64,000 nucleotides of DNA from NCBI RefSeq assembly GCF_026151205.1, contig NC_087076.1, positions 13,625,675 to 13,689,674 of the forward strand. Reading direction: 5' to 3'. This DNA comes from Bolinopsis microptera (Eukaryota > Ctenophora > Tentaculata > Lobata > Bolinopsidae). Made by a program: the position numbers and the translations under genes. The notes beneath the pieces were generated by a model. It saw only the letters and a program-made list of their open reading frames with translations. It did no database searches and was not told the DNA's origin. Shown in pieces: positions 1 to 64,000 of this stretch (position 1 is the first letter of the stretch; each line of letters begins with the position of its first letter).

Positions 1-2668
1 GATGGTTTGGTACAGGCAGAACCCATTTTTAAACTAAAACATGTCCCACCTACCCCGGAACATAAAAGCACTACAGGGGTAAAGATTTTAAAGTCTGGAT
101 TTAGCTGGATTTCGGTCATTTTGGGATGGGCGTGGCCCCTGGGAGTGGCCCGAGTGGGTTGAGAGGTCGAAACTTGATTTTTATGATGGTTTGGGACAGG
201 CAGAACCCATTTTAAAACTAAAACATGTCCCACCTACCCCGGAACATAAAAGCACTACAGGGGTAAAGATTTTAAAGTCTGGATTTAGCTGGATTTCGGT
301 CATTTTGGGATGGGCGTGGCCCCTGGGAGTGGCCCGAGTGGGTTGAGAGGTCGAAACTTGATTTTTATGATGGTTTGGGACAGGCAGAACCCATTTTTAA
401 TCTAAAACATGTCCCACCTACCCCGGAACATAAAAGCACTACAGGGGTAAAGATTTTAAAGTCTGGATTTAGCTGGATTTCGGTCATTTTGGGATGGGCG
501 TGGCCCCTGGGAGTGGCCCGAGTGGGTTGAGAGGTCGAAACTTGATTTTTATGATGGTTTGGGACAGGCAGAACCCATTTTAAAACTAAAACATGTCCCA
601 CCTACCCCGGAACATAAAAGCACTACAGGGGTAAAGATTTTAAAGTCTGGATTTAGCTGGATTTCGGTCATTTTGGGATGGGCGTGGCCCCTGGGAGTGG
701 CCCGAGTGGGTTGAGAGGTCGAAACTTGATTTTTATGATGGTTTGGGACAGGCAGAACCCATTTTTAAACTAAAACATGTCCCACCTACCCCGGAACATA
801 AAAGCACTACAGGGGTAAAGATTTTAAAGTCTGTCCATTTAGCTGGATTTCGGTCATTTTGGGATGGGCGTGGCCCCTGGGAGTGGCTGAGTGGGTTGAG
901 AGGTCGAAACTTGATTTTTATGATGGTTTGGGACAGGCAGAACCCATTTTTAAACTAAAACATGTCCCACCTACCCCGGAACATAAAAGCACTACAGGGG
1001 TAAAGATTTTAAAGTCTGGATTTAGCTGGATTTCGGTCATTTTGGGATGGGCGTGGCCCCTGGGAGTGGCCCGAGTGGGTTGAGAGGTCGAAACTTGATT
1101 TTTATGATGGTTTGGTACAGGCAGAACCCATTTTTAAACTAAAACATGTCCCACCTACCCCGGAACATAAAAGCACTACAGGGGTAAAGATTTTAAAGTC
1201 TGGATTTAGCTGGATTTCGGTCATTTTGGGATGGGCGTGGCCCCTGGGAGTGGCCCGAGTGGGTTGAGAGGTCGAAACTTGATTTTTATGATGGTTTGGG
1301 ACAGGCAGAACCCATTTTTAAACTAAAACATGTCCCACCTACCCCGGAACATAAAAGCACTACAGGGGTAAAGATTTTAAAGTCTGGATTTAGCTGGATT
1401 TCGGTCATTTTGGGATGGGCGTGGCCCCTGGGAGTGGCCCGAGTGGGTTGAGAGGTCGAAACTTGATTTTTATGATGGTTTGGTACAGGCAGAACCCATT
1501 TTTAAACTAAAACATGTCCCACCTACCCCGGAACATAAAAGCACTACAGGGGTAAAGATTTTAAAGTCTGGATTTAGCTGGATTTCGGTCATTTTGGGAT
1601 GGGCGTGGCCCCTGGGAGTGGCCCGAGTGGGTTGAGAGGTCGAAACTTGATTTTTATGATGGTTTGGGACAGGCAGAACCCATTTTTAAACTAAAACATG
1701 TCCCACCTACCCCGGAACATAAAAGCACTACAGGGGTAAAGATTTTAAAGTCTGGATTTAGCTGGATTTCGGTCATTTTGGGATGGGCGTGGCCCCTGGG
1801 AGTGGCCCGAGTGGGTTGAGAGGTCGAAACTTGATTTTTATGATGGTTTGGGACAGGTAGAACCCATTTTTAAACTAAAACATGTCCCACCTACCCCGGA
1901 ACATAAAAGCACTACAGGGGTAAAGATTTTAAAGTCTGGATTTAGCTGGATTTCGGTCATTTTGGGATGGGCGTGGCCCCTGGCCCTGGGAGTGGCCTGA
2001 GTGGGTTGAGAGGTCGAAACTTGATTTTTATGATGGTTTGGGACAGGTTGAACCCATTTTAAAACTAAAACATGTCCCACCTACCCCGGAGCATAAAAGC
2101 ACTACAGGGGTAAAGATTTTAAAGTCTGGATTTAGCTGGATTTCGGTCATTTTGGGATGGGCGTGGCCCCTGGGAGTGGCCCGAGTGGGTTGAGAGGTCG
2201 AAACTTGATTTTTATGATGGTTTGGTACAGGCAGAACCCATTTTTAAACTAAAACATGTCCCACCTACCCCGGAACATAAAAGCACTACAGGGGTAAAGA
2301 TTTTAAAGTCTGGATTTAGCTGGATTTCGGTCATTTTGGGATGGGCGTGGCCCCTGGTATTGGCCCGAGTGGGTTGAGAGGTCGAAACTTGATTTTTATG
2401 ATGGTTTGGTACAGGCAGAACCCATTTTTAAACTAAAACATGTCCCACCTACCCCGGAACATAAAAGCACTACAGGGGTAAAGATTTTAAAGTCTGGATT
2501 CAGCTGGATTTCGGTCATTTTGGGATGGGCGTGGCCCCTGGGAGTGGCCCGAGTGGGTTGAGAGGTCGAAACTTGATTTTTATGATGGTTTGGTACAGGC
2601 AGAATCCATTTTTAAACTAAAACATGTCCCACCTACCCCGGAACATAAAAGCACTACAGGGGTAAAGA
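1..2668. repeat. 184-bp satellite array, about 14.5 copies
   Basis: Head-to-tail copies begin with GATGGTTTGG at 1, 185, 369, 553, 737, 922, 1106, 1290, 1474, 1658, 1842, 2032, 2216, 2400 and 2584. The period is 184 bp, except one 185-bp copy and one 190-bp copy; the latter carries a 6-bp internal duplication near 1980. Copies differ by a few bases, for example GGGACAG versus GGTACAG. Because 184 is not a multiple of three, open frames in the array are short accidents. The array runs off the left edge, so its full size is unknown. Confidence 0.98.
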
Positions 2669-2950
2669 TTCTCGATCTGGATTTTACCATGAGGATTTCA
2701 GTAATTTTGGGATTGGCATGGCTTCTGGGAGTGGCTTGAGTGGTTCAAGACCTTAAAACTTGGTCTTTGTGATGGTTAGGGATATGTACTACCTATTTAA
2801 CCACCAAACATGTTTCAAATACTCAGCAACACAAATCCCCTTCGGGGCCCAGGGGTAAAGATTCTCATTCTGGATTTTTAGGGATTTGTCACAGATTTCA
2901 AGCTATTTGGGATGGGCGGCCTGAGTGGGGTGGATGTGTTACTTAGATTT
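2669..2950. repeat. Degenerate edge units of the 184-bp satellite
   Basis: About one and a half units are clearly related to the array (GATTCTCGATCTGGATTT, GGGAGTGGCTTGAGTGG, CAGGGGTAAAGATTCTC) but strongly diverged. Sharp homogeneity inside and decay at the edge is the pattern expected when unequal exchange homogenises only the core. Confidence 0.85.
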
Positions 2951-3024
2951 TCATATCTTATATATCTATAAAAGTATAAGTACGAGCAGTTTATTGAGAC
3001 TTCTGACTTCTACCGTCGTATATG

Positions 3025-3682
3025 TTTGTTTGTTTGTTTGTTTGTTTATAGAACCCGTCCCCAATCTCGTATCGGAAAATGACTAAACTCAGGTCTGAGT
3101 GTGAATACGGGTGGTACCTGCAAGAGTGTTCATTAAGCATTTAGAGTTCTGTAAAACTGCAGTTACAATTGTGCTAGAGTATTTTTAGTATATACGATTG
3201 GTATCAGATATATATCCCTACATGCTTCCAAAATTTGTAAAGCCGTAGTACATACATATCACATTACACTGGAGCCTACACAGTGCAATCTCCTTCAGTC
3301 GATCTGCGCCGCGTATGTTTATATAAGCGCGCGGCGCAGACTGGAGGAAACCACACTCTGCAAGTTCGATCCAGTGCAATGCTACATGTACGTACTACGG
3401 CTTCATCTCCAACTTTCTGCACAATGTACTGGAATGTTTTGAAGGAAAAGAACAAAAAAATGATATATATAAATAAAATCAGCGATTTAATGTTAGCCTT
3501 AGGAGGGTAACTTCAATTCCCTGGTTTCTAAAATCAGCTTTAAAAAAAATAAATAAAGTATGTAACGTCGATACCAAACCGATTATTGAGCGATAATAAC
3601 TGAGTAGTTGATTCCTGGGTTGCGGAGTCATTCAGATGTTCCAGTTTTTGAATGTGGTTCTTGTTCAGTTCTTGACCAGAAG
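3025..3682 (+). repeat. Interspersed repeat family T, copy 1 (with nested foldback)
   Basis: Starts with a (TTTG)n run and contains GAATACGGGTGGTACCTGCA and CAACTTTCTGCACAATGTAC. The same order of blocks recurs at 26345-26782 and 38414-38765. No ORF is conserved and no terminal inverted repeat is visible, so the class is unassigned. This copy is longer because of a foldback element at 3240-3403. Confidence 0.85.
3240..3403. mobile_element. 164-bp foldback/MITE inserted in repeat T
   Basis: Ends are inverted repeats (AAGCCGTAGTAC at the left, GTACTACGGCTT at the right). A second inverted pair lies inside (CTGCGCCGCG and CGCGGCGCAG around a TATATAA core). Copies 2 and 3 of repeat T lack this block between the TTCCAAAAT block and CTCCAACTTTCTGC, so they serve as empty sites. 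A clean target duplication is not visible. Confidence 0.75.
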
Positions 3683-3895
3683 TGTCTAATGAAGTAAGTC
3701 AGACAAGCAAACTCTTCCTTAAATGCTGATATAAGTCGTCTCAATCCCAGAAATTATGAATGATGACCCAGTGTAAAAGTGCAAAAATCGGCCGAAAATA
3801 ATAAAGACTAAAAACAGTTAAAAAGTGACAGGATTCAAACACAAGGAAAATTAATAACTTAGAGCGTAATAAGAAATATCTCCAAACGGAGTTTT

Positions 3896-4870
3896 CTGAG
3901 AGGGTGAGAGGTTCTTTAATTAGAGCTAATGAATAAATGAGACCCACTAAAGGTACTAAATTAACCGGACTGCTAGCAAGGAATCGAGAGTGGGAATAAA
4001 AATAAAAGCGGAATAAATTTTAAGATCTACCGTCGTATATTCTACAATGATAAATATTGTAACGTACGTGCGGCGCGCAAAATCCACTACAAAATCCACT
4101 ACAAAATTCAGGGAAACGTCTTCTGGTTTATTTTACTGGAAGGTGCGTTGTAAATATTCTTGTGTCTGTATGCGCGGCGCACGAGCATGCTTTAATTTTA
4201 TTTATTAATTTAATATTTTTCTGAGAGGGTGAGAGGTTCTTTAATTAGAGCTAATGAATAAATGAGACCCACTAAAGGTACTAAATTAACCGGACTGCTA
4301 GCAAGGAATCGAGAGTGGGAATAAAAATAAAAGCGGAATAAATTTTAAGATCTACCGTCGTATATTCTACAATGATAAATATTGTAACGTACGTGCGGCG
4401 CGCAAAATCCACTACAAAATCCACTACAAAATTCAGGGAAACGTCTTCTGGTTTATTTTACTGGAAGGTGCGTTGTAAATATTCTTGTGTCTGTATGCGC
4501 GGCGCACGAGCATGCTTTAATTTTATTTATTAATTTAATATTTTTCTGAGAGGGTGAGAGGTTCTTTAATTAGAGCTAATGAATAAATGAGACCCACTAA
4601 AGGTACTAAATTAACCGGACTGCTAGCAAGGAATCGAGAGTGGGAATAAAAATAAAAGCGGAATAAATTTTAAGATCTACCGTCGTATATTCTACAATGA
4701 TAAATATTGTAACGTACGTGCGGCGCGCAAAATCCACTACAAAATCCACTACAAAATTCAGGGAAACGTCTTCTGGTTTATTTTACTGGAAGGTGCGTTG
4801 TAAATATTCTTGTGTCTGTATGCGCGGCGCACGAGCATGCTTTAATTTTATTTATTAATTTAATATTTTG
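3896..4870. repeat. Three near-identical 325-bp tandem copies
   Basis: Units begin with CTGAGAGGGTGAGAGG at 3896, 4221 and 4546. Each contains CTACCGTCGTATATTCTAC and a duplicated AAATCCACTAC, and ends in an AT-rich run. I see no differences over long stretches, so the triplication is recent or actively homogenised. Confidence 0.97.
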
Positions 4871-5253
4871 TTTATTTAATTAAAATTTCAAGATCTAATT
4901 AAATATTATAGATTCGTTTGCGAAAATCTATTAATTAATGCAAATCTTTTGATCATTGTAGACCTGCGGGCAGTTCTCCAGGTACAGCCTTTATTTTTGC
5001 AAGTTTACCGTATAGCCTGGCCTCAGGCTACGTCCAGTTGTTGTTGTTTAACCTAAAGAAACTGTGGTTAAGCTCCCAACTGAAAAAGGCTCTCCTTGGG
5101 CTTTTGAACAATTTTAAGGGTAAATATTCTGGGTCGATGGTATACGATTTACTAGTATTTTACCCCACTGCACACGTACATGGACATTCACTGCACTACA
5201 GTGGGAAACAGCAGCGTGGCGATTAAGTGCGAAATTAAACTTGAATATTTCAG
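4871..5253. other. Region upstream of the first visible transporter exon
   Basis: AT-rich, with no clear gene. A possible tiny exon at 4962-4981 (after ATTGTAG, before GTACAG) would encode LRAVLQ, which resembles the first-helix LRAVL of POT transporters. Its phase does not join directly to the exon at 5254, so at least one more exon would be needed. Confidence 0.3.
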
Positions 5254-8200
5254 CACAGTTCAAGTGGTCACTCTCATGATATCATTCTACCTGCTTTGCT
5301 CCTTGTTTTCAGTGGTCGGTGGTTGGCTCGGGGATTCCAAGTAATTCTTTTATATTCGCTGTCTTCTTATACAATCGCCCGTAAACGACAAGCTAGAATT
5401 TTGCTCTCAATGACGAAATTTCTTTACCTTTGTTCTTAGTACTTAAATTGTGCTACAACTCCTAAAATGAGTATAGTACAAAAAAACAGTTTCAATAAAG
5501 TTAACTCTTATTTTCAGATGGGGCAGGTACAAAACTCTGGTGGTATCGTTCGTTTTCTATATCTTGGGAAGTATCAGTTTCCTTCTTCTCATGTGGACCA
5601 TGATTTGTAATAACAGTAACGATACCAGTTGCAGTAAAATGACTAAATTCTGCAAAAATTATGCTGTTAAGGGCGACAATGGAGAAATAGCTATGCAATG
5701 GGTTGGTACAATATTAGATATAGTGAGATTCTTGTGATGGTTTTCAACTGGCTAACATCCTCTATCAATATTATCACTAACATTTAGAAATAACGATGAT
5801 TTCTAACGTTTACTGTCTTCATTACCGAATGTTCCAGGTGTATTATATCTTGTAATATTGCAGGTGCTTCTCACGCTATCGTTCTTCTTCATATCCGTGG
5901 GCTACGGTCTCTGCAAGCCAAACATCGCTCCTTTTGGTGCGGATCAGATGCGTGAAAATGGAGAGTCTCACCTCCAGCGGTTCTACCTCTGGTTCTATTT
6001 CTTCACAAATCTAGGAGCATTTGGAGCATATGCTGTGGGCTTCATGCAGACTCAAAACGCAGACCCTATACTTTATTTCTCTAGCTTCTATGTGTCCCTT
6101 GGTTTCAGTGTTGTCTGTCTCATCCTTCTCATTATAGGTATCAACATTTAAATTTAAACTTACTTCCAGGTTATCAATTAGAAATGTCGTTAGAACCACC
6201 CCTAAAAGTAGCCCAATACCGTTTAGTTGATTACGCTTTCTCACCTGCCTGGTCCCAGGATCCAAAACGGGGGTTTTCATCAAAATCGAACCTTACGAAG
6301 ACACCTTCCAAACCTTCTTCTCGATCCTCAAAGAGTGGATCGCTGGTTTCAAGACAGCCCCGGAAGTCATACGGAATATCGGGCTATCCCGACTGGACTT
6401 GCTGAAGAGGGGGAACGGTGGTAGGTTCGGGGAGGAGGAGGTTAACGCGTTCGCGGACTTGTGGCGCGTTGTTCCCGTTATGTCTACAATGGCTGTCTAC
6501 TGGACCTGCTATTCTCAGGTTACTTATTTTCTTGATTTGTCTGTCCAGCTTATATCAAACAAACTTGGTACTTATCACATTAAATCATTATAAAGTTCGT
6601 ATTAACAGATTTTGTGTTCGGAATTTGATGGTCAAATTTACAGCTCAACATTTTCAGTTCAACTCTTATTACTACTTCCAAGCATTTTACCTTAAGAGGC
6701 CGGAAAACGTGCCGTTGTCTATCATAAATCTTATGAATCCTGTCATTATTTTATTCCTGGTAAGCTGATCTAAGTTAGCAAGATTTTCTGCGAGAAATTT
6801 GAAGTTTTCTCTCTTTTTTGAAAGTTTTAAAACCAGTAAATTTAATGATTCCTCCGACAAATTTTTCGTTTTATTATTAATCTTACTGCATATTGTTTGT
6901 TTTAATTTTCGATATTTTGTCAGGTGCCGCTAATGAAGGACATTGTTTATCCTTATTTGGCAAGAAGGAATTTGGAGTTGCATGCTTTTACGAGGATGCA
7001 AATAGGATTCGCCATGGCTGGTCTTTCTTTATGCTGTGCATCGGTAAGCCTAATTTAGGAAATAGGATTCGCTATCAGCTATAACTGGTTTTTAATATTA
7101 TATGACCAGTTTATTTTAGACTTATCATTTCCAAAATCACTCATAAATTTACTTTTATGCTAATATTATATGCTAATAGATGCTAATATATGCTGATAAA
7201 TGCTAATTGTTCATGTATTTATGCTAAAATGTTAATGTTATGACCAGATTATGGGGGCCGAGGAGAAAGAGAGAACAGCTCCCGAGTGGAACCCAGTTCC
7301 CATCCATTACTTTCACAAAGAAGATAATATTAGTAGTAACTACACCACCTACAGAGTCAGAGGTTATCATTTAATTAAATTACTTAATTAAATTATTTTG
7401 TTTAATCACTTAATTCAATAACCTAATTAATGTAATTATTTCAATTATTTCATTTCGTTTCGTTCACCTTCAATATTATATAATATATTCTATTTTCAGA
7501 TATGAGCATAGCTTGGTTATCTCCTCAGATAATTCTTATGTCTCTTAGCGAGGTGAGGAAATTTAAACTTAGGGGAATTGGGGGGGGGGGGGGGGTCATT
7601 GGTCGCATAACAAATCTTACGATCAGTCATCGTTAAAACTCTATTAAATATTACAAAGTAATCTTCATTTCGTTATGGCTAGAAGTGATAGAGATTCAAA
7701 TAAATTTCCAAAATTATTTCTTCGAAAGTTGATCAGCTCTGTAAGATGGTACCCTGATTTTCAAAATAAACCCAAGGTTTTCGCGATAATAGCAAGCATG
7801 GAGTTCATATACCTGGAGGCACCTCAATACATGAAGAGCTTTGCCATGGGGATTTACTTCTTCATTCAGACGATTGGAGATACTATTGCGGTAAGAAAAT
7901 TCAATTCTTAAATCGATAAGATGGTATATTAATGCTTTTCATACAAAGTTAAAACAAAGTCTTCATGTTATGTATCCTGGGTTTGGATAGGATATTACCC
8001 GCTTAAATTTTAAATATTTCCATCGCGTTACACAATACTCAATAAATGTAATAGATTTGTAGTGTTGTAATTAGTTTAAAACTTAATAATAATATACTTC
8101 TTAGATGCTTGATTAAGATTTTTGGCCAATTTTTTTTTCGATGCGTTAACCGTATTATACTGTGTTTTTCTTTTTTTTGTAGTTAATTCCGGAACTGTAA

Positions 8201-8508
8201 AACATTTGATTTGTGATTATTGTATTGGACCATATTTCAGATGATTCTATCAATCATCTAATCTTGCAATTGTTAGTGTAAACATGTTATTTCAGATTTT
8301 GCTGGTACTAATCGTGAAATACGTGACATTATTACCCGAGCTCGGAGGTCCGTGGATTTGTAACAACTTGAACCACGGCAAGATAGCATACTTCTTCGAG
8401 CTGCTGATGGTGTTAATGATTGCAAATATGATATGCTTGTGGCATTACAGTAAACGCTTCAGACCCGGTTATTATGACATTCGATTCAGAGTCCAAGAGC
8501 GGTTCTGA
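5254..8508 (+). CDS. POT/PTR-family proton-coupled oligopeptide transporter (SLC15-like), 5'-incomplete
   Basis: Ten exons join in phase: 5254-5340, 5518-5701, 5864-6137, 6259-6518, 6658-6759, 6924-7043, 7248-7362, 7500-7552, 7777-7890 and 8296-8508. They give 506 residues. Family marks in order are GGWLGDSKWGRYKT (loop after an N-terminal helix), GYGLCKPNIAPFGADQ (the PTR2 signature region), FYLWFYFFTNLGAF, then WRVVPVMSTMAVYWTCYSQ, NPVIILFLVPLMKDIVYP and a C-terminal helix cluster. Proteins of this family carry di- and tripeptides into the cell, or out of the lysosome, using the proton gradient. The first visible exon enters mid-codon and the first helix with the ERFSYYG-like motif is missing, so the 5' exons are further left, lost, or displaced by the repeat arrays. 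The large extracellular loop typical of animal SLC15A1/2 is absent, which favours an SLC15A4-like or invertebrate form. I do not assign the paralogue. Confidence 0.9.
7575..7596. repeat. Poly-G tract in a transporter intron
   Basis: A run of about 15 G within the intron between 7552 and 7777. It is one of several long G or C homopolymers in the window; most of the others lie in or beside repeats. Confidence 0.9.
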
Positions 8509-8518
8509 GATTTTAGTT

Positions 8519-8524
8519 AATAAA
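8519..8524 (+). terminator. Polyadenylation signal of the transporter gene
   Basis: AATAAA lies ten bases after the TGA stop at 8506-8508. This is a very short 3' UTR if the signal is used. Confidence 0.5.
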
Positions 8525-8742
8525 TGCTATTTAAATTACCAAGGTTATTTAAAGTAAAAGTCAATGGAAACTCCATTTTTAACATCATTTTATAGTTTAT
8601 GTAGAGTTCCCGGATACCCGTTATAGTAATACTAATATGGTGTCGGACTAAATCAGTGCAATCAGCGGAAACAGTGCTTTACTAATGATGATCATCATCT
8701 ACCGTTATTACATTTTAGTATAATTAGCGAATATAAAGCTCC

Positions 8743-9960
8743 CTATCGGAAGTTTTTCAACTTATGCCTAAAGACTAGTGCATTCTTCACGATGATACTA
8801 TGAACTGTTAATATTTTGTGTACATAGAAACCGGACTTGGTACATGCTGGTGGAGTACCGTCCTTGTACCAGTAATTAACGAAACCAGGTAGTACTGCTC
8901 TAAGACCCATTTTTTGTTTCGATATGGGACTTGGCAGCAGAACCCCATACGAGGGAGCAGTAATTAAGGCGAGACTGCACAAAGCTATGATATTCATATA
9001 ATATGTATTTGTAAACGTGCTCCAGAGTCAATTATTTTTTAAGTTTGTACATGACCCCGGCCCAATGTATCCGGCCATTTTCATTTTCATGGCAGAAATA
9101 TGGTGTGACCAGTTCAGTTTGTTATCCATTATCTATTATAACTCCTAAGAAACGGGCTTCTGTTTTTCTTTCGATTGTGACACCAGAAATTACTACATCG
9201 CGAAAATTGAGGTTTCTTTGCCGCGAAAAGATCATATAGTTCGTTTTTTTGGTTTAGAGCTAACCCGTTGTTATCTACCCATTTAACTAAGACATCGCTA
9301 AGAATTTTGAGCTTATCATAAACCTCGTTTAGATTTTATCCTGGTAGGAAGATGTTTGCATCATCTGCGTACATAATGAATTTAGCTATTTCTGAAATTT
9401 GAGGCAGATCCTTTATGTAGAATACAAAAGTAGAAGTCCTAGGTTAATAACGTCCTGAACTTCGGTAGCTGTGACTGGTTTTATATGTAGATACTATTTG
9501 GGGAAGGGCTGCGAAGTGTCCCCTGGGTCCCACCAGGATCGAAAGTGCTCCTACTACTAATTTCAGACTTAATTTTTAGAGCGATGTTTGAGAAGTGATC
9601 ATTAAATTTTTCTGCTACTACTGCCGAAGTGCTGACTTGTCCGTTTTCGTCCGACAGTTTTATCGATGTAGGTTTCCTATTCAGAAGACTGTTGATCATC
9701 TGCGACTGCTTTTTATAATTATCTTTGTGTTATTCAAAGAATTTTTTTGTAGTGTATATTTTTGGCTTTGTCGACGTGTTTGGTGCAAAACATTTTCAAA
9801 CGGTCGTATTATAGCTGGTTCCTATCAACTGGTTCCTTTATAAAATCATGATATGCCTGATTTTACCGTATCCATGGTTTCGGATTAACACTTTCATTTT
9901 GTCTGCGCTGGGATTGTCTTTTTGTCGGGTAAGCAGTGTTATAAATCCTGTTGTAAGCAG
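8743..9960 (-). pseudogene. Decayed LINE (CR1/Jockey-like reverse transcriptase) fragment
   Basis: Read on the minus strand, pieces of a non-LTR polymerase follow each other with frameshifts and stops. From about 9850 to 9481 comes a pre-RT segment with AEKFNDHFSNIALK. Next, at 9430-9350, is the RT core FYIKDLPQ...IMYADDANIF with the YADD catalytic motif. From 8997 to 8743 comes a thumb/C-terminal piece with YVHKILTVHSIIVKNAL. The order and the YADD box fit CR1/Jockey-type LINEs. No endonuclease domain is present, so the copy is 5'-truncated and dead. The exact ends are not clear. Confidence 0.85.
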
Positions 9961-10221
9961 TGATAATTTATAATTATGACTTTAATTTTATACGACGTCA
10001 ACAGTCTCGTTAGTCTGGATAGGGCGACAAGATTATTAGTGAGTTGTAGATTTTTATTTCAGATTTTTCAGGTTTTTAAAAAGTTTTTTGTATTAATCAT
10101 CCTATCTATCAATCCTCACGGATAGATGTTGTAAAAATTTTGTTCTTTCTAATCTAGTACTGTGAGAGAAAGTAATTTTATTTTAGTTTTTGATATTTAA
10201 GAAGTTTCCTCTTTTGCGATA
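9961..10221. other. Spacer; its right part matches the flank of the downstream paralogue
   Basis: No gene seen. About 10140-10215 resembles 15060-15120 (TTTCTA..CTA..GAGAAAG.AATTTTATTT), which places the boundary of the segmental duplication that produced the two four-helix membrane genes. Confidence 0.5.
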
Positions 10222-10382
10222 GGGGTCGTTCACATATTACGTAATCAGCTGAGGGGGGGGGGGGTTCCGAATGATTACGCCAGTGTAATTTTGACACAAT
10301 AGCTATGTGTAAAGCTGATTACGGAGGGGGGGGGGGGGTAAAAATGTTCCAAAAAATGATTACGTAATATGTGAACGACCCC
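10222..10382. mobile_element. 161-bp MITE with GGGGTCGTTCACATATTACG ends
   Basis: Perfect terminal inverted repeats: GGGGTCGTTCACATATTACG at the left, CGTAATATGTGAACGACCCC at the right. They are flanked by ATA on both sides, consistent with a short AT/TA-type target duplication (Tc1/mariner or PIF/Harbinger-ISL2EU). Inside, two subterminal blocks (GTAATCAGCTGAGG and AGCTGATTACGGAGG) each run into a G homopolymer. Confidence 0.9.
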
Positions 10383-10401
10383 ATATTGCTATTTCGTGTC
10401 A

Positions 10402-10536
10402 TGATTTTTCTTTCATACAAATTTCTGATTGTTTTTAATAGAATAACAGAAAGACGGCTTCTAATTGAAATAAATTAGAAACTGTCTGCACAGAGTCTAT
10501 TCAGAAACAAACAGAAATTTGTATGAAAGAAGCATC
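10402..10536. mobile_element. 135-bp foldback/MITE
   Basis: Inverted repeats: CTTTCATACAAATTTCTG near the left end and CAGAAATTTGTATGAAAG near the right end, with outer TGAT and ATCA. It lies 20 bp right of the previous MITE and carries no coding sequence. Confidence 0.8.
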
Positions 10537-10998
10537 AAAATATGAGACTTAATAATTATACACGACTCAATCAGATTATTTTGTTTGTTTGATAATAAAT
10601 TGGAATAAATTTTGTGTAAATTCCCATCTTTTCAGTTCCTGACCTTTTAATTCAAGATATGGATTGTTTCTTATGTCTATGATATAAGAGTTTGAAAGAT
10701 TATCCATTCATTTCATGGTATTCATTTTAAAAAGATTAATAAAGAAACATTTGGTTATTCTGCAATAATATCGATCGTTTCTAATTCTAAATATCAACAA
10801 TAAAACTACTACTAAATATCAACAATAAAAGTGGCATATCTAAATCAAGTCCACACCAATACATTAATTAGACCACTCTTATCCCAGCTTTGCGCCTCCG
10901 AAAAACTAAAACCTAAAGGGAAGGAGACTTAATCTCTGAGGTTTGAGGCTCATTGAATAGAAGGTAATGAGGCATAAACTCATTTGAAGGTTTGGTGC
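10537..10998. other. 3' flank of four-helix membrane gene A
   Basis: No ORF of note. Long stretches align with 15125-15477 downstream of gene B (for example CCAACAATAAAAGT versus ATCAACAATAAAAGTG, and TGTGGTTATT versus TTTGGTTATT). This marks it as duplicated 3' flank. Confidence 0.6.
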
Positions 10999-12209
10999 TT
11001 ATTTAGGCTTGAGTGAGAGGAGATCATCCTTGCAGAGGAAAGTGTAGACGATAGCGAGAGGAATGCAGATGGCTCCTCTTACGATGTAGTAGACCCAGTG
11101 ATGGCTACCCCAGCTCACCCAATTACTGCAACCGAATGGATAGGCCTGCGATTATTTTAGTTACAGTTATTTTAGTTTAGCAGTTATGTCCTTATAATTC
11201 AATCATTGTTACGATAGATACATCTCAATCTAACTACAACTTTGACGTCAACTGTAGCGCACTTACTATTAGCGTTACTGTTAGCATTACTGGTGACACT
11301 GCTAAAATAATAATTCGGCTTTATAAATACAATTAATATAAGCCTTAATTTTTCAATGATACAGTCAATCATGCTCTCCATACCAGTAGTTTAACAACTA
11401 AAAATACTATAAATGTCCTTTACCTGGAGACCGATGATCGTGGCGAAGAACAGGAGGAAAGAGATGATGGTTGCAATAATGTCGTTCTTTTGTTTGTACT
11501 TGGCTAGACCCACCAAAACAGTCATAAAAATCGCAACACCGCTGAAGAGAACAAAATAGACTTTAGAATATTTTCAATATAAGCAAAAATTGTTCTGCAA
11601 ATTAAGACTAAGACCCTCACTAGAAGTAGAGCTTTAGCTTTCTTAGCTTTGATAATATAAGTTAGTTAGATAGCTAATTATTTAATTCAGACTATCGGGA
11701 AAGAGGTGGCAGATATTTGTTTTGGCTTGGTCTCAGTGTATTTCACAACTGTCCATGAACAGCAGTAGGAACAGTTAAAATATTAGAACAGTTAAAATAT
11801 TTTAGTTTTACTCACAGCAAGAGCCATTGGATCCAGAGTCTACAGGTGCTATGCTCTTCGTGGACAAGGTCTTCTATGAAGAACAGGATGATACTCAATG
11901 TTATATAGAGCTGAAAAAGTGAATCGTTTCTAAGTGAATTAATTGCTTTAAATCATGAATATTAGTTAGTCACGTGAATTCATCGAAATCCTGCAGCATC
12001 TTATTTGAGACTTTGTATTGATGTCGATGGTTTTTATTTATAAACCTTAAAAATATTTAGTCGGCCGATAAGCTACACGATTTACAAGGTCCAATGGGTA
12101 AAGGGCCTGAAAAGTGAATTAAAATACGTACCAGATGAGTGATAAAGAGAACTCCGGGAGGAGGCAGGAATTTCTGTCCCACCTTAACGAAAGAGTCCAA
12201 ACCACCCAT
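10999..12209 (-). CDS. Four-helix membrane protein A (tandem duplicate)
   Basis: Four exons on the minus strand (12132-12209, 11816-11910, 11424-11541, 10999-11145) join in phase to 145 residues, from ATG at 12209 to TAA at 10999. Four hydrophobic segments are visible, at about residues 17-37, 50-70, 80-97 and 115-135. Conserved sequence includes FLPPPGVLFITHL at the N-terminus, FLLFFATIIGLQ, and RGAICIPLAIVY in the last helix, followed by a short tail ending SLKPK. Four-span topology with short tails resembles MARVEL/CKLF-type proteins of membrane trafficking, but no diagnostic motif lets me assign that family. The neighbour at 15478-16440 has the same exon phases and sequence throughout. 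An acceptor-like CAG ends 7 nt before the ATG. Confidence 0.88.
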
Positions 12210-12534
12210 ATTTATACTGAGCTGATTTTGGTAGATTGTTATGAATACTAGTTATGAATACTAGTATACAAGTATGCTAGTAGTAGTACTACGAACTACC
12301 AGTACCAGTACTTCTACTACTACTAGATTTAAAAACTTTTCTGCGCCAAAAATATGTCAAATATTAGAACGTAAGATGGATGGTTATGAAATAAATGATA
12401 AAGGGTCGGGCAAAGGCTGATAATCTTATGTGTTAACAGAAGACAAAATAATGTGGGTACAGAGATGAAGAGATCTGCAAATGAAAAAATAAAACAAAGT
12501 CTGACGTCCAAAACGAAATGATCAGTATTTATAG
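12210..12534 (-). promoter_or_regulatory. Leader and promoter region of gene A
   Basis: Upstream of the ATG are CTCAG (7 nt before ATG), a pyrimidine-rich TTTTCATTTGCAGATC at about 12470-12488, and a TATA-like element at 12526-12533. The last two recur at nearly the same distance upstream of gene B. A compound (TAG)n/(TAC)n stretch sits at 12240-12325. Confidence 0.5.
12526..12533 (-). promoter_or_regulatory. TATA-like box of gene A
   Basis: Reads GACTATAAATACTGAT on the minus strand, 317 bp upstream of the start codon. Gene B has GACTATAAATACTGAT at 16759-16766, about 319 bp upstream of its ATG, in otherwise diverged sequence. Confidence 0.6.
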
Positions 12535-12539
12535 TCTCC

Positions 12540-13064
12540 AGCCCGCTGCCTTAATAGCACACAAATAATTTAGATCTGCTGTGTGCTGGGTGTTTCCTCG
12601 TTGGAGCCAGCAATGAGGTGATCATGATCGTGAGATGATAGCCTGGAATGCCTGGAATGCTTTTGTTTGTTAAAATTTTAGCTTGTACCCACAGTGTGTT
12701 GGAATTCTTCAACACAACACAATGCAAATATTTTGAGTTAATTGTTCTCAATGTTAATTCAAAGTCACGGCTTCAGTCCGTCAGTCGTCTTGCCCCACGA
12801 TATCAGAGGACTGGTTAGTTTCACTCAATCGACTTGAAATATTTAAAAAACTTATACTATAAATCCGTGTAACTGTTAATCTTGACTCTAAAATGCATTT
12901 GGACTTGTCACCAGATAATCTTTTTTGTTTCAGATTTGAACAATTAATTAACAATCATTATAAATATAATGTTTACTATTATGTATTACTAATTCATCGT
13001 TATACTTATACTTGTATCCAATTTAAAAGTATTCAATTATGAACAATTCCTTTATGTGTGTGTT
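12540..13064. other. AT-rich intergenic DNA without a recognisable gene
   Basis: Only short open frames with no family resemblance. GTACCCACAGTGTGTTGGAA at about 12687 recurs at about 14021, a small dispersed repeat. Confidence 0.5.
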
Positions 13065-13165
13065 ACCTGGGGACCCCAGGCTATAATGTTCATGATCATA
13101 TATACTCATAGACATAGAATAGAGATTCGGCCGAGCCTAAATGACAGGCTGAGCACCGCCCAGTA
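13065..13165 (+). repeat. Short interspersed repeat G, copy 1
   Basis: Begins ACCTGGGGACC, contains TAGAGATTCGGC and GACAGGCTGAGC, and ends CCGCCCAGTA. Related copies lie at 13240-13303, 29757-29830 and 53161-53248. There is no coding capacity and the class is unknown. Confidence 0.75.
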
Positions 13166-13239
13166 ATGTGTGTGGCGTGGCAAATTTAGGAGTATGTTCG
13201 CCTCGACTATGAACTATATATATAGTACCTATAGCCATA

Positions 13240-13303
13240 GGGACCTCAGGCTAGTTTTTTGTTCATAAAATGCGCGGCGGAATGACAGGCTGCAGGCTGA
13301 GCC
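13240..13303 (+). repeat. Short interspersed repeat G, partial copy
   Basis: Shares GGACCTCAGGCTA, GTTCATAAAATGCGCGGCGG and AATGACAGGCTG with the family at 13065 and 29757, but is internally shortened. Confidence 0.55.
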
Positions 13304-15060
13304 ATCAATATTTAATTATGTAGTGCGACGATTGTTTTTCGAGCGTGCTAAATCACTACGCTGATAGTGATACACTCGCAGGTTTCAGCTTGCAGTATGC
13401 TTTTGTAAAAGATTGGATTAGGGTTAGGGTTGATACATGTTTCGCCTTCGGCGGCGCGCGCTTCGCGCGCGAAAAGTGGCATGCAACGTATGTCAAGGTT
13501 AGGGTTGGGATCAGATTAGTGATTAGAGGGCTAGGATTTCGAATAGTCATTTCAGGGCCAGCTAGAGAACGTGTTTAAAAAGTCACGTGACAGTCGAGTG
13601 TAGAGTGATTAATCATCATCTTTAGGGTTAAGGTTTCAACATAATGCATATGCTTCAGTCAGGGATTGGGTTTGCAGTTAGGGTTAAGGTTGGGGTCAAG
13701 CAAATTGTTTTATTGCAAGCAAATTGTTTTATTTCATTTATCATTGATGAATGAAGATCCTGATAAAGTCTTTAAAATCAAGTCTTTAAAATTCAACAGG
13801 TATAGTAAATGTAATGTTTTTTTGGTTTCCTGATAGTTGGAACTTGGCGTTTTAAGAATCGGTCCATAGCCAGCAAGAAATAAATTTAGTTTTCAGGAAT
13901 TTCAGCTCTTGTATTTACCTAGCTTGCAAGTTTATTGCTCACTCCTCTCATGTTCAGGAAGCTTGAAAAGATGGGAGCTTGAAAAGATAAAAGCGCCGCA
14001 CACAGGAATTGGCGAGCTCTCGTACCCACAGTGTGTTGGAATGTAATGTTGCTGTAACAATACAATCAGTGACAATAACTACATACAAATACAATGTTGT
14101 GACATTGTTTGTTGTGACTTGTGTGTCCATTGTCATCAATAGCAGCTCAATTAACACGGACCCAGTTGTCCTGGCCCAGGACCTGGACAATAACTCAAAC
14201 TGTCGTTTATACAGGGGGCAGTTATCAATTACATTGCGATTTATAAAAACTTGGGGATTGGGTTCACGGCTCACGGCTGACACACGTTGCAACCTTTTTT
14301 CGCGCAACCTTTTTCGGCGGCCAGATTGCATGCTTTGTGTGCACGAGTCGTGTAGCAAAGAGACCACCAAAACAAAATCACCTATTATGGTTTGCTACAC
14401 GTTATATACCTTTCGTGCACGCGAAGCCAACCGACGATCAAAAGGGGTTACAGCGATCAAAAGCCAAAGGGGTTACAGCGTGTGTAAAATAATGGTAATA
14501 TTTTAGTTCGCGATATACGCGAAAGTAAATTCATTCAAAATAGTTACAGAACTCAGGAACACTATTTTTGCATAAATTTTCGGAATCAAGGTTTACAAGG
14601 TTTACAAGGTTTAACAACGAGGTCTGATCTTCATCTTCTTACAGCGTTCGATGTCTGTGTGAAGGTAAAATGGTGACATCCTCTGGATCAGGCAGAGGTC
14701 GAGTGTTACTGTCATTTACAAGGTTTACAAGGTTTACAAGGTTTACAAGGTTTAGAAAAATGTATAATCACTTTTTAAATAACTACGTTTTTTAGAGAGA
14801 AAGTAGGTTAATTCCTGCCCGTAGTCGTTCTGATTTCTGCCTGGTAGATGACTACAGGTTTTTCAAAATATTTTCCTTTTAGGGGCACCTGGCACGATAT
14901 ATACTATGTAGTTTCATTTCTTTTGTGATGCATTTTCTTCGGAATGCAGCAGTTTAGAAATGAACCTTTATAGTATTATTGCCATATTTGGCATACAACA
15001 ATAGCTCAGTTTAACGGTATTTTCATATAAATTCCTGTGTGCTGTGTAGCGGCAGTTTGC
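13304..15060. other. Intergenic DNA with simple repeats
   Basis: Contains short TTAGGG-like stretches near 13425, 13500 and 13680, a GC-rich hairpin (GGCGCGCGCTTCGCGCGCG at about 13452), and two clusters of the 9-bp unit GGTTTACAA at 14588-14612 and 14718-14752. Overlapping open frames at about 13954-14506 on both strands have no family features. I see no gene. Confidence 0.5.
14588..14752. repeat. Two clusters of a 9-bp GGTTTACAA repeat
   Basis: About three units at 14588-14612 and four at 14718-14752, separated by about 100 bp of unique sequence. Confidence 0.75.
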
Positions 15061-15477
15061 AGAAAGTCTTTTCTAGTCTACTATACGAGAAAGCAATTTT
15101 ATTTCAGTTTGATATTTAATTTGAATTAACTTAAGGTTACGTTAAACTTTACAGTCCCAGACGTTTTAATTAAAATCATGAATTGTATGTTATTCTAAAA
15201 TAGTACCTAAGATTATTCATTCACCTCGTTGTATTCATTTGAAAACAGTTAAAAGAAAAATGTGGTTATTCAATAATATCAATTTTTTCTAGTTCTAGAA
15301 ACCAACAATAAAAGTAAAACGTTCCAAATTCGTATTATACAAACAAAACTGCAACTATAGCAGTAGCATATCTAAAATAATTGCGTCCACATTTATACAG
15401 TGCACCTACACCCAGTTGTGAACCTCCAAAACAAAAAGACCTGAAGGGAGGGAGGCTCAACCTCCAAGATTCGAGGC

Positions 15478-16440
15478 TTACTGAGGCTTGAGCGAGTCAA
15501 GATCAGACTTGCAGACGAAGAAGTAGATGATCGCTAGAGGAATGCAGATGGCTCCTCTAATGATATAGTAGAGAAGAGTGCTGCCCCAGTTTGAGAAATT
15601 GAAACAACCGAATGGATGGAGCTGAAATTATTTCAGTTACAGTTATTTTAGTTACAGTAATTTTATAAGTTTGAAGTCAACCGACTAGTGTAGACTGTAG
15701 CTCGATTATTATTCATTTGTACTTGATATACATAACACTACTAAAATAATAAATAATAAATCGGCTTAATTTTCAAGGCTACAGTCATGCTCTCCATTAC
15801 CAAACCAGTATAGTTTTACTACTGAAAGTACTATAAATGTGCTTTACCTGGAGACCAATAATTGTGGCGAAGAACAAGAGGAGAGAAACGAAGGCTGCCA
15901 TAGCGTCTTCCTTCTCTTTGTACTTAGCATAAGCCACCAGAATACTCATGAGGATAGCAACAACACTGAAAATGGTAGTATAAACTTTTTGAAATATATC
16001 CAGTTATGGGCAGTTTTGTGTTCTGTAGTCGAAAGCAGTCGAGTCTATTAAGTATTAGCAGTTAGGAAATTGCAAGTGTACTTACAGTAGGATCCATTGA
16101 ATCCAGCCGTTGCAGGTATTACTGATGCCACTGTAGACTAGATCCTCAATGAAGAACAGGATAATACTCAATGTTGTGTAGAGCTGAAAAAGAGAATTGT
16201 TTATAAATAAAACGTGAAGGAAATTTATGTACCTAGAGTGAGGGGTCATCGACATTCCACTGTATCTAATAACTGAGAAATCCTGTAACTTTGATGCCGA
16301 TGACCCCTTCTCCAAAATACTATATTTACCTAAACCTTAGAAAAGTGAATTAAAATACGTACCAGATGAGTGATAAAGAGAACTCCGGGAGGAGGCAGGA
16401 ATTTCTGTCCCATCTTAACGAAAGAGTCCAAACAACCCAT
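15478..16440 (-). CDS. Four-helix membrane protein B (tandem duplicate)
   Basis: Four exons on the minus strand (16363-16440, 16086-16183, 15848-15965, 15478-15621) encode 145 residues, the same length as gene A with identical intron phases. The N-terminus GQKFLPPPGVLFITHL and the block RGAICIPLAI are identical to gene A. Helix 2 (WIQWILLVVAILMSILVAYA) and the loop AYAKYKEKEDAM have diverged. The C-terminus is SLKPQ. The exons keep an open frame and the substitutions look conservative, so both copies are probably functional. An acceptor-like CAG ends 12 nt before the ATG. The function is unknown beyond an integral membrane role. Confidence 0.88.
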
Positions 16441-16758
16441 GTTTATGCTTATCTGAATTTGTCATCGATAATCTCTCAAATATTGGAACATAAAAACATG
16501 GATGGGAACGAAGCGTGTTCTAACTTATATAACTAAATCTAAGACACTTTGAAGGGGTTCATGTGTATCAAGTTGTGTGTACTGTGTACCCCGACCATCA
16601 AAAATAATGGGGCGGACTGTTAAAATAATATACGTCCAGTGGTATTGTTCACTGGAGGAAGAAGGTGACCAGAATCATGTTGGGAGTAAACTTTATTGGT
16701 AGAGCGATCTGCAAATGAAAAGATAAAATGAAGTATGGCTATCAAAACATATCATCAG

Positions 16759-16766
16759 TATTTATA
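16759..16766 (-). promoter_or_regulatory. TATA-like box of gene B
   Basis: Minus-strand GACTATAAATACTGAT matches the gene A site. Between it and the ATG lies the shared TTTTCATTTGCAGATC block at about 16705-16720. Confidence 0.6.
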
Positions 16767-16769
16767 GTC

Positions 16770-17464
16770 GCTAGCTTCTTCTCTGTGATATCACGCCAAT
16801 AAATGATATCTGCTGATCTCCTGCAGATATCGCAGGAAAGTGATAACGTGGCTCTAAAACAAGAATCTTATACATATTAGTGTACCTACAGCTTAAGGTA
16901 TTTCTGTAAAGCATCTTGCAAGGAATGTTAAGTGACTGCAGAATGGAGCTCTACTCGTGGTAATCTGATTGGTAACATGATTGTGTTGACCCTTAATGAA
17001 ATAATAGTGCAGGACAAACAATATAATAAGCTTGCATTTTACATTCCACGGCGTCCAGTTCCTGCTAAAGCTAGACTTTACATTCCAAGCCGAAATTTCA
17101 CGACAAGAACGTCTTCAGGATGTCACCTCATTGCAAGCTCATCGATTCAGTTACTCAATCTGATTAAGTCAAGATGTCCGTGTCGAATAAAAAGTGAAAA
17201 TCTATGATTATAAACGAGGGAGAAATTTAGGGGAATGTTTAATGCTTATTGCTGATGTTTGGGACAATATGTAATTTAAACATGGTGATAGGTACTAGTC
17301 ACTACGATAGTTCAAGTTGGTCAGTACTCAGTGATGGGATATGTTAATAAATAATTATACTGGAAAACGGGAAGGGGAGTATTTTATCAATACTTGAAAA
17401 TATATGAGTTCGTCATTGCCCAAGTTAAAAATTGGCCATGGAACTAAAATTGGCCATGGAACTA
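16770..17464. other. Intergenic DNA between gene B and the palindrome/LINE
   Basis: No convincing gene. A 19-bp direct duplication (AAATTGGCCATGGAACTAA) is seen at 17430-17468. Confidence 0.5.
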
Positions 17465-17660
17465 AAATTGCTCGCCTCAATTAAAAAAAATTCTTATGAA
17501 AAGGCCCGGAGAGTTAGGGTATGAAAGTGAAAGTAATCTGAGTGCCGAGTGGATATATTTTTGGCCAGTGATTGCGAATCAGCCTCCATGACGTAGGGTA
17601 AAAATGCTTCCCTGGAGAGTTATGGGCAAAAAACTGTTTTGGTCACGTGACAGGCTATAT
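17465..17660. repeat. Left arm of a palindrome interrupted by a LINE
   Basis: Ends in GGTCACGTGACAGGCTATAT at 17640-17659. The reverse complement, ATATAGCCTGTCACGTGACC, begins at 20623. Further out, ATTGCTCGCCTCAATT at about 17467 is matched by the complement of AATTTAAGGCGAGCGAATTA at about 20818, so the arms may extend beyond the core. Confidence 0.75.
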
Positions 17661-17664
17661 ACTA

Positions 17665-20396
17665 AAGTGCGGCTAGTAGAGCTGACAGGAATGCAAATCG
17701 CAACCCACACAGCAATTTCCTTCGCAATCAGCACTTTCTCAAAAAAAAGGAGTACCGGGCTATTAAGAGCACGAAAAAGGGGAAATATCTGTTCGAGATG
17801 AATCAAAAGATAAACGAAAGTGGTAATGTTAACTGGGCGGCGCTCAAGCAACTGTCCGAACAACACAAAGATGAAGAGCCATTTGACATTTATGATCTTC
17901 TCCTCTTTCATAAATTTTTTAACGACCTTTACAACCGTAAGTGTAGTAAGAATCACCACGCAGATGATGACGTCGTCTCTACTCCCACAACCGACGAGCT
18001 GCAGAACACTAAAAACCTAGTCGACAGTTTGAATCGAGACTTCACCTTACAGGAGACAAAAGATGCGATCAAGAAACTGAAGAACAACAAGAGTGTGTCT
18101 GATGACCTGATATCAAACGAGATGCTGAAAAACTCCAACGAGCAACTCCAACTTGTTCTAGTTAAGCTTTTTAATGCCTGTCTTCAGTGCGGAACCTACC
18201 CTTGGAACAACTCTATCACCACTCCACTCCATAAAAAGGGTGACCGTCAGAACCCCGATAACTATCGGGCCATTACCATTGGCAGCTGTCTTGGCAAGCT
18301 ATTTTCGAACTTGCTCCTTAAACGGCTGATAGAATTTAGGGAAATAGCTTGTCCCGACCGACCGTATCAACTGGGATTCAGGAGTGGAGCACAATGTAAT
18401 GACCACTTGCTCACCCTGAACACTATCATAGAGAAATATGTCAAAAAAGAGAAGAAGCGACTATTTGCCTGCTTCGTCGATTATCGGAAGGCGTCAGAGG
18501 CACATATTAGGTGCGGTAAAAAAATCGAAATTATGCGGTACCGCACCCGACTATAAAGGTAAAATGTGCGGTAAGGTGCGGTAAATTTTTACCTGCAATT
18601 ATGCGGCAAATGTGCGGCGATTTTTCGAAATTTGTGCTGGAATTGTGCGGTTTTCCTAAAAGGGCCCGACTTTTAACATTTCAAAATTATGCGGAAAATG
18701 CTAGATTATGCGGAAATATGCGGAAAATTACAAAATGTGCGGAAAACAATAAATTATTGAAAACGGTAAATTGTGCGATCCCGCACCCATCGCACCTAAT
18801 AGGTGCCTCTGGAAGGCGTTTGACAGTGTATGCAGGGATGCACTTCTGTTCAAACTGGGCAACATGGGTCTCTCAGGCAATTTCTTCACTTGCATCAGCC
18901 ACATGTATAACAACTCGTCAACCCGAGTTAAGCTGATCCAAAAGCTCTCCGCTGCTATCGACGTTACCATCGGCACAGAACAAGGGCACCCGATGTCCCC
19001 TGAGCTCCTCAAAGTTTATATCCACGAACTTTCCATCAGACTGGAACAAATCGAAGAGTTGAATGTCCCAATTTTAAACGGCATCAAAGTAAGCCACCTC
19101 CTATGGGCTGACGACTTAGTCCTCCTAGCACTTGACGCGTTCAGCCTACAATCGTTGCTGAATTGCTTGCACGACTATGCAGAAAAATGGGAGTTATCAG
19201 TTAACATCGACAAAACCAGTGTGATGGTCTTCAATACAAGCTCACGAACACTTAAATGTTCTTATGGCTTTAAACTAGGAAGCCTGGACATTATACCAGT
19301 AAAAAGATACTGCTATCTCGGAATCCAATTCTCTCTGAATGGATCGTTTAAGCAAGCTATCGACGAACTTAGGAAGAAAGCTCTACGCTCATTCTTCTCA
19401 ATGAGGCGAATTATCAACACGAAAGCACTCACTACCAGCACGATGCTTAAACTCATCGATAGTCTAGTAAAGCCTGTAGCGACCTATGCATGTCCCGTCT
19501 GGCTCTCATCAACAAACATCGTAAAGGCTATCCTGTCGAAAAAAGAAGAAGTGAGCCTGCCTAAATCTGCAGCTAAAGATCCGCTCGAAACAACTCATCT
19601 GAAGATTCTCAAATGGATACTAGGCGTTCACAAGAAAGCTAATAACAACTTCTGCTATGGTGACACTGGTAGAACCCCCTGGACAGTTACCGTCATTCCC
19701 CAATGTTTAGCTTACTTCCATCGGGCATCCCTGGCGGTAGAAGGTAACGTGAACACTCTTTTGCACCACACCTCTCAAGAGCAAAAGCTACTGAATCTAA
19801 CCTGGTATGATGCGTGGTCAACTATTGCCAAGATGAGTACAGTCTCCAAGCCGCAGTTATCACCCACCCTAGACGCTTGTGAGTACATACATGAGACATT
19901 TGTTGACCATTGGAAGAGAGATCTCCTCAACCAGCCCAAAATGTCTTTCTACACAGCGGTTAAATTCGAGTTTGGCGAAGAACCCTATTTACAGCTCCCC
20001 TGCCGGCTTAAAAGGGTCAATATTGCTAAACTCCGATCTAGCAGTCACGATCTTAGGATAGAAAAAGGTCGCTACACCAAAGATCAACTCAACACAGCTC
20101 TTAAAACGTGTCGCTTCTGCTGCTCCTCAGAAACGGATGTCATACGTTTTTTAGAGGAGCTCCCCTTCTTTGAAACTCCTATTCTAGAAACCGAAGACCA
20201 CGTCCTAACTGAGTGCCCCTACTACCATCAACTCAGGTCCAACCTCTCTGACAACCTCAAAAGCCTGTTGATGCTAAAAGAATATGGAGCAATAATGAAC
20301 TCACCCCATATAAAAGAGTTCGGGAAGTACCTTACAGACTCCTCAAATCTACGTAATCCTCCTAAAACGTCCCTTAACCCTCGCAAACAGATGTAG
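17665..20396 (+). pseudogene. LINE reverse transcriptase ORF, split by a MITE
   Basis: The frame covers a pre-RT region (FDIYDLLLFHKFFNDLYN), then RT blocks with TTPLHKKGDRQNPDNYRAI and LGFRSGAQCNDHLLTL. A 317-bp insertion at 18495-18811 follows. The frame then resumes with the FDSV block, EQGHPMSPELL, and the catalytic LLWADDLVLLA, where WADD replaces the usual Y/FADD. The C-terminal region has LRSSSHDLRIEKGRY and a zinc-knuckle-like CRFCC...ETEDHVLTECPYY. Removing the MITE and one target copy would leave the frame continuous, so the MITE is what broke this copy. The protein would copy element RNA into DNA at a nicked target. Confidence 0.9.
18495..18811. mobile_element. 317-bp hAT-type MITE inserted in the LINE RT gene
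   Basis: Terminal inverted repeats are CAGAGGCACATATTAGGTGC on the left and GCACCTAATAGGTGCCTCTG on the right. An exact 8-bp target duplication, GAAGGCGT, lies at 18487-18494 and 18812-18819. CAG..CTG ends with an 8-bp duplication are typical of hAT elements. The interior is rich in TGCGGTAA/ATGCGGAA motifs and non-coding. Confidence 0.97.
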
Positions 20397-20622
20397 TACT
20401 CGAACTTTATTTACTGTATTACCTTAAATTATTATAGACGATCTTCTTTTATTTTCGTGAAATTGTAAACGGTTAAATTTTACTATTTTTAAATGATTCA
20501 GTTTTGATAATTCTATTTATTCATTTATTCATTTATTCATTCTTGTATAGCCAAGACGAGTCCGTTAGTGTTCTCTCTGGTAATTTCATGTTTAATCCTG
20601 TTTAATCCTGTTTAATCCTGTT

Positions 20623-20840
20623 TATATAGCCTGTCACGTGACCTATAAACACGAGTTCGATTGCTTATAGGGCTCACGGTTCGGGTTAGGGTTAGGGTTG
20701 TGGTTAGGGTTATGGATAGTTTCGGGTTTATGGTTAGGCCGGTTAGGGTTGGGATTAGGGTTTATGTGAAACTGTTCTGTTCGGCTGCAAAACCATAAAA
20801 ACTAAAGTCACGTGATAATTTAAGGCGAGCGAATTAGTGA
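20623..20840. repeat. Right arm of the palindrome plus TTAGGG-like tract
   Basis: Begins ATATAGCCTGTCACGTGACC, the inverse of the left arm. At 20683-20763 there are degenerate GGGTTAGGGTTAGGG repeats resembling the animal telomere unit. They are interstitial because sequence continues on both sides. Confidence 0.75.
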
Positions 20841-21377
20841 GAGCCCCAGAAAATATACTTGCGACCTAAAACTTCCTTGCAAATTATTGTCTTATAGTAA
20901 TGGTGAGCTGATAATACAATTGAAATTAGGGTTAAGAATGAGAGAAGGTAAACGTGGCGAATGATATAGCCACATCATCGCAATCCCTCGACAGATTGAA
21001 ATTGTGTCGCTTTAGTCGCACGATTAGATTGTAGTTTGCCGAAATTTAAGGTTATACACTCACAATCTGTTGAATCAATGTATTGTTGTCATATTTGTGT
21101 TTCAAGGAGAAGGGGCAGTTCAACTACATCTAATTGCATTAACTTCCATGCGTGTAAGTCTTTACGGATGATACGATCTATTGATATCTTCGAGAGGTAG
21201 CCCGTAGCCGCCGCTTTGGTAGTTTAGTGGTACTGGTAGTTGGATGATATGACTTGTGCTAGATCTCAAGATTCACGGAAGTTACTGGGACAATTACCAA
21301 AAAAAGAAAATCGTCGGTGAAAATGTTATAAGATTCATGACTTATAATAACAAAATCTTAATCTAATCACTAATACA
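20841..21377. other. Intergenic DNA, nothing recognisable
   Basis: AT-rich, with only very short open frames and no repeat structure that I could define. Confidence 0.5.
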
Positions 21378-21888
21378 TTAAGAACGACAAATTTAGTCTA
21401 CCATAAATTTAGTCAAACTTTTGACTAAAATTGTTGTAAACCAAATTTCATGAGACTCAATTTTTCGGCGACTAATTTTAAAGCAGACCAAAATTTCAGT
21501 AGAGCAAATATGACATGAATATTATTAAGCTAACATTGTTTATAATTAATATATGACATCACCGTTCCTACTGCACAAAACCGTACCAAATTCCTATTGC
21601 ACTTAAAGGGTTAGAGCTCCTCTTGGACATTACATTTTTAATCGATCCATCCCAATGTATCCTCTGTTGAAAAGGCTGAAGGATCATATCGACATAAACT
21701 ACGTCGTTCCGACAAAAATGGTAAAGTCGAAAAAGGGTGAAAAAGAAACTGAACGGTGTTCTGAAGATCAAGAACTTAGTGATACAGAGTCACAAACTCT
21801 GGATCTGATGTTATTGAAATTCCTGAGTAATGCATTGCAGATTAATCTGTAATGCTCAGACGGGGTAGACTAAATTTGTCGTTCTTAA
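21378..21888. mobile_element. MITE with TTAA target duplication (piggyBac-like)
   Basis: Inverted ends GAACGACAAATTTAGTCTAC and GTAGACTAAATTTGTCGTTC are each bounded by TTAA (21378-21381 and 21885-21888). TTAA duplications are the hallmark of piggyBac transposition. The interior holds a 66-residue open frame at 21655-21852 that is lysine- and glutamate-rich (KKGEKETERCSEDQELSD) and could be captured or remnant coding sequence. No transposase is seen. Confidence 0.85.
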
Positions 21889-24535
21889 GGTAAATGGAAT
21901 GGAAATGGTCTCGAAAAGTCAAAAAAAGTGACTGAAATTGTTGTAGACTAAAAATTTCCGAAATTTGTGACTAAATATAAAATTATGGTAACCAAAATTA
22001 TGGTAACCAAATTTATTGCGAACCAAATTTATTGGCCCTAAGGTATTATTTATTATTATTATTTTCATAAATACTAAAGAAATCATATTCCTTTTATAAA
22101 CCAAACGTCGCATGCTGACTGGATCATGTGAATTGTGATGTGGCTACGAAGTGATTGCATATGAAGTACTGTGGAATTAATCGTGGAAATGGAAGCCTTA
22201 GGAAATATTCCATGGTGAATTGGTGACTTTATTTGGCCGGACATTATTACGTGGGCACTAAAGGGTGATGCAGAGGGCTCAGCGACCACGATAAATCCGT
22301 CAAAATTAAAGACACTAGTATTTGTTACTACCATGTACTGTTGACTGTACATTTACAATGTACATTGTCCATTTCACGTTCAAAGAAATTTTTGATGTCA
22401 TGATTAATTCCGACAAAACTGTAATTTTCGTCTTTGTAATATCCGCTTAAATTAGATCCAATAAGGCAAGATATATCATGTTTATTTATAACTTGTTAAA
22501 AAATCAAAATGAAATTACCCAAACATAATTGTTTTTGTGCGTCAAATTTGACGAAACGCAAAGCTGTGTGTGGCGTGTTTTCCCGCGAAATGTCGGTTAA
22601 TTTTCAACGTCAACAAACAGACGGCAAGCTTATCAGTATTATACAATAAGATACAATTTAAGGGATAGAAAATTTGTGGCACATTTTGCAAAAAAGGCAA
22701 ACTCAAGTTGAGAAATTTCCCACATTTAAATTTTATTGCTCACAAAGCAATTTTTTGGCAAATCCGGAATCATTATCGCGTCCTTAATGATAATCTTACC
22801 AAGTAATTGAAAGCGAATCTTAATGAAAGAAAGGTCCAAAGAAATACATTATAAAGGAGTAAACATGCAAGAATTTGTGCTATAAGTATAGTGTTTGATG
22901 CCCGACTTGAAACTTTGAGAAATACGCTATGAATATTATTGATTATATCGCTTAAACACGCACAAATTATTAAAAAAGATAGATTTCAAGACGTAGGAAA
23001 ATGGTGAATGGAGCCAATACACTAAACGCACAACACGTGCACTTTTAAACACCGTCATGCCCTGGCGGGGTTCACTGGCGGGGTTCACTGGTGACTTTAC
23101 AGTGTCAGCAAACAGTGTTCAAGATGAAGAACTGCTGACTGAGACAAATTATTGCTTGCACGTCCGGCGCAGAACGGCTACCGCTAATAAAGTTACGGTT
23201 AGTTTTCCGTAAAAGAGAAAATTTATAATTTCATCAGTAATTGTTTAAGTTTTTAGGTTGCAGCCGTATAATCAAATTAATTTCCACTATTTCAACTCAC
23301 GGTCGGGTAAGTAGGTCAAATGATCTCGTGATTAACCTGTGTGCTGTTAACGTGAAATATAACGTGAAATATAACGTGAAATATAACGTGAAATATAACC
23401 ATAACGGTTGTCTGAACACAATGGAAAGTTATGATCATAGAATATAATGGTTGTGGTGAATGCCTTAAAATACCGTTTATGGTTTATTTCCGTTTGAATT
23501 TGCCTGCGGAAAGGATGGTGCTGCATTTGCGGAGCTTCAAACTCAAAGTAGTAGTGCTGCACTGATATGTATTTTCCGACCCCTGCAGTTATCCTATCCC
23601 AGGCGTTAAGCTGATTTGCTGCGAAGGAATACGTTGCCACGGCCTGATAATACCATAATCACGTGATATCTATTTTTACCACACCCTAAACCTATCTCGA
23701 AGTATCCTGGCTTGGTAAGAAATTAATTAATTAGCCTACCACATACCAAACGGCTGTATAATAACAATTATTATTAACAACTATTTAGCGTTGAGTTTTA
23801 CGCTATGACTATGAGTGGGAAAAAATGATTCGTAATCAGTGCCATGGTTATTGTTTGAGATTCAAAACACATTTTGTAAAAGCAAGAAGAAGGAGAAAAT
23901 TAAAATTGTCAATTCACCCCCCCCCCTCCCCAACCACCTTGATGGCGAGTAGTCTACCAGGGAATTGGACCAGCTGCAGCTATAAGTATAACCGGAAATC
24001 GGATGGTTCTCCGGTATCAAAGCAAGACACTTGGACAAACTAACTTAAAATGGCCTTAATTACTCGAATAATTTTGGCCATTTTTTCATAATCATATAGC
24101 AGATTGTAATTTCGGAACCCAATAAATTTATAAAATCCATAAATGATCAAACTCAAAGACGGACCTCGGCCTCTACAGGTTTGAAATTTTCGCACCCTTC
24201 ATAATCTGGCTCCCATTGAAAATAGAATGAGATCATGTCACCCTGCAATCTGTGACGATTAATTGATGATGAATGATTAATAGATATCAATTGCCTGCCT
24301 AGGTCGATCCAGAAGAAGTCTGGAATGAGTTTCGTGACATCGCTTCTCTCCAATTATCTCTATCACTCATGAGCAAACGTAACTTATCAGGATCCAATCC
24401 AGTATATTCTTGTAGGACGTCCGGAAAGGTCTTATGCGGTCGTTCTCGATACCGATGGCCATATTATGGTGGTTGCCAGAAAATGAGTTGCTGAGCAGGT
24501 TGGTCCTGTTAACGGTAGACATCTATGACAATATA
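21889..24535. other. Intergenic DNA without recognisable genes
   Basis: Short frames only. It contains a four-unit 12-bp repeat (AACGTGAAATAT) at 23350-23399, a duplicated GGCGGGGTTCACTGG at about 23065-23090, and a poly-C run at 23917-23927. No family resemblance was found for any open frame. Confidence 0.5.
23350..23399. repeat. 12-bp tandem repeat, four units
   Basis: AACGTGAAATAT repeated four times without change. Confidence 0.95.
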
Positions 24536-24543
24536 TATCAGTT

Positions 24544-24925
24544 CAAGGTTGTTAAATACGTCAAATTTTCGTGAAATAATACGACGTATTCGGTTCTAAT
24601 AAAGAATACGTCGTAATACGCTGTGATACGGTAATTTCTATGGATTGTTAAATACGTCCACGAATACGCCATAATACGCCGTAATACGCTGATTTGTCAA
24701 AATTAAACATTACAGCTGCGCGCCACCCTCATCATTGATCATGCATTAAAGGAGTGCAGTTATACATGATAACTTAAATTTGTAATCAAATTTCATGGAT
24801 AATCCGATAAGCAAACAATTTTTTGCGCGCACGACACACCTTTTCGTAATACGTCAATTTTCGAGGATTAATACGTATTCGTATTCCAATACGTATTCCC
24901 TCCTAATACGTATTTAACAACCTTG
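24544..24925. mobile_element. 382-bp hAT-type MITE
   Basis: Terminal inverted repeats CAAGGTTGTTAAATACGT and ACGTATTTAACAACCTTG. An exact 8-bp target duplication, TATCAGTT, lies at 24536-24543 and 24926-24933. The interior repeats TAATACG-like motifs in both orientations and is non-coding. Confidence 0.97.
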
Positions 24926-24959
24926 TATCAGTTGATTAACCTTTTTTTAATTTCACTCT

Positions 24960-25055
24960 TGAATACTTTGTTACAATTGTTGTATAGTCTAGACGGGAGC
25001 GTTAGTGCTCCCTCTGACAATGTAATGTTTAATTCCTGTTTAAACTTTAATTCCT
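24960..25055 (+). mobile_element. Solo 3' end of the LINE found at 17661
   Basis: GTATAGTC..GACGGGAGCG.TAGTG followed by TAATGTTTAATTCCTGTTT matches the 3' end at about 20547-20620 (TGTATAGCCAAGACGAG..., then TTTAATCCTG units). It is an extreme 5' truncation starting 30-40 bp beyond the hAT MITE. Confidence 0.7.
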
Positions 25056-25520
25056 AATTCCTCGAAACTGTGTAGACTGGAGTCCCTCGCTGGAGTAGTT
25101 TGACTTCCTTGCAATGCTCACTGGCAAAGCTTCAGGATGTAATAGTTTTGTTCTCCCCCTTTGTTTGAGAAGCACGACGGTCGACCGTGAGTGAACATTA
25201 ACAAACTGTAGATTTATTGGCTACCACTATTGTTTCTACTCGCCTTTGTTAAACTATTGATGATCTGATGAGGGTTCAATTATTGAGGACCAGCTCAGTG
25301 TTGCACAAACACGTAATCATAACTCAGCCCCAGCTTATGGAAAAGCAATGATCTGACAGCTGAAGACGATTAACACATGTATTTTGAAAGCTCCTGCTAA
25401 ACAATATTTTCACTTAAATGTTTTAAAGAAAACCCCTCCAAAATTCCTGAAATACCAACAGTCGTCAAGTATCAACTTTAAGAACGATTTAAACTTTTAT
25501 ATAGTGGGTAGTATAGGTAC
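25056..25520. other. Intergenic DNA, nothing recognisable
   Basis: Short frames only, with no repeat found. Confidence 0.5.
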
Positions 25521-25528
25521 CCTGGTAC

Positions 25529-25677
25529 CAGGGACAAAAGGATTTTGCGATTATTTTGGCCAAAATTCGCGGTACCGCGATTTTTAACAGACTATACATT
25601 AAACTATACATAAAATTTGTCGCAAATAATGGGAAAAATCGCGATTCCGTACATGCCGCGATTTCCTTTTGTCCCTG
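25529..25677. mobile_element. 149-bp hAT-type MITE
   Basis: Ends CAGGGACAAAAGGATTTTGC and TTTCCTTTTGTCCCTG are inverted. An exact 8-bp target duplication, CCTGGTAC, lies at 25521-25528 and 25678-25685. Confidence 0.95.
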
Positions 25678-25685
25678 CCTGGTAC

Positions 25686-26344
25686 TGGTACCCTCTTGAA
25701 GATATATCCTCACAAATTTTCTAAATAATATAACGTCCCTTCACCATCCCATATATTGACCCTAACTGTTGAAACTCTATCCCAAGTCGTTATCCTGGCC
25801 TAAAATATAGAACCAAATTTATATTTGATGGGCAAAGGAATACCCCATTAGAAAAAAACGTCACACGTCACGTTTACAAGGGAGAATACGTCATATTTAC
25901 AAGGGAGCATGTATCTCATATTTTGAAACTTCAGAACCTTCGCAATACTCCGAGAAATTGTATATTCTTCTTGTGTTTTATCATCTATGTTAAATGTCAG
26001 CTTGTACACTACATCACGACATCAGAACCCAAAAAAGGAATAACCCCCCTAAAAAGACAAAAGATGCTGACCCCTACAATTAGAGATCTTGCTAGAACTG
26101 CGCCAGGTGGGTTCGTATCGTATGACACAGTTGCTTCGCAATATTCAATATAGCCAATGCTCCTACACTTTGATATAAATCCTTTTTCTCTACGCTTTCC
26201 TTTTGTCTTTAGTTTCAAGACAAGCTTGAGAATTATGAGTGGGGTTTTAGAGCTGGGTATTTTGCAATTTTTGCACGTTTTGAGAATCCTGGATTCCTGT
26301 AATTCGGGTCGACCTCTCTAATTCTCGCTCTACTCTTACTACTG
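25686..26344. other. Intergenic DNA, nothing recognisable
   Basis: Two overlapping frames (25923-26153 plus, 26009-26218 minus) have no family features. I see nothing else. Confidence 0.45.
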
Positions 26345-26782
26345 TTTGTTTGTTTGTTTGTTTGTTTATAGCACCCGTACCGATCTCGTATCGGAAACTG
26401 ACGAAACTCATTTTTGAGTGTGAATACGGGTGGTACCTGCAAGTGTGTTCATTAAGCATCTGGAGTTCTGTAAAACTGCAGTTACAATTGTGCTAGAGTA
26501 TTTTTATTATTTACGATCGATATCAGATCTTCCAAAATTGTAAATCTCCAACTTTCTGCACAATATACTGGAATGGTTTAAAAGAGAAAAAATATATATA
26601 AATATAGATAAAAAATATTTTAAAAATAAATATAATAAATAAAAGTCGGGTAAACATAGTATGTTATAACGTGATACCAAACCAACTATTAAGCGATGGT
26701 GTACGATTTGTTGATTCCTGGGTTGCAGAGTCCTCCTGTTTCCTCAGTCTTTGAACTAGTTTGTGTTCTTGTTCAGTACTTT
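26345..26782 (+). repeat. Interspersed repeat family T, copy 2
   Basis: Same block order as 3025-3682: (TTTG)n, GAATACGGGTGGTACCTGCA, CTCCAACTTTCTGCACAATA, TGTTGATTCCTGGGTTGCAG. It lacks the foldback insertion of copy 1. Confidence 0.85.
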
Positions 26783-27220
26783 ATCATGTAATATTATTTT
26801 AGAATATGTAAAAAGAGAAACTCCCCTCAATATAAATATAGAGAGAGAGCCCATTGTTTCCCTGAACCAGTCAGTTATAAGTTTCCGCCCCGGATTCAGT
26901 CATTATAATTACTCGCAGTTTAACTTTAGCGCCACTGAATTGATTGTTGAACAAAGTACCTATATTTCATTGAACACTGATTTTAAATACTCTCCAGCCT
27001 ACAAACAATAGATTGTGTAAGATTGTGATTTAGATTTCTTAATGACAAGAGATTGCGAAATTCTTAATATACATTTCTCATGTACCTAAGCGTTGGTGAT
27101 TTGATAGCACAAATGTAAGCACACCTGTGTTACTGTTAGTGTTAAAGATACATTTATCATCACTGCATGCCTCAATCGACTTTACTCCAAGACTGATCAT
27201 CGACATCGAGCATTATAACA
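26783..27220. other. Intergenic DNA with one short open frame
   Basis: The frame 26763-27011 (+) contains no recognisable motif. Nothing else seen. Confidence 0.4.
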
Positions 27221-27349
27221 TTTGTGCGTTGCTATAGTTATACGCATTTGTTGCTATAGTTATACGCATTTGTACGTTGCTATAGGGGTAACGATACGAC
27301 ATTTGCGGTGACTATAAATAGTCACCGCAAATGTCGTATCGTTCCCCCT
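27221..27349. repeat. Perfect 26-bp-arm palindrome beside a short tandem repeat
   Basis: Arms at 27290-27315 and 27318-27343 are exact inverses (AACGATACGACATTTGCGGT... and ...ACCGCAAATGTCGTATCGTT) with a 2-base spacer, extended outward by GGGG/CCCC. To the left, GTTGCTATAGTTATACGCAT is repeated at 27230-27270. It could be a tiny foldback element or a hairpin-forming transcript. Confidence 0.9.
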
Positions 27350-27639
27350 ATTATCCACTTGCTGCAGATTGAAGCCTACTTATAATTACAAATATACAGT
27401 TATTATACCTTATACATAGATTATAACGAATTTATCAGTTGCTTAGCTTTTTGTGTTTTTATTGCCTTTTACAACTATCATTATACAAAGATTGATTAAA
27501 GTTTCCCGAATCATCTCATAATTAATGGTTACTTATACTTTGCCATGCACATTGCATAATCTAGGATTATCGATATCCTTTGTAATGGATATTGGATGTT
27601 CAATCATTTGAATCAGTGTGCGTTATTTATATCACTTGT

Positions 27640-28023
27640 AATAATCTCAAGAAATCTGTATGTTTGTGTATGTGTGCGGGAAATTTCCGTTTGGTTATAT
27701 TTAAAAAACGGTAAGAGTTACGGGACTGGTTTTTTCGGTATAGTGCCGACAAAACTCTGACGAAGCCCATAAGCAAATTGTTTAAAAATCGGCCGTTGGT
27801 AAGTGGTTTAATCGAAGGTTTTGTACCACTAATGCGACATAATTTCCGAGCGGTTATATTAAAAAACGGTACGATCAGTTACAGGACTGGTTTTTCGGTA
27901 TAGTGCCGACAAAACTCTGACGAAGCCAATAAGCAATTTTTTAATCGGCCGGTGGTAAGTGTTTATACTTTTGCAATTTAACTGCGATAATGAAGTACCG
28001 GCCGTAGGCACGGGTTTCACTAG
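27640..28023. repeat. Interspersed repeat family C, copy 1, with an internal duplication
   Basis: Two imperfect units (about 27685-27830 and 27845-27960) share ACTGGTTTTTTCGGTATAGT, GCCGACAAAACTCTGACGAA and the AATCGGCCG.TGGTAAGTG end. The right terminus reads ACGGGTTTCACTAGTATAT. The family recurs inverted at 53789-54325. No ORF. Confidence 0.85.
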
Positions 28024-28048
28024 TATATATATTTATAATTTATATATA

Positions 28049-28796
28049 CAGGGGGGGGGGGGGGGCAAAAGTCAGTACCCATACGTTGGGTCTTATTCCA
28101 CCGCCGTGTTTTATATTTGAGAGTTGTTGCTTTGCAGATGGCATACTGCATCTACTTGTTCGAGGATTCCGTCACCAAAATTTGAAAATTCGATTTTTGG
28201 GGGCCACACCCAATCAACATTGAATTGCTTATACTGGTGGTTGTGAACATGTTAGAGAATCCGTTGTAACATATTACAATAGGTCATTTAATCCAGAATA
28301 TAATCTGAAAAGATGGTGCGAAACGGATTTAAAATGACGAAGTTATCAAGCAATTTGTTTATCTCGTTAGCAAAATTGATTGGGTACTCAATGATTACCC
28401 AATTACGACACCGTAATTGGCCTCTCTGCACGATTCCCATAATGCGGATCTAGCCTCAACCCAATCACCTGATCACACGTAATGAACAAACTCGTTATGC
28501 TTCATATCTCGGTCATCTGAGAAGCTAGAACTCTCATTTTTTCAGGACAAACGTAATTTAAATGGCCAAACACCATTCAGTAAAATTTTGCTCGATCCGA
28601 CTATCCAAACTATCAAATAAATGCGAAAATGAACCTTCATTTGAAAAAAATGAACACGAATATTTTTCGATTCGACAAATTCCTCGAACCAGTGGTGGTT
28701 GTAAGTCATACTAGAAAGAATTATTTCAATTGGGCACTCAGTGACTGAGCTATTTAGGCCAACGTATGGGTACTGACTTTTGGCCCCCCCCCCCTG
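28049..28796. mobile_element. 748-bp mariner-like non-autonomous element, copy 1
   Basis: Bounded by TA on each side. Inverted ends have AAAAGTCAGTACCCATACGT and ACGTATGGGTACTGACTTTT. The outermost CAGGGTGGGCC found in copy 2 is replaced at both ends by G or C homopolymers. The interior is closely similar to 29881-30639, with no intact transposase. Confidence 0.9.
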
Positions 28797-28799
28797 TAT

Positions 28800-29756
28800 A
28801 TGTATTTATTTGTTGTGCGCCAGCTGCACGAAAAGCTGTATGGTTATACTTATGCTCTTATAGACTATCGTGATCATGTCATTTTATTATCATTGTTTTT
28901 AATAATCGCTAAATATTGCAGATCATCCTGGAGCATTTGTTTGAAAACTGTATTGAGAACTATTATAATAAGTTACTGGGAGGAGAATGGAGCTCCATCA
29001 CAAAAAGACAATATTTTAAATAGCAAGGGGCCAGATGGTCAAATGTCGTGTTCGTGTCTACTCCTAGCTAAAATATTTCCAATGAGGTAAATTAACTTTT
29101 AAACTCATCACATACTGCCTGCTAGCAGCCCTTCACAATTACCTACCTTCTCCCAGACCATCACAGCTATAACCTGAGAATTCTGCCCTTTCAGCTCGTA
29201 GGGTTACAGGGTTGGTTCACAAAATTTATATTCCCTTTCCATAATAATATTAGTTACCTGAATAATATATTTGTACCATAAATTGGTAATTACTTTGTAA
29301 AACAGGTCGTTAACTTACAATATTTGGTATAATCATTTTTATTATAATGTAGTCAAAATGGTCAAACATAATAGCGGTGTCCTACGATGTACAACTATGA
29401 AGCCTGGGAACTCTTTTCCCAGAGCTTCTCTCTCTCTCTATCTCTCTCTCACTCTCATATTAATAACCCTGTCCGTGCACTCCCTGGACAATGGAGGTGA
29501 TCTGTTTTAATCACAGTACAATGGGCAGTGTATGCTGCTGTTTAATTTAGGAATGTTGCAGTGACATCTTTAGTTATCTGGTCTACGTGTATGTTTTTGT
29601 GTTCGTGACCCTCTCCAGATTTGGTCATTGGTGGTCTAATCGAGGTTAACGGTATATAAATATTGTTTTGTTAAAAGCGCTGTTCCGTATGTTACGAACT
29701 ATAGTAGTTCGGAGTTGCCAGTTATTTGGATAATAACCTCCAGGACGATAATACTT
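28800..29756. other. Intergenic DNA, nothing recognisable
   Basis: A frame at 28800-29090 lacks any motif. A (TC)n run sits at 29426-29452. Confidence 0.45.
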
Positions 29757-29830
29757 ACCTGGGGACCACAGGCTATTATGTTCATAAACAATAGAGATTC
29801 GGCGAAATGACAGGCTGAGCGCCGCCAGTA
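29757..29830 (+). repeat. Short interspersed repeat G, copy
   Basis: ACCTGGGGACCACAGGCTAT, TAGAGATTCGGCG and GACAGGCTGAGCGCCGCC match the 13065 copy. It lies 50 bp left of the second mariner-like element. Confidence 0.8.
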
Positions 29831-29880
29831 AGATAATACATAATATAATAATATAATAATGCGAAGGTATACAATATATA

Positions 29881-30639
29881 CAGGGTGGGCCAAAATTCAG
29901 TACCCATACGTTGGCCTTAATAGCTCCGCCGTGTTTTATATTTGAGAGCTGTTGCTTTGCAGATGGCATACTGTACTTACTGGTTCGAGGATTCCGTCGT
30001 CAAAATTTGAAAATTTGAAAATTCGAATTCGAATTATTAAAACACCTATATTGTTTTCTCTGAACATGCTGAACGCCTGATTTTTTCAGAGACGGTAGAT
30101 TATCAAATGTTGCATATGATCTGAAAACATGAGGCAAAACGGATTAGAAATGACGAAGTTATCAAGCATTTTCTGTATCTCGTTAACAATATTGACTGGG
30201 TGATTATGTGACACCGTGATACGACACCTTAATTGGGCACCCTTGATAATTCCCATAATGTTTAACGGGGTAGTTAACGGGGGAACCTTATCACGTGATT
30301 AGGTAAACCAATCACCTGATCACACGTAATGAATAAACTCGTTATGCTTCATATCTCGGTCATCTGAGAAGCTACAGTTCTAATTCTTTCAGGACAAACG
30401 TAATTCGAATGGCCAAACACAATTCAATAACATTTAGCTTGATCCGACTATCCAAACTATCAAATAAATGTGAAAATGAACCTCCATTTGAAAAAAATGA
30501 ACGCGAATATTTTTCGAGTTGACAAATTCCTCGAACCAGTGGTGGTACTAAGTCATACCAGAAAGAAGTATTTAAATTGGGCACTCAGTGACTGAGCTAT
30601 AAAGGCCAACGTATGGGTACTGACTTTTGGCCCACCCTG
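29881..30639. mobile_element. 759-bp mariner-like non-autonomous element, copy 2
   Basis: Inverted ends CAGGGTGGGCCAAAATTCAG and CTGACTTTTGGCCCACCCTG, flanked by TA at 29879-29880 and 30640-30641. Copies 1 and 2 align over their full length, with small indels. A 70-residue minus frame in the interior has no DDE-transposase motif, so the element depends on an enzyme from elsewhere. Confidence 0.95.
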
Positions 30640-30641
30640 TA

Positions 30642-31985
30642 CCTTCGTACTTTTTTCGAGCAACGTCATTTCCCTCGCGTTGTTCGGGAATTATCATGCG
30701 CGGCTTTTACCTCAGAGTATTATTTTATTATCACATATTTATATCATATCACAATTATAATACTAATAGAACTGTTGGAGAGTTAAAGCTGTTAGTAAAG
30801 TAACAATGCCAATATAATAATAGATCGTCAATAGATTTGATGAGGTATTTTCTGAAATACGATGCTGAGCCATTAAAATTCTTTGAACAATCCATATCCC
30901 GAGCTCATAGTCATTAGTCATATCACACAAAAAGGAAAATAGTGCGGAAAAGACCTTTCAAATTGAGGTCTGGCTCCTGTCTGACAGTCCAAAATCGTAT
31001 AATTCCTCTTAGACCGTTTATAAACACTTCGTGCTCTCTTGGGCCTGCAATCTGCATTATACTATTGTTCAGGGAGTATACCCCGCCACATTGCAAGTCA
31101 CAACTCACAAGTGTGCTCATGTTATATAGTAACACTGCCAATACATTACTACCATTGTAGTGGCTGTCATATGTCTGAGTTTACACACAGAATTGTACAC
31201 ACAAAAGGTCGTTCGACCAGGTGGGGTATTGTGGGTACTTCATAGGGTACGGTTTGTCCGAACTCTGAGGATATCTTGTTAGTTTGTTTGAAGGTGGCAT
31301 CTGTTCACTGTTCAGTGTTCTATAGTTGGAGATAGTTGGAGATAGTTCATGGAGAGATTTATTATTGTCTCATGGGTACGGTCGTCTCATGAGAGTCTCA
31401 GCCCAAGTAGGATATTGTGTGCATATTCCTGATCAGCTCTTGCTACTTGGTTATTTCAGCTGGCATTAACAGAAGAAGGGATTAGTGGTTGATACATTGT
31501 TAGTTCCTTCTAGAGCTAGACTTTATGAATTAGTACTTTTATTTCCATCTAGTTACGAACAGTTTTGTTGGAAGCATTGGTTCTGATCAACTTCGCCATC
31601 GTCAACTGACAACGATAGTCAAACTATCAAATAACATCCCAGAAATGAATTGCATCATCCAGAGAGTACACAAGAAATGTGGGATGATAATTACATGATT
31701 ATCATCAGTGTCCTCAGTCATTAGTGAATTAGTGGGTGTATGATCGTTGGTAGCAGCTAGGGGTCCACTCACATCTGCTCTCTTGGAGCATTCAAATTAA
31801 AGAGTTGAAATTGGCCGTGTCGTCAGACATAGAGAGTCCACTGACGTCAGTAATACTAAATTCCTTAAATCAGCTGTTGCCCTACTCTCACAAATATTAT
31901 ATATATTGTCAAGGATCATTCCTGCAAAGTTTTAAGGTATCTTGACATAGAAGGTCTGGACTGTGGAGCATATTCGAGCTTTTCA
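30642..31985. other. Intergenic DNA, nothing recognisable
   Basis: Several frames of 60-75 residues overlap on both strands at 30923-31245, with no conserved features. Confidence 0.45.
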
Positions 31986-32007
31986 TTTAGAATCAAGTAT
32001 GAAATTT

Positions 32008-32095
32008 TTAATGTACTCATTTTTAATGTACTCATTTTTAAAGTAATCATTTTTAAAGTACTCATTTTTAAAGTACTCATTTTTAAAGCACTCGT
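32008..32095. repeat. 16-bp tandem repeat, about five units
   Basis: Units of TTTTTAAAGTACTCA and variants (AATGTACTCA, AAAGTAATCA). Confidence 0.9.
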
Positions 32096-32099
32096 TGAT

Positions 32100-33120
32100 A
32101 AAGTATAAATGATACAAATTAAACCCTATAAAGCTGTATATTAGTCTAACAAGAAGTTCAACTTCACCGTTATAAGACTACTTGAATTTTAAATCATGAA
32201 GTGCCAGTTGTTTTCTCTCGATGTTAATTATTATAGTACTGCAGCATATGTACACTACCTAACAAAGAAGATGATAGAGCACGTTCTATTGTCCGCCACC
32301 TTGCAGTACTCGCTCTATGTACAGATATATTGATCTGATGTTTTAAGGGCTAATCACTAGAGAGAGAGAGAGACTAGAGCCAGTCTCACTCCAGGGCAGA
32401 CGTTGTTCCAAATACGTACGCAGTCTTGAGTCTGGTTGCAGTTGTATACAGTTTGACCGTGGAACTGTTGCCTTTAACACTCATTTTACTTATTTTGGAG
32501 AGATTCGTAGATTCCTCTATTGTGTCATCGAATAGTTCGACCGCCCTTGCAGCATCGCTGCTGCCTTATTCATACTCCAGTCAAACGAAGAATTTACATT
32601 AGGGCAATCGTCACTACTTCTGTATCTTTGGTTAAATTACGCTGTAAAACTATTATCGTATTATGACACCACTTGGGAGTCCAAATTTTGGGCACTAAAA
32701 TTCTTATTCCTTGGACTACTTTTATTTTTTTATGCTGATTTGAAGGCCATTAAAGCATTTGACCCAGTCAAAAAAGTTCCAGTTGTATATCTTTTACGGT
32801 TTTTGCGGAAAGTCGCGTTAAAGTTGATGCCGTGGTGTCAGTAAAATGGCACGGATCCATCCATAGTGGCGGAAGATTGGAAAAATTCAAATTAGTTCGG
32901 CAATAAACAATTTAAATAGTCGACTGCAATACGTACTTGCCAAGAAGGGTGGATATTTTGAGCAAATTCTTAATTATTAACAATTTTTTTTATTACTATC
33001 ATTAATTCAAATATATTTCCAACAAAATTTAGTTAATAATAACTATGAAGTTTGATTTTGTAAAAAATTACAGAAGTGGAAAAAAGTCACACTTTCTACG
33101 GTACACCCTGTATATAAATT
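32100..33120. other. Intergenic DNA ending in a mariner-like terminus
   Basis: No gene. At 33097-33114, TTCTACGGTACACCCTGTA resembles the 3' end of Tc1/mariner elements. A possible diverged partner, TACAGTTTGACCGTGGAA, lies at about 32447, but the match is weak. TGACACCAC and GTGGTGTCA form an internal inverted pair at about 32665 and 32842. Confidence 0.35.
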
Positions 33121-35241
33121 ATATATATATCGTCTCGCTTTATTTATAGTAAGATTAAGAAATTTAATCCCCAACTTAACTTTTACTGTTTTTACACTGA
33201 TATGATGACATTAACTTAACTTATAATTTTATTATGTACTTCTTCTTAGTGTGGTGACTTGGGGTCCATAAATATAACAATACAAGCTGATAAACCAAAA
33301 AGAACAATTAGGGTAGGTAGGTACTAGGTAGCCCTGGTGGGTGCGTAAACTTTACGGTCTGCTCTCTCCAAGACTAGCCTGCTCCTCCATTTTACCGCGA
33401 AGCTTAATTTCTAGTTTTTATAAATACAATGCAAGCGCATGTTTACTAATCTTAATCTACTTAACAACTCAATAGTCCAAGTTACCATACCCGTTGTACA
33501 TTCAGCTGAGTAATGGAATAACTTTTAAGAATTTCAAATTGTTGCTATAATTGATATATATAAAAATTTTTAGTTTTCTTGAAAAATTTGTTGTTTTCTT
33601 GTAATTGCTCACAGATGGGTTATCTGGAAACGGTTTAAGAAATGCTGATAGCTTTGCTTTGAACAGTAGTGAAGTTGTGAGGTAGTGGGTCGTCTCATTG
33701 GTTATTTGTTAAGCTATTACCCACAGCTGGTGTAACATTGGTAGTGATTGGTCCATCGTGAAATATTTATTTAATCTAGATTCTAGCATACAACAAATCA
33801 TAACCAATTTAATTTAAAATAACAAATGATTACCACATTGTAATTCTCCTCCGTTGACACTTAAATTATACACAGCTTACAAGCTCCATGATGTGCTGCA
33901 CATTGTGGGCCATTATGTAATTACTAATTATATAATTACTTGTACTCGAGATGTCCATTATATACATTGTATCTTTGTGTTTCGTATTACCGTTTGCGGC
34001 TCAAGCTTGTACACATAACGTGGAAGTCATTAGAGTTTTGGCAACCTCTCATGGTTTCGTGGCTGAATCAGCCAACTTTCGATTGGGTTCTTATTAATAT
34101 ATGTTTTGTGATTCTTCAACACACTGCTTCACTCTTGTTCTGTAGTGACTTGGTTATTGCATCCTTTGTAAGTTAGCTTTATAAAGTGAGCTGATTATCT
34201 TAACCGCATGGCGTCACCACTGCAGTACCGATAAGTACTATCGAATGCGTTCGTAAATAATGATAATGATAATTCAACAAATAGTGCAATAGCTCGCTAC
34301 GTTTCTTATGTGTATTTTAATAAGCTGGCCTTACTGAGATTCTGAAACTGTTACTATTTTATTATTATTACATTCGTTTCACAGCCTGAAGGCAAAATCA
34401 TAGTCTCAATTGGACAAACTCGCACAGTTAAAGGTACTGAGTGCTACTCGCAGGGAAACAGTACTGTGCAGTGTGCACTTTACTCCGATGTGTCTCATAC
34501 ACCCACCATTCAGTTCAATGCATGCAGTTACTCCTTCCCCTTGTGTGTATGTTGTTTGTAAGTTTGTGTGTAATGTGCATGTGTTTGTATGTGTACAACG
34601 TAGTACATGTACGCATGTATACATACATACACACGTGTTGTATGTGCTGAATGATGTGTGTGCAATGTGTTGTATGTATAAGGTACAGGTAATGTGAGGT
34701 GGATGTATAATGTATATATACAACACCAAATGAGCTCCACGCTAATGGCTGGAGCTCTTAGCTCTCCTTCCCTGAGGTTACAAAACACACACCTCCCTCC
34801 TACTTATTGCTACCGTGATGGTGTGATCTCTGTTACGGTTTAATACTATAGAAGCTGTTTTGAATCTCATAACCATAGTTCCTACCCCCTCCCCAGGTAT
34901 CCTGTCATGATCTTACTCCTATAGAACTCTTTCTTTAACTCTCTGTCCCCAGTCCCCTCATAATAGCTTAATTCTAGTGTTCGGCTATACCCCTAATTTA
35001 CAATGTCATTCGTACCTTTCTCCGCTTGTTTTGTAATCTATTTGATAACTCATACCGGCGAGAGTTCTGGAGAGACGTATGTAATTTAACAGGTGTAGGG
35101 CGGATTGTTTTTGCTGTTGTAGCTCGTCCACTCGATTATGCGATATTGTGTAGTGACCCTAAATAGTACTCTCTCTTTGTAGCTTGATACTGTGAGTGGA
35201 AATTAAACCCCACAACTCCCCTTTATACTACAGGTTTAGAT
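33121..35241. other. Intergenic DNA with a TG/CA-rich microsatellite region
   Basis: No gene is supported. 34540-34720 is rich in GTGTGTATG/ACATAC tracts that open long frames on both strands (34406-34788). The stretch just before 35242 ends in CCCCTTTATACTACAG, a good splice acceptor 8 nt before the next gene's ATG. Confidence 0.5.
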
Positions 35242-38200
35242 ATGACGACGGTACGACCATGGGTACTGTCCTTGTGTTATATCCTACTACAGATAACTTC
35301 CTCCTCAGCTAGAATAGAACAAGTCGAAGCCCAGAAAGATGGTCAGTGAATAGCACTTTTGTAAGCACAATCGTAATTGAACCATGCAAAGTGGTCATGT
35401 CAATCTGCAACATGCAAGCAGGGTCACTAATTAGAGTGCGTACTGCGTGTGAACCAGAAAATTACAAAAATTGTTTTAAGGATTTTATATTATGGAAATT
35501 ATCACCTACATCATTACAGGTGTCAATCGAATTGACAAACATCATAAGAATCCTTACGGGACATGGGAGAACAGGAGGCTTCACACTCTCGATATCTGGC
35601 TTGACAATGGGATCTTTAGCCCAGAACTTAAAGAAACAGATGAATTCGGCCCAAATGTATGTAGACGACTTAATCTTTAATCTAAGGAAGATGTTATTCT
35701 TATAGTATTGGGAAATCATCACGATTCGCCATCTGTGATCTATCTGAAATTTGTGTCATTGTTCCTATAAGAAAAAAAATGAGTAGCATAAATGTAAACG
35801 ATTTTTCTTTCAGAAATGGTACAGCATACAATTCTTCATGACCCTCGAGGACGCAATGAGCAACGATCCCGACAGAAATTCCGTGGTATTCAGCTTTAAT
35901 TTGCACAGTACTGTTCGATCAACCTTTACATATCTAAACTTTAAGAACGAGCCACTGGGACCAGAGACCGTTCGCTACGAGATTACCACCTCAATGTTTG
36001 ACATCAGCAACGCTACCACACCAGTGTAAGTTCTTAACTTTGTTAAGTACAGTAAAACACCGATTTACCGCAAACCCCAATTTACCGCGGCCATTTCCTT
36101 CCCCAAATAGGGCTTAACATGCATAATGTAAACAAACAAAACCCCGATTTACCGCAAACCCCGATATACCGCGGATGTTTCCTTTCCCCAAACTCCGCGA
36201 TAAATTGGGGTTTTACTGTAGTAATGAAGTTGGTCGTTTCATCGAATGTGATCCATTTGTTATGGGATACAATTGTTAACACTCAGCTTAACATTTACCT
36301 TGAAGTCAAAACATATCCAAAGCACCCTAGTCAAGCTGAAAACAGATAAGCTGGTGACATATTTGTCGAATGTAATCCTCTTCGGAGAAAGCAAGGCCTA
36401 GCTCATTCCAAAACTACTAATAAAAACACATTTATTGAGGAGGATACAGATGGAATATGTTCAATATGAAGTTTCAGAAGTCCTTTAATCCTCCTCCAAA
36501 GTTCAATTACGCTAATATTGTTCAATATCGTTCAATTAATAGTTTAATATTTAACCCACATTTTTGTGCTATGTTTTTAAATTAGTACTTCCACAGCAAC
36601 ACAAGCGTGGACTACACAAAGACTATCTTCAAGTTTAACGCCACCCATATCATGATGTGGACTAATGACATCCTCACTGTCAAAGTATTCCTGAGAGACA
36701 TTCCTCTGGATCTCGGAGACACAAAATTCTTTAAATTCCTCAACTTTGACGAAGGCCACCAGGATCTCTACAAAATCTACTATTGGGGTTGGTTTAAATT
36801 TACGTTGTTCTTTTGCTTTGTTCTTTGCTGGAAATCAGTGATTGGAACAGTAAAAAAACATCTCCCGGTACATGTAGTCTGCACAATGGTACATGTCTAG
36901 ATCGAAGTAAACTTATGATCCCACACTCTAAGAAATCTATGAAATTAATCAATTAATTACATAATTAACTAATAATTGTCCCCAGACCCGACAGTGTTCT
37001 GTTGGACCGATTGTTACGATGACGATCTCCCGGACAGGTTTCACTTTGATAGAGAAGCAGTAGCCCAGTACAGCGAAAAAGATTTAGGAGAAACTTGCAA
37101 GATTGTTAACTGCACATATGTATATAGACTCTCTTTTTGATTGCGTCAATATTCAATACTGAGACTTTAGCTTCTAATGATAGCTAATGTCAGTTCAATA
37201 GTTTTAGGCAGTTTCGCGCACAATATCTATGTGTCGAAGCAATGATGATCCAAAAATGGTCAAATTATGAGACCACGTAATATATGAGAGTACTCCCTTT
37301 GTGTTCATTAAAATGTTCTTTTCGCTGTAAAAGCTGCACTGTCCGTTCTGAAAGTCCCAAAACCATTATTAGCAAATTTATCAAACTTTTTATCAAATAT
37401 TTCCAGGATATGGGGGAGAAACTGGTGGGTAGCTCGATGACCCCCTCAGATTTTCCACGCTGTGTAAGACTACATCATACCCCTCAAGGATCGAACAAGC
37501 AGAAAACTTTACTCAAGTGCACCAACGAGAACTACACATGTATGTACCACAAAGAGAAGTGGACCTTTACTGATAGTTGAAATTCGACATATGACGTCAT
37601 CTAGCGTCATCTAGCGTCATCTAGCGTGAAATATCGCCAGATGATGATAGATGACGCTAGATGACGCTAGATGACGCCAATTAGCGACATTGTCGCTAAG
37701 TGCACGGCACCTTTCGAATGTCGCTATTTAGCGCTATCTAGCGCTATCTAGCGCTATCTAGCGCTATATGACGCTATATGACGCTATATGACGCTAGATG
37801 ACGCTAGATGACGCTAGATGACGCTAAGCACGCAGCACTGACGCCAGGCGACAGAGAGCGCTATTTTCATAAAAATTCTAGGGACGACATCTAGCGTCAT
37901 CTAGCGTCATATGTTGCCGCGACATCTGACGCTATCTGACGCCATCTAGCGATATCTGACGTCATCTGACGACATCTGTCGCGACGACATCTGACGCAGG
38001 CGACATCAAGCGCTGGATAGCGGGATAAGTCAGTTTACGACAGTTCACGCTATCTAGCGCTATATAGCGCCAGATAGCGCTATATAGCGTCAGATGTCGT
38101 TGCGACATATAGCGCTAGATAGCGTTAGATAGCGCTAAATAGCGTTAGATAGCGCTAAATAGCGAAGAATTTTGGGTCGTGACAGTCCAGGCTATTTAGC

Positions 38201-39017
38201 GCTAGATGTCGCTATCTAGCGCTATATGTCGCTAGCGTCATCTAGCGTCATCTATCATCATCTGGCGATATTTCACGCTAGATGACGCTAGATGACGCTA
38301 GATGACGTCATATGTCGAATTTCAACTATCAGTAAAGGTCCAGAGAAGTGGGGCTGTGATGGAGGAGGGCTGTGATGGGGTGGGGTTGTGATATGAATGA
38401 AATCAGAGCGATGTTGTTTGTTTGTTCATTGAAGTTTGAACCCGTCCCCACTCTCGTATCGGAAAATGACTAGACTCAGTTCTAGTTCTACTTCTGAGTG
38501 TGAATACGGGTGGTACCTGCAAGTGTGTTCACTAAGCGTTTAGAGTTCTGTAAAACTGCAGTTACAATTGCGCTAGAATATTTTTAGTATATACGATCGA
38601 TATCAGGTCTATTATATCCCTACATGCTTCCAAAATATTTAATTTCCAACTTTCTGCACAATGTACTGGAATGTTTTGGGAAAAAAGAAAGTGATATATA
38701 AATAAAATCAACGATTTAGGAAAGTAAAATTAATTCCCTGGTTTCTCAAGTCAGCTTTAAAGTCGGATATCATAATTACACGTATACACTTTGGACCAGC
38801 TCAGTATACATATTAACTGAATGATTGTCATGACAATTATGACTTACAATAACCCGCAGATACGGCATGTGAAGCGTTCCCGGATAAGCCTTGTTGGTAC
38901 GAAGTTTGTGATAACTACGATCTCTGTAACTCCTCATTTTCTCACCTCCCTTCCCTTCCTCTCCTCCTATTCCTCATTTTCTTCCTCGCCACACAGATCA
39001 GCTCTGTACTCCGGTAG
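35242..39017 (+). CDS. Secreted, probably GPI-anchored protein 1 of unknown family
   Basis: Seven exons (35242-35341, 35520-35656, 35814-36025, 36597-36787, 36986-37119, 37407-37539, 38860-39017) join in phase to 354 residues. The start has a signal peptide (VLSLCYILLQITSSSA). The middle holds a beta-rich, aromatic stretch with KFNATHIMMWTNDILTVKV and several N-glycosylation sites. A cysteine cluster follows (FCWTDC, CKIVNC, PRCVRL, LKCTNENYT, CEAF, CWYEVCDNYDLC). The protein ends in a hydrophobic tail (SLPLLLFLIFFLAT) without a cytoplasmic domain, as in GPI-anchored proteins. The next gene is a paralogue. I do not recognise the domain. It may be a lineage-specific cell-surface protein. Confidence 0.8.
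36050..36218. mobile_element. 169-bp pogo/Tigger-like MITE in an intron
   Basis: Ends CAGTAAAACACCGATTTACC and AAATTGGGGTTTTACTG are inverted, with TA on both sides. Internal ACCCCGATTTACCGC repeats recur. It lies in the third intron of surface-protein gene 1. Confidence 0.85.
37561..38341. mobile_element. 781-bp foldback element with 110-bp perfect inverted ends
   Basis: An 8-bp target duplication, AGAGAAGT (37553-37560 and 38342-38349), brackets ends reading GGACCTTTACTGATAGTTGA and its inverse. The arms are identical over about 110 bp. The interior consists almost wholly of short ATCTAGCGTC, TAGCGCTATC and ATGACGCTAG motifs in both orientations. It sits in the last intron of surface-protein gene 1, 21 bp after the splice donor. 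hAT (8-bp duplication) or Mutator-like (long arms) are both possible. Confidence 0.93.
38414..38765 (+). repeat. Interspersed repeat family T, copy 3
   Basis: GAATACGGGTGGTACCTGCA, ATTTAGAGTTCTG-like and CAACTTTCTGCACAATGTAC blocks in the same order as at 3025. It is shortened and lacks the foldback. It lies in the last intron of surface-protein gene 1, just after the 781-bp foldback element. Confidence 0.8.
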
Positions 39018-40077
39018 GGTCATTTTATTGACGTTCTCAGACCTTCTACAAGGACTGTTCAGATGCGTTCCCGGAAAAAACAACAGATAGTTGGGACGGT
39101 TGAAAGTTGAGACTGCAGATTGCCTGGTCCCGGGTCCTTAGTTGCTAAAAAGTGTCCGTTAGTCTTGGCATTGATAATTGAACGTTCGATGATCCCCTAG
39201 TAGTAGTAAATTGAAAGAAATGGTGGACTTTAAATGTTAGTACTAATATTGCTATATAAAATAAGAGGCGGCTAGCGGCTACATTAAGGGAGGCGGCTAC
39301 ATTAGGGAGGCGGCTACATTAAGGGAGGCGGCTACATTAAGGGACCCCGGCTACATTAAGCATTAAGCCTAAGGGACCGGGGCGCTGACGGGAGCTAGCT
39401 AAATGTTGTTTCCAAGCGTGACACCAATACAGGTTTTTGATTATACTTGCGATCAAAAACTCGTCAATGCTTAACTTCGTGCACTGTACGTATTCATTGT
39501 AAACAATGTTCACTGAACATGTAGTCTGAGTTTTTAAGCTTAGAGTGGTCTAGCTCGTAATGAAAATAGCTGTGATGACTTGATTTATTATTTCAGTGTT
39601 TTGGTTTGAATTGCTGCGAGCTATCTTTTGAGTTTCTAGAAATTTGAGGATTTCTATTTAATTTTGCATTTTGATTATAATAATACTGATAAGCTTTATT
39701 GTATGAATTTAATCTTCGCTATTTCTTTGATAACTGAATGATTTAATGGTTAAACAAGAAGTTTGCTTTTTCCTGCTTTGAAATTAATTTTATTTTGAAT
39801 TTGATTTCGTGGTTGTGACTATTGCTTTTTGACTTTGTCCAATTTTAGATATTTTATTATTTTATAATATTTATTTTATTCGTTCTTTATAGTCATTCCT
39901 CATTGCTAATTTTTCAAACCTCTATTTACAAAAATTTATTTACTTAACTATTTAACCTTGTAGATATTAATTAACAATAGATATTTTATCGATATTTCGA
40001 CTCTAACAATCAACTAAAATTAGGAATCCAATCTTAGCATTCTAAGATAAGAAAGCATGTTCTAGATCAATGGTAGC
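39018..40077. other. Intergenic DNA between the two surface-protein genes
   Basis: Contains a 17-20 bp minisatellite (GGCGGCTACATTAAGGGA) at 39265-39376. The rest is AT-rich without a gene. Confidence 0.6.
39265..39376. repeat. GGCGGCTACATTAAGGGA minisatellite
   Basis: About five imperfect units, the last one degenerate. Confidence 0.85.
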
Positions 40078-43000
40078 ATGGAGAAAATCATTTTCTACTT
40101 GATCGGGGCATGTCTTCTAGTATGGATGGGTCAAGGTAAGCACTTATGAAGAATGTGTCAGAGAACTGTTTATTCAGAGATTTACTGCACCTCGCAAATG
40201 ATCATTCATAGATAACTCAAACTTCGACAGTAATTATAATATCAATTCTTCTGAAAATTATCACTGTGACGTGATCCAGAATTCCACTTATTCCACTAAT
40301 TCCATTTCACACTAGGGGAGTATTTGCCCCTGATGCCAAGTGATCATATATATGAGGTTATGCCTACCCGAAAGATCTACAAGATAAACGTACAGTGGAA
40401 CTGCGAGGGTTGGGGTTGGAGTAATGCCAGGGAGTGTGAGGAAGGCCCGGTGAGTATATAATGATTAGCAAATAATAAATATATCTGAAATTTTCAGTTG
40501 AGACTCTTAGCTGAGAATTTATAATATTGATATTATAATAATACTAGAAAACCCGTGGTCATAGGGAGTAGAGGAACCTAATAGTAAGATATTATGATAT
40601 TTAGTAATATTAACAATCAACAACGTTTGCTAACTGTGACCAAGATGTAACCAAAATCGGCCAATGTTAACTTCGACAAAAGTTTCAGTTTCTGTATTGT
40701 TGACAGTAAGTTAACAGGGTGAGGGTGTCTTTTACTGTCACCAACAAGTAAACCAATTTTGCCCGAAGTCAACATTGGCAAAGTTAGCTACATCTTGTAT
40801 TGGTTACAGTTAAAACATTTTGTATTACTGTGAAAGTCAGGATGACTATTCCATAATATTCAGAAAGATGTTTGAGAAAGGGAAATTCCAAAATAAGAAA
40901 ACTTTCTACATAAGTAAAACGTTTTTAAATGATCCTTGCAATTCCAGGGAACGAACCCTAAATTGATACGGTTGTACAGAAAGGACATGAGAGCTACAAC
41001 AGATAATGATAACCCAGTCCTCCGGGAAACAACTACCATCCAATGGGACGCTAGAAAAGAAAAGCGGAAAATGTGGATCAACTCGACTTTCCGGGATAAC
41101 AATGACTTTGTCAAGCAATGGATCACTGTACCGCTCGATCTTTGGGATTACACTTATGCAGATTCAAATTCAAAGTAAGTACTCAACTTATGTTCGGGTG
41201 CTTATTCAGCTCAGCTTCCTGTTGTTTCACCAATAAATTTCATGTGGTGAAGCTACATTTTGATCAGATCTTTGAATACACTAAAATTGTACAAAATATT
41301 GAAATGGCGATTCTCTAACACCTAACTGTTTTAGAAAGACAAACATGTCGATACAGTTCACAGGATCTCATCTGCAACTCTGGTACAATGACTACAAGGT
41401 CGTCTATATCTGGCTAAGAGGTTTTTTCTTTTAACTTATTTACTATTTTTTGATTTTATGAGACCCGTGTTTTGTTTTTAATTTTCTGCTCCGATGAGGA
41501 GAGAAAGTGTGTTGAGGAGAGCCGCTCAGACATGGGCACCGTATTGTGTAAATTATTTAGTTATATTTTATACAGTATCTTTTCTGCATAGTATAGCGGG
41601 GTAGTAAATAAAGTGTTTCGCTTCGTTTCGGTTCGTTTCGTAATTTTGTTCGCCATTGTATTTGTATCATGTTTTTCAAGCTGAACTTAGCCCTTAACTT
41701 CCAGATCAGGCGGAGGATATCACCTACACGACTCACGTAAAACTGGAAAAGAACTTCTTCTTTGAACAGCCGGAAAAAGCCGGACAGATTTACTGGTATT
41801 ACGGAGGTGCGGTTGTATTGAATATTTAATTGGAGTGTTATAAAGTTGTTGTACTCTATAAGTGTATATTCACCTACAAGCATAACTGCTTGGCGTGATG
41901 AGGTACATCTTTGATTGGTCGAAGGTCTTTCAACAACACAGCATCATCACTGTCATAGTAGTCCCCGGCTTATGACGGGTTCATAGCGGTATTAAACATG
42001 TTTTTCTGGGCCCAAACATTCTACGCTCCTACTATGCTATTACTGGTCTCTTGACTAACTCCCAATCATCTGTCCATATGGTAGTGTTTCTGGACAAATA
42101 GATGGTATACGATGCCCTCAGGCTGATCTCAGCGATCTTCATGCAGGCCTTCTTCTTCTCTTTAGTCTTTACGTTCAGGTGGTTCATAAATGTTGGGAGG
42201 CTATAGTTGTGAATGCCTCGAGCTCCCACTTCTACTGTCTGGAGCTTGCAAGCCCATCCGTTGGCTTCTATCTCTTCTGTCAGCTGCTGATATCTCTTCA
42301 TCTTTCGCTTTTCTTGATCAGCAAAGTTCTGCTCATTTCCACAAGTCAGCTCCATTAGATAAACCTTCCTTGCTTTATCTGAATAGATCACTACATCAGG
42401 TCTTAGTGGTGTAGCTGCAATGTGCTGCGGGAAGTTCCTCTGTCTCTCATCCTCATCAAATATTATCTTCCAGTCGTTGGCATCTGAAAAGAAATATCTT
42501 TGGGTCTTATGATGAGTTGGGTCAGCTAAGGTAACCTTCTCGCGCTTATTGCCTGCCTTGTGAAAGACCGACGGTGCCCTCTTCGATTCCTTGGCGATGT
42601 CGGAATTAAACTCATCAATCTGTGATGAAACAGTCTTCATGATTTCACGTAGGACCTGATCATGGCGCCAGTTGAAACGTCCCTGTCTTAGTGCAACCTT
42701 GCAGAACGTGAGGATATGATTGAGTGTCCCTTGTTTGCTGCAGAGTTTACAGTTTCCTGAAACAGCTTTATTCCAAAGCTTTAGGTTGCTAGGCGTTGAC
42801 GCAGTGTCATGGATAGCATTGACATGAAACTTTAACAGTTCCGGACTAAGTTGATAGATCAGGTTATTCCACGTGGTGTCGAATGTCATTGTATTTTCCC
42901 ATGTGAGAAAGAGGTTTTGCCGCTTTTTGTCAAAAAGTGAACAAATAAGTGTCTCTTCATCAAAGGTCCTCACCATGTTGGTTAGCAGTTTCCTCTCTGA

Positions 43001-46000
43001 CGTGTCCTCATATCTTGTCCCATACCCGAGGCCAGTTGTACCAACTGCAGGTTTTCCAACTAACTCTTGGAAGTAAAGTTGGCGCTGACGGTCTTTCAGC
43101 TCTTTGGGATAAGACCACATCTTCTGTGTGTCTGCAATAGCCTCATGGTTAGAGTACACTTTTTTGATGTAGGGGTCACTAGAGTTACAAAGTTGGTGTC
43201 CCTTAATAAGTTGGATGACTTTGTACTCAGTGCAGATGTTTTTCAGCTGCAATCCTTTCTGGTCCCTACTCCTGTAGAGGACGGTGGTGGTGCAAGGATG
43301 CGCAATCCCTAGCCACTTCTTAAGGTATCTGTTACACAGTGCCTCAAGCTCTCTCACAAATGTGATGGGTAGGTTATAAACAGTAAACCCCCATGACATC
43401 TTACTAATGATGAGGTGGTTATACACCCACGCCTTCATTGGACCGGTGATTTCATCATTAGACGTTGTTTCCAAAAGGTCCTCTAACTTCTTCTTAATCA
43501 TGGACCGAATTTCCTTCACCTCAAGATCTACATACATGTACATTCCTAGGAACTTCATTGGTGCTTGGATAATGGACGGCACCTGTTGTTCGCTTAGTAC
43601 AAACTCTGCATCATAGGTGTTGTACTTTCCTCCAGTACACTTCATAGACATAGACAGGCACTTCGATGGTTTAGCCTTCATTTTCTTCGACCAGTCCAGG
43701 AACTCTTCTACTACCTTCAACATCTTCTTCATCTCCTTCTCGCTCTTCGACAACAGGGTTAGGTCGTCAGCAAATGCTTTCTTTGAGGTCTTGCTATCAC
43801 TGAAGCTTGGCTCATACCCAACTTGACTGCACAGTACAGCTAGAAGTTCCAGTAGGATGTTGAATACTATAAGGAACAGGATCACGGACAGTGGGTCTCC
43901 CTGGAACAGGCCTAGCTCATACCAAAATGTTCTGGATGTCCATTTCCTGCACTTAACTAGGACACTGAGGCTTCCATAATACTCAATTATAAGCTTAATG
44001 AAGCTTTCAGGTAGGTGGTACCGGCGTAGGGCATAAATAATAAGGCTGTGCGGGACTCTCCCATACGCATTCATAAGGTCAATCCAGATCACGTGGACTT
44101 GTCTTCTGTGGCTTTTAGCATCTTTAATCTCTTCAAGGAGAGCTTGAGTGTGTTCTAGGCACCCAGGGGTTTTCTTCATGAAACCTTTCTGTACTGAGGT
44201 GTCAATGAACAGATTTCGTGTCATGTGCTCAAGTACACGGTCTCCCCAGATGGCAAAGAACAGCTTCCCACTACAGTTTTGGAGTGTGATGTTACGGAAC
44301 TTGCCAGGATCTTTCAGATCATCCGTTTTAGGAATTAATGTACTCACTCCCACCTTCCACTGTGGGGGGACAACTCCTGTTTTCCAAATCCTGCATATCA
44401 GATGGTGTAGATGGTGACTGAAAGCTCGACACTTCTTGTAGATCAGGTAGTTGACACCATTTGACCCAGGTGCTGACTTATTTCTCCTTGACTTAAGCTT
44501 TAGGTGGAATTCATCCCATGTGGGTGGCGCTGTACTGCAGATCCAATTAGGCTTGTCAAGGTCTTTCAGTCCTGTGGGGTTTACATAGTCACGCTCTCGG
44601 TCATCATCTTTGTACTCCTTTTCAAAGAACTTAGATGCTTCTTCACTGTCGAACTCAGGCTCTTTATCTTTAGTCTCTTCCTTCGTGAGCAGTTTCTTAC
44701 CATACTCATAAGGGTTTCTTCTAAAGAGTTTGGAGCTATTCTCTTTCATCTTTTTCCTTTCTTTCTTCTGGGCGGTCTTTCTTGCTTTGTTATGAAGTCG
44801 TACTAGTTTCAGGTAAGAAATCTTCTGTCTTTTAACCTGTTCATCATCATTCGAGTCACATACTCTCTTCCATTCCTTCCTACTCTCTTTCTTCATTTCC
44901 CTCAACTGTCTGCACTCGGCATCAAGTCTCGGTTTTTTCTTCGATGGTATAATGTTTGTTGAACCAACTTCGCATATCAACTCGAGGTAATCATAGGTGG
45001 TGTTCTCAAGTAACTCCAAACCCTTACTAGGGTCGCTGTGTGTAGTGAACTGGAGACCAATTAGACCGAGGTCTTGATCAATCTTGTCCCACCTAATATC
45101 ATTGGCCTTAGGTAGTTTTAATCGAGTTTTAATAACTACCGGTTCTGGTGGATCTGCGTGAGATCTAAAGTTTGCAGACGTAGACGTCCTCCATTTTGCA
45201 CTGTGGTTTGTATCCTGGCTGGGTTCCGTCTCCGTGTTACCTCCTTCCTGACCGATAATGCCTACGGCATCCTCTTCCAGGCTCTTGTCCGGTGTCTGCT
45301 TACAAAATCTCGCGTGTTTCTTCACGTGCTTAAACCACCTTTTACACTTATCACACTGTTGGTCGTGTGTAACACTCCGCCCTGTGTTGTTTCCACTATC
45401 ATCTTGCTGGCTATTAGTTGCTGTGGGTGAAATAGTAGCAGGGGAGCTGGGGTTCACACCCAAGGGACTTCCCGGTCATTTGTTTTCGTGAGGGTGCCCG
45501 ACGTAGAAACGTCACCCTCAGTTAGAAGTCAGGTAGGCGCAGAGTGAGAGGGGAAGTCGTGTCACTCTACTGGCATAACCATCAAACCATACAACTTCCC
45601 TTTGACGAGTAAACGCCATATCTCCAAGGAGATTCCAATCCGTTAATCAATGTGAGGATAACCCTCCTCACTCGGGTCAATTTCCAATCATAAGGAGTGT
45701 TATAAAGTTGTTGTACTCTATAAGTGTATATTCACCTACAAGCATAACTGCTTGGCGTGATGAGGTACATCTTTGATTGGTCGAAGGTCTTTCAACAACA
45801 CAGCATCATCACTGTCATAGTAGTCCCCGGCTTATGACGGGTTCATAGCGGTATTAAACATGTTTTTCTGGGCCCAAACATTCTACGCTCCTACTATGCT
45901 ATTACTGGTCTCTTGACTAACTCCCAATCATCTGTCCATATGGTAGTGTTTCTGGACAAATAGATGGTATACGATGCCCTCAGGCTGATCTCAGCGATCT

Positions 46001-47492
46001 TCATGCAGGCCTTCTTCTTCTCTTTAGTCTTTACGTTCAGGTGGTTCATAAATGTTGGGAGGCTATAGTTGTGAATGCCTCGAGCTCCCACTTCTACTGT
46101 CTGGAGCTTGCAAGCCCATCCGTTGGCTTCTATCTCTTCTGTATCAACGTATGTCTAATTTGATAAAAATTTGATTTAAACGATTAATTAACATGTTAAT
46201 TGTTAATTGGAATAAGCAACCTTTTGTTTGATCGTTAGAGGGAGAAAACCCAGTCAAGTTTCAAGTAACTCGACATTTTTACGGTCCTTAATTAAGGCTT
46301 TCTCAATGATATCAATCGCAAATATGTAACTGTAAGGACTAAGGCTAGGAAACGCCTGATCCGTCACATCGATTTTCTCATCAATCTCTCCTTTCAGATG
46401 AGTCACTGTGGTGCTGGGTGAACTGCACTCAGAAGCACGTGTACAACTTCTCCGGTTACTACGACGAGGTCCTCTCTCCCAGGACGGACAGTTACCAGAT
46501 CTACCTAAACAGAAAGGATAACCCTATCACTAAACCCGCTTTTTGTACCTACCATAATTGCACCCGGGTAGGTACCAGCTTAAAGCTTTTAGTAGGGTTC
46601 AGAATAATCAGATTATATACGTTTTTATTTTCGATAATCGTTATTATTGGATAATCACTGTTTGTCATAGAAAGCAATTCATCTCCTCACCAATATCCAA
46701 GTTTGTATGGTGTGTCAGCCCGTTAGATTTGTACATCACATTTCAATACAAGTTACACCGCTTAGCTTCAAATTTCTAATTAAGTCCGGATTTCATCCAT
46801 TAAATTTGTTCCGTCCGGAAGACTCTGACAAAAATATAAATTCATAAATCTGTTCCTAAAACTTTTTCGAATCCTCAGGACTACGAGAACTATCCGAGAT
46901 GTCTGATGGTGAACTATACAGCATACAACGGAACTTCCGACCAAGACGAAGAACTACTAGATCTTAGATGTGTCAACGACACTTACGATCGTGAGTTAAC
47001 TTCATTTGGTAGGGTCAATTATCAATATAATTCGGTAGATGTGTTTAAGAAGAAGCCAGGGAGTTTCGCGATGCTTTAATACCTGGTGTCCATCACACGA
47101 ATTTCATATTGGTTGTGCAAGTTTGATTAATTTACAATAACGTGGAAAATGTATGCATTGTTCACTTTATAGGCTGATGACTCAAAAATGTCAAACATAA
47201 TAAGCTAATTCTCGTTTCAGTGAGTAAAGAAATAGAAGCAGCAAAAATATACTGGGAAACACAAAACATCACGAACTTGCGGAGGAACCGTTGGAACCAG
47301 TCGGTCCCAGACGATCCCACAGGAGTGGGTATAGTCAACGGACTCTACAAGTGTTTGCAACGAGACTACTGTCATGACTTCCGACCCTTCCAACTGTTCA
47401 ACTTCGAAGGATCAGCTCACATATTGGCGAGTAACGTGTTTTTGGTTGCTGGAGGACTGATACTGGGGCTACTAATTAATTTAGAAGTGTAG
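40078..47492 (+). CDS. Secreted, probably GPI-anchored protein 2 (paralogue of 35242 gene)
   Basis: Eight exons (40078-40135, 40316-40449, 40948-41174, 41335-41420, 41705-41806, 46398-46567, 46879-46990, 47221-47492) give 386 residues. The signal peptide is MEKIIFYLIGACLLVWMG. The block IQFTGSHLQLWYNDYKVVYI aligns with FKFNATHIMMWTNDILTVKV of gene 1. The cysteine pattern LWCWVNC ... CTYHNC ... PRCLMVNYT ... LRCVN is shared. The tail ILASNVFLVAGGLILGLLIN is hydrophobic and ends the protein, as in GPI signals. Intron phases match gene 1, but one exon of gene 1 (36597-36787) is split here in two by a phase-1 intron. The intron between 41806 and 46398 carries a full retrotransposon plus a truncated copy. 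The function is unknown. Confidence 0.8.
41832..45693 (-). mobile_element. Full-length R2/Hero-like non-LTR retrotransposon
   Basis: A 3862-bp unit on the minus strand, with a 230-nt 5' UTR, one ORF of 1143 codons and a short 3' UTR of about 200 nt. Its 3' end (reading ..ACTTTATAACACTCC) abuts host intron sequence 26 bp after a splice donor. Its 5' end abuts the 3' end of a second, truncated copy. The uninterrupted ORF suggests a young insertion. Confidence 0.93.
42032..45463 (-). CDS. R2-like retrotransposon polyprotein (zinc finger, RT, restriction-like endonuclease)
   Basis: Domains in order, with residues approximate: an N-terminal zinc finger CDKCKRWFKHVKKHARFC (37-54); an RT with GLFQGDPLSVILF (about 519) and catalytic FADDLTLL (about 564); a zinc knuckle CKLCSKQGTLNHILTFC (C-x2-C-x7-H-x4-C, about 905-921); and a PD-(D/E)XK-type endonuclease with RPDVVIYSD...VYLMELTCGNE (about 1022-1048), followed by KRYQQLTEEIEANGWACK. 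This order defines the R2/R4/NeSL/Hero branch, in which the endonuclease nicks the target and the RT primes from it. The frame opens straight after a TGA, and no in-frame ATG precedes the zinc finger. The codon at 45463 is TTG, so initiation may be non-AUG or internal. Confidence 0.9.
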   Translation of the reverse strand: MGVNPSSPATISPTATNSQQDDSGNNTGRSVTHDQQCDKCKRWFKHVKKHARFCKQTPDKSLEEDAVGIIGQEGGNTETEPSQDTNHSAKWRTSTSANFRSHADPPEPVVIKTRLKLPKANDIRWDKIDQDLGLIGLQFTTHSDPSKGLELLENTTYDYLELICEVGSTNIIPSKKKPRLDAECRQLREMKKESRKEWKRVCDSNDDEQVKRQKISYLKLVRLHNKARKTAQKKERKKMKENSSKLFRRNPYEYGKKLLTKEETKDKEPEFDSEEASKFFEKEYKDDDRERDYVNPTGLKDLDKPNWICSTAPPTWDEFHLKLKSRRNKSAPGSNGVNYLIYKKCRAFSHHLHHLICRIWKTGVVPPQWKVGVSTLIPKTDDLKDPGKFRNITLQNCSGKLFFAIWGDRVLEHMTRNLFIDTSVQKGFMKKTPGCLEHTQALLEEIKDAKSHRRQVHVIWIDLMNAYGRVPHSLIIYALRRYHLPESFIKLIIEYYGSLSVLVKCRKWTSRTFWYELGLFQGDPLSVILFLIVFNILLELLAVLCSQVGYEPSFSDSKTSKKAFADDLTLLSKSEKEMKKMLKVVEEFLDWSKKMKAKPSKCLSMSMKCTGGKYNTYDAEFVLSEQQVPSIIQAPMKFLGMYMYVDLEVKEIRSMIKKKLEDLLETTSNDEITGPMKAWVYNHLIISKMSWGFTVYNLPITFVRELEALCNRYLKKWLGIAHPCTTTVLYRSRDQKGLQLKNICTEYKVIQLIKGHQLCNSSDPYIKKVYSNHEAIADTQKMWSYPKELKDRQRQLYFQELVGKPAVGTTGLGYGTRYEDTSERKLLTNMVRTFDEETLICSLFDKKRQNLFLTWENTMTFDTTWNNLIYQLSPELLKFHVNAIHDTASTPSNLKLWNKAVSGNCKLCSKQGTLNHILTFCKVALRQGRFNWRHDQVLREIMKTVSSQIDEFNSDIAKESKRAPSVFHKAGNKREKVTLADPTHHKTQRYFFSDANDWKIIFDEDERQRNFPQHIAATPLRPDVVIYSDKARKVYLMELTCGNEQNFADQEKRKMKRYQQLTEEIEANGWACKLQTVEVGARGIHNYSLPTFMNHLNVKTKEKKKACMKIAEISLRASYTIYLSRNTTIWTDDWELVKRPVIA
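45694..46142 (-). mobile_element. Truncated second copy of the R2-like element, head-to-tail
   Basis: 449 bp that read the same as 41832-42280 throughout my comparison: the 3' UTR and last part of the endonuclease ORF. It ends inside the ORF at 46142, where host intron sequence resumes. Both copies share the same 3' terminal sequence. Confidence 0.93.
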
Positions 47493-49411
47493 CCCCGTTC
47501 TCTCACCGTGCAGACTCCTCATTCTCATCCTGGGGTGAGTTGATGTAGCCCCTGTTATCTAATGTAGTAGCGCTCACACAGCTCATTAATCACTGTCAAG
47601 TGATTATGCTCACTAATCTTTATCATGGTACCAGATTTATCACAGATCTCAGACTTTTATCTCGAGTGCGACCTAATAAAACTGCGTACTCTAGCACTCA
47701 AGTCTCTTACTATTCTAGATAAAGATATAATCCTTGTTTGTGGATTTTAAAGTATTACGGATCTATCGTGGCCTCAGATGTGTCGTGCAATTCTACTACG
47801 TCATTATGCATATAGATTTGATACATATCAGCTGAGGAGTATTTTAAGGTAGTTGTAATGATGTTTATTATTTGTTAACGTTTACAGAGTGCTGCTAAAA
47901 TCATTAGATTTAGCTTTATTTACCGTGGTTTCAGCTATTTTTAGACTTTGCTTTTTGGTTTTTATTTTGTTTTTCTTCTACTAACGGTAGAAAGTTGCCG
48001 AAAAAATAACGGAGCTGTAGTGTTAAGTTCTTTAAATGTTTGTGGAGTTCTAGTTTTGGTTTTAATTTTACTGTAAATTCAATTTCTCAATTTCGTGAAT
48101 CAGATTTATCATTGTGGTAATGTTATTCTAAGTTCCATTGATTTTTATACATCAAAACTAAAATGTTTTAATTCTTCTTATCTTTAACATGTTATCCTCT
48201 TAAGTTAATGGTCTGCCATTAAATTGAACGTTATACAGAAAATTATAGTCCCCAAACATTTTGATATTTTGATAATGAAGCCGGATTAATATGTAAAATA
48301 TTTATTTAATGATAAATTACCTTAAGATGAGTAAGTGGGGCGTTGTTTAAGATTACCTTAAATTCAAGAGATTTATCCAGGGCGAAATAACACATGACTT
48401 TCAGTAATATGGTGTCCTAAATTTTCTATAATCTTATCGATGGCAAAAAATGATCTCGCTCCACAGAAACTCCAAACCTTAAACCGCTATAAAATCTCTC
48501 CGTTGGTTTTGGTAGCAGATAAAAGAACTTTTATGGGAACTTTAAGGGATATTATCTTACAATTTGTATCGTATCGGAGAAATGAAAAGTCATAATTGGA
48601 AGCAATCGCAATTCCACGATTCAAACAAGGCAGCAAATTATTTCAAAATTCAAATTACCATATTATCACCCTGTCAAAGAAATAAATGACAATCATGCAC
48701 TATCTTACAATTAAAGAATTTACAAATTTCTTCAAAAATGTTGCTGATAAATCTTTAAGTGGTAAGAGTCTCGATTTACTTATGGTAAAAAACCAACTAT
48801 TCGATCATAAAATAACAAAACAGCCAGCGGAATCTGATTGGACATATCTTAATTGTTAATTATTCGCCATATCTAATAAATATAGAATTATGTTACCAGC
48901 ACATTATTCACCCAAGCATAAGAGGAATTAAGTTGAGTCGAACTTAAATGTGCACAAACTTGTGTATTTTAATGGATGGTAACTAACTAATCAACTTAGA
49001 GTTATTTTAGAACCTTAAAAATGTACCTTCAAAAATACAGTGTTTATAGAAAGATGATATAATCGAACAATACTAATTACTAGGACAAAATAATCATTAT
49101 TGAATCACGATAACATCCTTTATCCTTAGCTAAACAACATATTAAATCAAATAAATCGCTGATGAAGTATTCAGTCACTGAAAAACCGTAATATCCTCGC
49201 TCTCGGCAACACTTCCGCCATCAACCAAAATCATACTCAGTTGGGGACTGCACCCCAGTATTCTGAAACAAAAATCAGAGTACGTGTCCACAAACTGCTA
49301 AACGTTTGAACCTAAATCTCTCCATCATGTAACGCGACTAAAAAGTCCACAGATCCACGTGCATCATCTCCCCACAAACCATCACGTCAAAATATCAGTC
49401 TAATGCCAACT
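47493..49411. other. Intergenic DNA between convergent genes
   Basis: AT-rich and without a gene. It should hold the 3' UTRs of surface-protein gene 2 (+) and SCFD1 (-). Confidence 0.55.
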
Positions 49412-52400
49412 TTAACTGCTGGCGCCGCCCAACTTAGTCAGTTGCTCCAGAAAGTTGCTGCTGTCCATCATCTCCGAGCTGCCGTACACGATACGTTTGT
49501 CGGGATGTTGTTCTGCGTACGTCATGAGGTTTTGGTATTCAACGTAACTACCACCGCCCACCACGAATACGTAAACCTGAAATATTAGGGTAGTTTAACT
49601 GTGTTTACGTGGAAACTGGTCTTCCGTCTTACCCGAGTCGGTTTAAACTAAAAGGAAAGGATTTGGAAAAGAGTTTAGGCAACCATGTTTGGGTTGAAAC
49701 AAGGTATGGGGAGCAATGCTGTTTCACAGGGAATCAGAAGAGTCTAGTCCAGTAGTAGTACAGTACACGTGTATTATGCGCGCAATAGTTGAATAATCAG
49801 CGCGAAAATACATTTGCTCGCAACATTGAATTGCTATTCGGAGATGGCGCTCAATGATTCCCGAATCACCCTTTGCCAATTTCAAAACTTTGCGGAGCAT
49901 AAGATGCCCATTCTATTCTTGGCATGATCAACTTCAACGACAGCAGTCAATCCTGGATATAAGCATTCAAAAATAAAATGGAACAAACAGTTTGGTGTTT
50001 TAATACGTTTACACATGAATCTGAAGACGTAATTTAACAGAACAATAAACGCCCAATTTCAGTCGGACACAGCTGTGGTAACGTTGGAGTCTAGTGTTGT
50101 GTGACCCAATGACGTAACTTTGCCTGTTGGAGCCCCCCCCCCTGCTGAAAAAGCGCCAACTGACCCCTGTTGGCGCCCCTCCCCTTTTGGTGCCCCTCCC
50201 CAAAATTGGACAAATTAGATGATTTTAGAGGATACGCCTGTAAAATCTCTAAAAAAGTGTGTTTCTAGAGCAAAACGCGCAGTTTTGCTAGTACCGTAGT
50301 TAAGTTTTTCAAAATTGTCCCACATTCAAATTAAGATGGCATCCCCATACAGCGGGGTCGGCGGGGCCCTTTGTTACGCCACTGGTGTCACCGACAAATA
50401 TTCAATTCTGGGCAACCTGGTTCAATAATTAAAATATAAGTTTAAGAGTAATGGTACAGCAAATAAGAACGTAACGCATTATAACGTTATCATAATATGT
50501 TTTAATAATGCATAATATGTTTTAATGTATATTAAAACGCATGCTTGTGTCGAATCATCTTTAACCATACGAATACCAAAAGACTGCCACATCCTTCAAA
50601 TAACTTAGATAAAACAAATCAATTACACTGTAGTTTCTTCAAAATGCTTGTTCACCTTATAAAAGAAGGCTTATATGAATACTTTTCATTTAACCTTTCT
50701 TTATTTTTTACTGTAAAACTTAACGTCCCAACATCTCCAGCTATCTCTTCAGCTACTTTATTATAATATTCATATTTACCATTAATGTAATGAAATATAA
50801 AAATACTATCAGTAAAACCAAAACGGGAAAACAGTATAATGCAAATAGCGTGCGATCAATTCTATTCATACAATTCCAATTTAAAGGAGTTTGCATGAGT
50901 CTCCCATACTTTACTTGGAAACAATTTTCTGATATATAACCCGTAACATTATGATATATTACACCAAAAGCTCTTGTTATAACTATACATGAAAACAATA
51001 CCTTAAGAAAAGTAAAAACTACAAAACTTACAATTAGCTTATTTCCTATTTTTACTTCTTTATCTTCTACTTTAAAAATATTCCTTTTACTGAAAATAAA
51101 TTTTAAAACCAAAGGAGCACTGATCTTTAAAGTGCTACCTTTACTCTCCTTAACCATCTTGTAATCACTATTGTAAGAAAACAACGCTTTAAGTCCGGAT
51201 ATACCATGTATCAACACTGACAAAACAATTTTTGAAAGAATGGTGTAGCTGATACCATCACCAAAAGAATAGATATCGACAAAGAAATATTCCATAAATA
51301 ATTCACCGAAATCTTCTGATATTATCTTTATTCCTGAGACTAACGGTTTCAGTAGTTTGCTTGCAGCTTTATCCTTGTTACGGTAACCCAAGATCATGTT
51401 TGTCCCGAAAGCAAAAAATGGAAACTTAATTGCACCAAAACATCCAAAAACTAAAATCTTATCGTTCGCCATACTGTTTCTCGTTACATTTCTACTAACG
51501 AAAGATCCGTTATCAAGTAACATAGCGTAGCTTAGATCTAGATCTAGTACAACATCATGCATATCTACAGCTATCTTCAGAATTGAAAAATCGCAACATA
51601 CGAAGATTGAACATAACATAGCAATAACACATCTTAACACTATATTTTCGTATCTAAAACTGCACGGTAGAAGATACAAATATTTCCACTTTCTGATCAG
51701 GTCTTTAGCTGATATCTCAACACCGTTAACAAGGGGAAATGGTGAATAGCTACCCCCTTGGAAATCTCCAACCTTAATGCCTCTCTTTTGTCCGTGTTGT
51801 ATCACGGTCCTCTGTCCAATGTTTTTGAGCTCTTGAAACTCTGATTCTTCAACAAGAACATACACCCCTTCAGGGTACTCTGTTCCCCACTTCTTGTTAT
51901 AACGCTTGTTTACAGGCACGATATGATAAACGTGATCTTTGGGTTTATCGAACAGACTCCCTGGATCAGCCGGATTCTTTATCATGTTACAGACGTTATT
52001 TCCGAAACTCAGATTTGGGAAAAGTTTAGCGAACCCAACTTCTAGCACTTCCATCATGAACAGAAAACCAGATGTAATACCCAAGAAAGCAAGTAGAAGT
52101 ATTATGCCAATAATAAGCAAAGTTGCATTATATCTGCTATCACTGGCGGTCCAAGTGTCCGTCACACCGTGAAACGCATGACCAGCTACTTCTACACAAT
52201 CGGTTCTTGATATGTTACACTTAGAGTCACCGCAGTGTAACACGAAAATCATAAGCAAAGTTGTGTGGGCTTTTATCATCCTGATAGTGAACGAAACTTA
52301 GATCGAAATATTGGTTAGAATAATGTCGTTTTGTGATGGGGAGGTATGCTTTTACGTAAAATTCGATTGAAAAACATTTAAAGAAAAAATCTTCAAAAAT

Positions 52401-55400
52401 CCTGAGAAACATGTTATTTTACCAGTTATTTAAAAAAATATAAAATTGAACATTCAACTTGCAAACTCACAAAACAACGGCCGATCGAAATATATGAAAT
52501 ATACTGAGTCTGATGAGCCTTATTTATATATATGTAATTTATACGTTATTTACCTACTTAATACAAACTACCACAAAATACCCCTTGGCTTCCCCCCTAC
52601 ACTAGCAGCTTTTCCAAGCCCTCTAGACTAGTTTATGGAACATGTGAACGATAACTAACAACATTAAGTTGGAACTTCAACATCGTCTCTAAAGTGAATT
52701 AACGACTGATTTGAACAATTTATTATTAACAGAACGATTTGAGAAGCAACTAGTCAAAGGAATCATGTGTCTAGCGTAAAACAATTGAGAACACAAGGAA
52801 ATAAAGAAGAGAAACTACAAACAAGTAAGTCATGATATAAGAGATTGATAAGGGAAATGACCTCATATAATGCGCGGGTAGTAATACGATATTCAGTGAG
52901 GATTAAGCCACGATAACCGTCCTGGGAACCATATATTCAAAAGTTTTATCTAGCATATTATTTAAATCGGTCATCTGAGTGGCATGGCTGGAGCTCCCAT
53001 ATTTAAAGGACAAGTGTAATTTAAAAGGCCAAACGTTATGCACTTTTCTCAGCTGCAGCGATGATGGCAAGTTACATAACAAGAAATGCGGCCGCTTTTC
53101 TTTTGTGGATGGCCGCTCAATTTCCCGATCCGTGATGGCGTATTTATCATATTCCATACAACCTGGGGACGGCCCAGTCTTTACTGTTTATATAAACATG
53201 CACAAATATGGCGAAGTGACATGCCGACTGCCGAGCGCCGCCCAGTTAATATAATTCTACATTGAATTTGAAAATCGTGTATATTTTTATGTAACCATAT
53301 GTTTATTGTTTATGCAACCTGACACGGATCTGTGCCCAGAAACCTGGGCGGGCACGCACGCTCGCTCGCAAGCTACCATATACAACAAAAAACCTCGTTC
53401 GCTAAAAAACACGAAATTACTCACATCGTTAAAAGTGTTCTTGAGGGCCGGCAGAAGGTTCTCACTCTTCCTATATATCTTAGGATCCAGCGCCAGGAAA
53501 CTATCAGTCTCCGGAGTCTGCTTCAGCTCGGAGAGACAGTCCACAGTCCGGGTTACGGGCAGTTTCCTGTGTCCCACCACCAGACTCTTTACTCCTTCCA
53601 TCATGAACTTGGAGGAATTCTTGACGTACTTGAACATGTTGGACATGCTGCTGTAACCTCCAGCTGGAAAATAAAGTCGTGTGACGTCATCTTGATACGT
53701 GGTAAACATGAGGTTGGAAACGTGATTTATATTTGATTGGTTAAATTGTTGTAGTTGAGCAGAATTTCATTTTATTATATTATCTTACTGGTGTAACCCG
53801 TGCCAACGGCCGGGACTTCACTATCGCAGTTGAAATGCAAAAGTATAAACCCGCCTATTACATTCGAAAACATGCATTATATTTTCGTAGTTAAACCGGT
53901 GCGAAAGTATGAACTATGAAGTTACTCATTCCAAACAGACTGCAATTTAATTCTGAGTGCTCCTCACGTATTTAATACATAGTAATAATTGATAGGGAAT
54001 CTTGAGGTCTACTGCCAAATTATCTAATTACATAGCAAATCTTTTATGGGGGAGAGAGAGAGCGAGAGTGAGAAAGAGGGAGAGTACTTGAGACACTTGA
54101 GTAATGAGTATCACATTTGGGTCACAAAATGATCAATTAAACCATTTACCACCGGCCGCAGCCGATTTAAAAAACCTTAATAATTTGGCTTGGTCAGATT
54201 TTGTCGGCCTATACCGAAAAAACCAGACCGTTTTCTAACCATTTACTTGATTAAGCCGCTCGGAAATTACACGCGAACGAACGAACGAACACACAAACAC
54301 ACATCTTGAGATTATTAGTATTAACATTTAAGAAATTTGTCGTAAAAACTATGAAGATAGTAGTAATAACCTTTACTAGCAATGGCAGTCAAAATCTTAT
54401 TAAGCCATAGCCCATATACCAAAAAATCCATATTTTGAACGCAAACACTAAATATGTCGACAGTTGATTTCATTCACGTGAGGAATTCCTGTTAAATTGA
54501 TCCTGTTGTCTAATCATGCATGTTTACTCTTTTGTTGCTTTAAAGTTGTTTTAAAATGAATATGATCGCACAATCTAGCATTCTTATATTCATGATTTTA
54601 ATCATCATTGGATTAGGTAGGTTATACTTTAACAGTTTAATAAGGAAACATTAGGTGGGTAGATGTTATACTTTAACAGTTTAATAAGGAAACATTAGGT
54701 GGGTAGAGGTTATACTTTAACAGTTAATAAGGAAACATTAGGTGGGTAGAGGTTATACTTTAACAGTTAATAAGGAAACATTAGGTGGGTAGAGGTTATA
54801 CTTTAACAGTTTAATAAGGAAACATTAGGTGGGTAGAGGTTATACTTTAACAGTTTAATAAGGAAACATTAGGTGGGTAGAGGTTATACTTTAACAGTTA
54901 ATAAGGAAACATTAGGTGGGTAGAGGTTATACTTTAACAGTTAATAAGGAAACATTAGGTGGGTAGAGGTTATACTTTAACAGTCACTAAGGAAACATCT
55001 TAAGAGTTTAATTTAATGATTTGGTTAGAGCTGGAATTATTTGGGTTTCTTATAATTGTATTGTTCTTAAATGATCAACTAAAACCTTTTCCATGCTTCA
55101 GGTGCGATAAGCCAAGTACCCTCAGAAAGGAGTGGCTTAATTGGTGAAATGATGCCGTTGAATAAGTTTATAACCTGAAATGTAGCAGTCCTACCGAGTG
55201 TACTTACGATACTTCTTCTAGCTGTCGTACTCGTATCTATTACAATCACCGAGACTACTACACGAAGATCTCCTGTACCGGCTGTAAAGCTAACACCTAC
55301 ATCTCTGATAGGAAGTGTCTCCCCTGTCCAGCAGGCGCCGCCTCCCCTCCAGACTCAACACAGTGCAACTGTGCTGCTAACTGGTACATAACATCAAACT

Positions 55401-58400
55401 ACCAGCACTGTTTCAAGTGTCCTACAAACAGCACTTCACCTGTAGGTTCTACTCACTGTAACTGTCCAGCAGGTTACTATTTCCTATCGCTGACAACACT
55501 GGAAGCGCGCTGTAGTATCTGTCCGCCTAACTCCTACAGCACAGAGGGAGCGCTAAAATGTGCAACCTGTGCGCCAGGATCCAGTTCTACAGCTGGATCA
55601 GAACAGTGTGAGTGCGATGGTGGACTTTACTGGGAGGATGGAGTCTGCAAGGGCTGCAGTGCTGGGTTTTACAGCTACTCTGGTGCTACAGAGTGCTTCA
55701 AATGTCCAGGAAATCTCACATCTAACGAGATTCAATCGTTCTGTACCTGTCTGCCTGGTTCCTACTGGAGAGTGGAGGAGAGGAACTGTGTCCAGTGTTC
55801 AGAGGACCATTACTCAGACAGTGGTAACAACACACAGTGCACACCATGTCCTCAACATTCCACATCAACCCCGGGATCTACCACATGTAGTTGTAAAGCA
55901 GGCTACATACTGGTTAACAATACCAGATGTGAGCCGTGTTCTGAGAACTTTTACTCTACTGCTGGGTCTCTGAATTGTACAAGATGTCCTCACTTTACTG
56001 CTGCAAAACCAGCTTCAGGCAACTGTTACAGGTAATTCAATAATTGCAAGTTGTAAATCTAGGAGAAGTATTAGATCTATTCCCAAGAGTTTGAGATACC
56101 TAGTTAAAAAACAAGGCTATAATCGTTATTAGAGTGAGTGCAATAAGTTGTAACCCAATTCTTATTCTCCAGGTGCACTCTGGGAGAGTACTGGGAGAAT
56201 CACACATGTTACAAGTGTCCAGAAGATCTATACGGAGATGGGGTCCAATGTCACAAGTGTCCACCAGGGTTTAAAGTTGACAAAGGATTCTGTCACAAAG
56301 ATCTAACACAGAAAATAGTGGTCGCTGCGTTCATAGCACTGCTGACACTGGCTTGTATTTTGGTTGCAGTGGCGATCTTTTACCGTTACAGGGTAAGACG
56401 ATTTGATAATGAAAGAATCTCCTCTTATCATATTAGAATGAGCGAACTTTACATGAATCATGTGTAAAATATGCAAGTACAACAATTGCTATTGAATTTG
56501 AATCCTGAAGTAACAGAATCTCGAGCTACTGATCAAGCCAGATCAAGGTTCCATTGGTATACATAAACTTGGTGACGGGTGTACTTAAGTGGAGTAGCGG
56601 GGGGGGGGGGGGGGGGGGGGGAGTGTCTCTCTCAATTATAACCAACCAAGTTACATTGGGCACCATTAGAGTATTATAACTATTAAGTATTATATTATAT
56701 GTATTAAGTTTTGTTTTAAATCCTTATTAGTTTTCTAACGAAATCTTTGTAAAATATAACACAATTGAATTGTTCATAAACTTTTAAACAATTAGCTGAT
56801 TATTCTCTTAGTTTGCGTTAAGTTTGAGCAAAAATTGTACGTAATGTTTTCTTTGGTCTAACCTAATTGAATCCTACCATAATAATGTTATCAAATATCC
56901 AAGTTTTTAAAAAAGGTCCTACCCTGCAGTTCCACGGCTCAGTTTTGCAACCAGATTTGCTCACATTTTTTCTCCCATTTTGCGACCGGAAATGAAATTC
57001 AAAAATATTTCTCCGCACGGAGAAATATTTTTGATATGACCCAAAACTCCGCGAAAGCAGTTTTAACCTGGGCGCTTGCGTGGGACATTTCATTATAATG
57101 CGCCCACGTGCGCGCGCAAATCTGCGTGCAAATACCAACCGTGAAAACGTACATTGTAAACAAAACTGCTTTTGCGGAGTTTTGATTTTCAAAACTCATT
57201 GCGCGGAGTTTTGTGTCAAATCTGGTCGCAAAACTGAGCCGTGGAACTGGGCTGTAATTTCCACAAGAAAGAGCAGAAAACTTCCTTATCAAATACGATT
57301 TATATAAATCTGCATCTGCAAATTTACTGTCGACTAACATAAAGAATGACTTACTTGATGACGTTAGTTTTGGCTGAGGAGGGGCACTTAGCGAGGATAC
57401 ACTCTTCAGCTTGGCCAGGTACTCGATACACGACGTGTCACACCCTGCTTCCTGTAACGTTGGTGGCATGTTACTTGGCATGTTACTTGGCATGTTACTT
57501 GGCATGTTACTTGGCATGTTACTTGGTATGTTACTTGGCATGTTACTTGGCATGTTACTTGGCATGTTACTTGGCATGTTACTTGGCATGTTACTTGGCA
57601 TGTTACTTGGCATGTTACTTGGCATGTTACTTGGTATGTTACTTGGCATGTTCAGCTTTAGAATTGAGAAAGTATGACTAGTATAGTAATGCCGTCATTA
57701 TGTGCAGTTATTTTATCTTATTTTATCAGTTGTAATATTATATGGACAACAATACTTTCTGATAAGAATAGCGGATATAAATAATATTTTTAAACGTTTT
57801 GGAGCCCATCCAGTTCAGACAACTGTTCATAACACGACTAGTAAAGATAAAAGAATTTAAAACATTTTGACTCTTTTTATATATTTATTCGATTTGCTGT
57901 ATATTAATTATATTATATATACAGTACTATTTTGTAAAAGTTTCATATCAATCAAATCAAAGAACAAATACTACAGTCACGGTCAAGACTCCCAACCCAG
58001 GTCCCACGATCTATACCGAGTCACACAATTAAACAAACAAAACAAACAAATCTAAAGATACCTGAAGAGGTACCTGAAATCTAAAGGTACCTGAAAAGGT
58101 ACCTGAAATCTAAAGGTACCTGAAGAGGTACCTGAAATCTAAAGGTACCTGAAGAGGTACCTGAAATCTAAAGGTACCTGAAGAGGTACCTGAAATTTAA
58201 AGGTACCTGAAGAGGTACCTGAAATCTAAAGGTACCTGAAGAGGTACCTGAAATCTAAAGGTACCTGAAGAGGTACCTGAAATTTAAAGGTACCTGAAGA
58301 GTATCGATATACTGCTGTAACTCGTTGTCAGGAAGATCAGAGGTACTTAGGTAGTAAATTACAAATAGTCTCAGTTTGTCCTCTGCTGTTCCTACGTTTG

Positions 58401-60565
58401 GGTTCTTCAGCGTCTGAAATTGTATTTAATAAATTAATAAAGCGTACTCCCTATTAACCTTATACTGCTGCATAAGGTAAATTATGGGGATATTAATAAT
58501 GTGTCATGCTGAATTATTTCTTTACGGTACCGGACCGGACTAACTAAACTTTGGACAAAATGGAGATACAATTTTCGCTTTTACCAAATGTTTTGAAGCA
58601 CACAAATAACATGGACTCACATCAAGGACACTTTCCTCGAGAGTTGTTTTTGTCATGATCTTCTCCTCTACTTCAAAGAACTTGTCGAGGTTCCTGGATC
58701 GTATACAGTCCGACAGAGCGGTTGCTATGTTGATGTGCATATCTACTCTTTTCTTCCGCTCCATCAACTCTGGGAATGAGAAAATAATATATCTAAATAC
58801 AGTAGCATTCAAACCTGATATGATAAAGCCTGATAGAGTACCGACACAGCACAACAATCATACGATAAATTGAGCTAAATTTTTGAATTATTTCGTTGGC
58901 AGTGAAGATTTGACAGTGAATTTGACAATTAAAGCTGTGCAAAACAATAAAGAAGAAACATTTTTCTCTCCTCTTCAGTGCAGTGCATCTAAAATTAAAT
59001 TGATTCTGACCTAGTTAATAGTTTACATTGGAGATATGGTTTTTAAAAGCCGATCCTACCTGGCAAAGAAGACACAGTGTTAGCTATCTGATCGTTAGCA
59101 TTCTCATCACCGCCTCCCATAACATCTTTCAGCCTCTTAATCTCCTGCTCTGCAGCTCTGCAAGCTTCTAGCTCCACATGCACTGCATCAGCTACTTCCG
59201 GAAACGGCTTCCCTAGATTAGGAGAAAGGAGGATTCAAAAAGTGAATATTTTATGAATATTTCACATATTTACGTCTTCAGTTTACAAATCAGTGAAACA
59301 CAAACATACTATGCGGGGGACTACAGACCCCCTCAAAGTCCTTTTCAACGTTACTACCAGGTTACATAGCACTCAATAAATGTATTTAATTGTAGTTGTG
59401 AAAATAGTCTAATATAATAATATTCTAATAAATCTTCTATACAAAGTTGTCTTTAAAAACGTTATAGTTGTTTAATGTTTACTCAGTTTTTTGCAAACCT
59501 TTATTTTTCGCCCAGAACGAGTCATCTGGTCCCAGATCATAGTTTTTAACTTTCTCCTCCACCTCAACCTTACAACGGTTCAAGTACAAATTAAACAAGT
59601 CATGTATCAGGGCTTGGTATGTCCATGTGTGATGTAAGGTAGAACAGATGTCCATGTTTCGATCTAAGAGTATCAGCAAGGGCCGCTGGAAACTTGTTAT
59701 TGCTTGGTCTTTAAACAGTTCTGAAATATTATTAGATTAAAAGATTAAAGTTTTGATGCAGGGTGTTATCAACTAAACATTTTGGATAGACTAGAAGCTA
59801 ATGCATGTAATGTGGTAAGAAGTTTCAGAATAATAACTTGACAATGATGAAGACTAGATTTGAATAATGATTAATATTTAGATGAGAGCTTTCACCTGAT
59901 TTAGGATCTCTTCTAGCATCCCTCATTTTCTTCTCTAACCGTTCAGCAACTATTTCTGCTGCATTACCCTTAGGACACCTTATCACAGGCAGCTCTCGAA
60001 GAGTGACAAACAGTGAAAAAACTGAATCAGTAATTGCATTGATACAATTTTCTATATCTGAATCTTTAGCATCAGGTCTGTTCAAAGCATAATAGCTGCA
60101 AGCTTCTGCATCGTAGGCTGAAACAGTAAACAAATTCTGCTCCAGCATACAAAAACTAAGATATTGATCAAAAATCTTCTCAACTCTTGCCACTGTGTCA
60201 CTCTCAATAGTGGCCTGAGCTAAGTCCTCCAACAACTGCCGAGAAACAGCTGTGATGAAATTGATGTAAAATTTCTCATACATCTGATTTTTGCAGTCCT
60301 GACTGATCAGATCAATGTTCTGTTTTGTGGGCATCACAAAGTACACAACTGGGACATCGGGGATTGGGTCTCGTTTGTCTGCTACAAGCAGGTTTAGAGT
60401 AACCCCACATTCCCTTAGCTCCTTTACTGTTAGAAGCGGGGCAATTATATCTCGACCATACTCATCAAACACAAGGATTTTCCATGTGCTGTTTGATTTG
60501 GGAGAGTTCAGGTTGAGCATGTGTTTCACTGCATCAATCTGTCTTGCACGGACATCAGCGGCCAT
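49412..60565 (-). CDS. SCFD1: SCFD1 / Sly1, Sec1-family SNARE regulator
   Basis: Eight exons on the minus strand (59896-60565, 59499-59720, 59060-59212, 58621-58769, 58294-58413, 57355-57451, 53425-53663, 49412-49576) join in phase to 604 residues, close to the roughly 640 of animal Sly1. Recognisable segments are WKILVFDEYGRDIIAPLLTV, RPLLILLDRNMDICSTLHHT and WTYQALIHDLFNLYLNR (domain 2), EEKIMTKTTLEESVLD, RLFVIYYLSTSDLPDNELQQ, KFMMEGVKSLVVGHRKLPVT, and the C-terminal YVFVVGGGSYVEYQNLMTYA. Sly1 binds syntaxin-5 and promotes SNARE assembly in ER-Golgi transport. The CDS starts at 60565, and an acceptor-like TTTCAG lies 5 nt upstream. Only seven introns is few for an animal copy. Two other genes and three minisatellites lie inside its introns. 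Confidence 0.97.
50107..50384. mobile_element. 278-bp hAT-type MITE in an SCFD1 intron
   Basis: Left end CAATGACGTAACTTTG and right end (inverted) CAGTGGCGTAACAAAG are the widespread hAT-like terminus. An 8-bp target duplication with one mismatch flanks it (GTGTGACC at 50099, GTGTCACC at 50385). A poly-C run lies inside. Confidence 0.8.
50700..50705 (-). terminator. Polyadenylation signal of the nested membrane gene
   Basis: AATAAA on the minus strand, about 48 nt after the TAG stop. Another AATAAA overlaps the last three codons. Confidence 0.5.
50753..52279 (-). CDS. Intronless multi-span membrane protein nested in SCFD1 intron
   Basis: A single 508-codon frame without introns, in the last intron of SCFD1 and on the same strand. 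The N-terminus has a signal-like stretch (HTTLLMIFVLHCG). Hydrophobic spans follow at about residues 53-75 (ATLLIIGIILLLAFLGIT), 215-235, 275-295, 345-370 (ISYTILSKIVLSVLIHGI), 408-430 and 478-503 (LFALYCFPVLVLLIVFLYFI). Between spans 1 and 2 is a soluble region with an ERTVI-like basic patch. N-glycosylation sites (NISRT, NATLL) precede span 1. I do not recognise the family. It may be a retroposed or lineage-specific gene. An acceptor-like TATCAG ends 1 nt before the ATG, and AATAAA signals overlap the final codons and lie 48 nt after the stop. Confidence 0.8.
   Translation of the reverse strand: MIKAHTTLLMIFVLHCGDSKCNISRTDCVEVAGHAFHGVTDTWTASDSRYNATLLIIGIILLLAFLGITSGFLFMMEVLEVGFAKLFPNLSFGNNVCNMIKNPADPGSLFDKPKDHVYHIVPVNKRYNKKWGTEYPEGVYVLVEESEFQELKNIGQRTVIQHGQKRGIKVGDFQGGSYSPFPLVNGVEISAKDLIRKWKYLYLLPCSFRYENIVLRCVIAMLCSIFVCCDFSILKIAVDMHDVVLDLDLSYAMLLDNGSFVSRNVTRNSMANDKILVFGCFGAIKFPFFAFGTNMILGYRNKDKAASKLLKPLVSGIKIISEDFGELFMEYFFVDIYSFGDGISYTILSKIVLSVLIHGISGLKALFSYNSDYKMVKESKGSTLKISAPLVLKFIFSKRNIFKVEDKEVKIGNKLIVSFVVFTFLKVLFSCIVITRAFGVIYHNVTGYISENCFQVKYGRLMQTPLNWNCMNRIDRTLFALYCFPVLVLLIVFLYFITLMVNMNIIIK
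52521..52530 (-). promoter_or_regulatory. Possible TATA box of the nested membrane gene
   Basis: Minus-strand TATATAAATA, about 242 bp upstream of the ATG at 52279. The spacing resembles that of the four-helix membrane genes, but the surroundings are AT-rich, so chance is possible. Confidence 0.3.
53161..53248 (+). repeat. Short interspersed repeat G, copy in an SCFD1 intron
   Basis: ACCTGGGGACGGCCCAG and CCGAGCGCCGCCCAGTTAA match the family ends. The middle has diverged. Confidence 0.55.
53789..54325. repeat. Interspersed repeat family C, copy 2 (inverted)
   Basis: Reads ACCCGTGCCAACGGCCGGGA and ACTTCACTATCGCAGTTGAA at the left, ACCACCGGCCGCAGCCGATT in the middle and TCTTGAGATTATTAGTATT at the right. 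This is the reverse of 27640-28023. About 300 bp at 53860-54147, including a GAGA-rich run, are absent from the other copy. Confidence 0.75.
54556..56467 (+). CDS. Cysteine-rich, ephrin-receptor-like single-span membrane protein (frameshifted?), nested in SCFD1
   Basis: Exon 1 (54556-54616) encodes a signal peptide (SSILIFMILIIIGLG). Exon 2 (55102-56030) holds about six or seven GCC2/GCC3-type ephrin-receptor-like repeats, of the pattern CPAG..S..GST.C.C..GYY.....C..C. Exon 3 (56173-56467) adds another repeat, a transmembrane helix (IVVAAFIALLTLACILVAVA), a basic stop-transfer YRYRVRR and a short tail, or splices at the GGTAAG after YRYR. Joining exon 1 to exon 2 in phase meets TGA at 55176, while the frame of the repeats has TAA at 55163. 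As written, the start of exon 2 is therefore broken. A frameshift, a missed small exon or an assembly error is possible. It lies antisense inside SCFD1. The likely role is a cell-surface receptor or adhesion protein. The ligand is unknown. Confidence 0.72.
54617..54992. repeat. 43-44 bp minisatellite starting at a splice donor
   Basis: Eight to nine copies of GGTTATACTTTAACAG, (T)TTAATAAGGAAAC and ATTAGGTGGGTAGA. The first copy begins at the donor of exon 1 (GGATTAG|GTAGGTT). Every later unit carries the same ATTAG|GTGGGTA and an AACAG acceptor-like site. It fills most of the first intron of the receptor-like gene. Confidence 0.95.
56599..56622. repeat. Poly-G tract (about 22 G)
   Basis: The longest G homopolymer in the window. 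It lies just downstream of the receptor-like gene, inside an SCFD1 intron. Confidence 0.95.
56927..57249. mobile_element. 323-bp MITE with an internal perfect palindrome
   Basis: Ends CAGTTCCACGGCTCAGTTTT and AAAACTGAGCCGTGGAACTG are exact inverses. Inside, 57001-57032 is a perfect 32-bp palindrome (AAAAATATTTCTCCG and its inverse around CA), and AACTCCGCG../..GCGGAGTT pairs lie further in. No clear target duplication. Confidence 0.85.
57467..57652. repeat. 12-bp minisatellite abutting an SCFD1 splice acceptor
   Basis: About 15.5 copies of CATGTTACTTGG. On the SCFD1 strand the unit reads CCAAGTAACATG, and the array ends 15 bp before the acceptor of the exon at 57355-57451 (ACGTTACAG|GAAGCAGG). 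Because the period is a multiple of three, the array reads open on both strands; in the exon's frame it would encode MPSN repeats if retained. Confidence 0.97.
58051..58293. repeat. 29-bp minisatellite starting at an SCFD1 splice donor
   Basis: About 8.5 copies of GGTACCTGAAGAGGTACCTG plus AAATCTAAA. On the SCFD1 strand every unit contains CTTCAG|GTACCT, identical to the real exon-intron junction at 58294, as well as a TTTCAG|GTACCT site. The array starts exactly at the donor of the exon 58294-58413. Confidence 0.97.
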
Positions 60566-61340
60566 TTTTCCTGAAATTGTTCAGTTTTTTAAGGAGTTCT
60601 GTTTAATTGAGAATCTGAGTGAGTTTTTTATCCAAAAACGTCGTAATATTATCACTAAATTCATTTGTGTGTTCAGAGGATCAGAGGATAACATTTTTCC
60701 ACCCTGTGTATGGTGAAATTGAGCTTAATTATGTTTCACTTTTCTATCTTGCAATTGGTCAGAGCTTCTCGTGAACCTATGGCAAACATATTAGAAGTTT
60801 ACAATTGTTTTAGGTAGCTTAAGGGCTTTGTTGGTGCAGTGGTTGCTTAAAGGGACTCTTAATTGGTAGGTTGTAACTGGTCCAAGACCAGTTTATGTCA
60901 TCATTCCCAGAGGATGCGGTAAGGACTTGTATGCAAACTTCTCAAATCTAATCAGCTGAATGATCAGGAAATCTGTGATTGATGGTTACATGGGAGGGGT
61001 CCTGTCAAAAGATTTTGTTTTACTGTAAATATGAAATACTTATTCAATGAATATTCTTCAGTATGACTTCTGCACTGTCTATTATATAAGTGATAATATG
61101 ATATATATTTTTATGGCCCAAATGGCTCATATAATGTTTGGAGGACTTTGCCGCTTTGACGTGCCGAGCGAACAATCATTCTTGCTTCGCATTGAAGACA
61201 AGATCATTGCTCTGCGACATCGTCAATCAAATATAATGTATAAGACGCTTGACATGTTACTTGGAAGGCTGCAGATAGTGAGGATTGGGATAAAGTGAAC
61301 CTCTCTATTATATATACCGTTTCATGTAGTATAATAGATA
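60566..61340. other. Upstream region of SCFD1
   Basis: Holds the SCFD1 promoter and leader. No TATA box is obvious. A short frame at 61047-61298 (+) has no motif. Confidence 0.5.
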
Positions 61341-61655
61341 GTAGTCGGCCGGGTGGTGTAGTGGTAACACGATCGCCTCCCAACTCCCAAGCAGAAGACC
61401 CGAGTTCAAATCCGGTCGGATGCAAGTCGGCCAGTTACCAAGCTGTGATTTGGTACAGCTTCGGCTGGTGATACACACTCTCTGTCTCATAGGACTAACC
61501 CCCCTACAGCTAGTATAGTGCCTAGGCATAGAGTGGCTTAGGGTTACTGAAAAGGAGATAAGCACCTCAGGCCATCCCAACGTTCGGGAGAGACCTGCCC
61601 TTGTATCTTGTTTGTTGTATTCAAACAATATATAGATAATATCACAATTACCCTA
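61341..61655 (+). mobile_element. tRNA-derived SINE
   Basis: The head has RNA polymerase III promoter boxes: box A TGGTGTAGTGG at 61354-61364 and box B AGTTCAAATCC at 61403-61413. The D-arm GTG..TAGTGGTAA..CAC is intact. CTCCCAA is duplicated in the anticodon-arm region, and the arms do not close into a full cloverleaf, so this is not a working tRNA gene. A non-tRNA body of about 200 bp follows, with pieces repeated at 62281-62385 and 62869-62906. The head is most like tRNA-Gly. Confidence 0.85.
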
Positions 61656-62280
61656 TTTAAAAGTAACAAGAATTGCGCCCGTTGTTTCGTTTTGGCGGAC
61701 GCTAGATTTCCATTCACTATAACTATAAAAATAGGCTCTAATCAGCTCACTTCACAGTAATAATATTGATACACATCATATCAGTACACTATTATCTTAT
61801 TATACTACGCATGCCACGTACAAATTGGGCTTATTAAGTTATTACCTAATAAGTATACATTAAAATACACTCGCGCCGCGCATTCATTAGCTATGTATAC
61901 ATTACATCTCCGCAAGCAATACTTGCGCGCTGCACTGAGCGCTAGTTGACATGGTAACTAACGGAAGGAAGGAAGGAAGGACTGACGACATATTTAAACC
62001 CACCTACCTCGTTCTCCAAAATCCACGTTTTTCTGCAAAAACGTCCATTCGTAACCTTTCACTATTACCTTTTTACAAAAGGGTGAACGGAAAAAATCTG
62101 AGTAACTGAGGAACATTTTAAATAAACCTTTACAGTAAAAGTAGCCAAATGACAATCAATGCACTGGCTCTAAATTTATATCTAAAACTGCTATTTTGAC
62201 TGCACTGCCACTTTTCTTCCCTCTTTCTCCTCTAAGGGCAATAATTTTTGTTCTCAATAAGTCAAATCTTATTCTTTTGT
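61656..62280. other. Intergenic DNA, nothing recognisable
   Basis: A short (GGAA)n run at 61962-61979. No gene. Confidence 0.5.
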
Positions 62281-62385
62281 AGTATAATAGTGCCTTGTCA
62301 CAGAGTCGCTCAATGTTGCAGAAAAGGAAGTAAGCACCTCAGACCGTTTCAAACTTTAGGAGTGACCTGCCTTTGTATTTAAATA
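62281..62385 (+). repeat. SINE body fragment (diverged)
   Basis: AGTATAATAGTGCCTTG, AAGTAAGCACCTCAGACC and GAGTGACCTGCCTTTGTAT correspond to the SINE body at about 61515-61610. The tRNA-like head is missing. Confidence 0.7.
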
Positions 62386-64000
62386 ATTTGCACACTTTTC
62401 GTTTCCCCAAGTGGCTCCGTATATGAAGTTTTATTGTAGGCGCAGGTTATATCTCTACCGAAAGCACATCCAATTTGATACCTACAAATTACGATTTAAT
62501 ATAATAATAATATGTTTATAACTTGCTTCATTCTGCACTAAGTTGGCGTTCTACGACCAACATTGAACAGGGAATCGTTTAAGATCATTTTCGAGGCACC
62601 TCATCAAAAGCTACTCACAGGGGTGCTGAAACCAGGTCTTCGATCAAACGCTGCCATTTGTAGCCATTTGTCGCCAAAAGCAAATAACCTCATGACACAG
62701 TTGCTCTTGTCCAATGAAATTGCTGCATTATATAAGCCAAGCTCCGGATACGAACATGGGTAATTTAATTATGCATAATGACTTGCAAAATGCAGCAAAG
62801 GTTTCAGCAAAGGTTTAATTCGTTTGTATTCCTAAAACTTGTTCAAATATCGAAAGAATTATTCAAACAATATACACATAATATAACAATTACCCTATAT
62901 AATGGACACGTTCATTTGAGTTTGAGGATATTGGTAAACAAAAATAATAGCGTTTTTGACGATAGTGGCTTAATTTTGACATCTATTAAGGACACGTTTT
63001 TTTTAAGTGTGGTGAGTTGCTGATTTCACCTTTTTCAAAGTAGAGTGCACAAAATGAGGAAAAAGTCGCAATGCTTTTTAAAGTGCAACCATACATTTGT
63101 ACATAGGATGAAGTGAAAATATTCAGCAGTTGTGATTTGAAAAAACGAAGTGCCAGGCTCAAGCAGAATATGACTTATGAGCAATTAAACTGAGTGCCAA
63201 AAATCAGCAAACCATTTTAACCTCCAATTACCTAATTCCATTGATTTCGCCATATTTTGTTCAAATATTGTTCACATAACACTAGTAGATTGGAGCGAGT
63301 AACTGTTTTCAGCATTTTAGTCATTATTAGCAATTCCAGTAAGTGACAGAATCCAGCAAAAAGTCATTTTTATATCTGAATACGACTGCTCTATTGATGG
63401 TTCTTGTCAAAATATTAAAAAGATCAAGGCGTGACTGTGCTATTTTCTGGATAAGATAATGTTTGGTTGTGTCTTTAAACTTATTCTTACATGTCTATGT
63501 GCGAGCCATCAGCAAAAAGTCACACATGTATCAGCTTGAAATTTATCTTTTTTTAATTGATGAAATAAGTATCGAAATTTCAGTTCTCTTTTTCAGTCAC
63601 CTTATTGACTTTTAGATTGAAGGTGCCATTAATCAGTTAAAAGACGGCTTGAACTCTGTACTGCTTACACTCAATTATGTCCCGAGTGCCCAAATTCAGC
63701 ATATCAGTCATATAGATAAATGATGTAAAAAGACAAAAGTTGTCTATTTCTTGATCCATGGGTGTACAAGTGTTAGTTTAAGCATCTATTTCGAAAAGTA
63801 ATGTGTTCATAAAGGGGTCAAAAACAGATAATAATATTAGAGTGCCACTAATCAGCTGTAGTGACTGCTGCAGCCAGCGTGGGAATTACCAACTATTGTA
63901 AGTCAATATCAGCATTATTAATCATCTCAAACCACCAAATTGTTTATGTTGCAGATACGAATCTTAGTTTAGGTATATCCTGAAAATTTAGACAACAAAT
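62386..64000. other. Unassigned DNA at the right edge
   Basis: No gene is supported. At 62869-62906, ATTCAAACAATATA..CAATTACCCTAT matches the SINE tail region at 61618-61655. From about 63010 on, AATCAGCA, ATTCAGCA and GAGTGCC.. motifs recur at irregular spacing (63192, 63507, 63684, 63841 and others), possibly an old tandem or dispersed repeat that continues past the window. Confidence 0.4.

Follow-up and report, generated by a model that had tools for sequence, protein, structure and literature searches.

Minisatellites that abut exon boundaries in this genome are probably splice-junction minisatellites, that is, tandem duplications spanning a junction of an already existing intron which then expanded, with the splice site nearest the exon remaining the one in use. 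We put the probability of this reading at about 0.7. In structure, the arrays are the same in kind as the ‘mirages’ of amphioxus (PMC3087553). Seeding of duplication at junctions is supported in a small sample. The three arrays of the window (the whole stretch of 64,000 nucleotides analysed) form the discovery set, and chance was tested on dynein loci instead.

Two of these arrays lie in SCFD1, which runs on the reverse strand over 49412..60565, with eight coding exons in the rebuilt model (Pfam Sec1, 4.3e-125). The rebuilt protein, including its C-terminal part, matches yeast Sly1 (1mqs) with an E of 5e-58. Exon 5 (58294..58413, ending ELQQYIDTLQ) has its donor at 58294|58293; intron 5 (57452..58293 in the exon model) is 842 bp long and has an array at either end; exon 6 (57355..57451, also placed by the Sly1 alignment) begins with EAGCDTSCIEYLAKLK. 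The alignment is continuous, with no gap, where exons 5 and 6 meet, which is the site of the 29-bp array, and on this homology SCFD1 is a real gene with a well-backed 5|6 junction.

The sequence-only reading had reported three minisatellites near splice junctions, and all three were found by TRF. At the donor of SCFD1 intron 5, the 29-bp array (58048..58301, reverse strand) has 8.8 copies with 97% matches. Its unit consists of GTACCTTTAGATTTCAG (17 bp) and GTACCTCTTCAG (12 bp) and holds AG|GT twice, giving 17 AG|GT donor sites in the whole array. Its position at the donor and its repetition of the junction stand as reported, but the array does not begin exactly at the donor, since the TRF range extends 8 bp into exon 5 of the model. 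At the opposite, acceptor end of the same intron lies the 12-bp array (57464..57652, reverse strand, 15.8 copies, sense unit AAGTAACATGCC), which is indeed close to the acceptor, but 12 bp rather than 15 bp from the last intron base at 57452.

The third array, with a 43/44-bp unit (54619..54998, forward strand, 8.7 copies), adjoins the donor GATTAG|GTAGGT (54616|54617) of a forward-strand gene nested in SCFD1 intron 6. Each unit repeats ATTAG, the last 5 bp of the nested exon; thus the array is at a donor and reiterates exon sequence as had been claimed, but the junction itself is not repeated exactly, the first donor being GTAGGT and the internal ones GTGGGT. Exon 1 of the nested gene (54556..54616) encodes MNMIAQSSILIFMILIIIGL, which looks like a signal peptide by eye, and exon 2 (55167..56030, its 3' boundary approximate) is cysteine-rich and resembles Ephrin_rec_like and TNFR_ELAPOR1 in Pfam. 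Among the AGs at 54999-55198, a single acceptor (55166|55167) opens the reading frame, and it is without a pyrimidine tract, so this junction is less certain than that of SCFD1. The unit patterns of the 29-bp and 43-bp arrays, searched with up to 3 mismatches, have no match outside the locus in the 264.65-Mb assembly. Introner elements, which need near-identical copies at many loci, were rejected because both units matched at this locus only.

The coding consequences of the two donor arrays bear on the choice of splice site. The SCFD1 frame is kept by the first donor alone, and each of the other 16 of the 17 array donors would lead to a truncated protein; in the nested gene, a frame continued from exon 1 into the array is closed by a stop codon at the second ATTAG (ORF 54544-54654). 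The proposal that the reiterated donors could serve as alternatives thus finds no favour in either gene. Because the frame is lost at all the later SCFD1 donors, it is the exon-proximal copy that must be used, and the protein homology implies that SCFD1 is probably spliced normally despite the array.

Both the duplication mechanism and the choice of splice site are what we infer from these structures. A short segment at or across the boundary of an existing intron would undergo tandem duplication, and slippage or unequal exchange would then enlarge the array, leaving on the intron side additional donors or acceptors together with copies of a few to about 50 exon bases. The spliceosome would use the copy nearest the exon, the first donor or the last acceptor, and the remaining copies would leave together with the intron. 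The preference for junctions could reflect a mutational hot spot, or it could reflect better survival of those duplications whose GT...AG copies are removable.

Whether arrays cluster at exon boundaries, a check that the sequence-only reading had proposed, was assessed with a 2,468-aa intron-free dynein frame (from locus L027) as reference, aligned with splicing, by our own aligner, to nine dynein loci. This gave 113 homology-defined introns with a median length of 206 bp; the 15 that hold arrays have a median of 846 bp and the 98 that do not, 197 bp. Against a null in which arrays are placed uniformly within the sequence of the same introns, base composition being unmatched, 7 of the 22 arrays in introns are no more than 10 bp away from a junction, where 1.14 are expected (P 2e-5). 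These figures exclude the finder array at 22201 of the first dynein gene, DYN1; with it the count becomes 8 of 23, with 1.15 expected. Also left out were three arrays beyond the aligned range and two (35571 and 45111) past the 27.5 kb of DYN1 that was kept. The excess is seen for arrays with a score of at least 150 and at least 4 copies (4/11, 0.45 expected, P 2e-4), for those with a period of at least 10 and at least 4 copies (4/14, 0.86 expected, P 0.003) and for the longest array in each intron (6/14, 1.04 expected, P 8e-5). Pseudo-junctions moved 60, 100 and 150 bp inward have no arrays near them (0/20, 0/19 and 0/19, respectively).

Most of the dynein signal comes from one gene, DYN1, which was chosen because an array matching a control motif lay in it. 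The eight other loci together have 2 of 9 arrays near a junction, with 0.78 expected (P 0.16), and six of the nine (L028, L030-L033 and L035) have no intronic array. The clustering of array edges is beyond chance in the dynein set as a whole, but DYN1 carries most of it.

The content of the repeated units points in the same direction as their positions. In the dynein locus L029, a 65-bp unit holds 53 exon bases. A sushi gene (L003) has units with 26 and 13 bp of exon sequence, by eye, and the unit of its 34-bp array consists of the last 25-26 exon bases and the first bases of the intron; of four further arrays there, three abut junctions by eye and one does not. The Pfam support for the sushi domain is 5.3e-5 in one exon (PF00084) and only 0.02 in the exon at the array. 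Within DYN1, an array at 275-361 lies 10 bp inside a donor, and arrays are found on the acceptor side at 4572-4704, 17134-17612, 19917-20438 and 22201-22951, the second and last of which cross their acceptors by 4 bp. Exon sequence is thus frequent in the repeated segment, as expected if junctions seed duplication. Some arrays, however, are at acceptors that do not have AG|GT, such as CCCCAG|AG and GCAG|GACT. The sequence-only reading had proposed that junctions seed duplication through their AG|GT core: the clustering at edges and the exon-bearing units favour the first part of this proposal, but the core as cause is unsupported because of these acceptor arrays and of an indecisive genome-wide motif count.

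That count was made with AGGTRNGT repeated three times at spacings of 6-36, which has 7,992 matches genome-wide against 908 for the reversed motif. A permuted motif has 3,580 matches and its reverse 7,711, and the apparent ninefold enrichment was dropped as evidence because this control comes so near to 7,992. A variant with a pyrimidine at +3 gave 5,397 matches against 820, but it is not a clean control, T at +3 being common here (36 of 110 donors); an acceptor motif, counted without a permuted control, gave 1,530 against 461. Among the matches listed for contig C1, there are seven donor-motif arrays in 3.1 Mb and about five control arrays in 12.8 Mb. Judged by eye, a putative junction lies no more than about 15 bp from five of the seven; at L005 the distance to a putative acceptor is about 34 bp, and L002 has no assigned junction. 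Pfam-backed exons are found only at L003 (Sushi, weak at the array exon) and L006 (methyltransferase), and L001 and L004 are two copies of a single locus, sharing a 32-bp unit that is present 37.0 times in the former and 26.1 times in the latter. One of the five control-motif loci (L012) is at a junction, and the other four were assigned to none. Of the 16 arrays in 100 kb taken at random, one is at a probable junction, most of the others being not tied to a gene; this one (L015, 8986-9281) has 11 exon bases in its unit, and the exon downstream matches DUF4139 (7e-4).

It is possible, although we think it unlikely, that these are ordinary intronic minisatellites that lie near junctions by chance or through an attraction to pyrimidine tracts or GC edges. 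Tandem arrays are abundant, as the 16 in 100 random kb indicate, the dynein introns are short at the median, the units at some acceptors are pyrimidine-rich (for example CACTAACCTCAC), and the dynein loci other than DYN1 have no significant excess. However, the excess over random placement holds at all four thresholds tried, the pseudo-junctions show no pile-up, and exon sequence of up to 53 bp in several units is unexplained by placement within introns alone. A very improbable origin is that of the Rogers model, in which a coding segment that contains AGGT is duplicated in tandem and so creates the intron itself. The SCFD1 units and those of the 34-bp array of L003 can be read as GT...AG, and two of the five near-junction arrays that can be checked in paralogues are in introns absent from every paralogue covering the position (DYN1 275, 0/5; L034 1594, 0/8). 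The other three are in introns shared with array-free paralogues (DYN1 4572, 1 of 8 covering paralogues; DYN1 6779, 3 of 8; L029 1939, 1 of 8), where the corresponding introns are 101-307 bp long and have no array. For some of the arrays at least, the intron is thus apparently older than the array, and intron gain is disfavoured by these comparisons at the shared positions; in SCFD1 intron 5, moreover, about 400 bp lies outside the two arrays.

Two further explanations concern particular arrays in SCFD1. The 12-bp array may be translated: an acceptor at 57656, the pyrimidine-rich TTTCTCAATTCTAAAG, would give an alternative start of exon 6 at 57655 on the reverse strand and add 68 in-frame residues to SCFD1 as an NMPS repeat. 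In the SCFD1 frame no stop interrupts the array, which reads (NMPS)n, or its flanks, but Sly1 is aligned without a gap at this point and any 12-bp repeat has one chance in three of falling in the right frame, where this one lacks stops, so that we regard translation as distinctly unlikely. It is less likely still, and in our view improbable, that the arrays are functional, either because repeated donors raise U1 binding or because a hairpin of the 29-bp array hides its internal donors. The predicted fold of the RNA of this array is a single hairpin of -115 kcal/mol (z -12), a stability reached by none of 120 unit-shuffled arrays, but the first donor would be paired in it as well. When 15 other units were folded, 2 were at 0.05 and 13 above it, and an RNA hairpin was rejected as a general feature of the arrays on this count.

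An expanded junction-spanning duplication, spliced at its exon-proximal site, thus remains the reading that we prefer. Should the excess at junctions prove to be genome-wide, minisatellites would continually supply new copies of splice sites and lengthen introns, the arrays of this genome would offer many natural replicates of the choice that the spliceosome makes among many identical sites, and mirages would be present in an animal lineage besides cephalochordates. A stronger version, which we consider unlikely, is that junctions throughout the genome act in this lineage as hot spots where minisatellites arise, because a duplication that spans AG|GT corrects itself. A retained stretch of array would start with GT and end with AG and would itself be spliceable, by recursive splicing, and so could survive purging. 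Were this true, mirages would be a general by-product of splicing rather than an oddity of amphioxus.

Parts of this structure are known from other systems, although none of the matches listed in the open-licence literature is a genome-wide report of junction minisatellites. A gene nested within an intron and abundant repeats, both seen here, are reminiscent of ctenophores, as in the Hormiphora paper (PMC8527503). The human IFI6 (6-16) minisatellite (Turri et al. 1995, as cited in PMC4526556) is alike in having repeat units with donors at the end of an exon; as described there, however, two downstream units serve as donors for alternative transcripts, whereas the downstream donors in SCFD1 would all truncate the protein. 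Human segmentally duplicated genes likewise show minisatellite expansions at boundaries, with a mean unit of about 30 bp, but the account in PMC2812944 is of novel introns and altered coding, whereas here it is introns that are extended, by copies that do not keep the reading frame. Tandem duplication over an intron-exon boundary is also reported for a potato RdRp gene (PMC4974935), where a new intron arose; here, existing introns appear to be extended, at positions partly common to paralogues. Human UBC (PMC10809524) shares the tandem AG|GT array, with dual-specific sites, but those sites are described as bounding coding ubiquitin monomers and as being spliced stochastically, whereas in SCFD1 the units lie in the intron and outside the reading frame.

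The closest likeness is to the amphioxus mirages, which are described from the Adh3 and globin genes as minisatellite-like tandem duplications over exon-intron boundaries, both 5' and 3' (PMC3087553, which refers to Canestro et al. 2002). The Adh3 units are 10-72 bp long, many have AG/GT signals, and the mechanism is termed unclear in that paper. By RT-PCR, splicing is reported to be apparently undisturbed, the arrays show length variation and somatic instability, and mirages are held to be possibly general in cephalochordates (PMC3087553). As in amphioxus, units span the exon-intron boundary here, in SCFD1, L029 and L003, and both donors and acceptors are affected. The present genome is unlikely to be that of an amphioxus: a search for the nuclear-receptor DNA-binding domain (zf-C4) gave no match, a weak sign because the controls gave no hit either. 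What differs is that the present arrays are from another animal and from several unrelated genes, that their positions are assessed statistically, and that the introns which hold them are partly common to paralogues free of arrays.

A single 32-bp array is common to two loci of close similarity elsewhere in the assembly, L001 and L004, with 37.0 copies in the former (1046-2229) and 26.1 in the latter (1045-1880). This pair of copy numbers provides a natural test of array expansion after duplication. At the sushi-domain gene locus L003, the intron at 3285-4646 appears by eye to consist almost entirely of array sequence: one array sits at its donor and a second at its acceptor.

Other tandem repeats lie within the window. 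A 184-bp satellite (15.1 copies, 96% matches) occupies 1-2782, its first copy lying at the window edge, and a 325-bp unit is present in three tandem copies with 100% matches at 3892-4869; 10-bp arrays of the CGCTATATAG and CGCTAGATGA types cluster at 37595-38307. The control motif search also revealed a dispersed 13-bp repeat family, GATGGCTGAGGAG, at several places on contig C1.

Three dynein heavy chain matches, at C3:8954112, C1:6100405 and C4:10070770 of the whole assembly (G000), each lie in a very long open frame (of 3,357, 3,703 and 2,539 aa), whereas other dynein loci contain many introns; the three are possibly retrocopies or products of intron loss. Amongst donors of the nine dynein loci, T is frequent at +3 (36/110), in the types GTTAGT and GTTTGT.

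Neither the zf-C4 nor the hormone-receptor domain had a match in the whole assembly, and the controls gave none either; absence of these domains would fit a ctenophore-like lineage. Beside SCFD1 exon 6 is a fold-back element (window about 56917-57260), with CCACGGCTCAGTTTTGC at one terminus and the inverse of CCACGGCTCAGTTTTGC at the other, which by eye is MITE-like.
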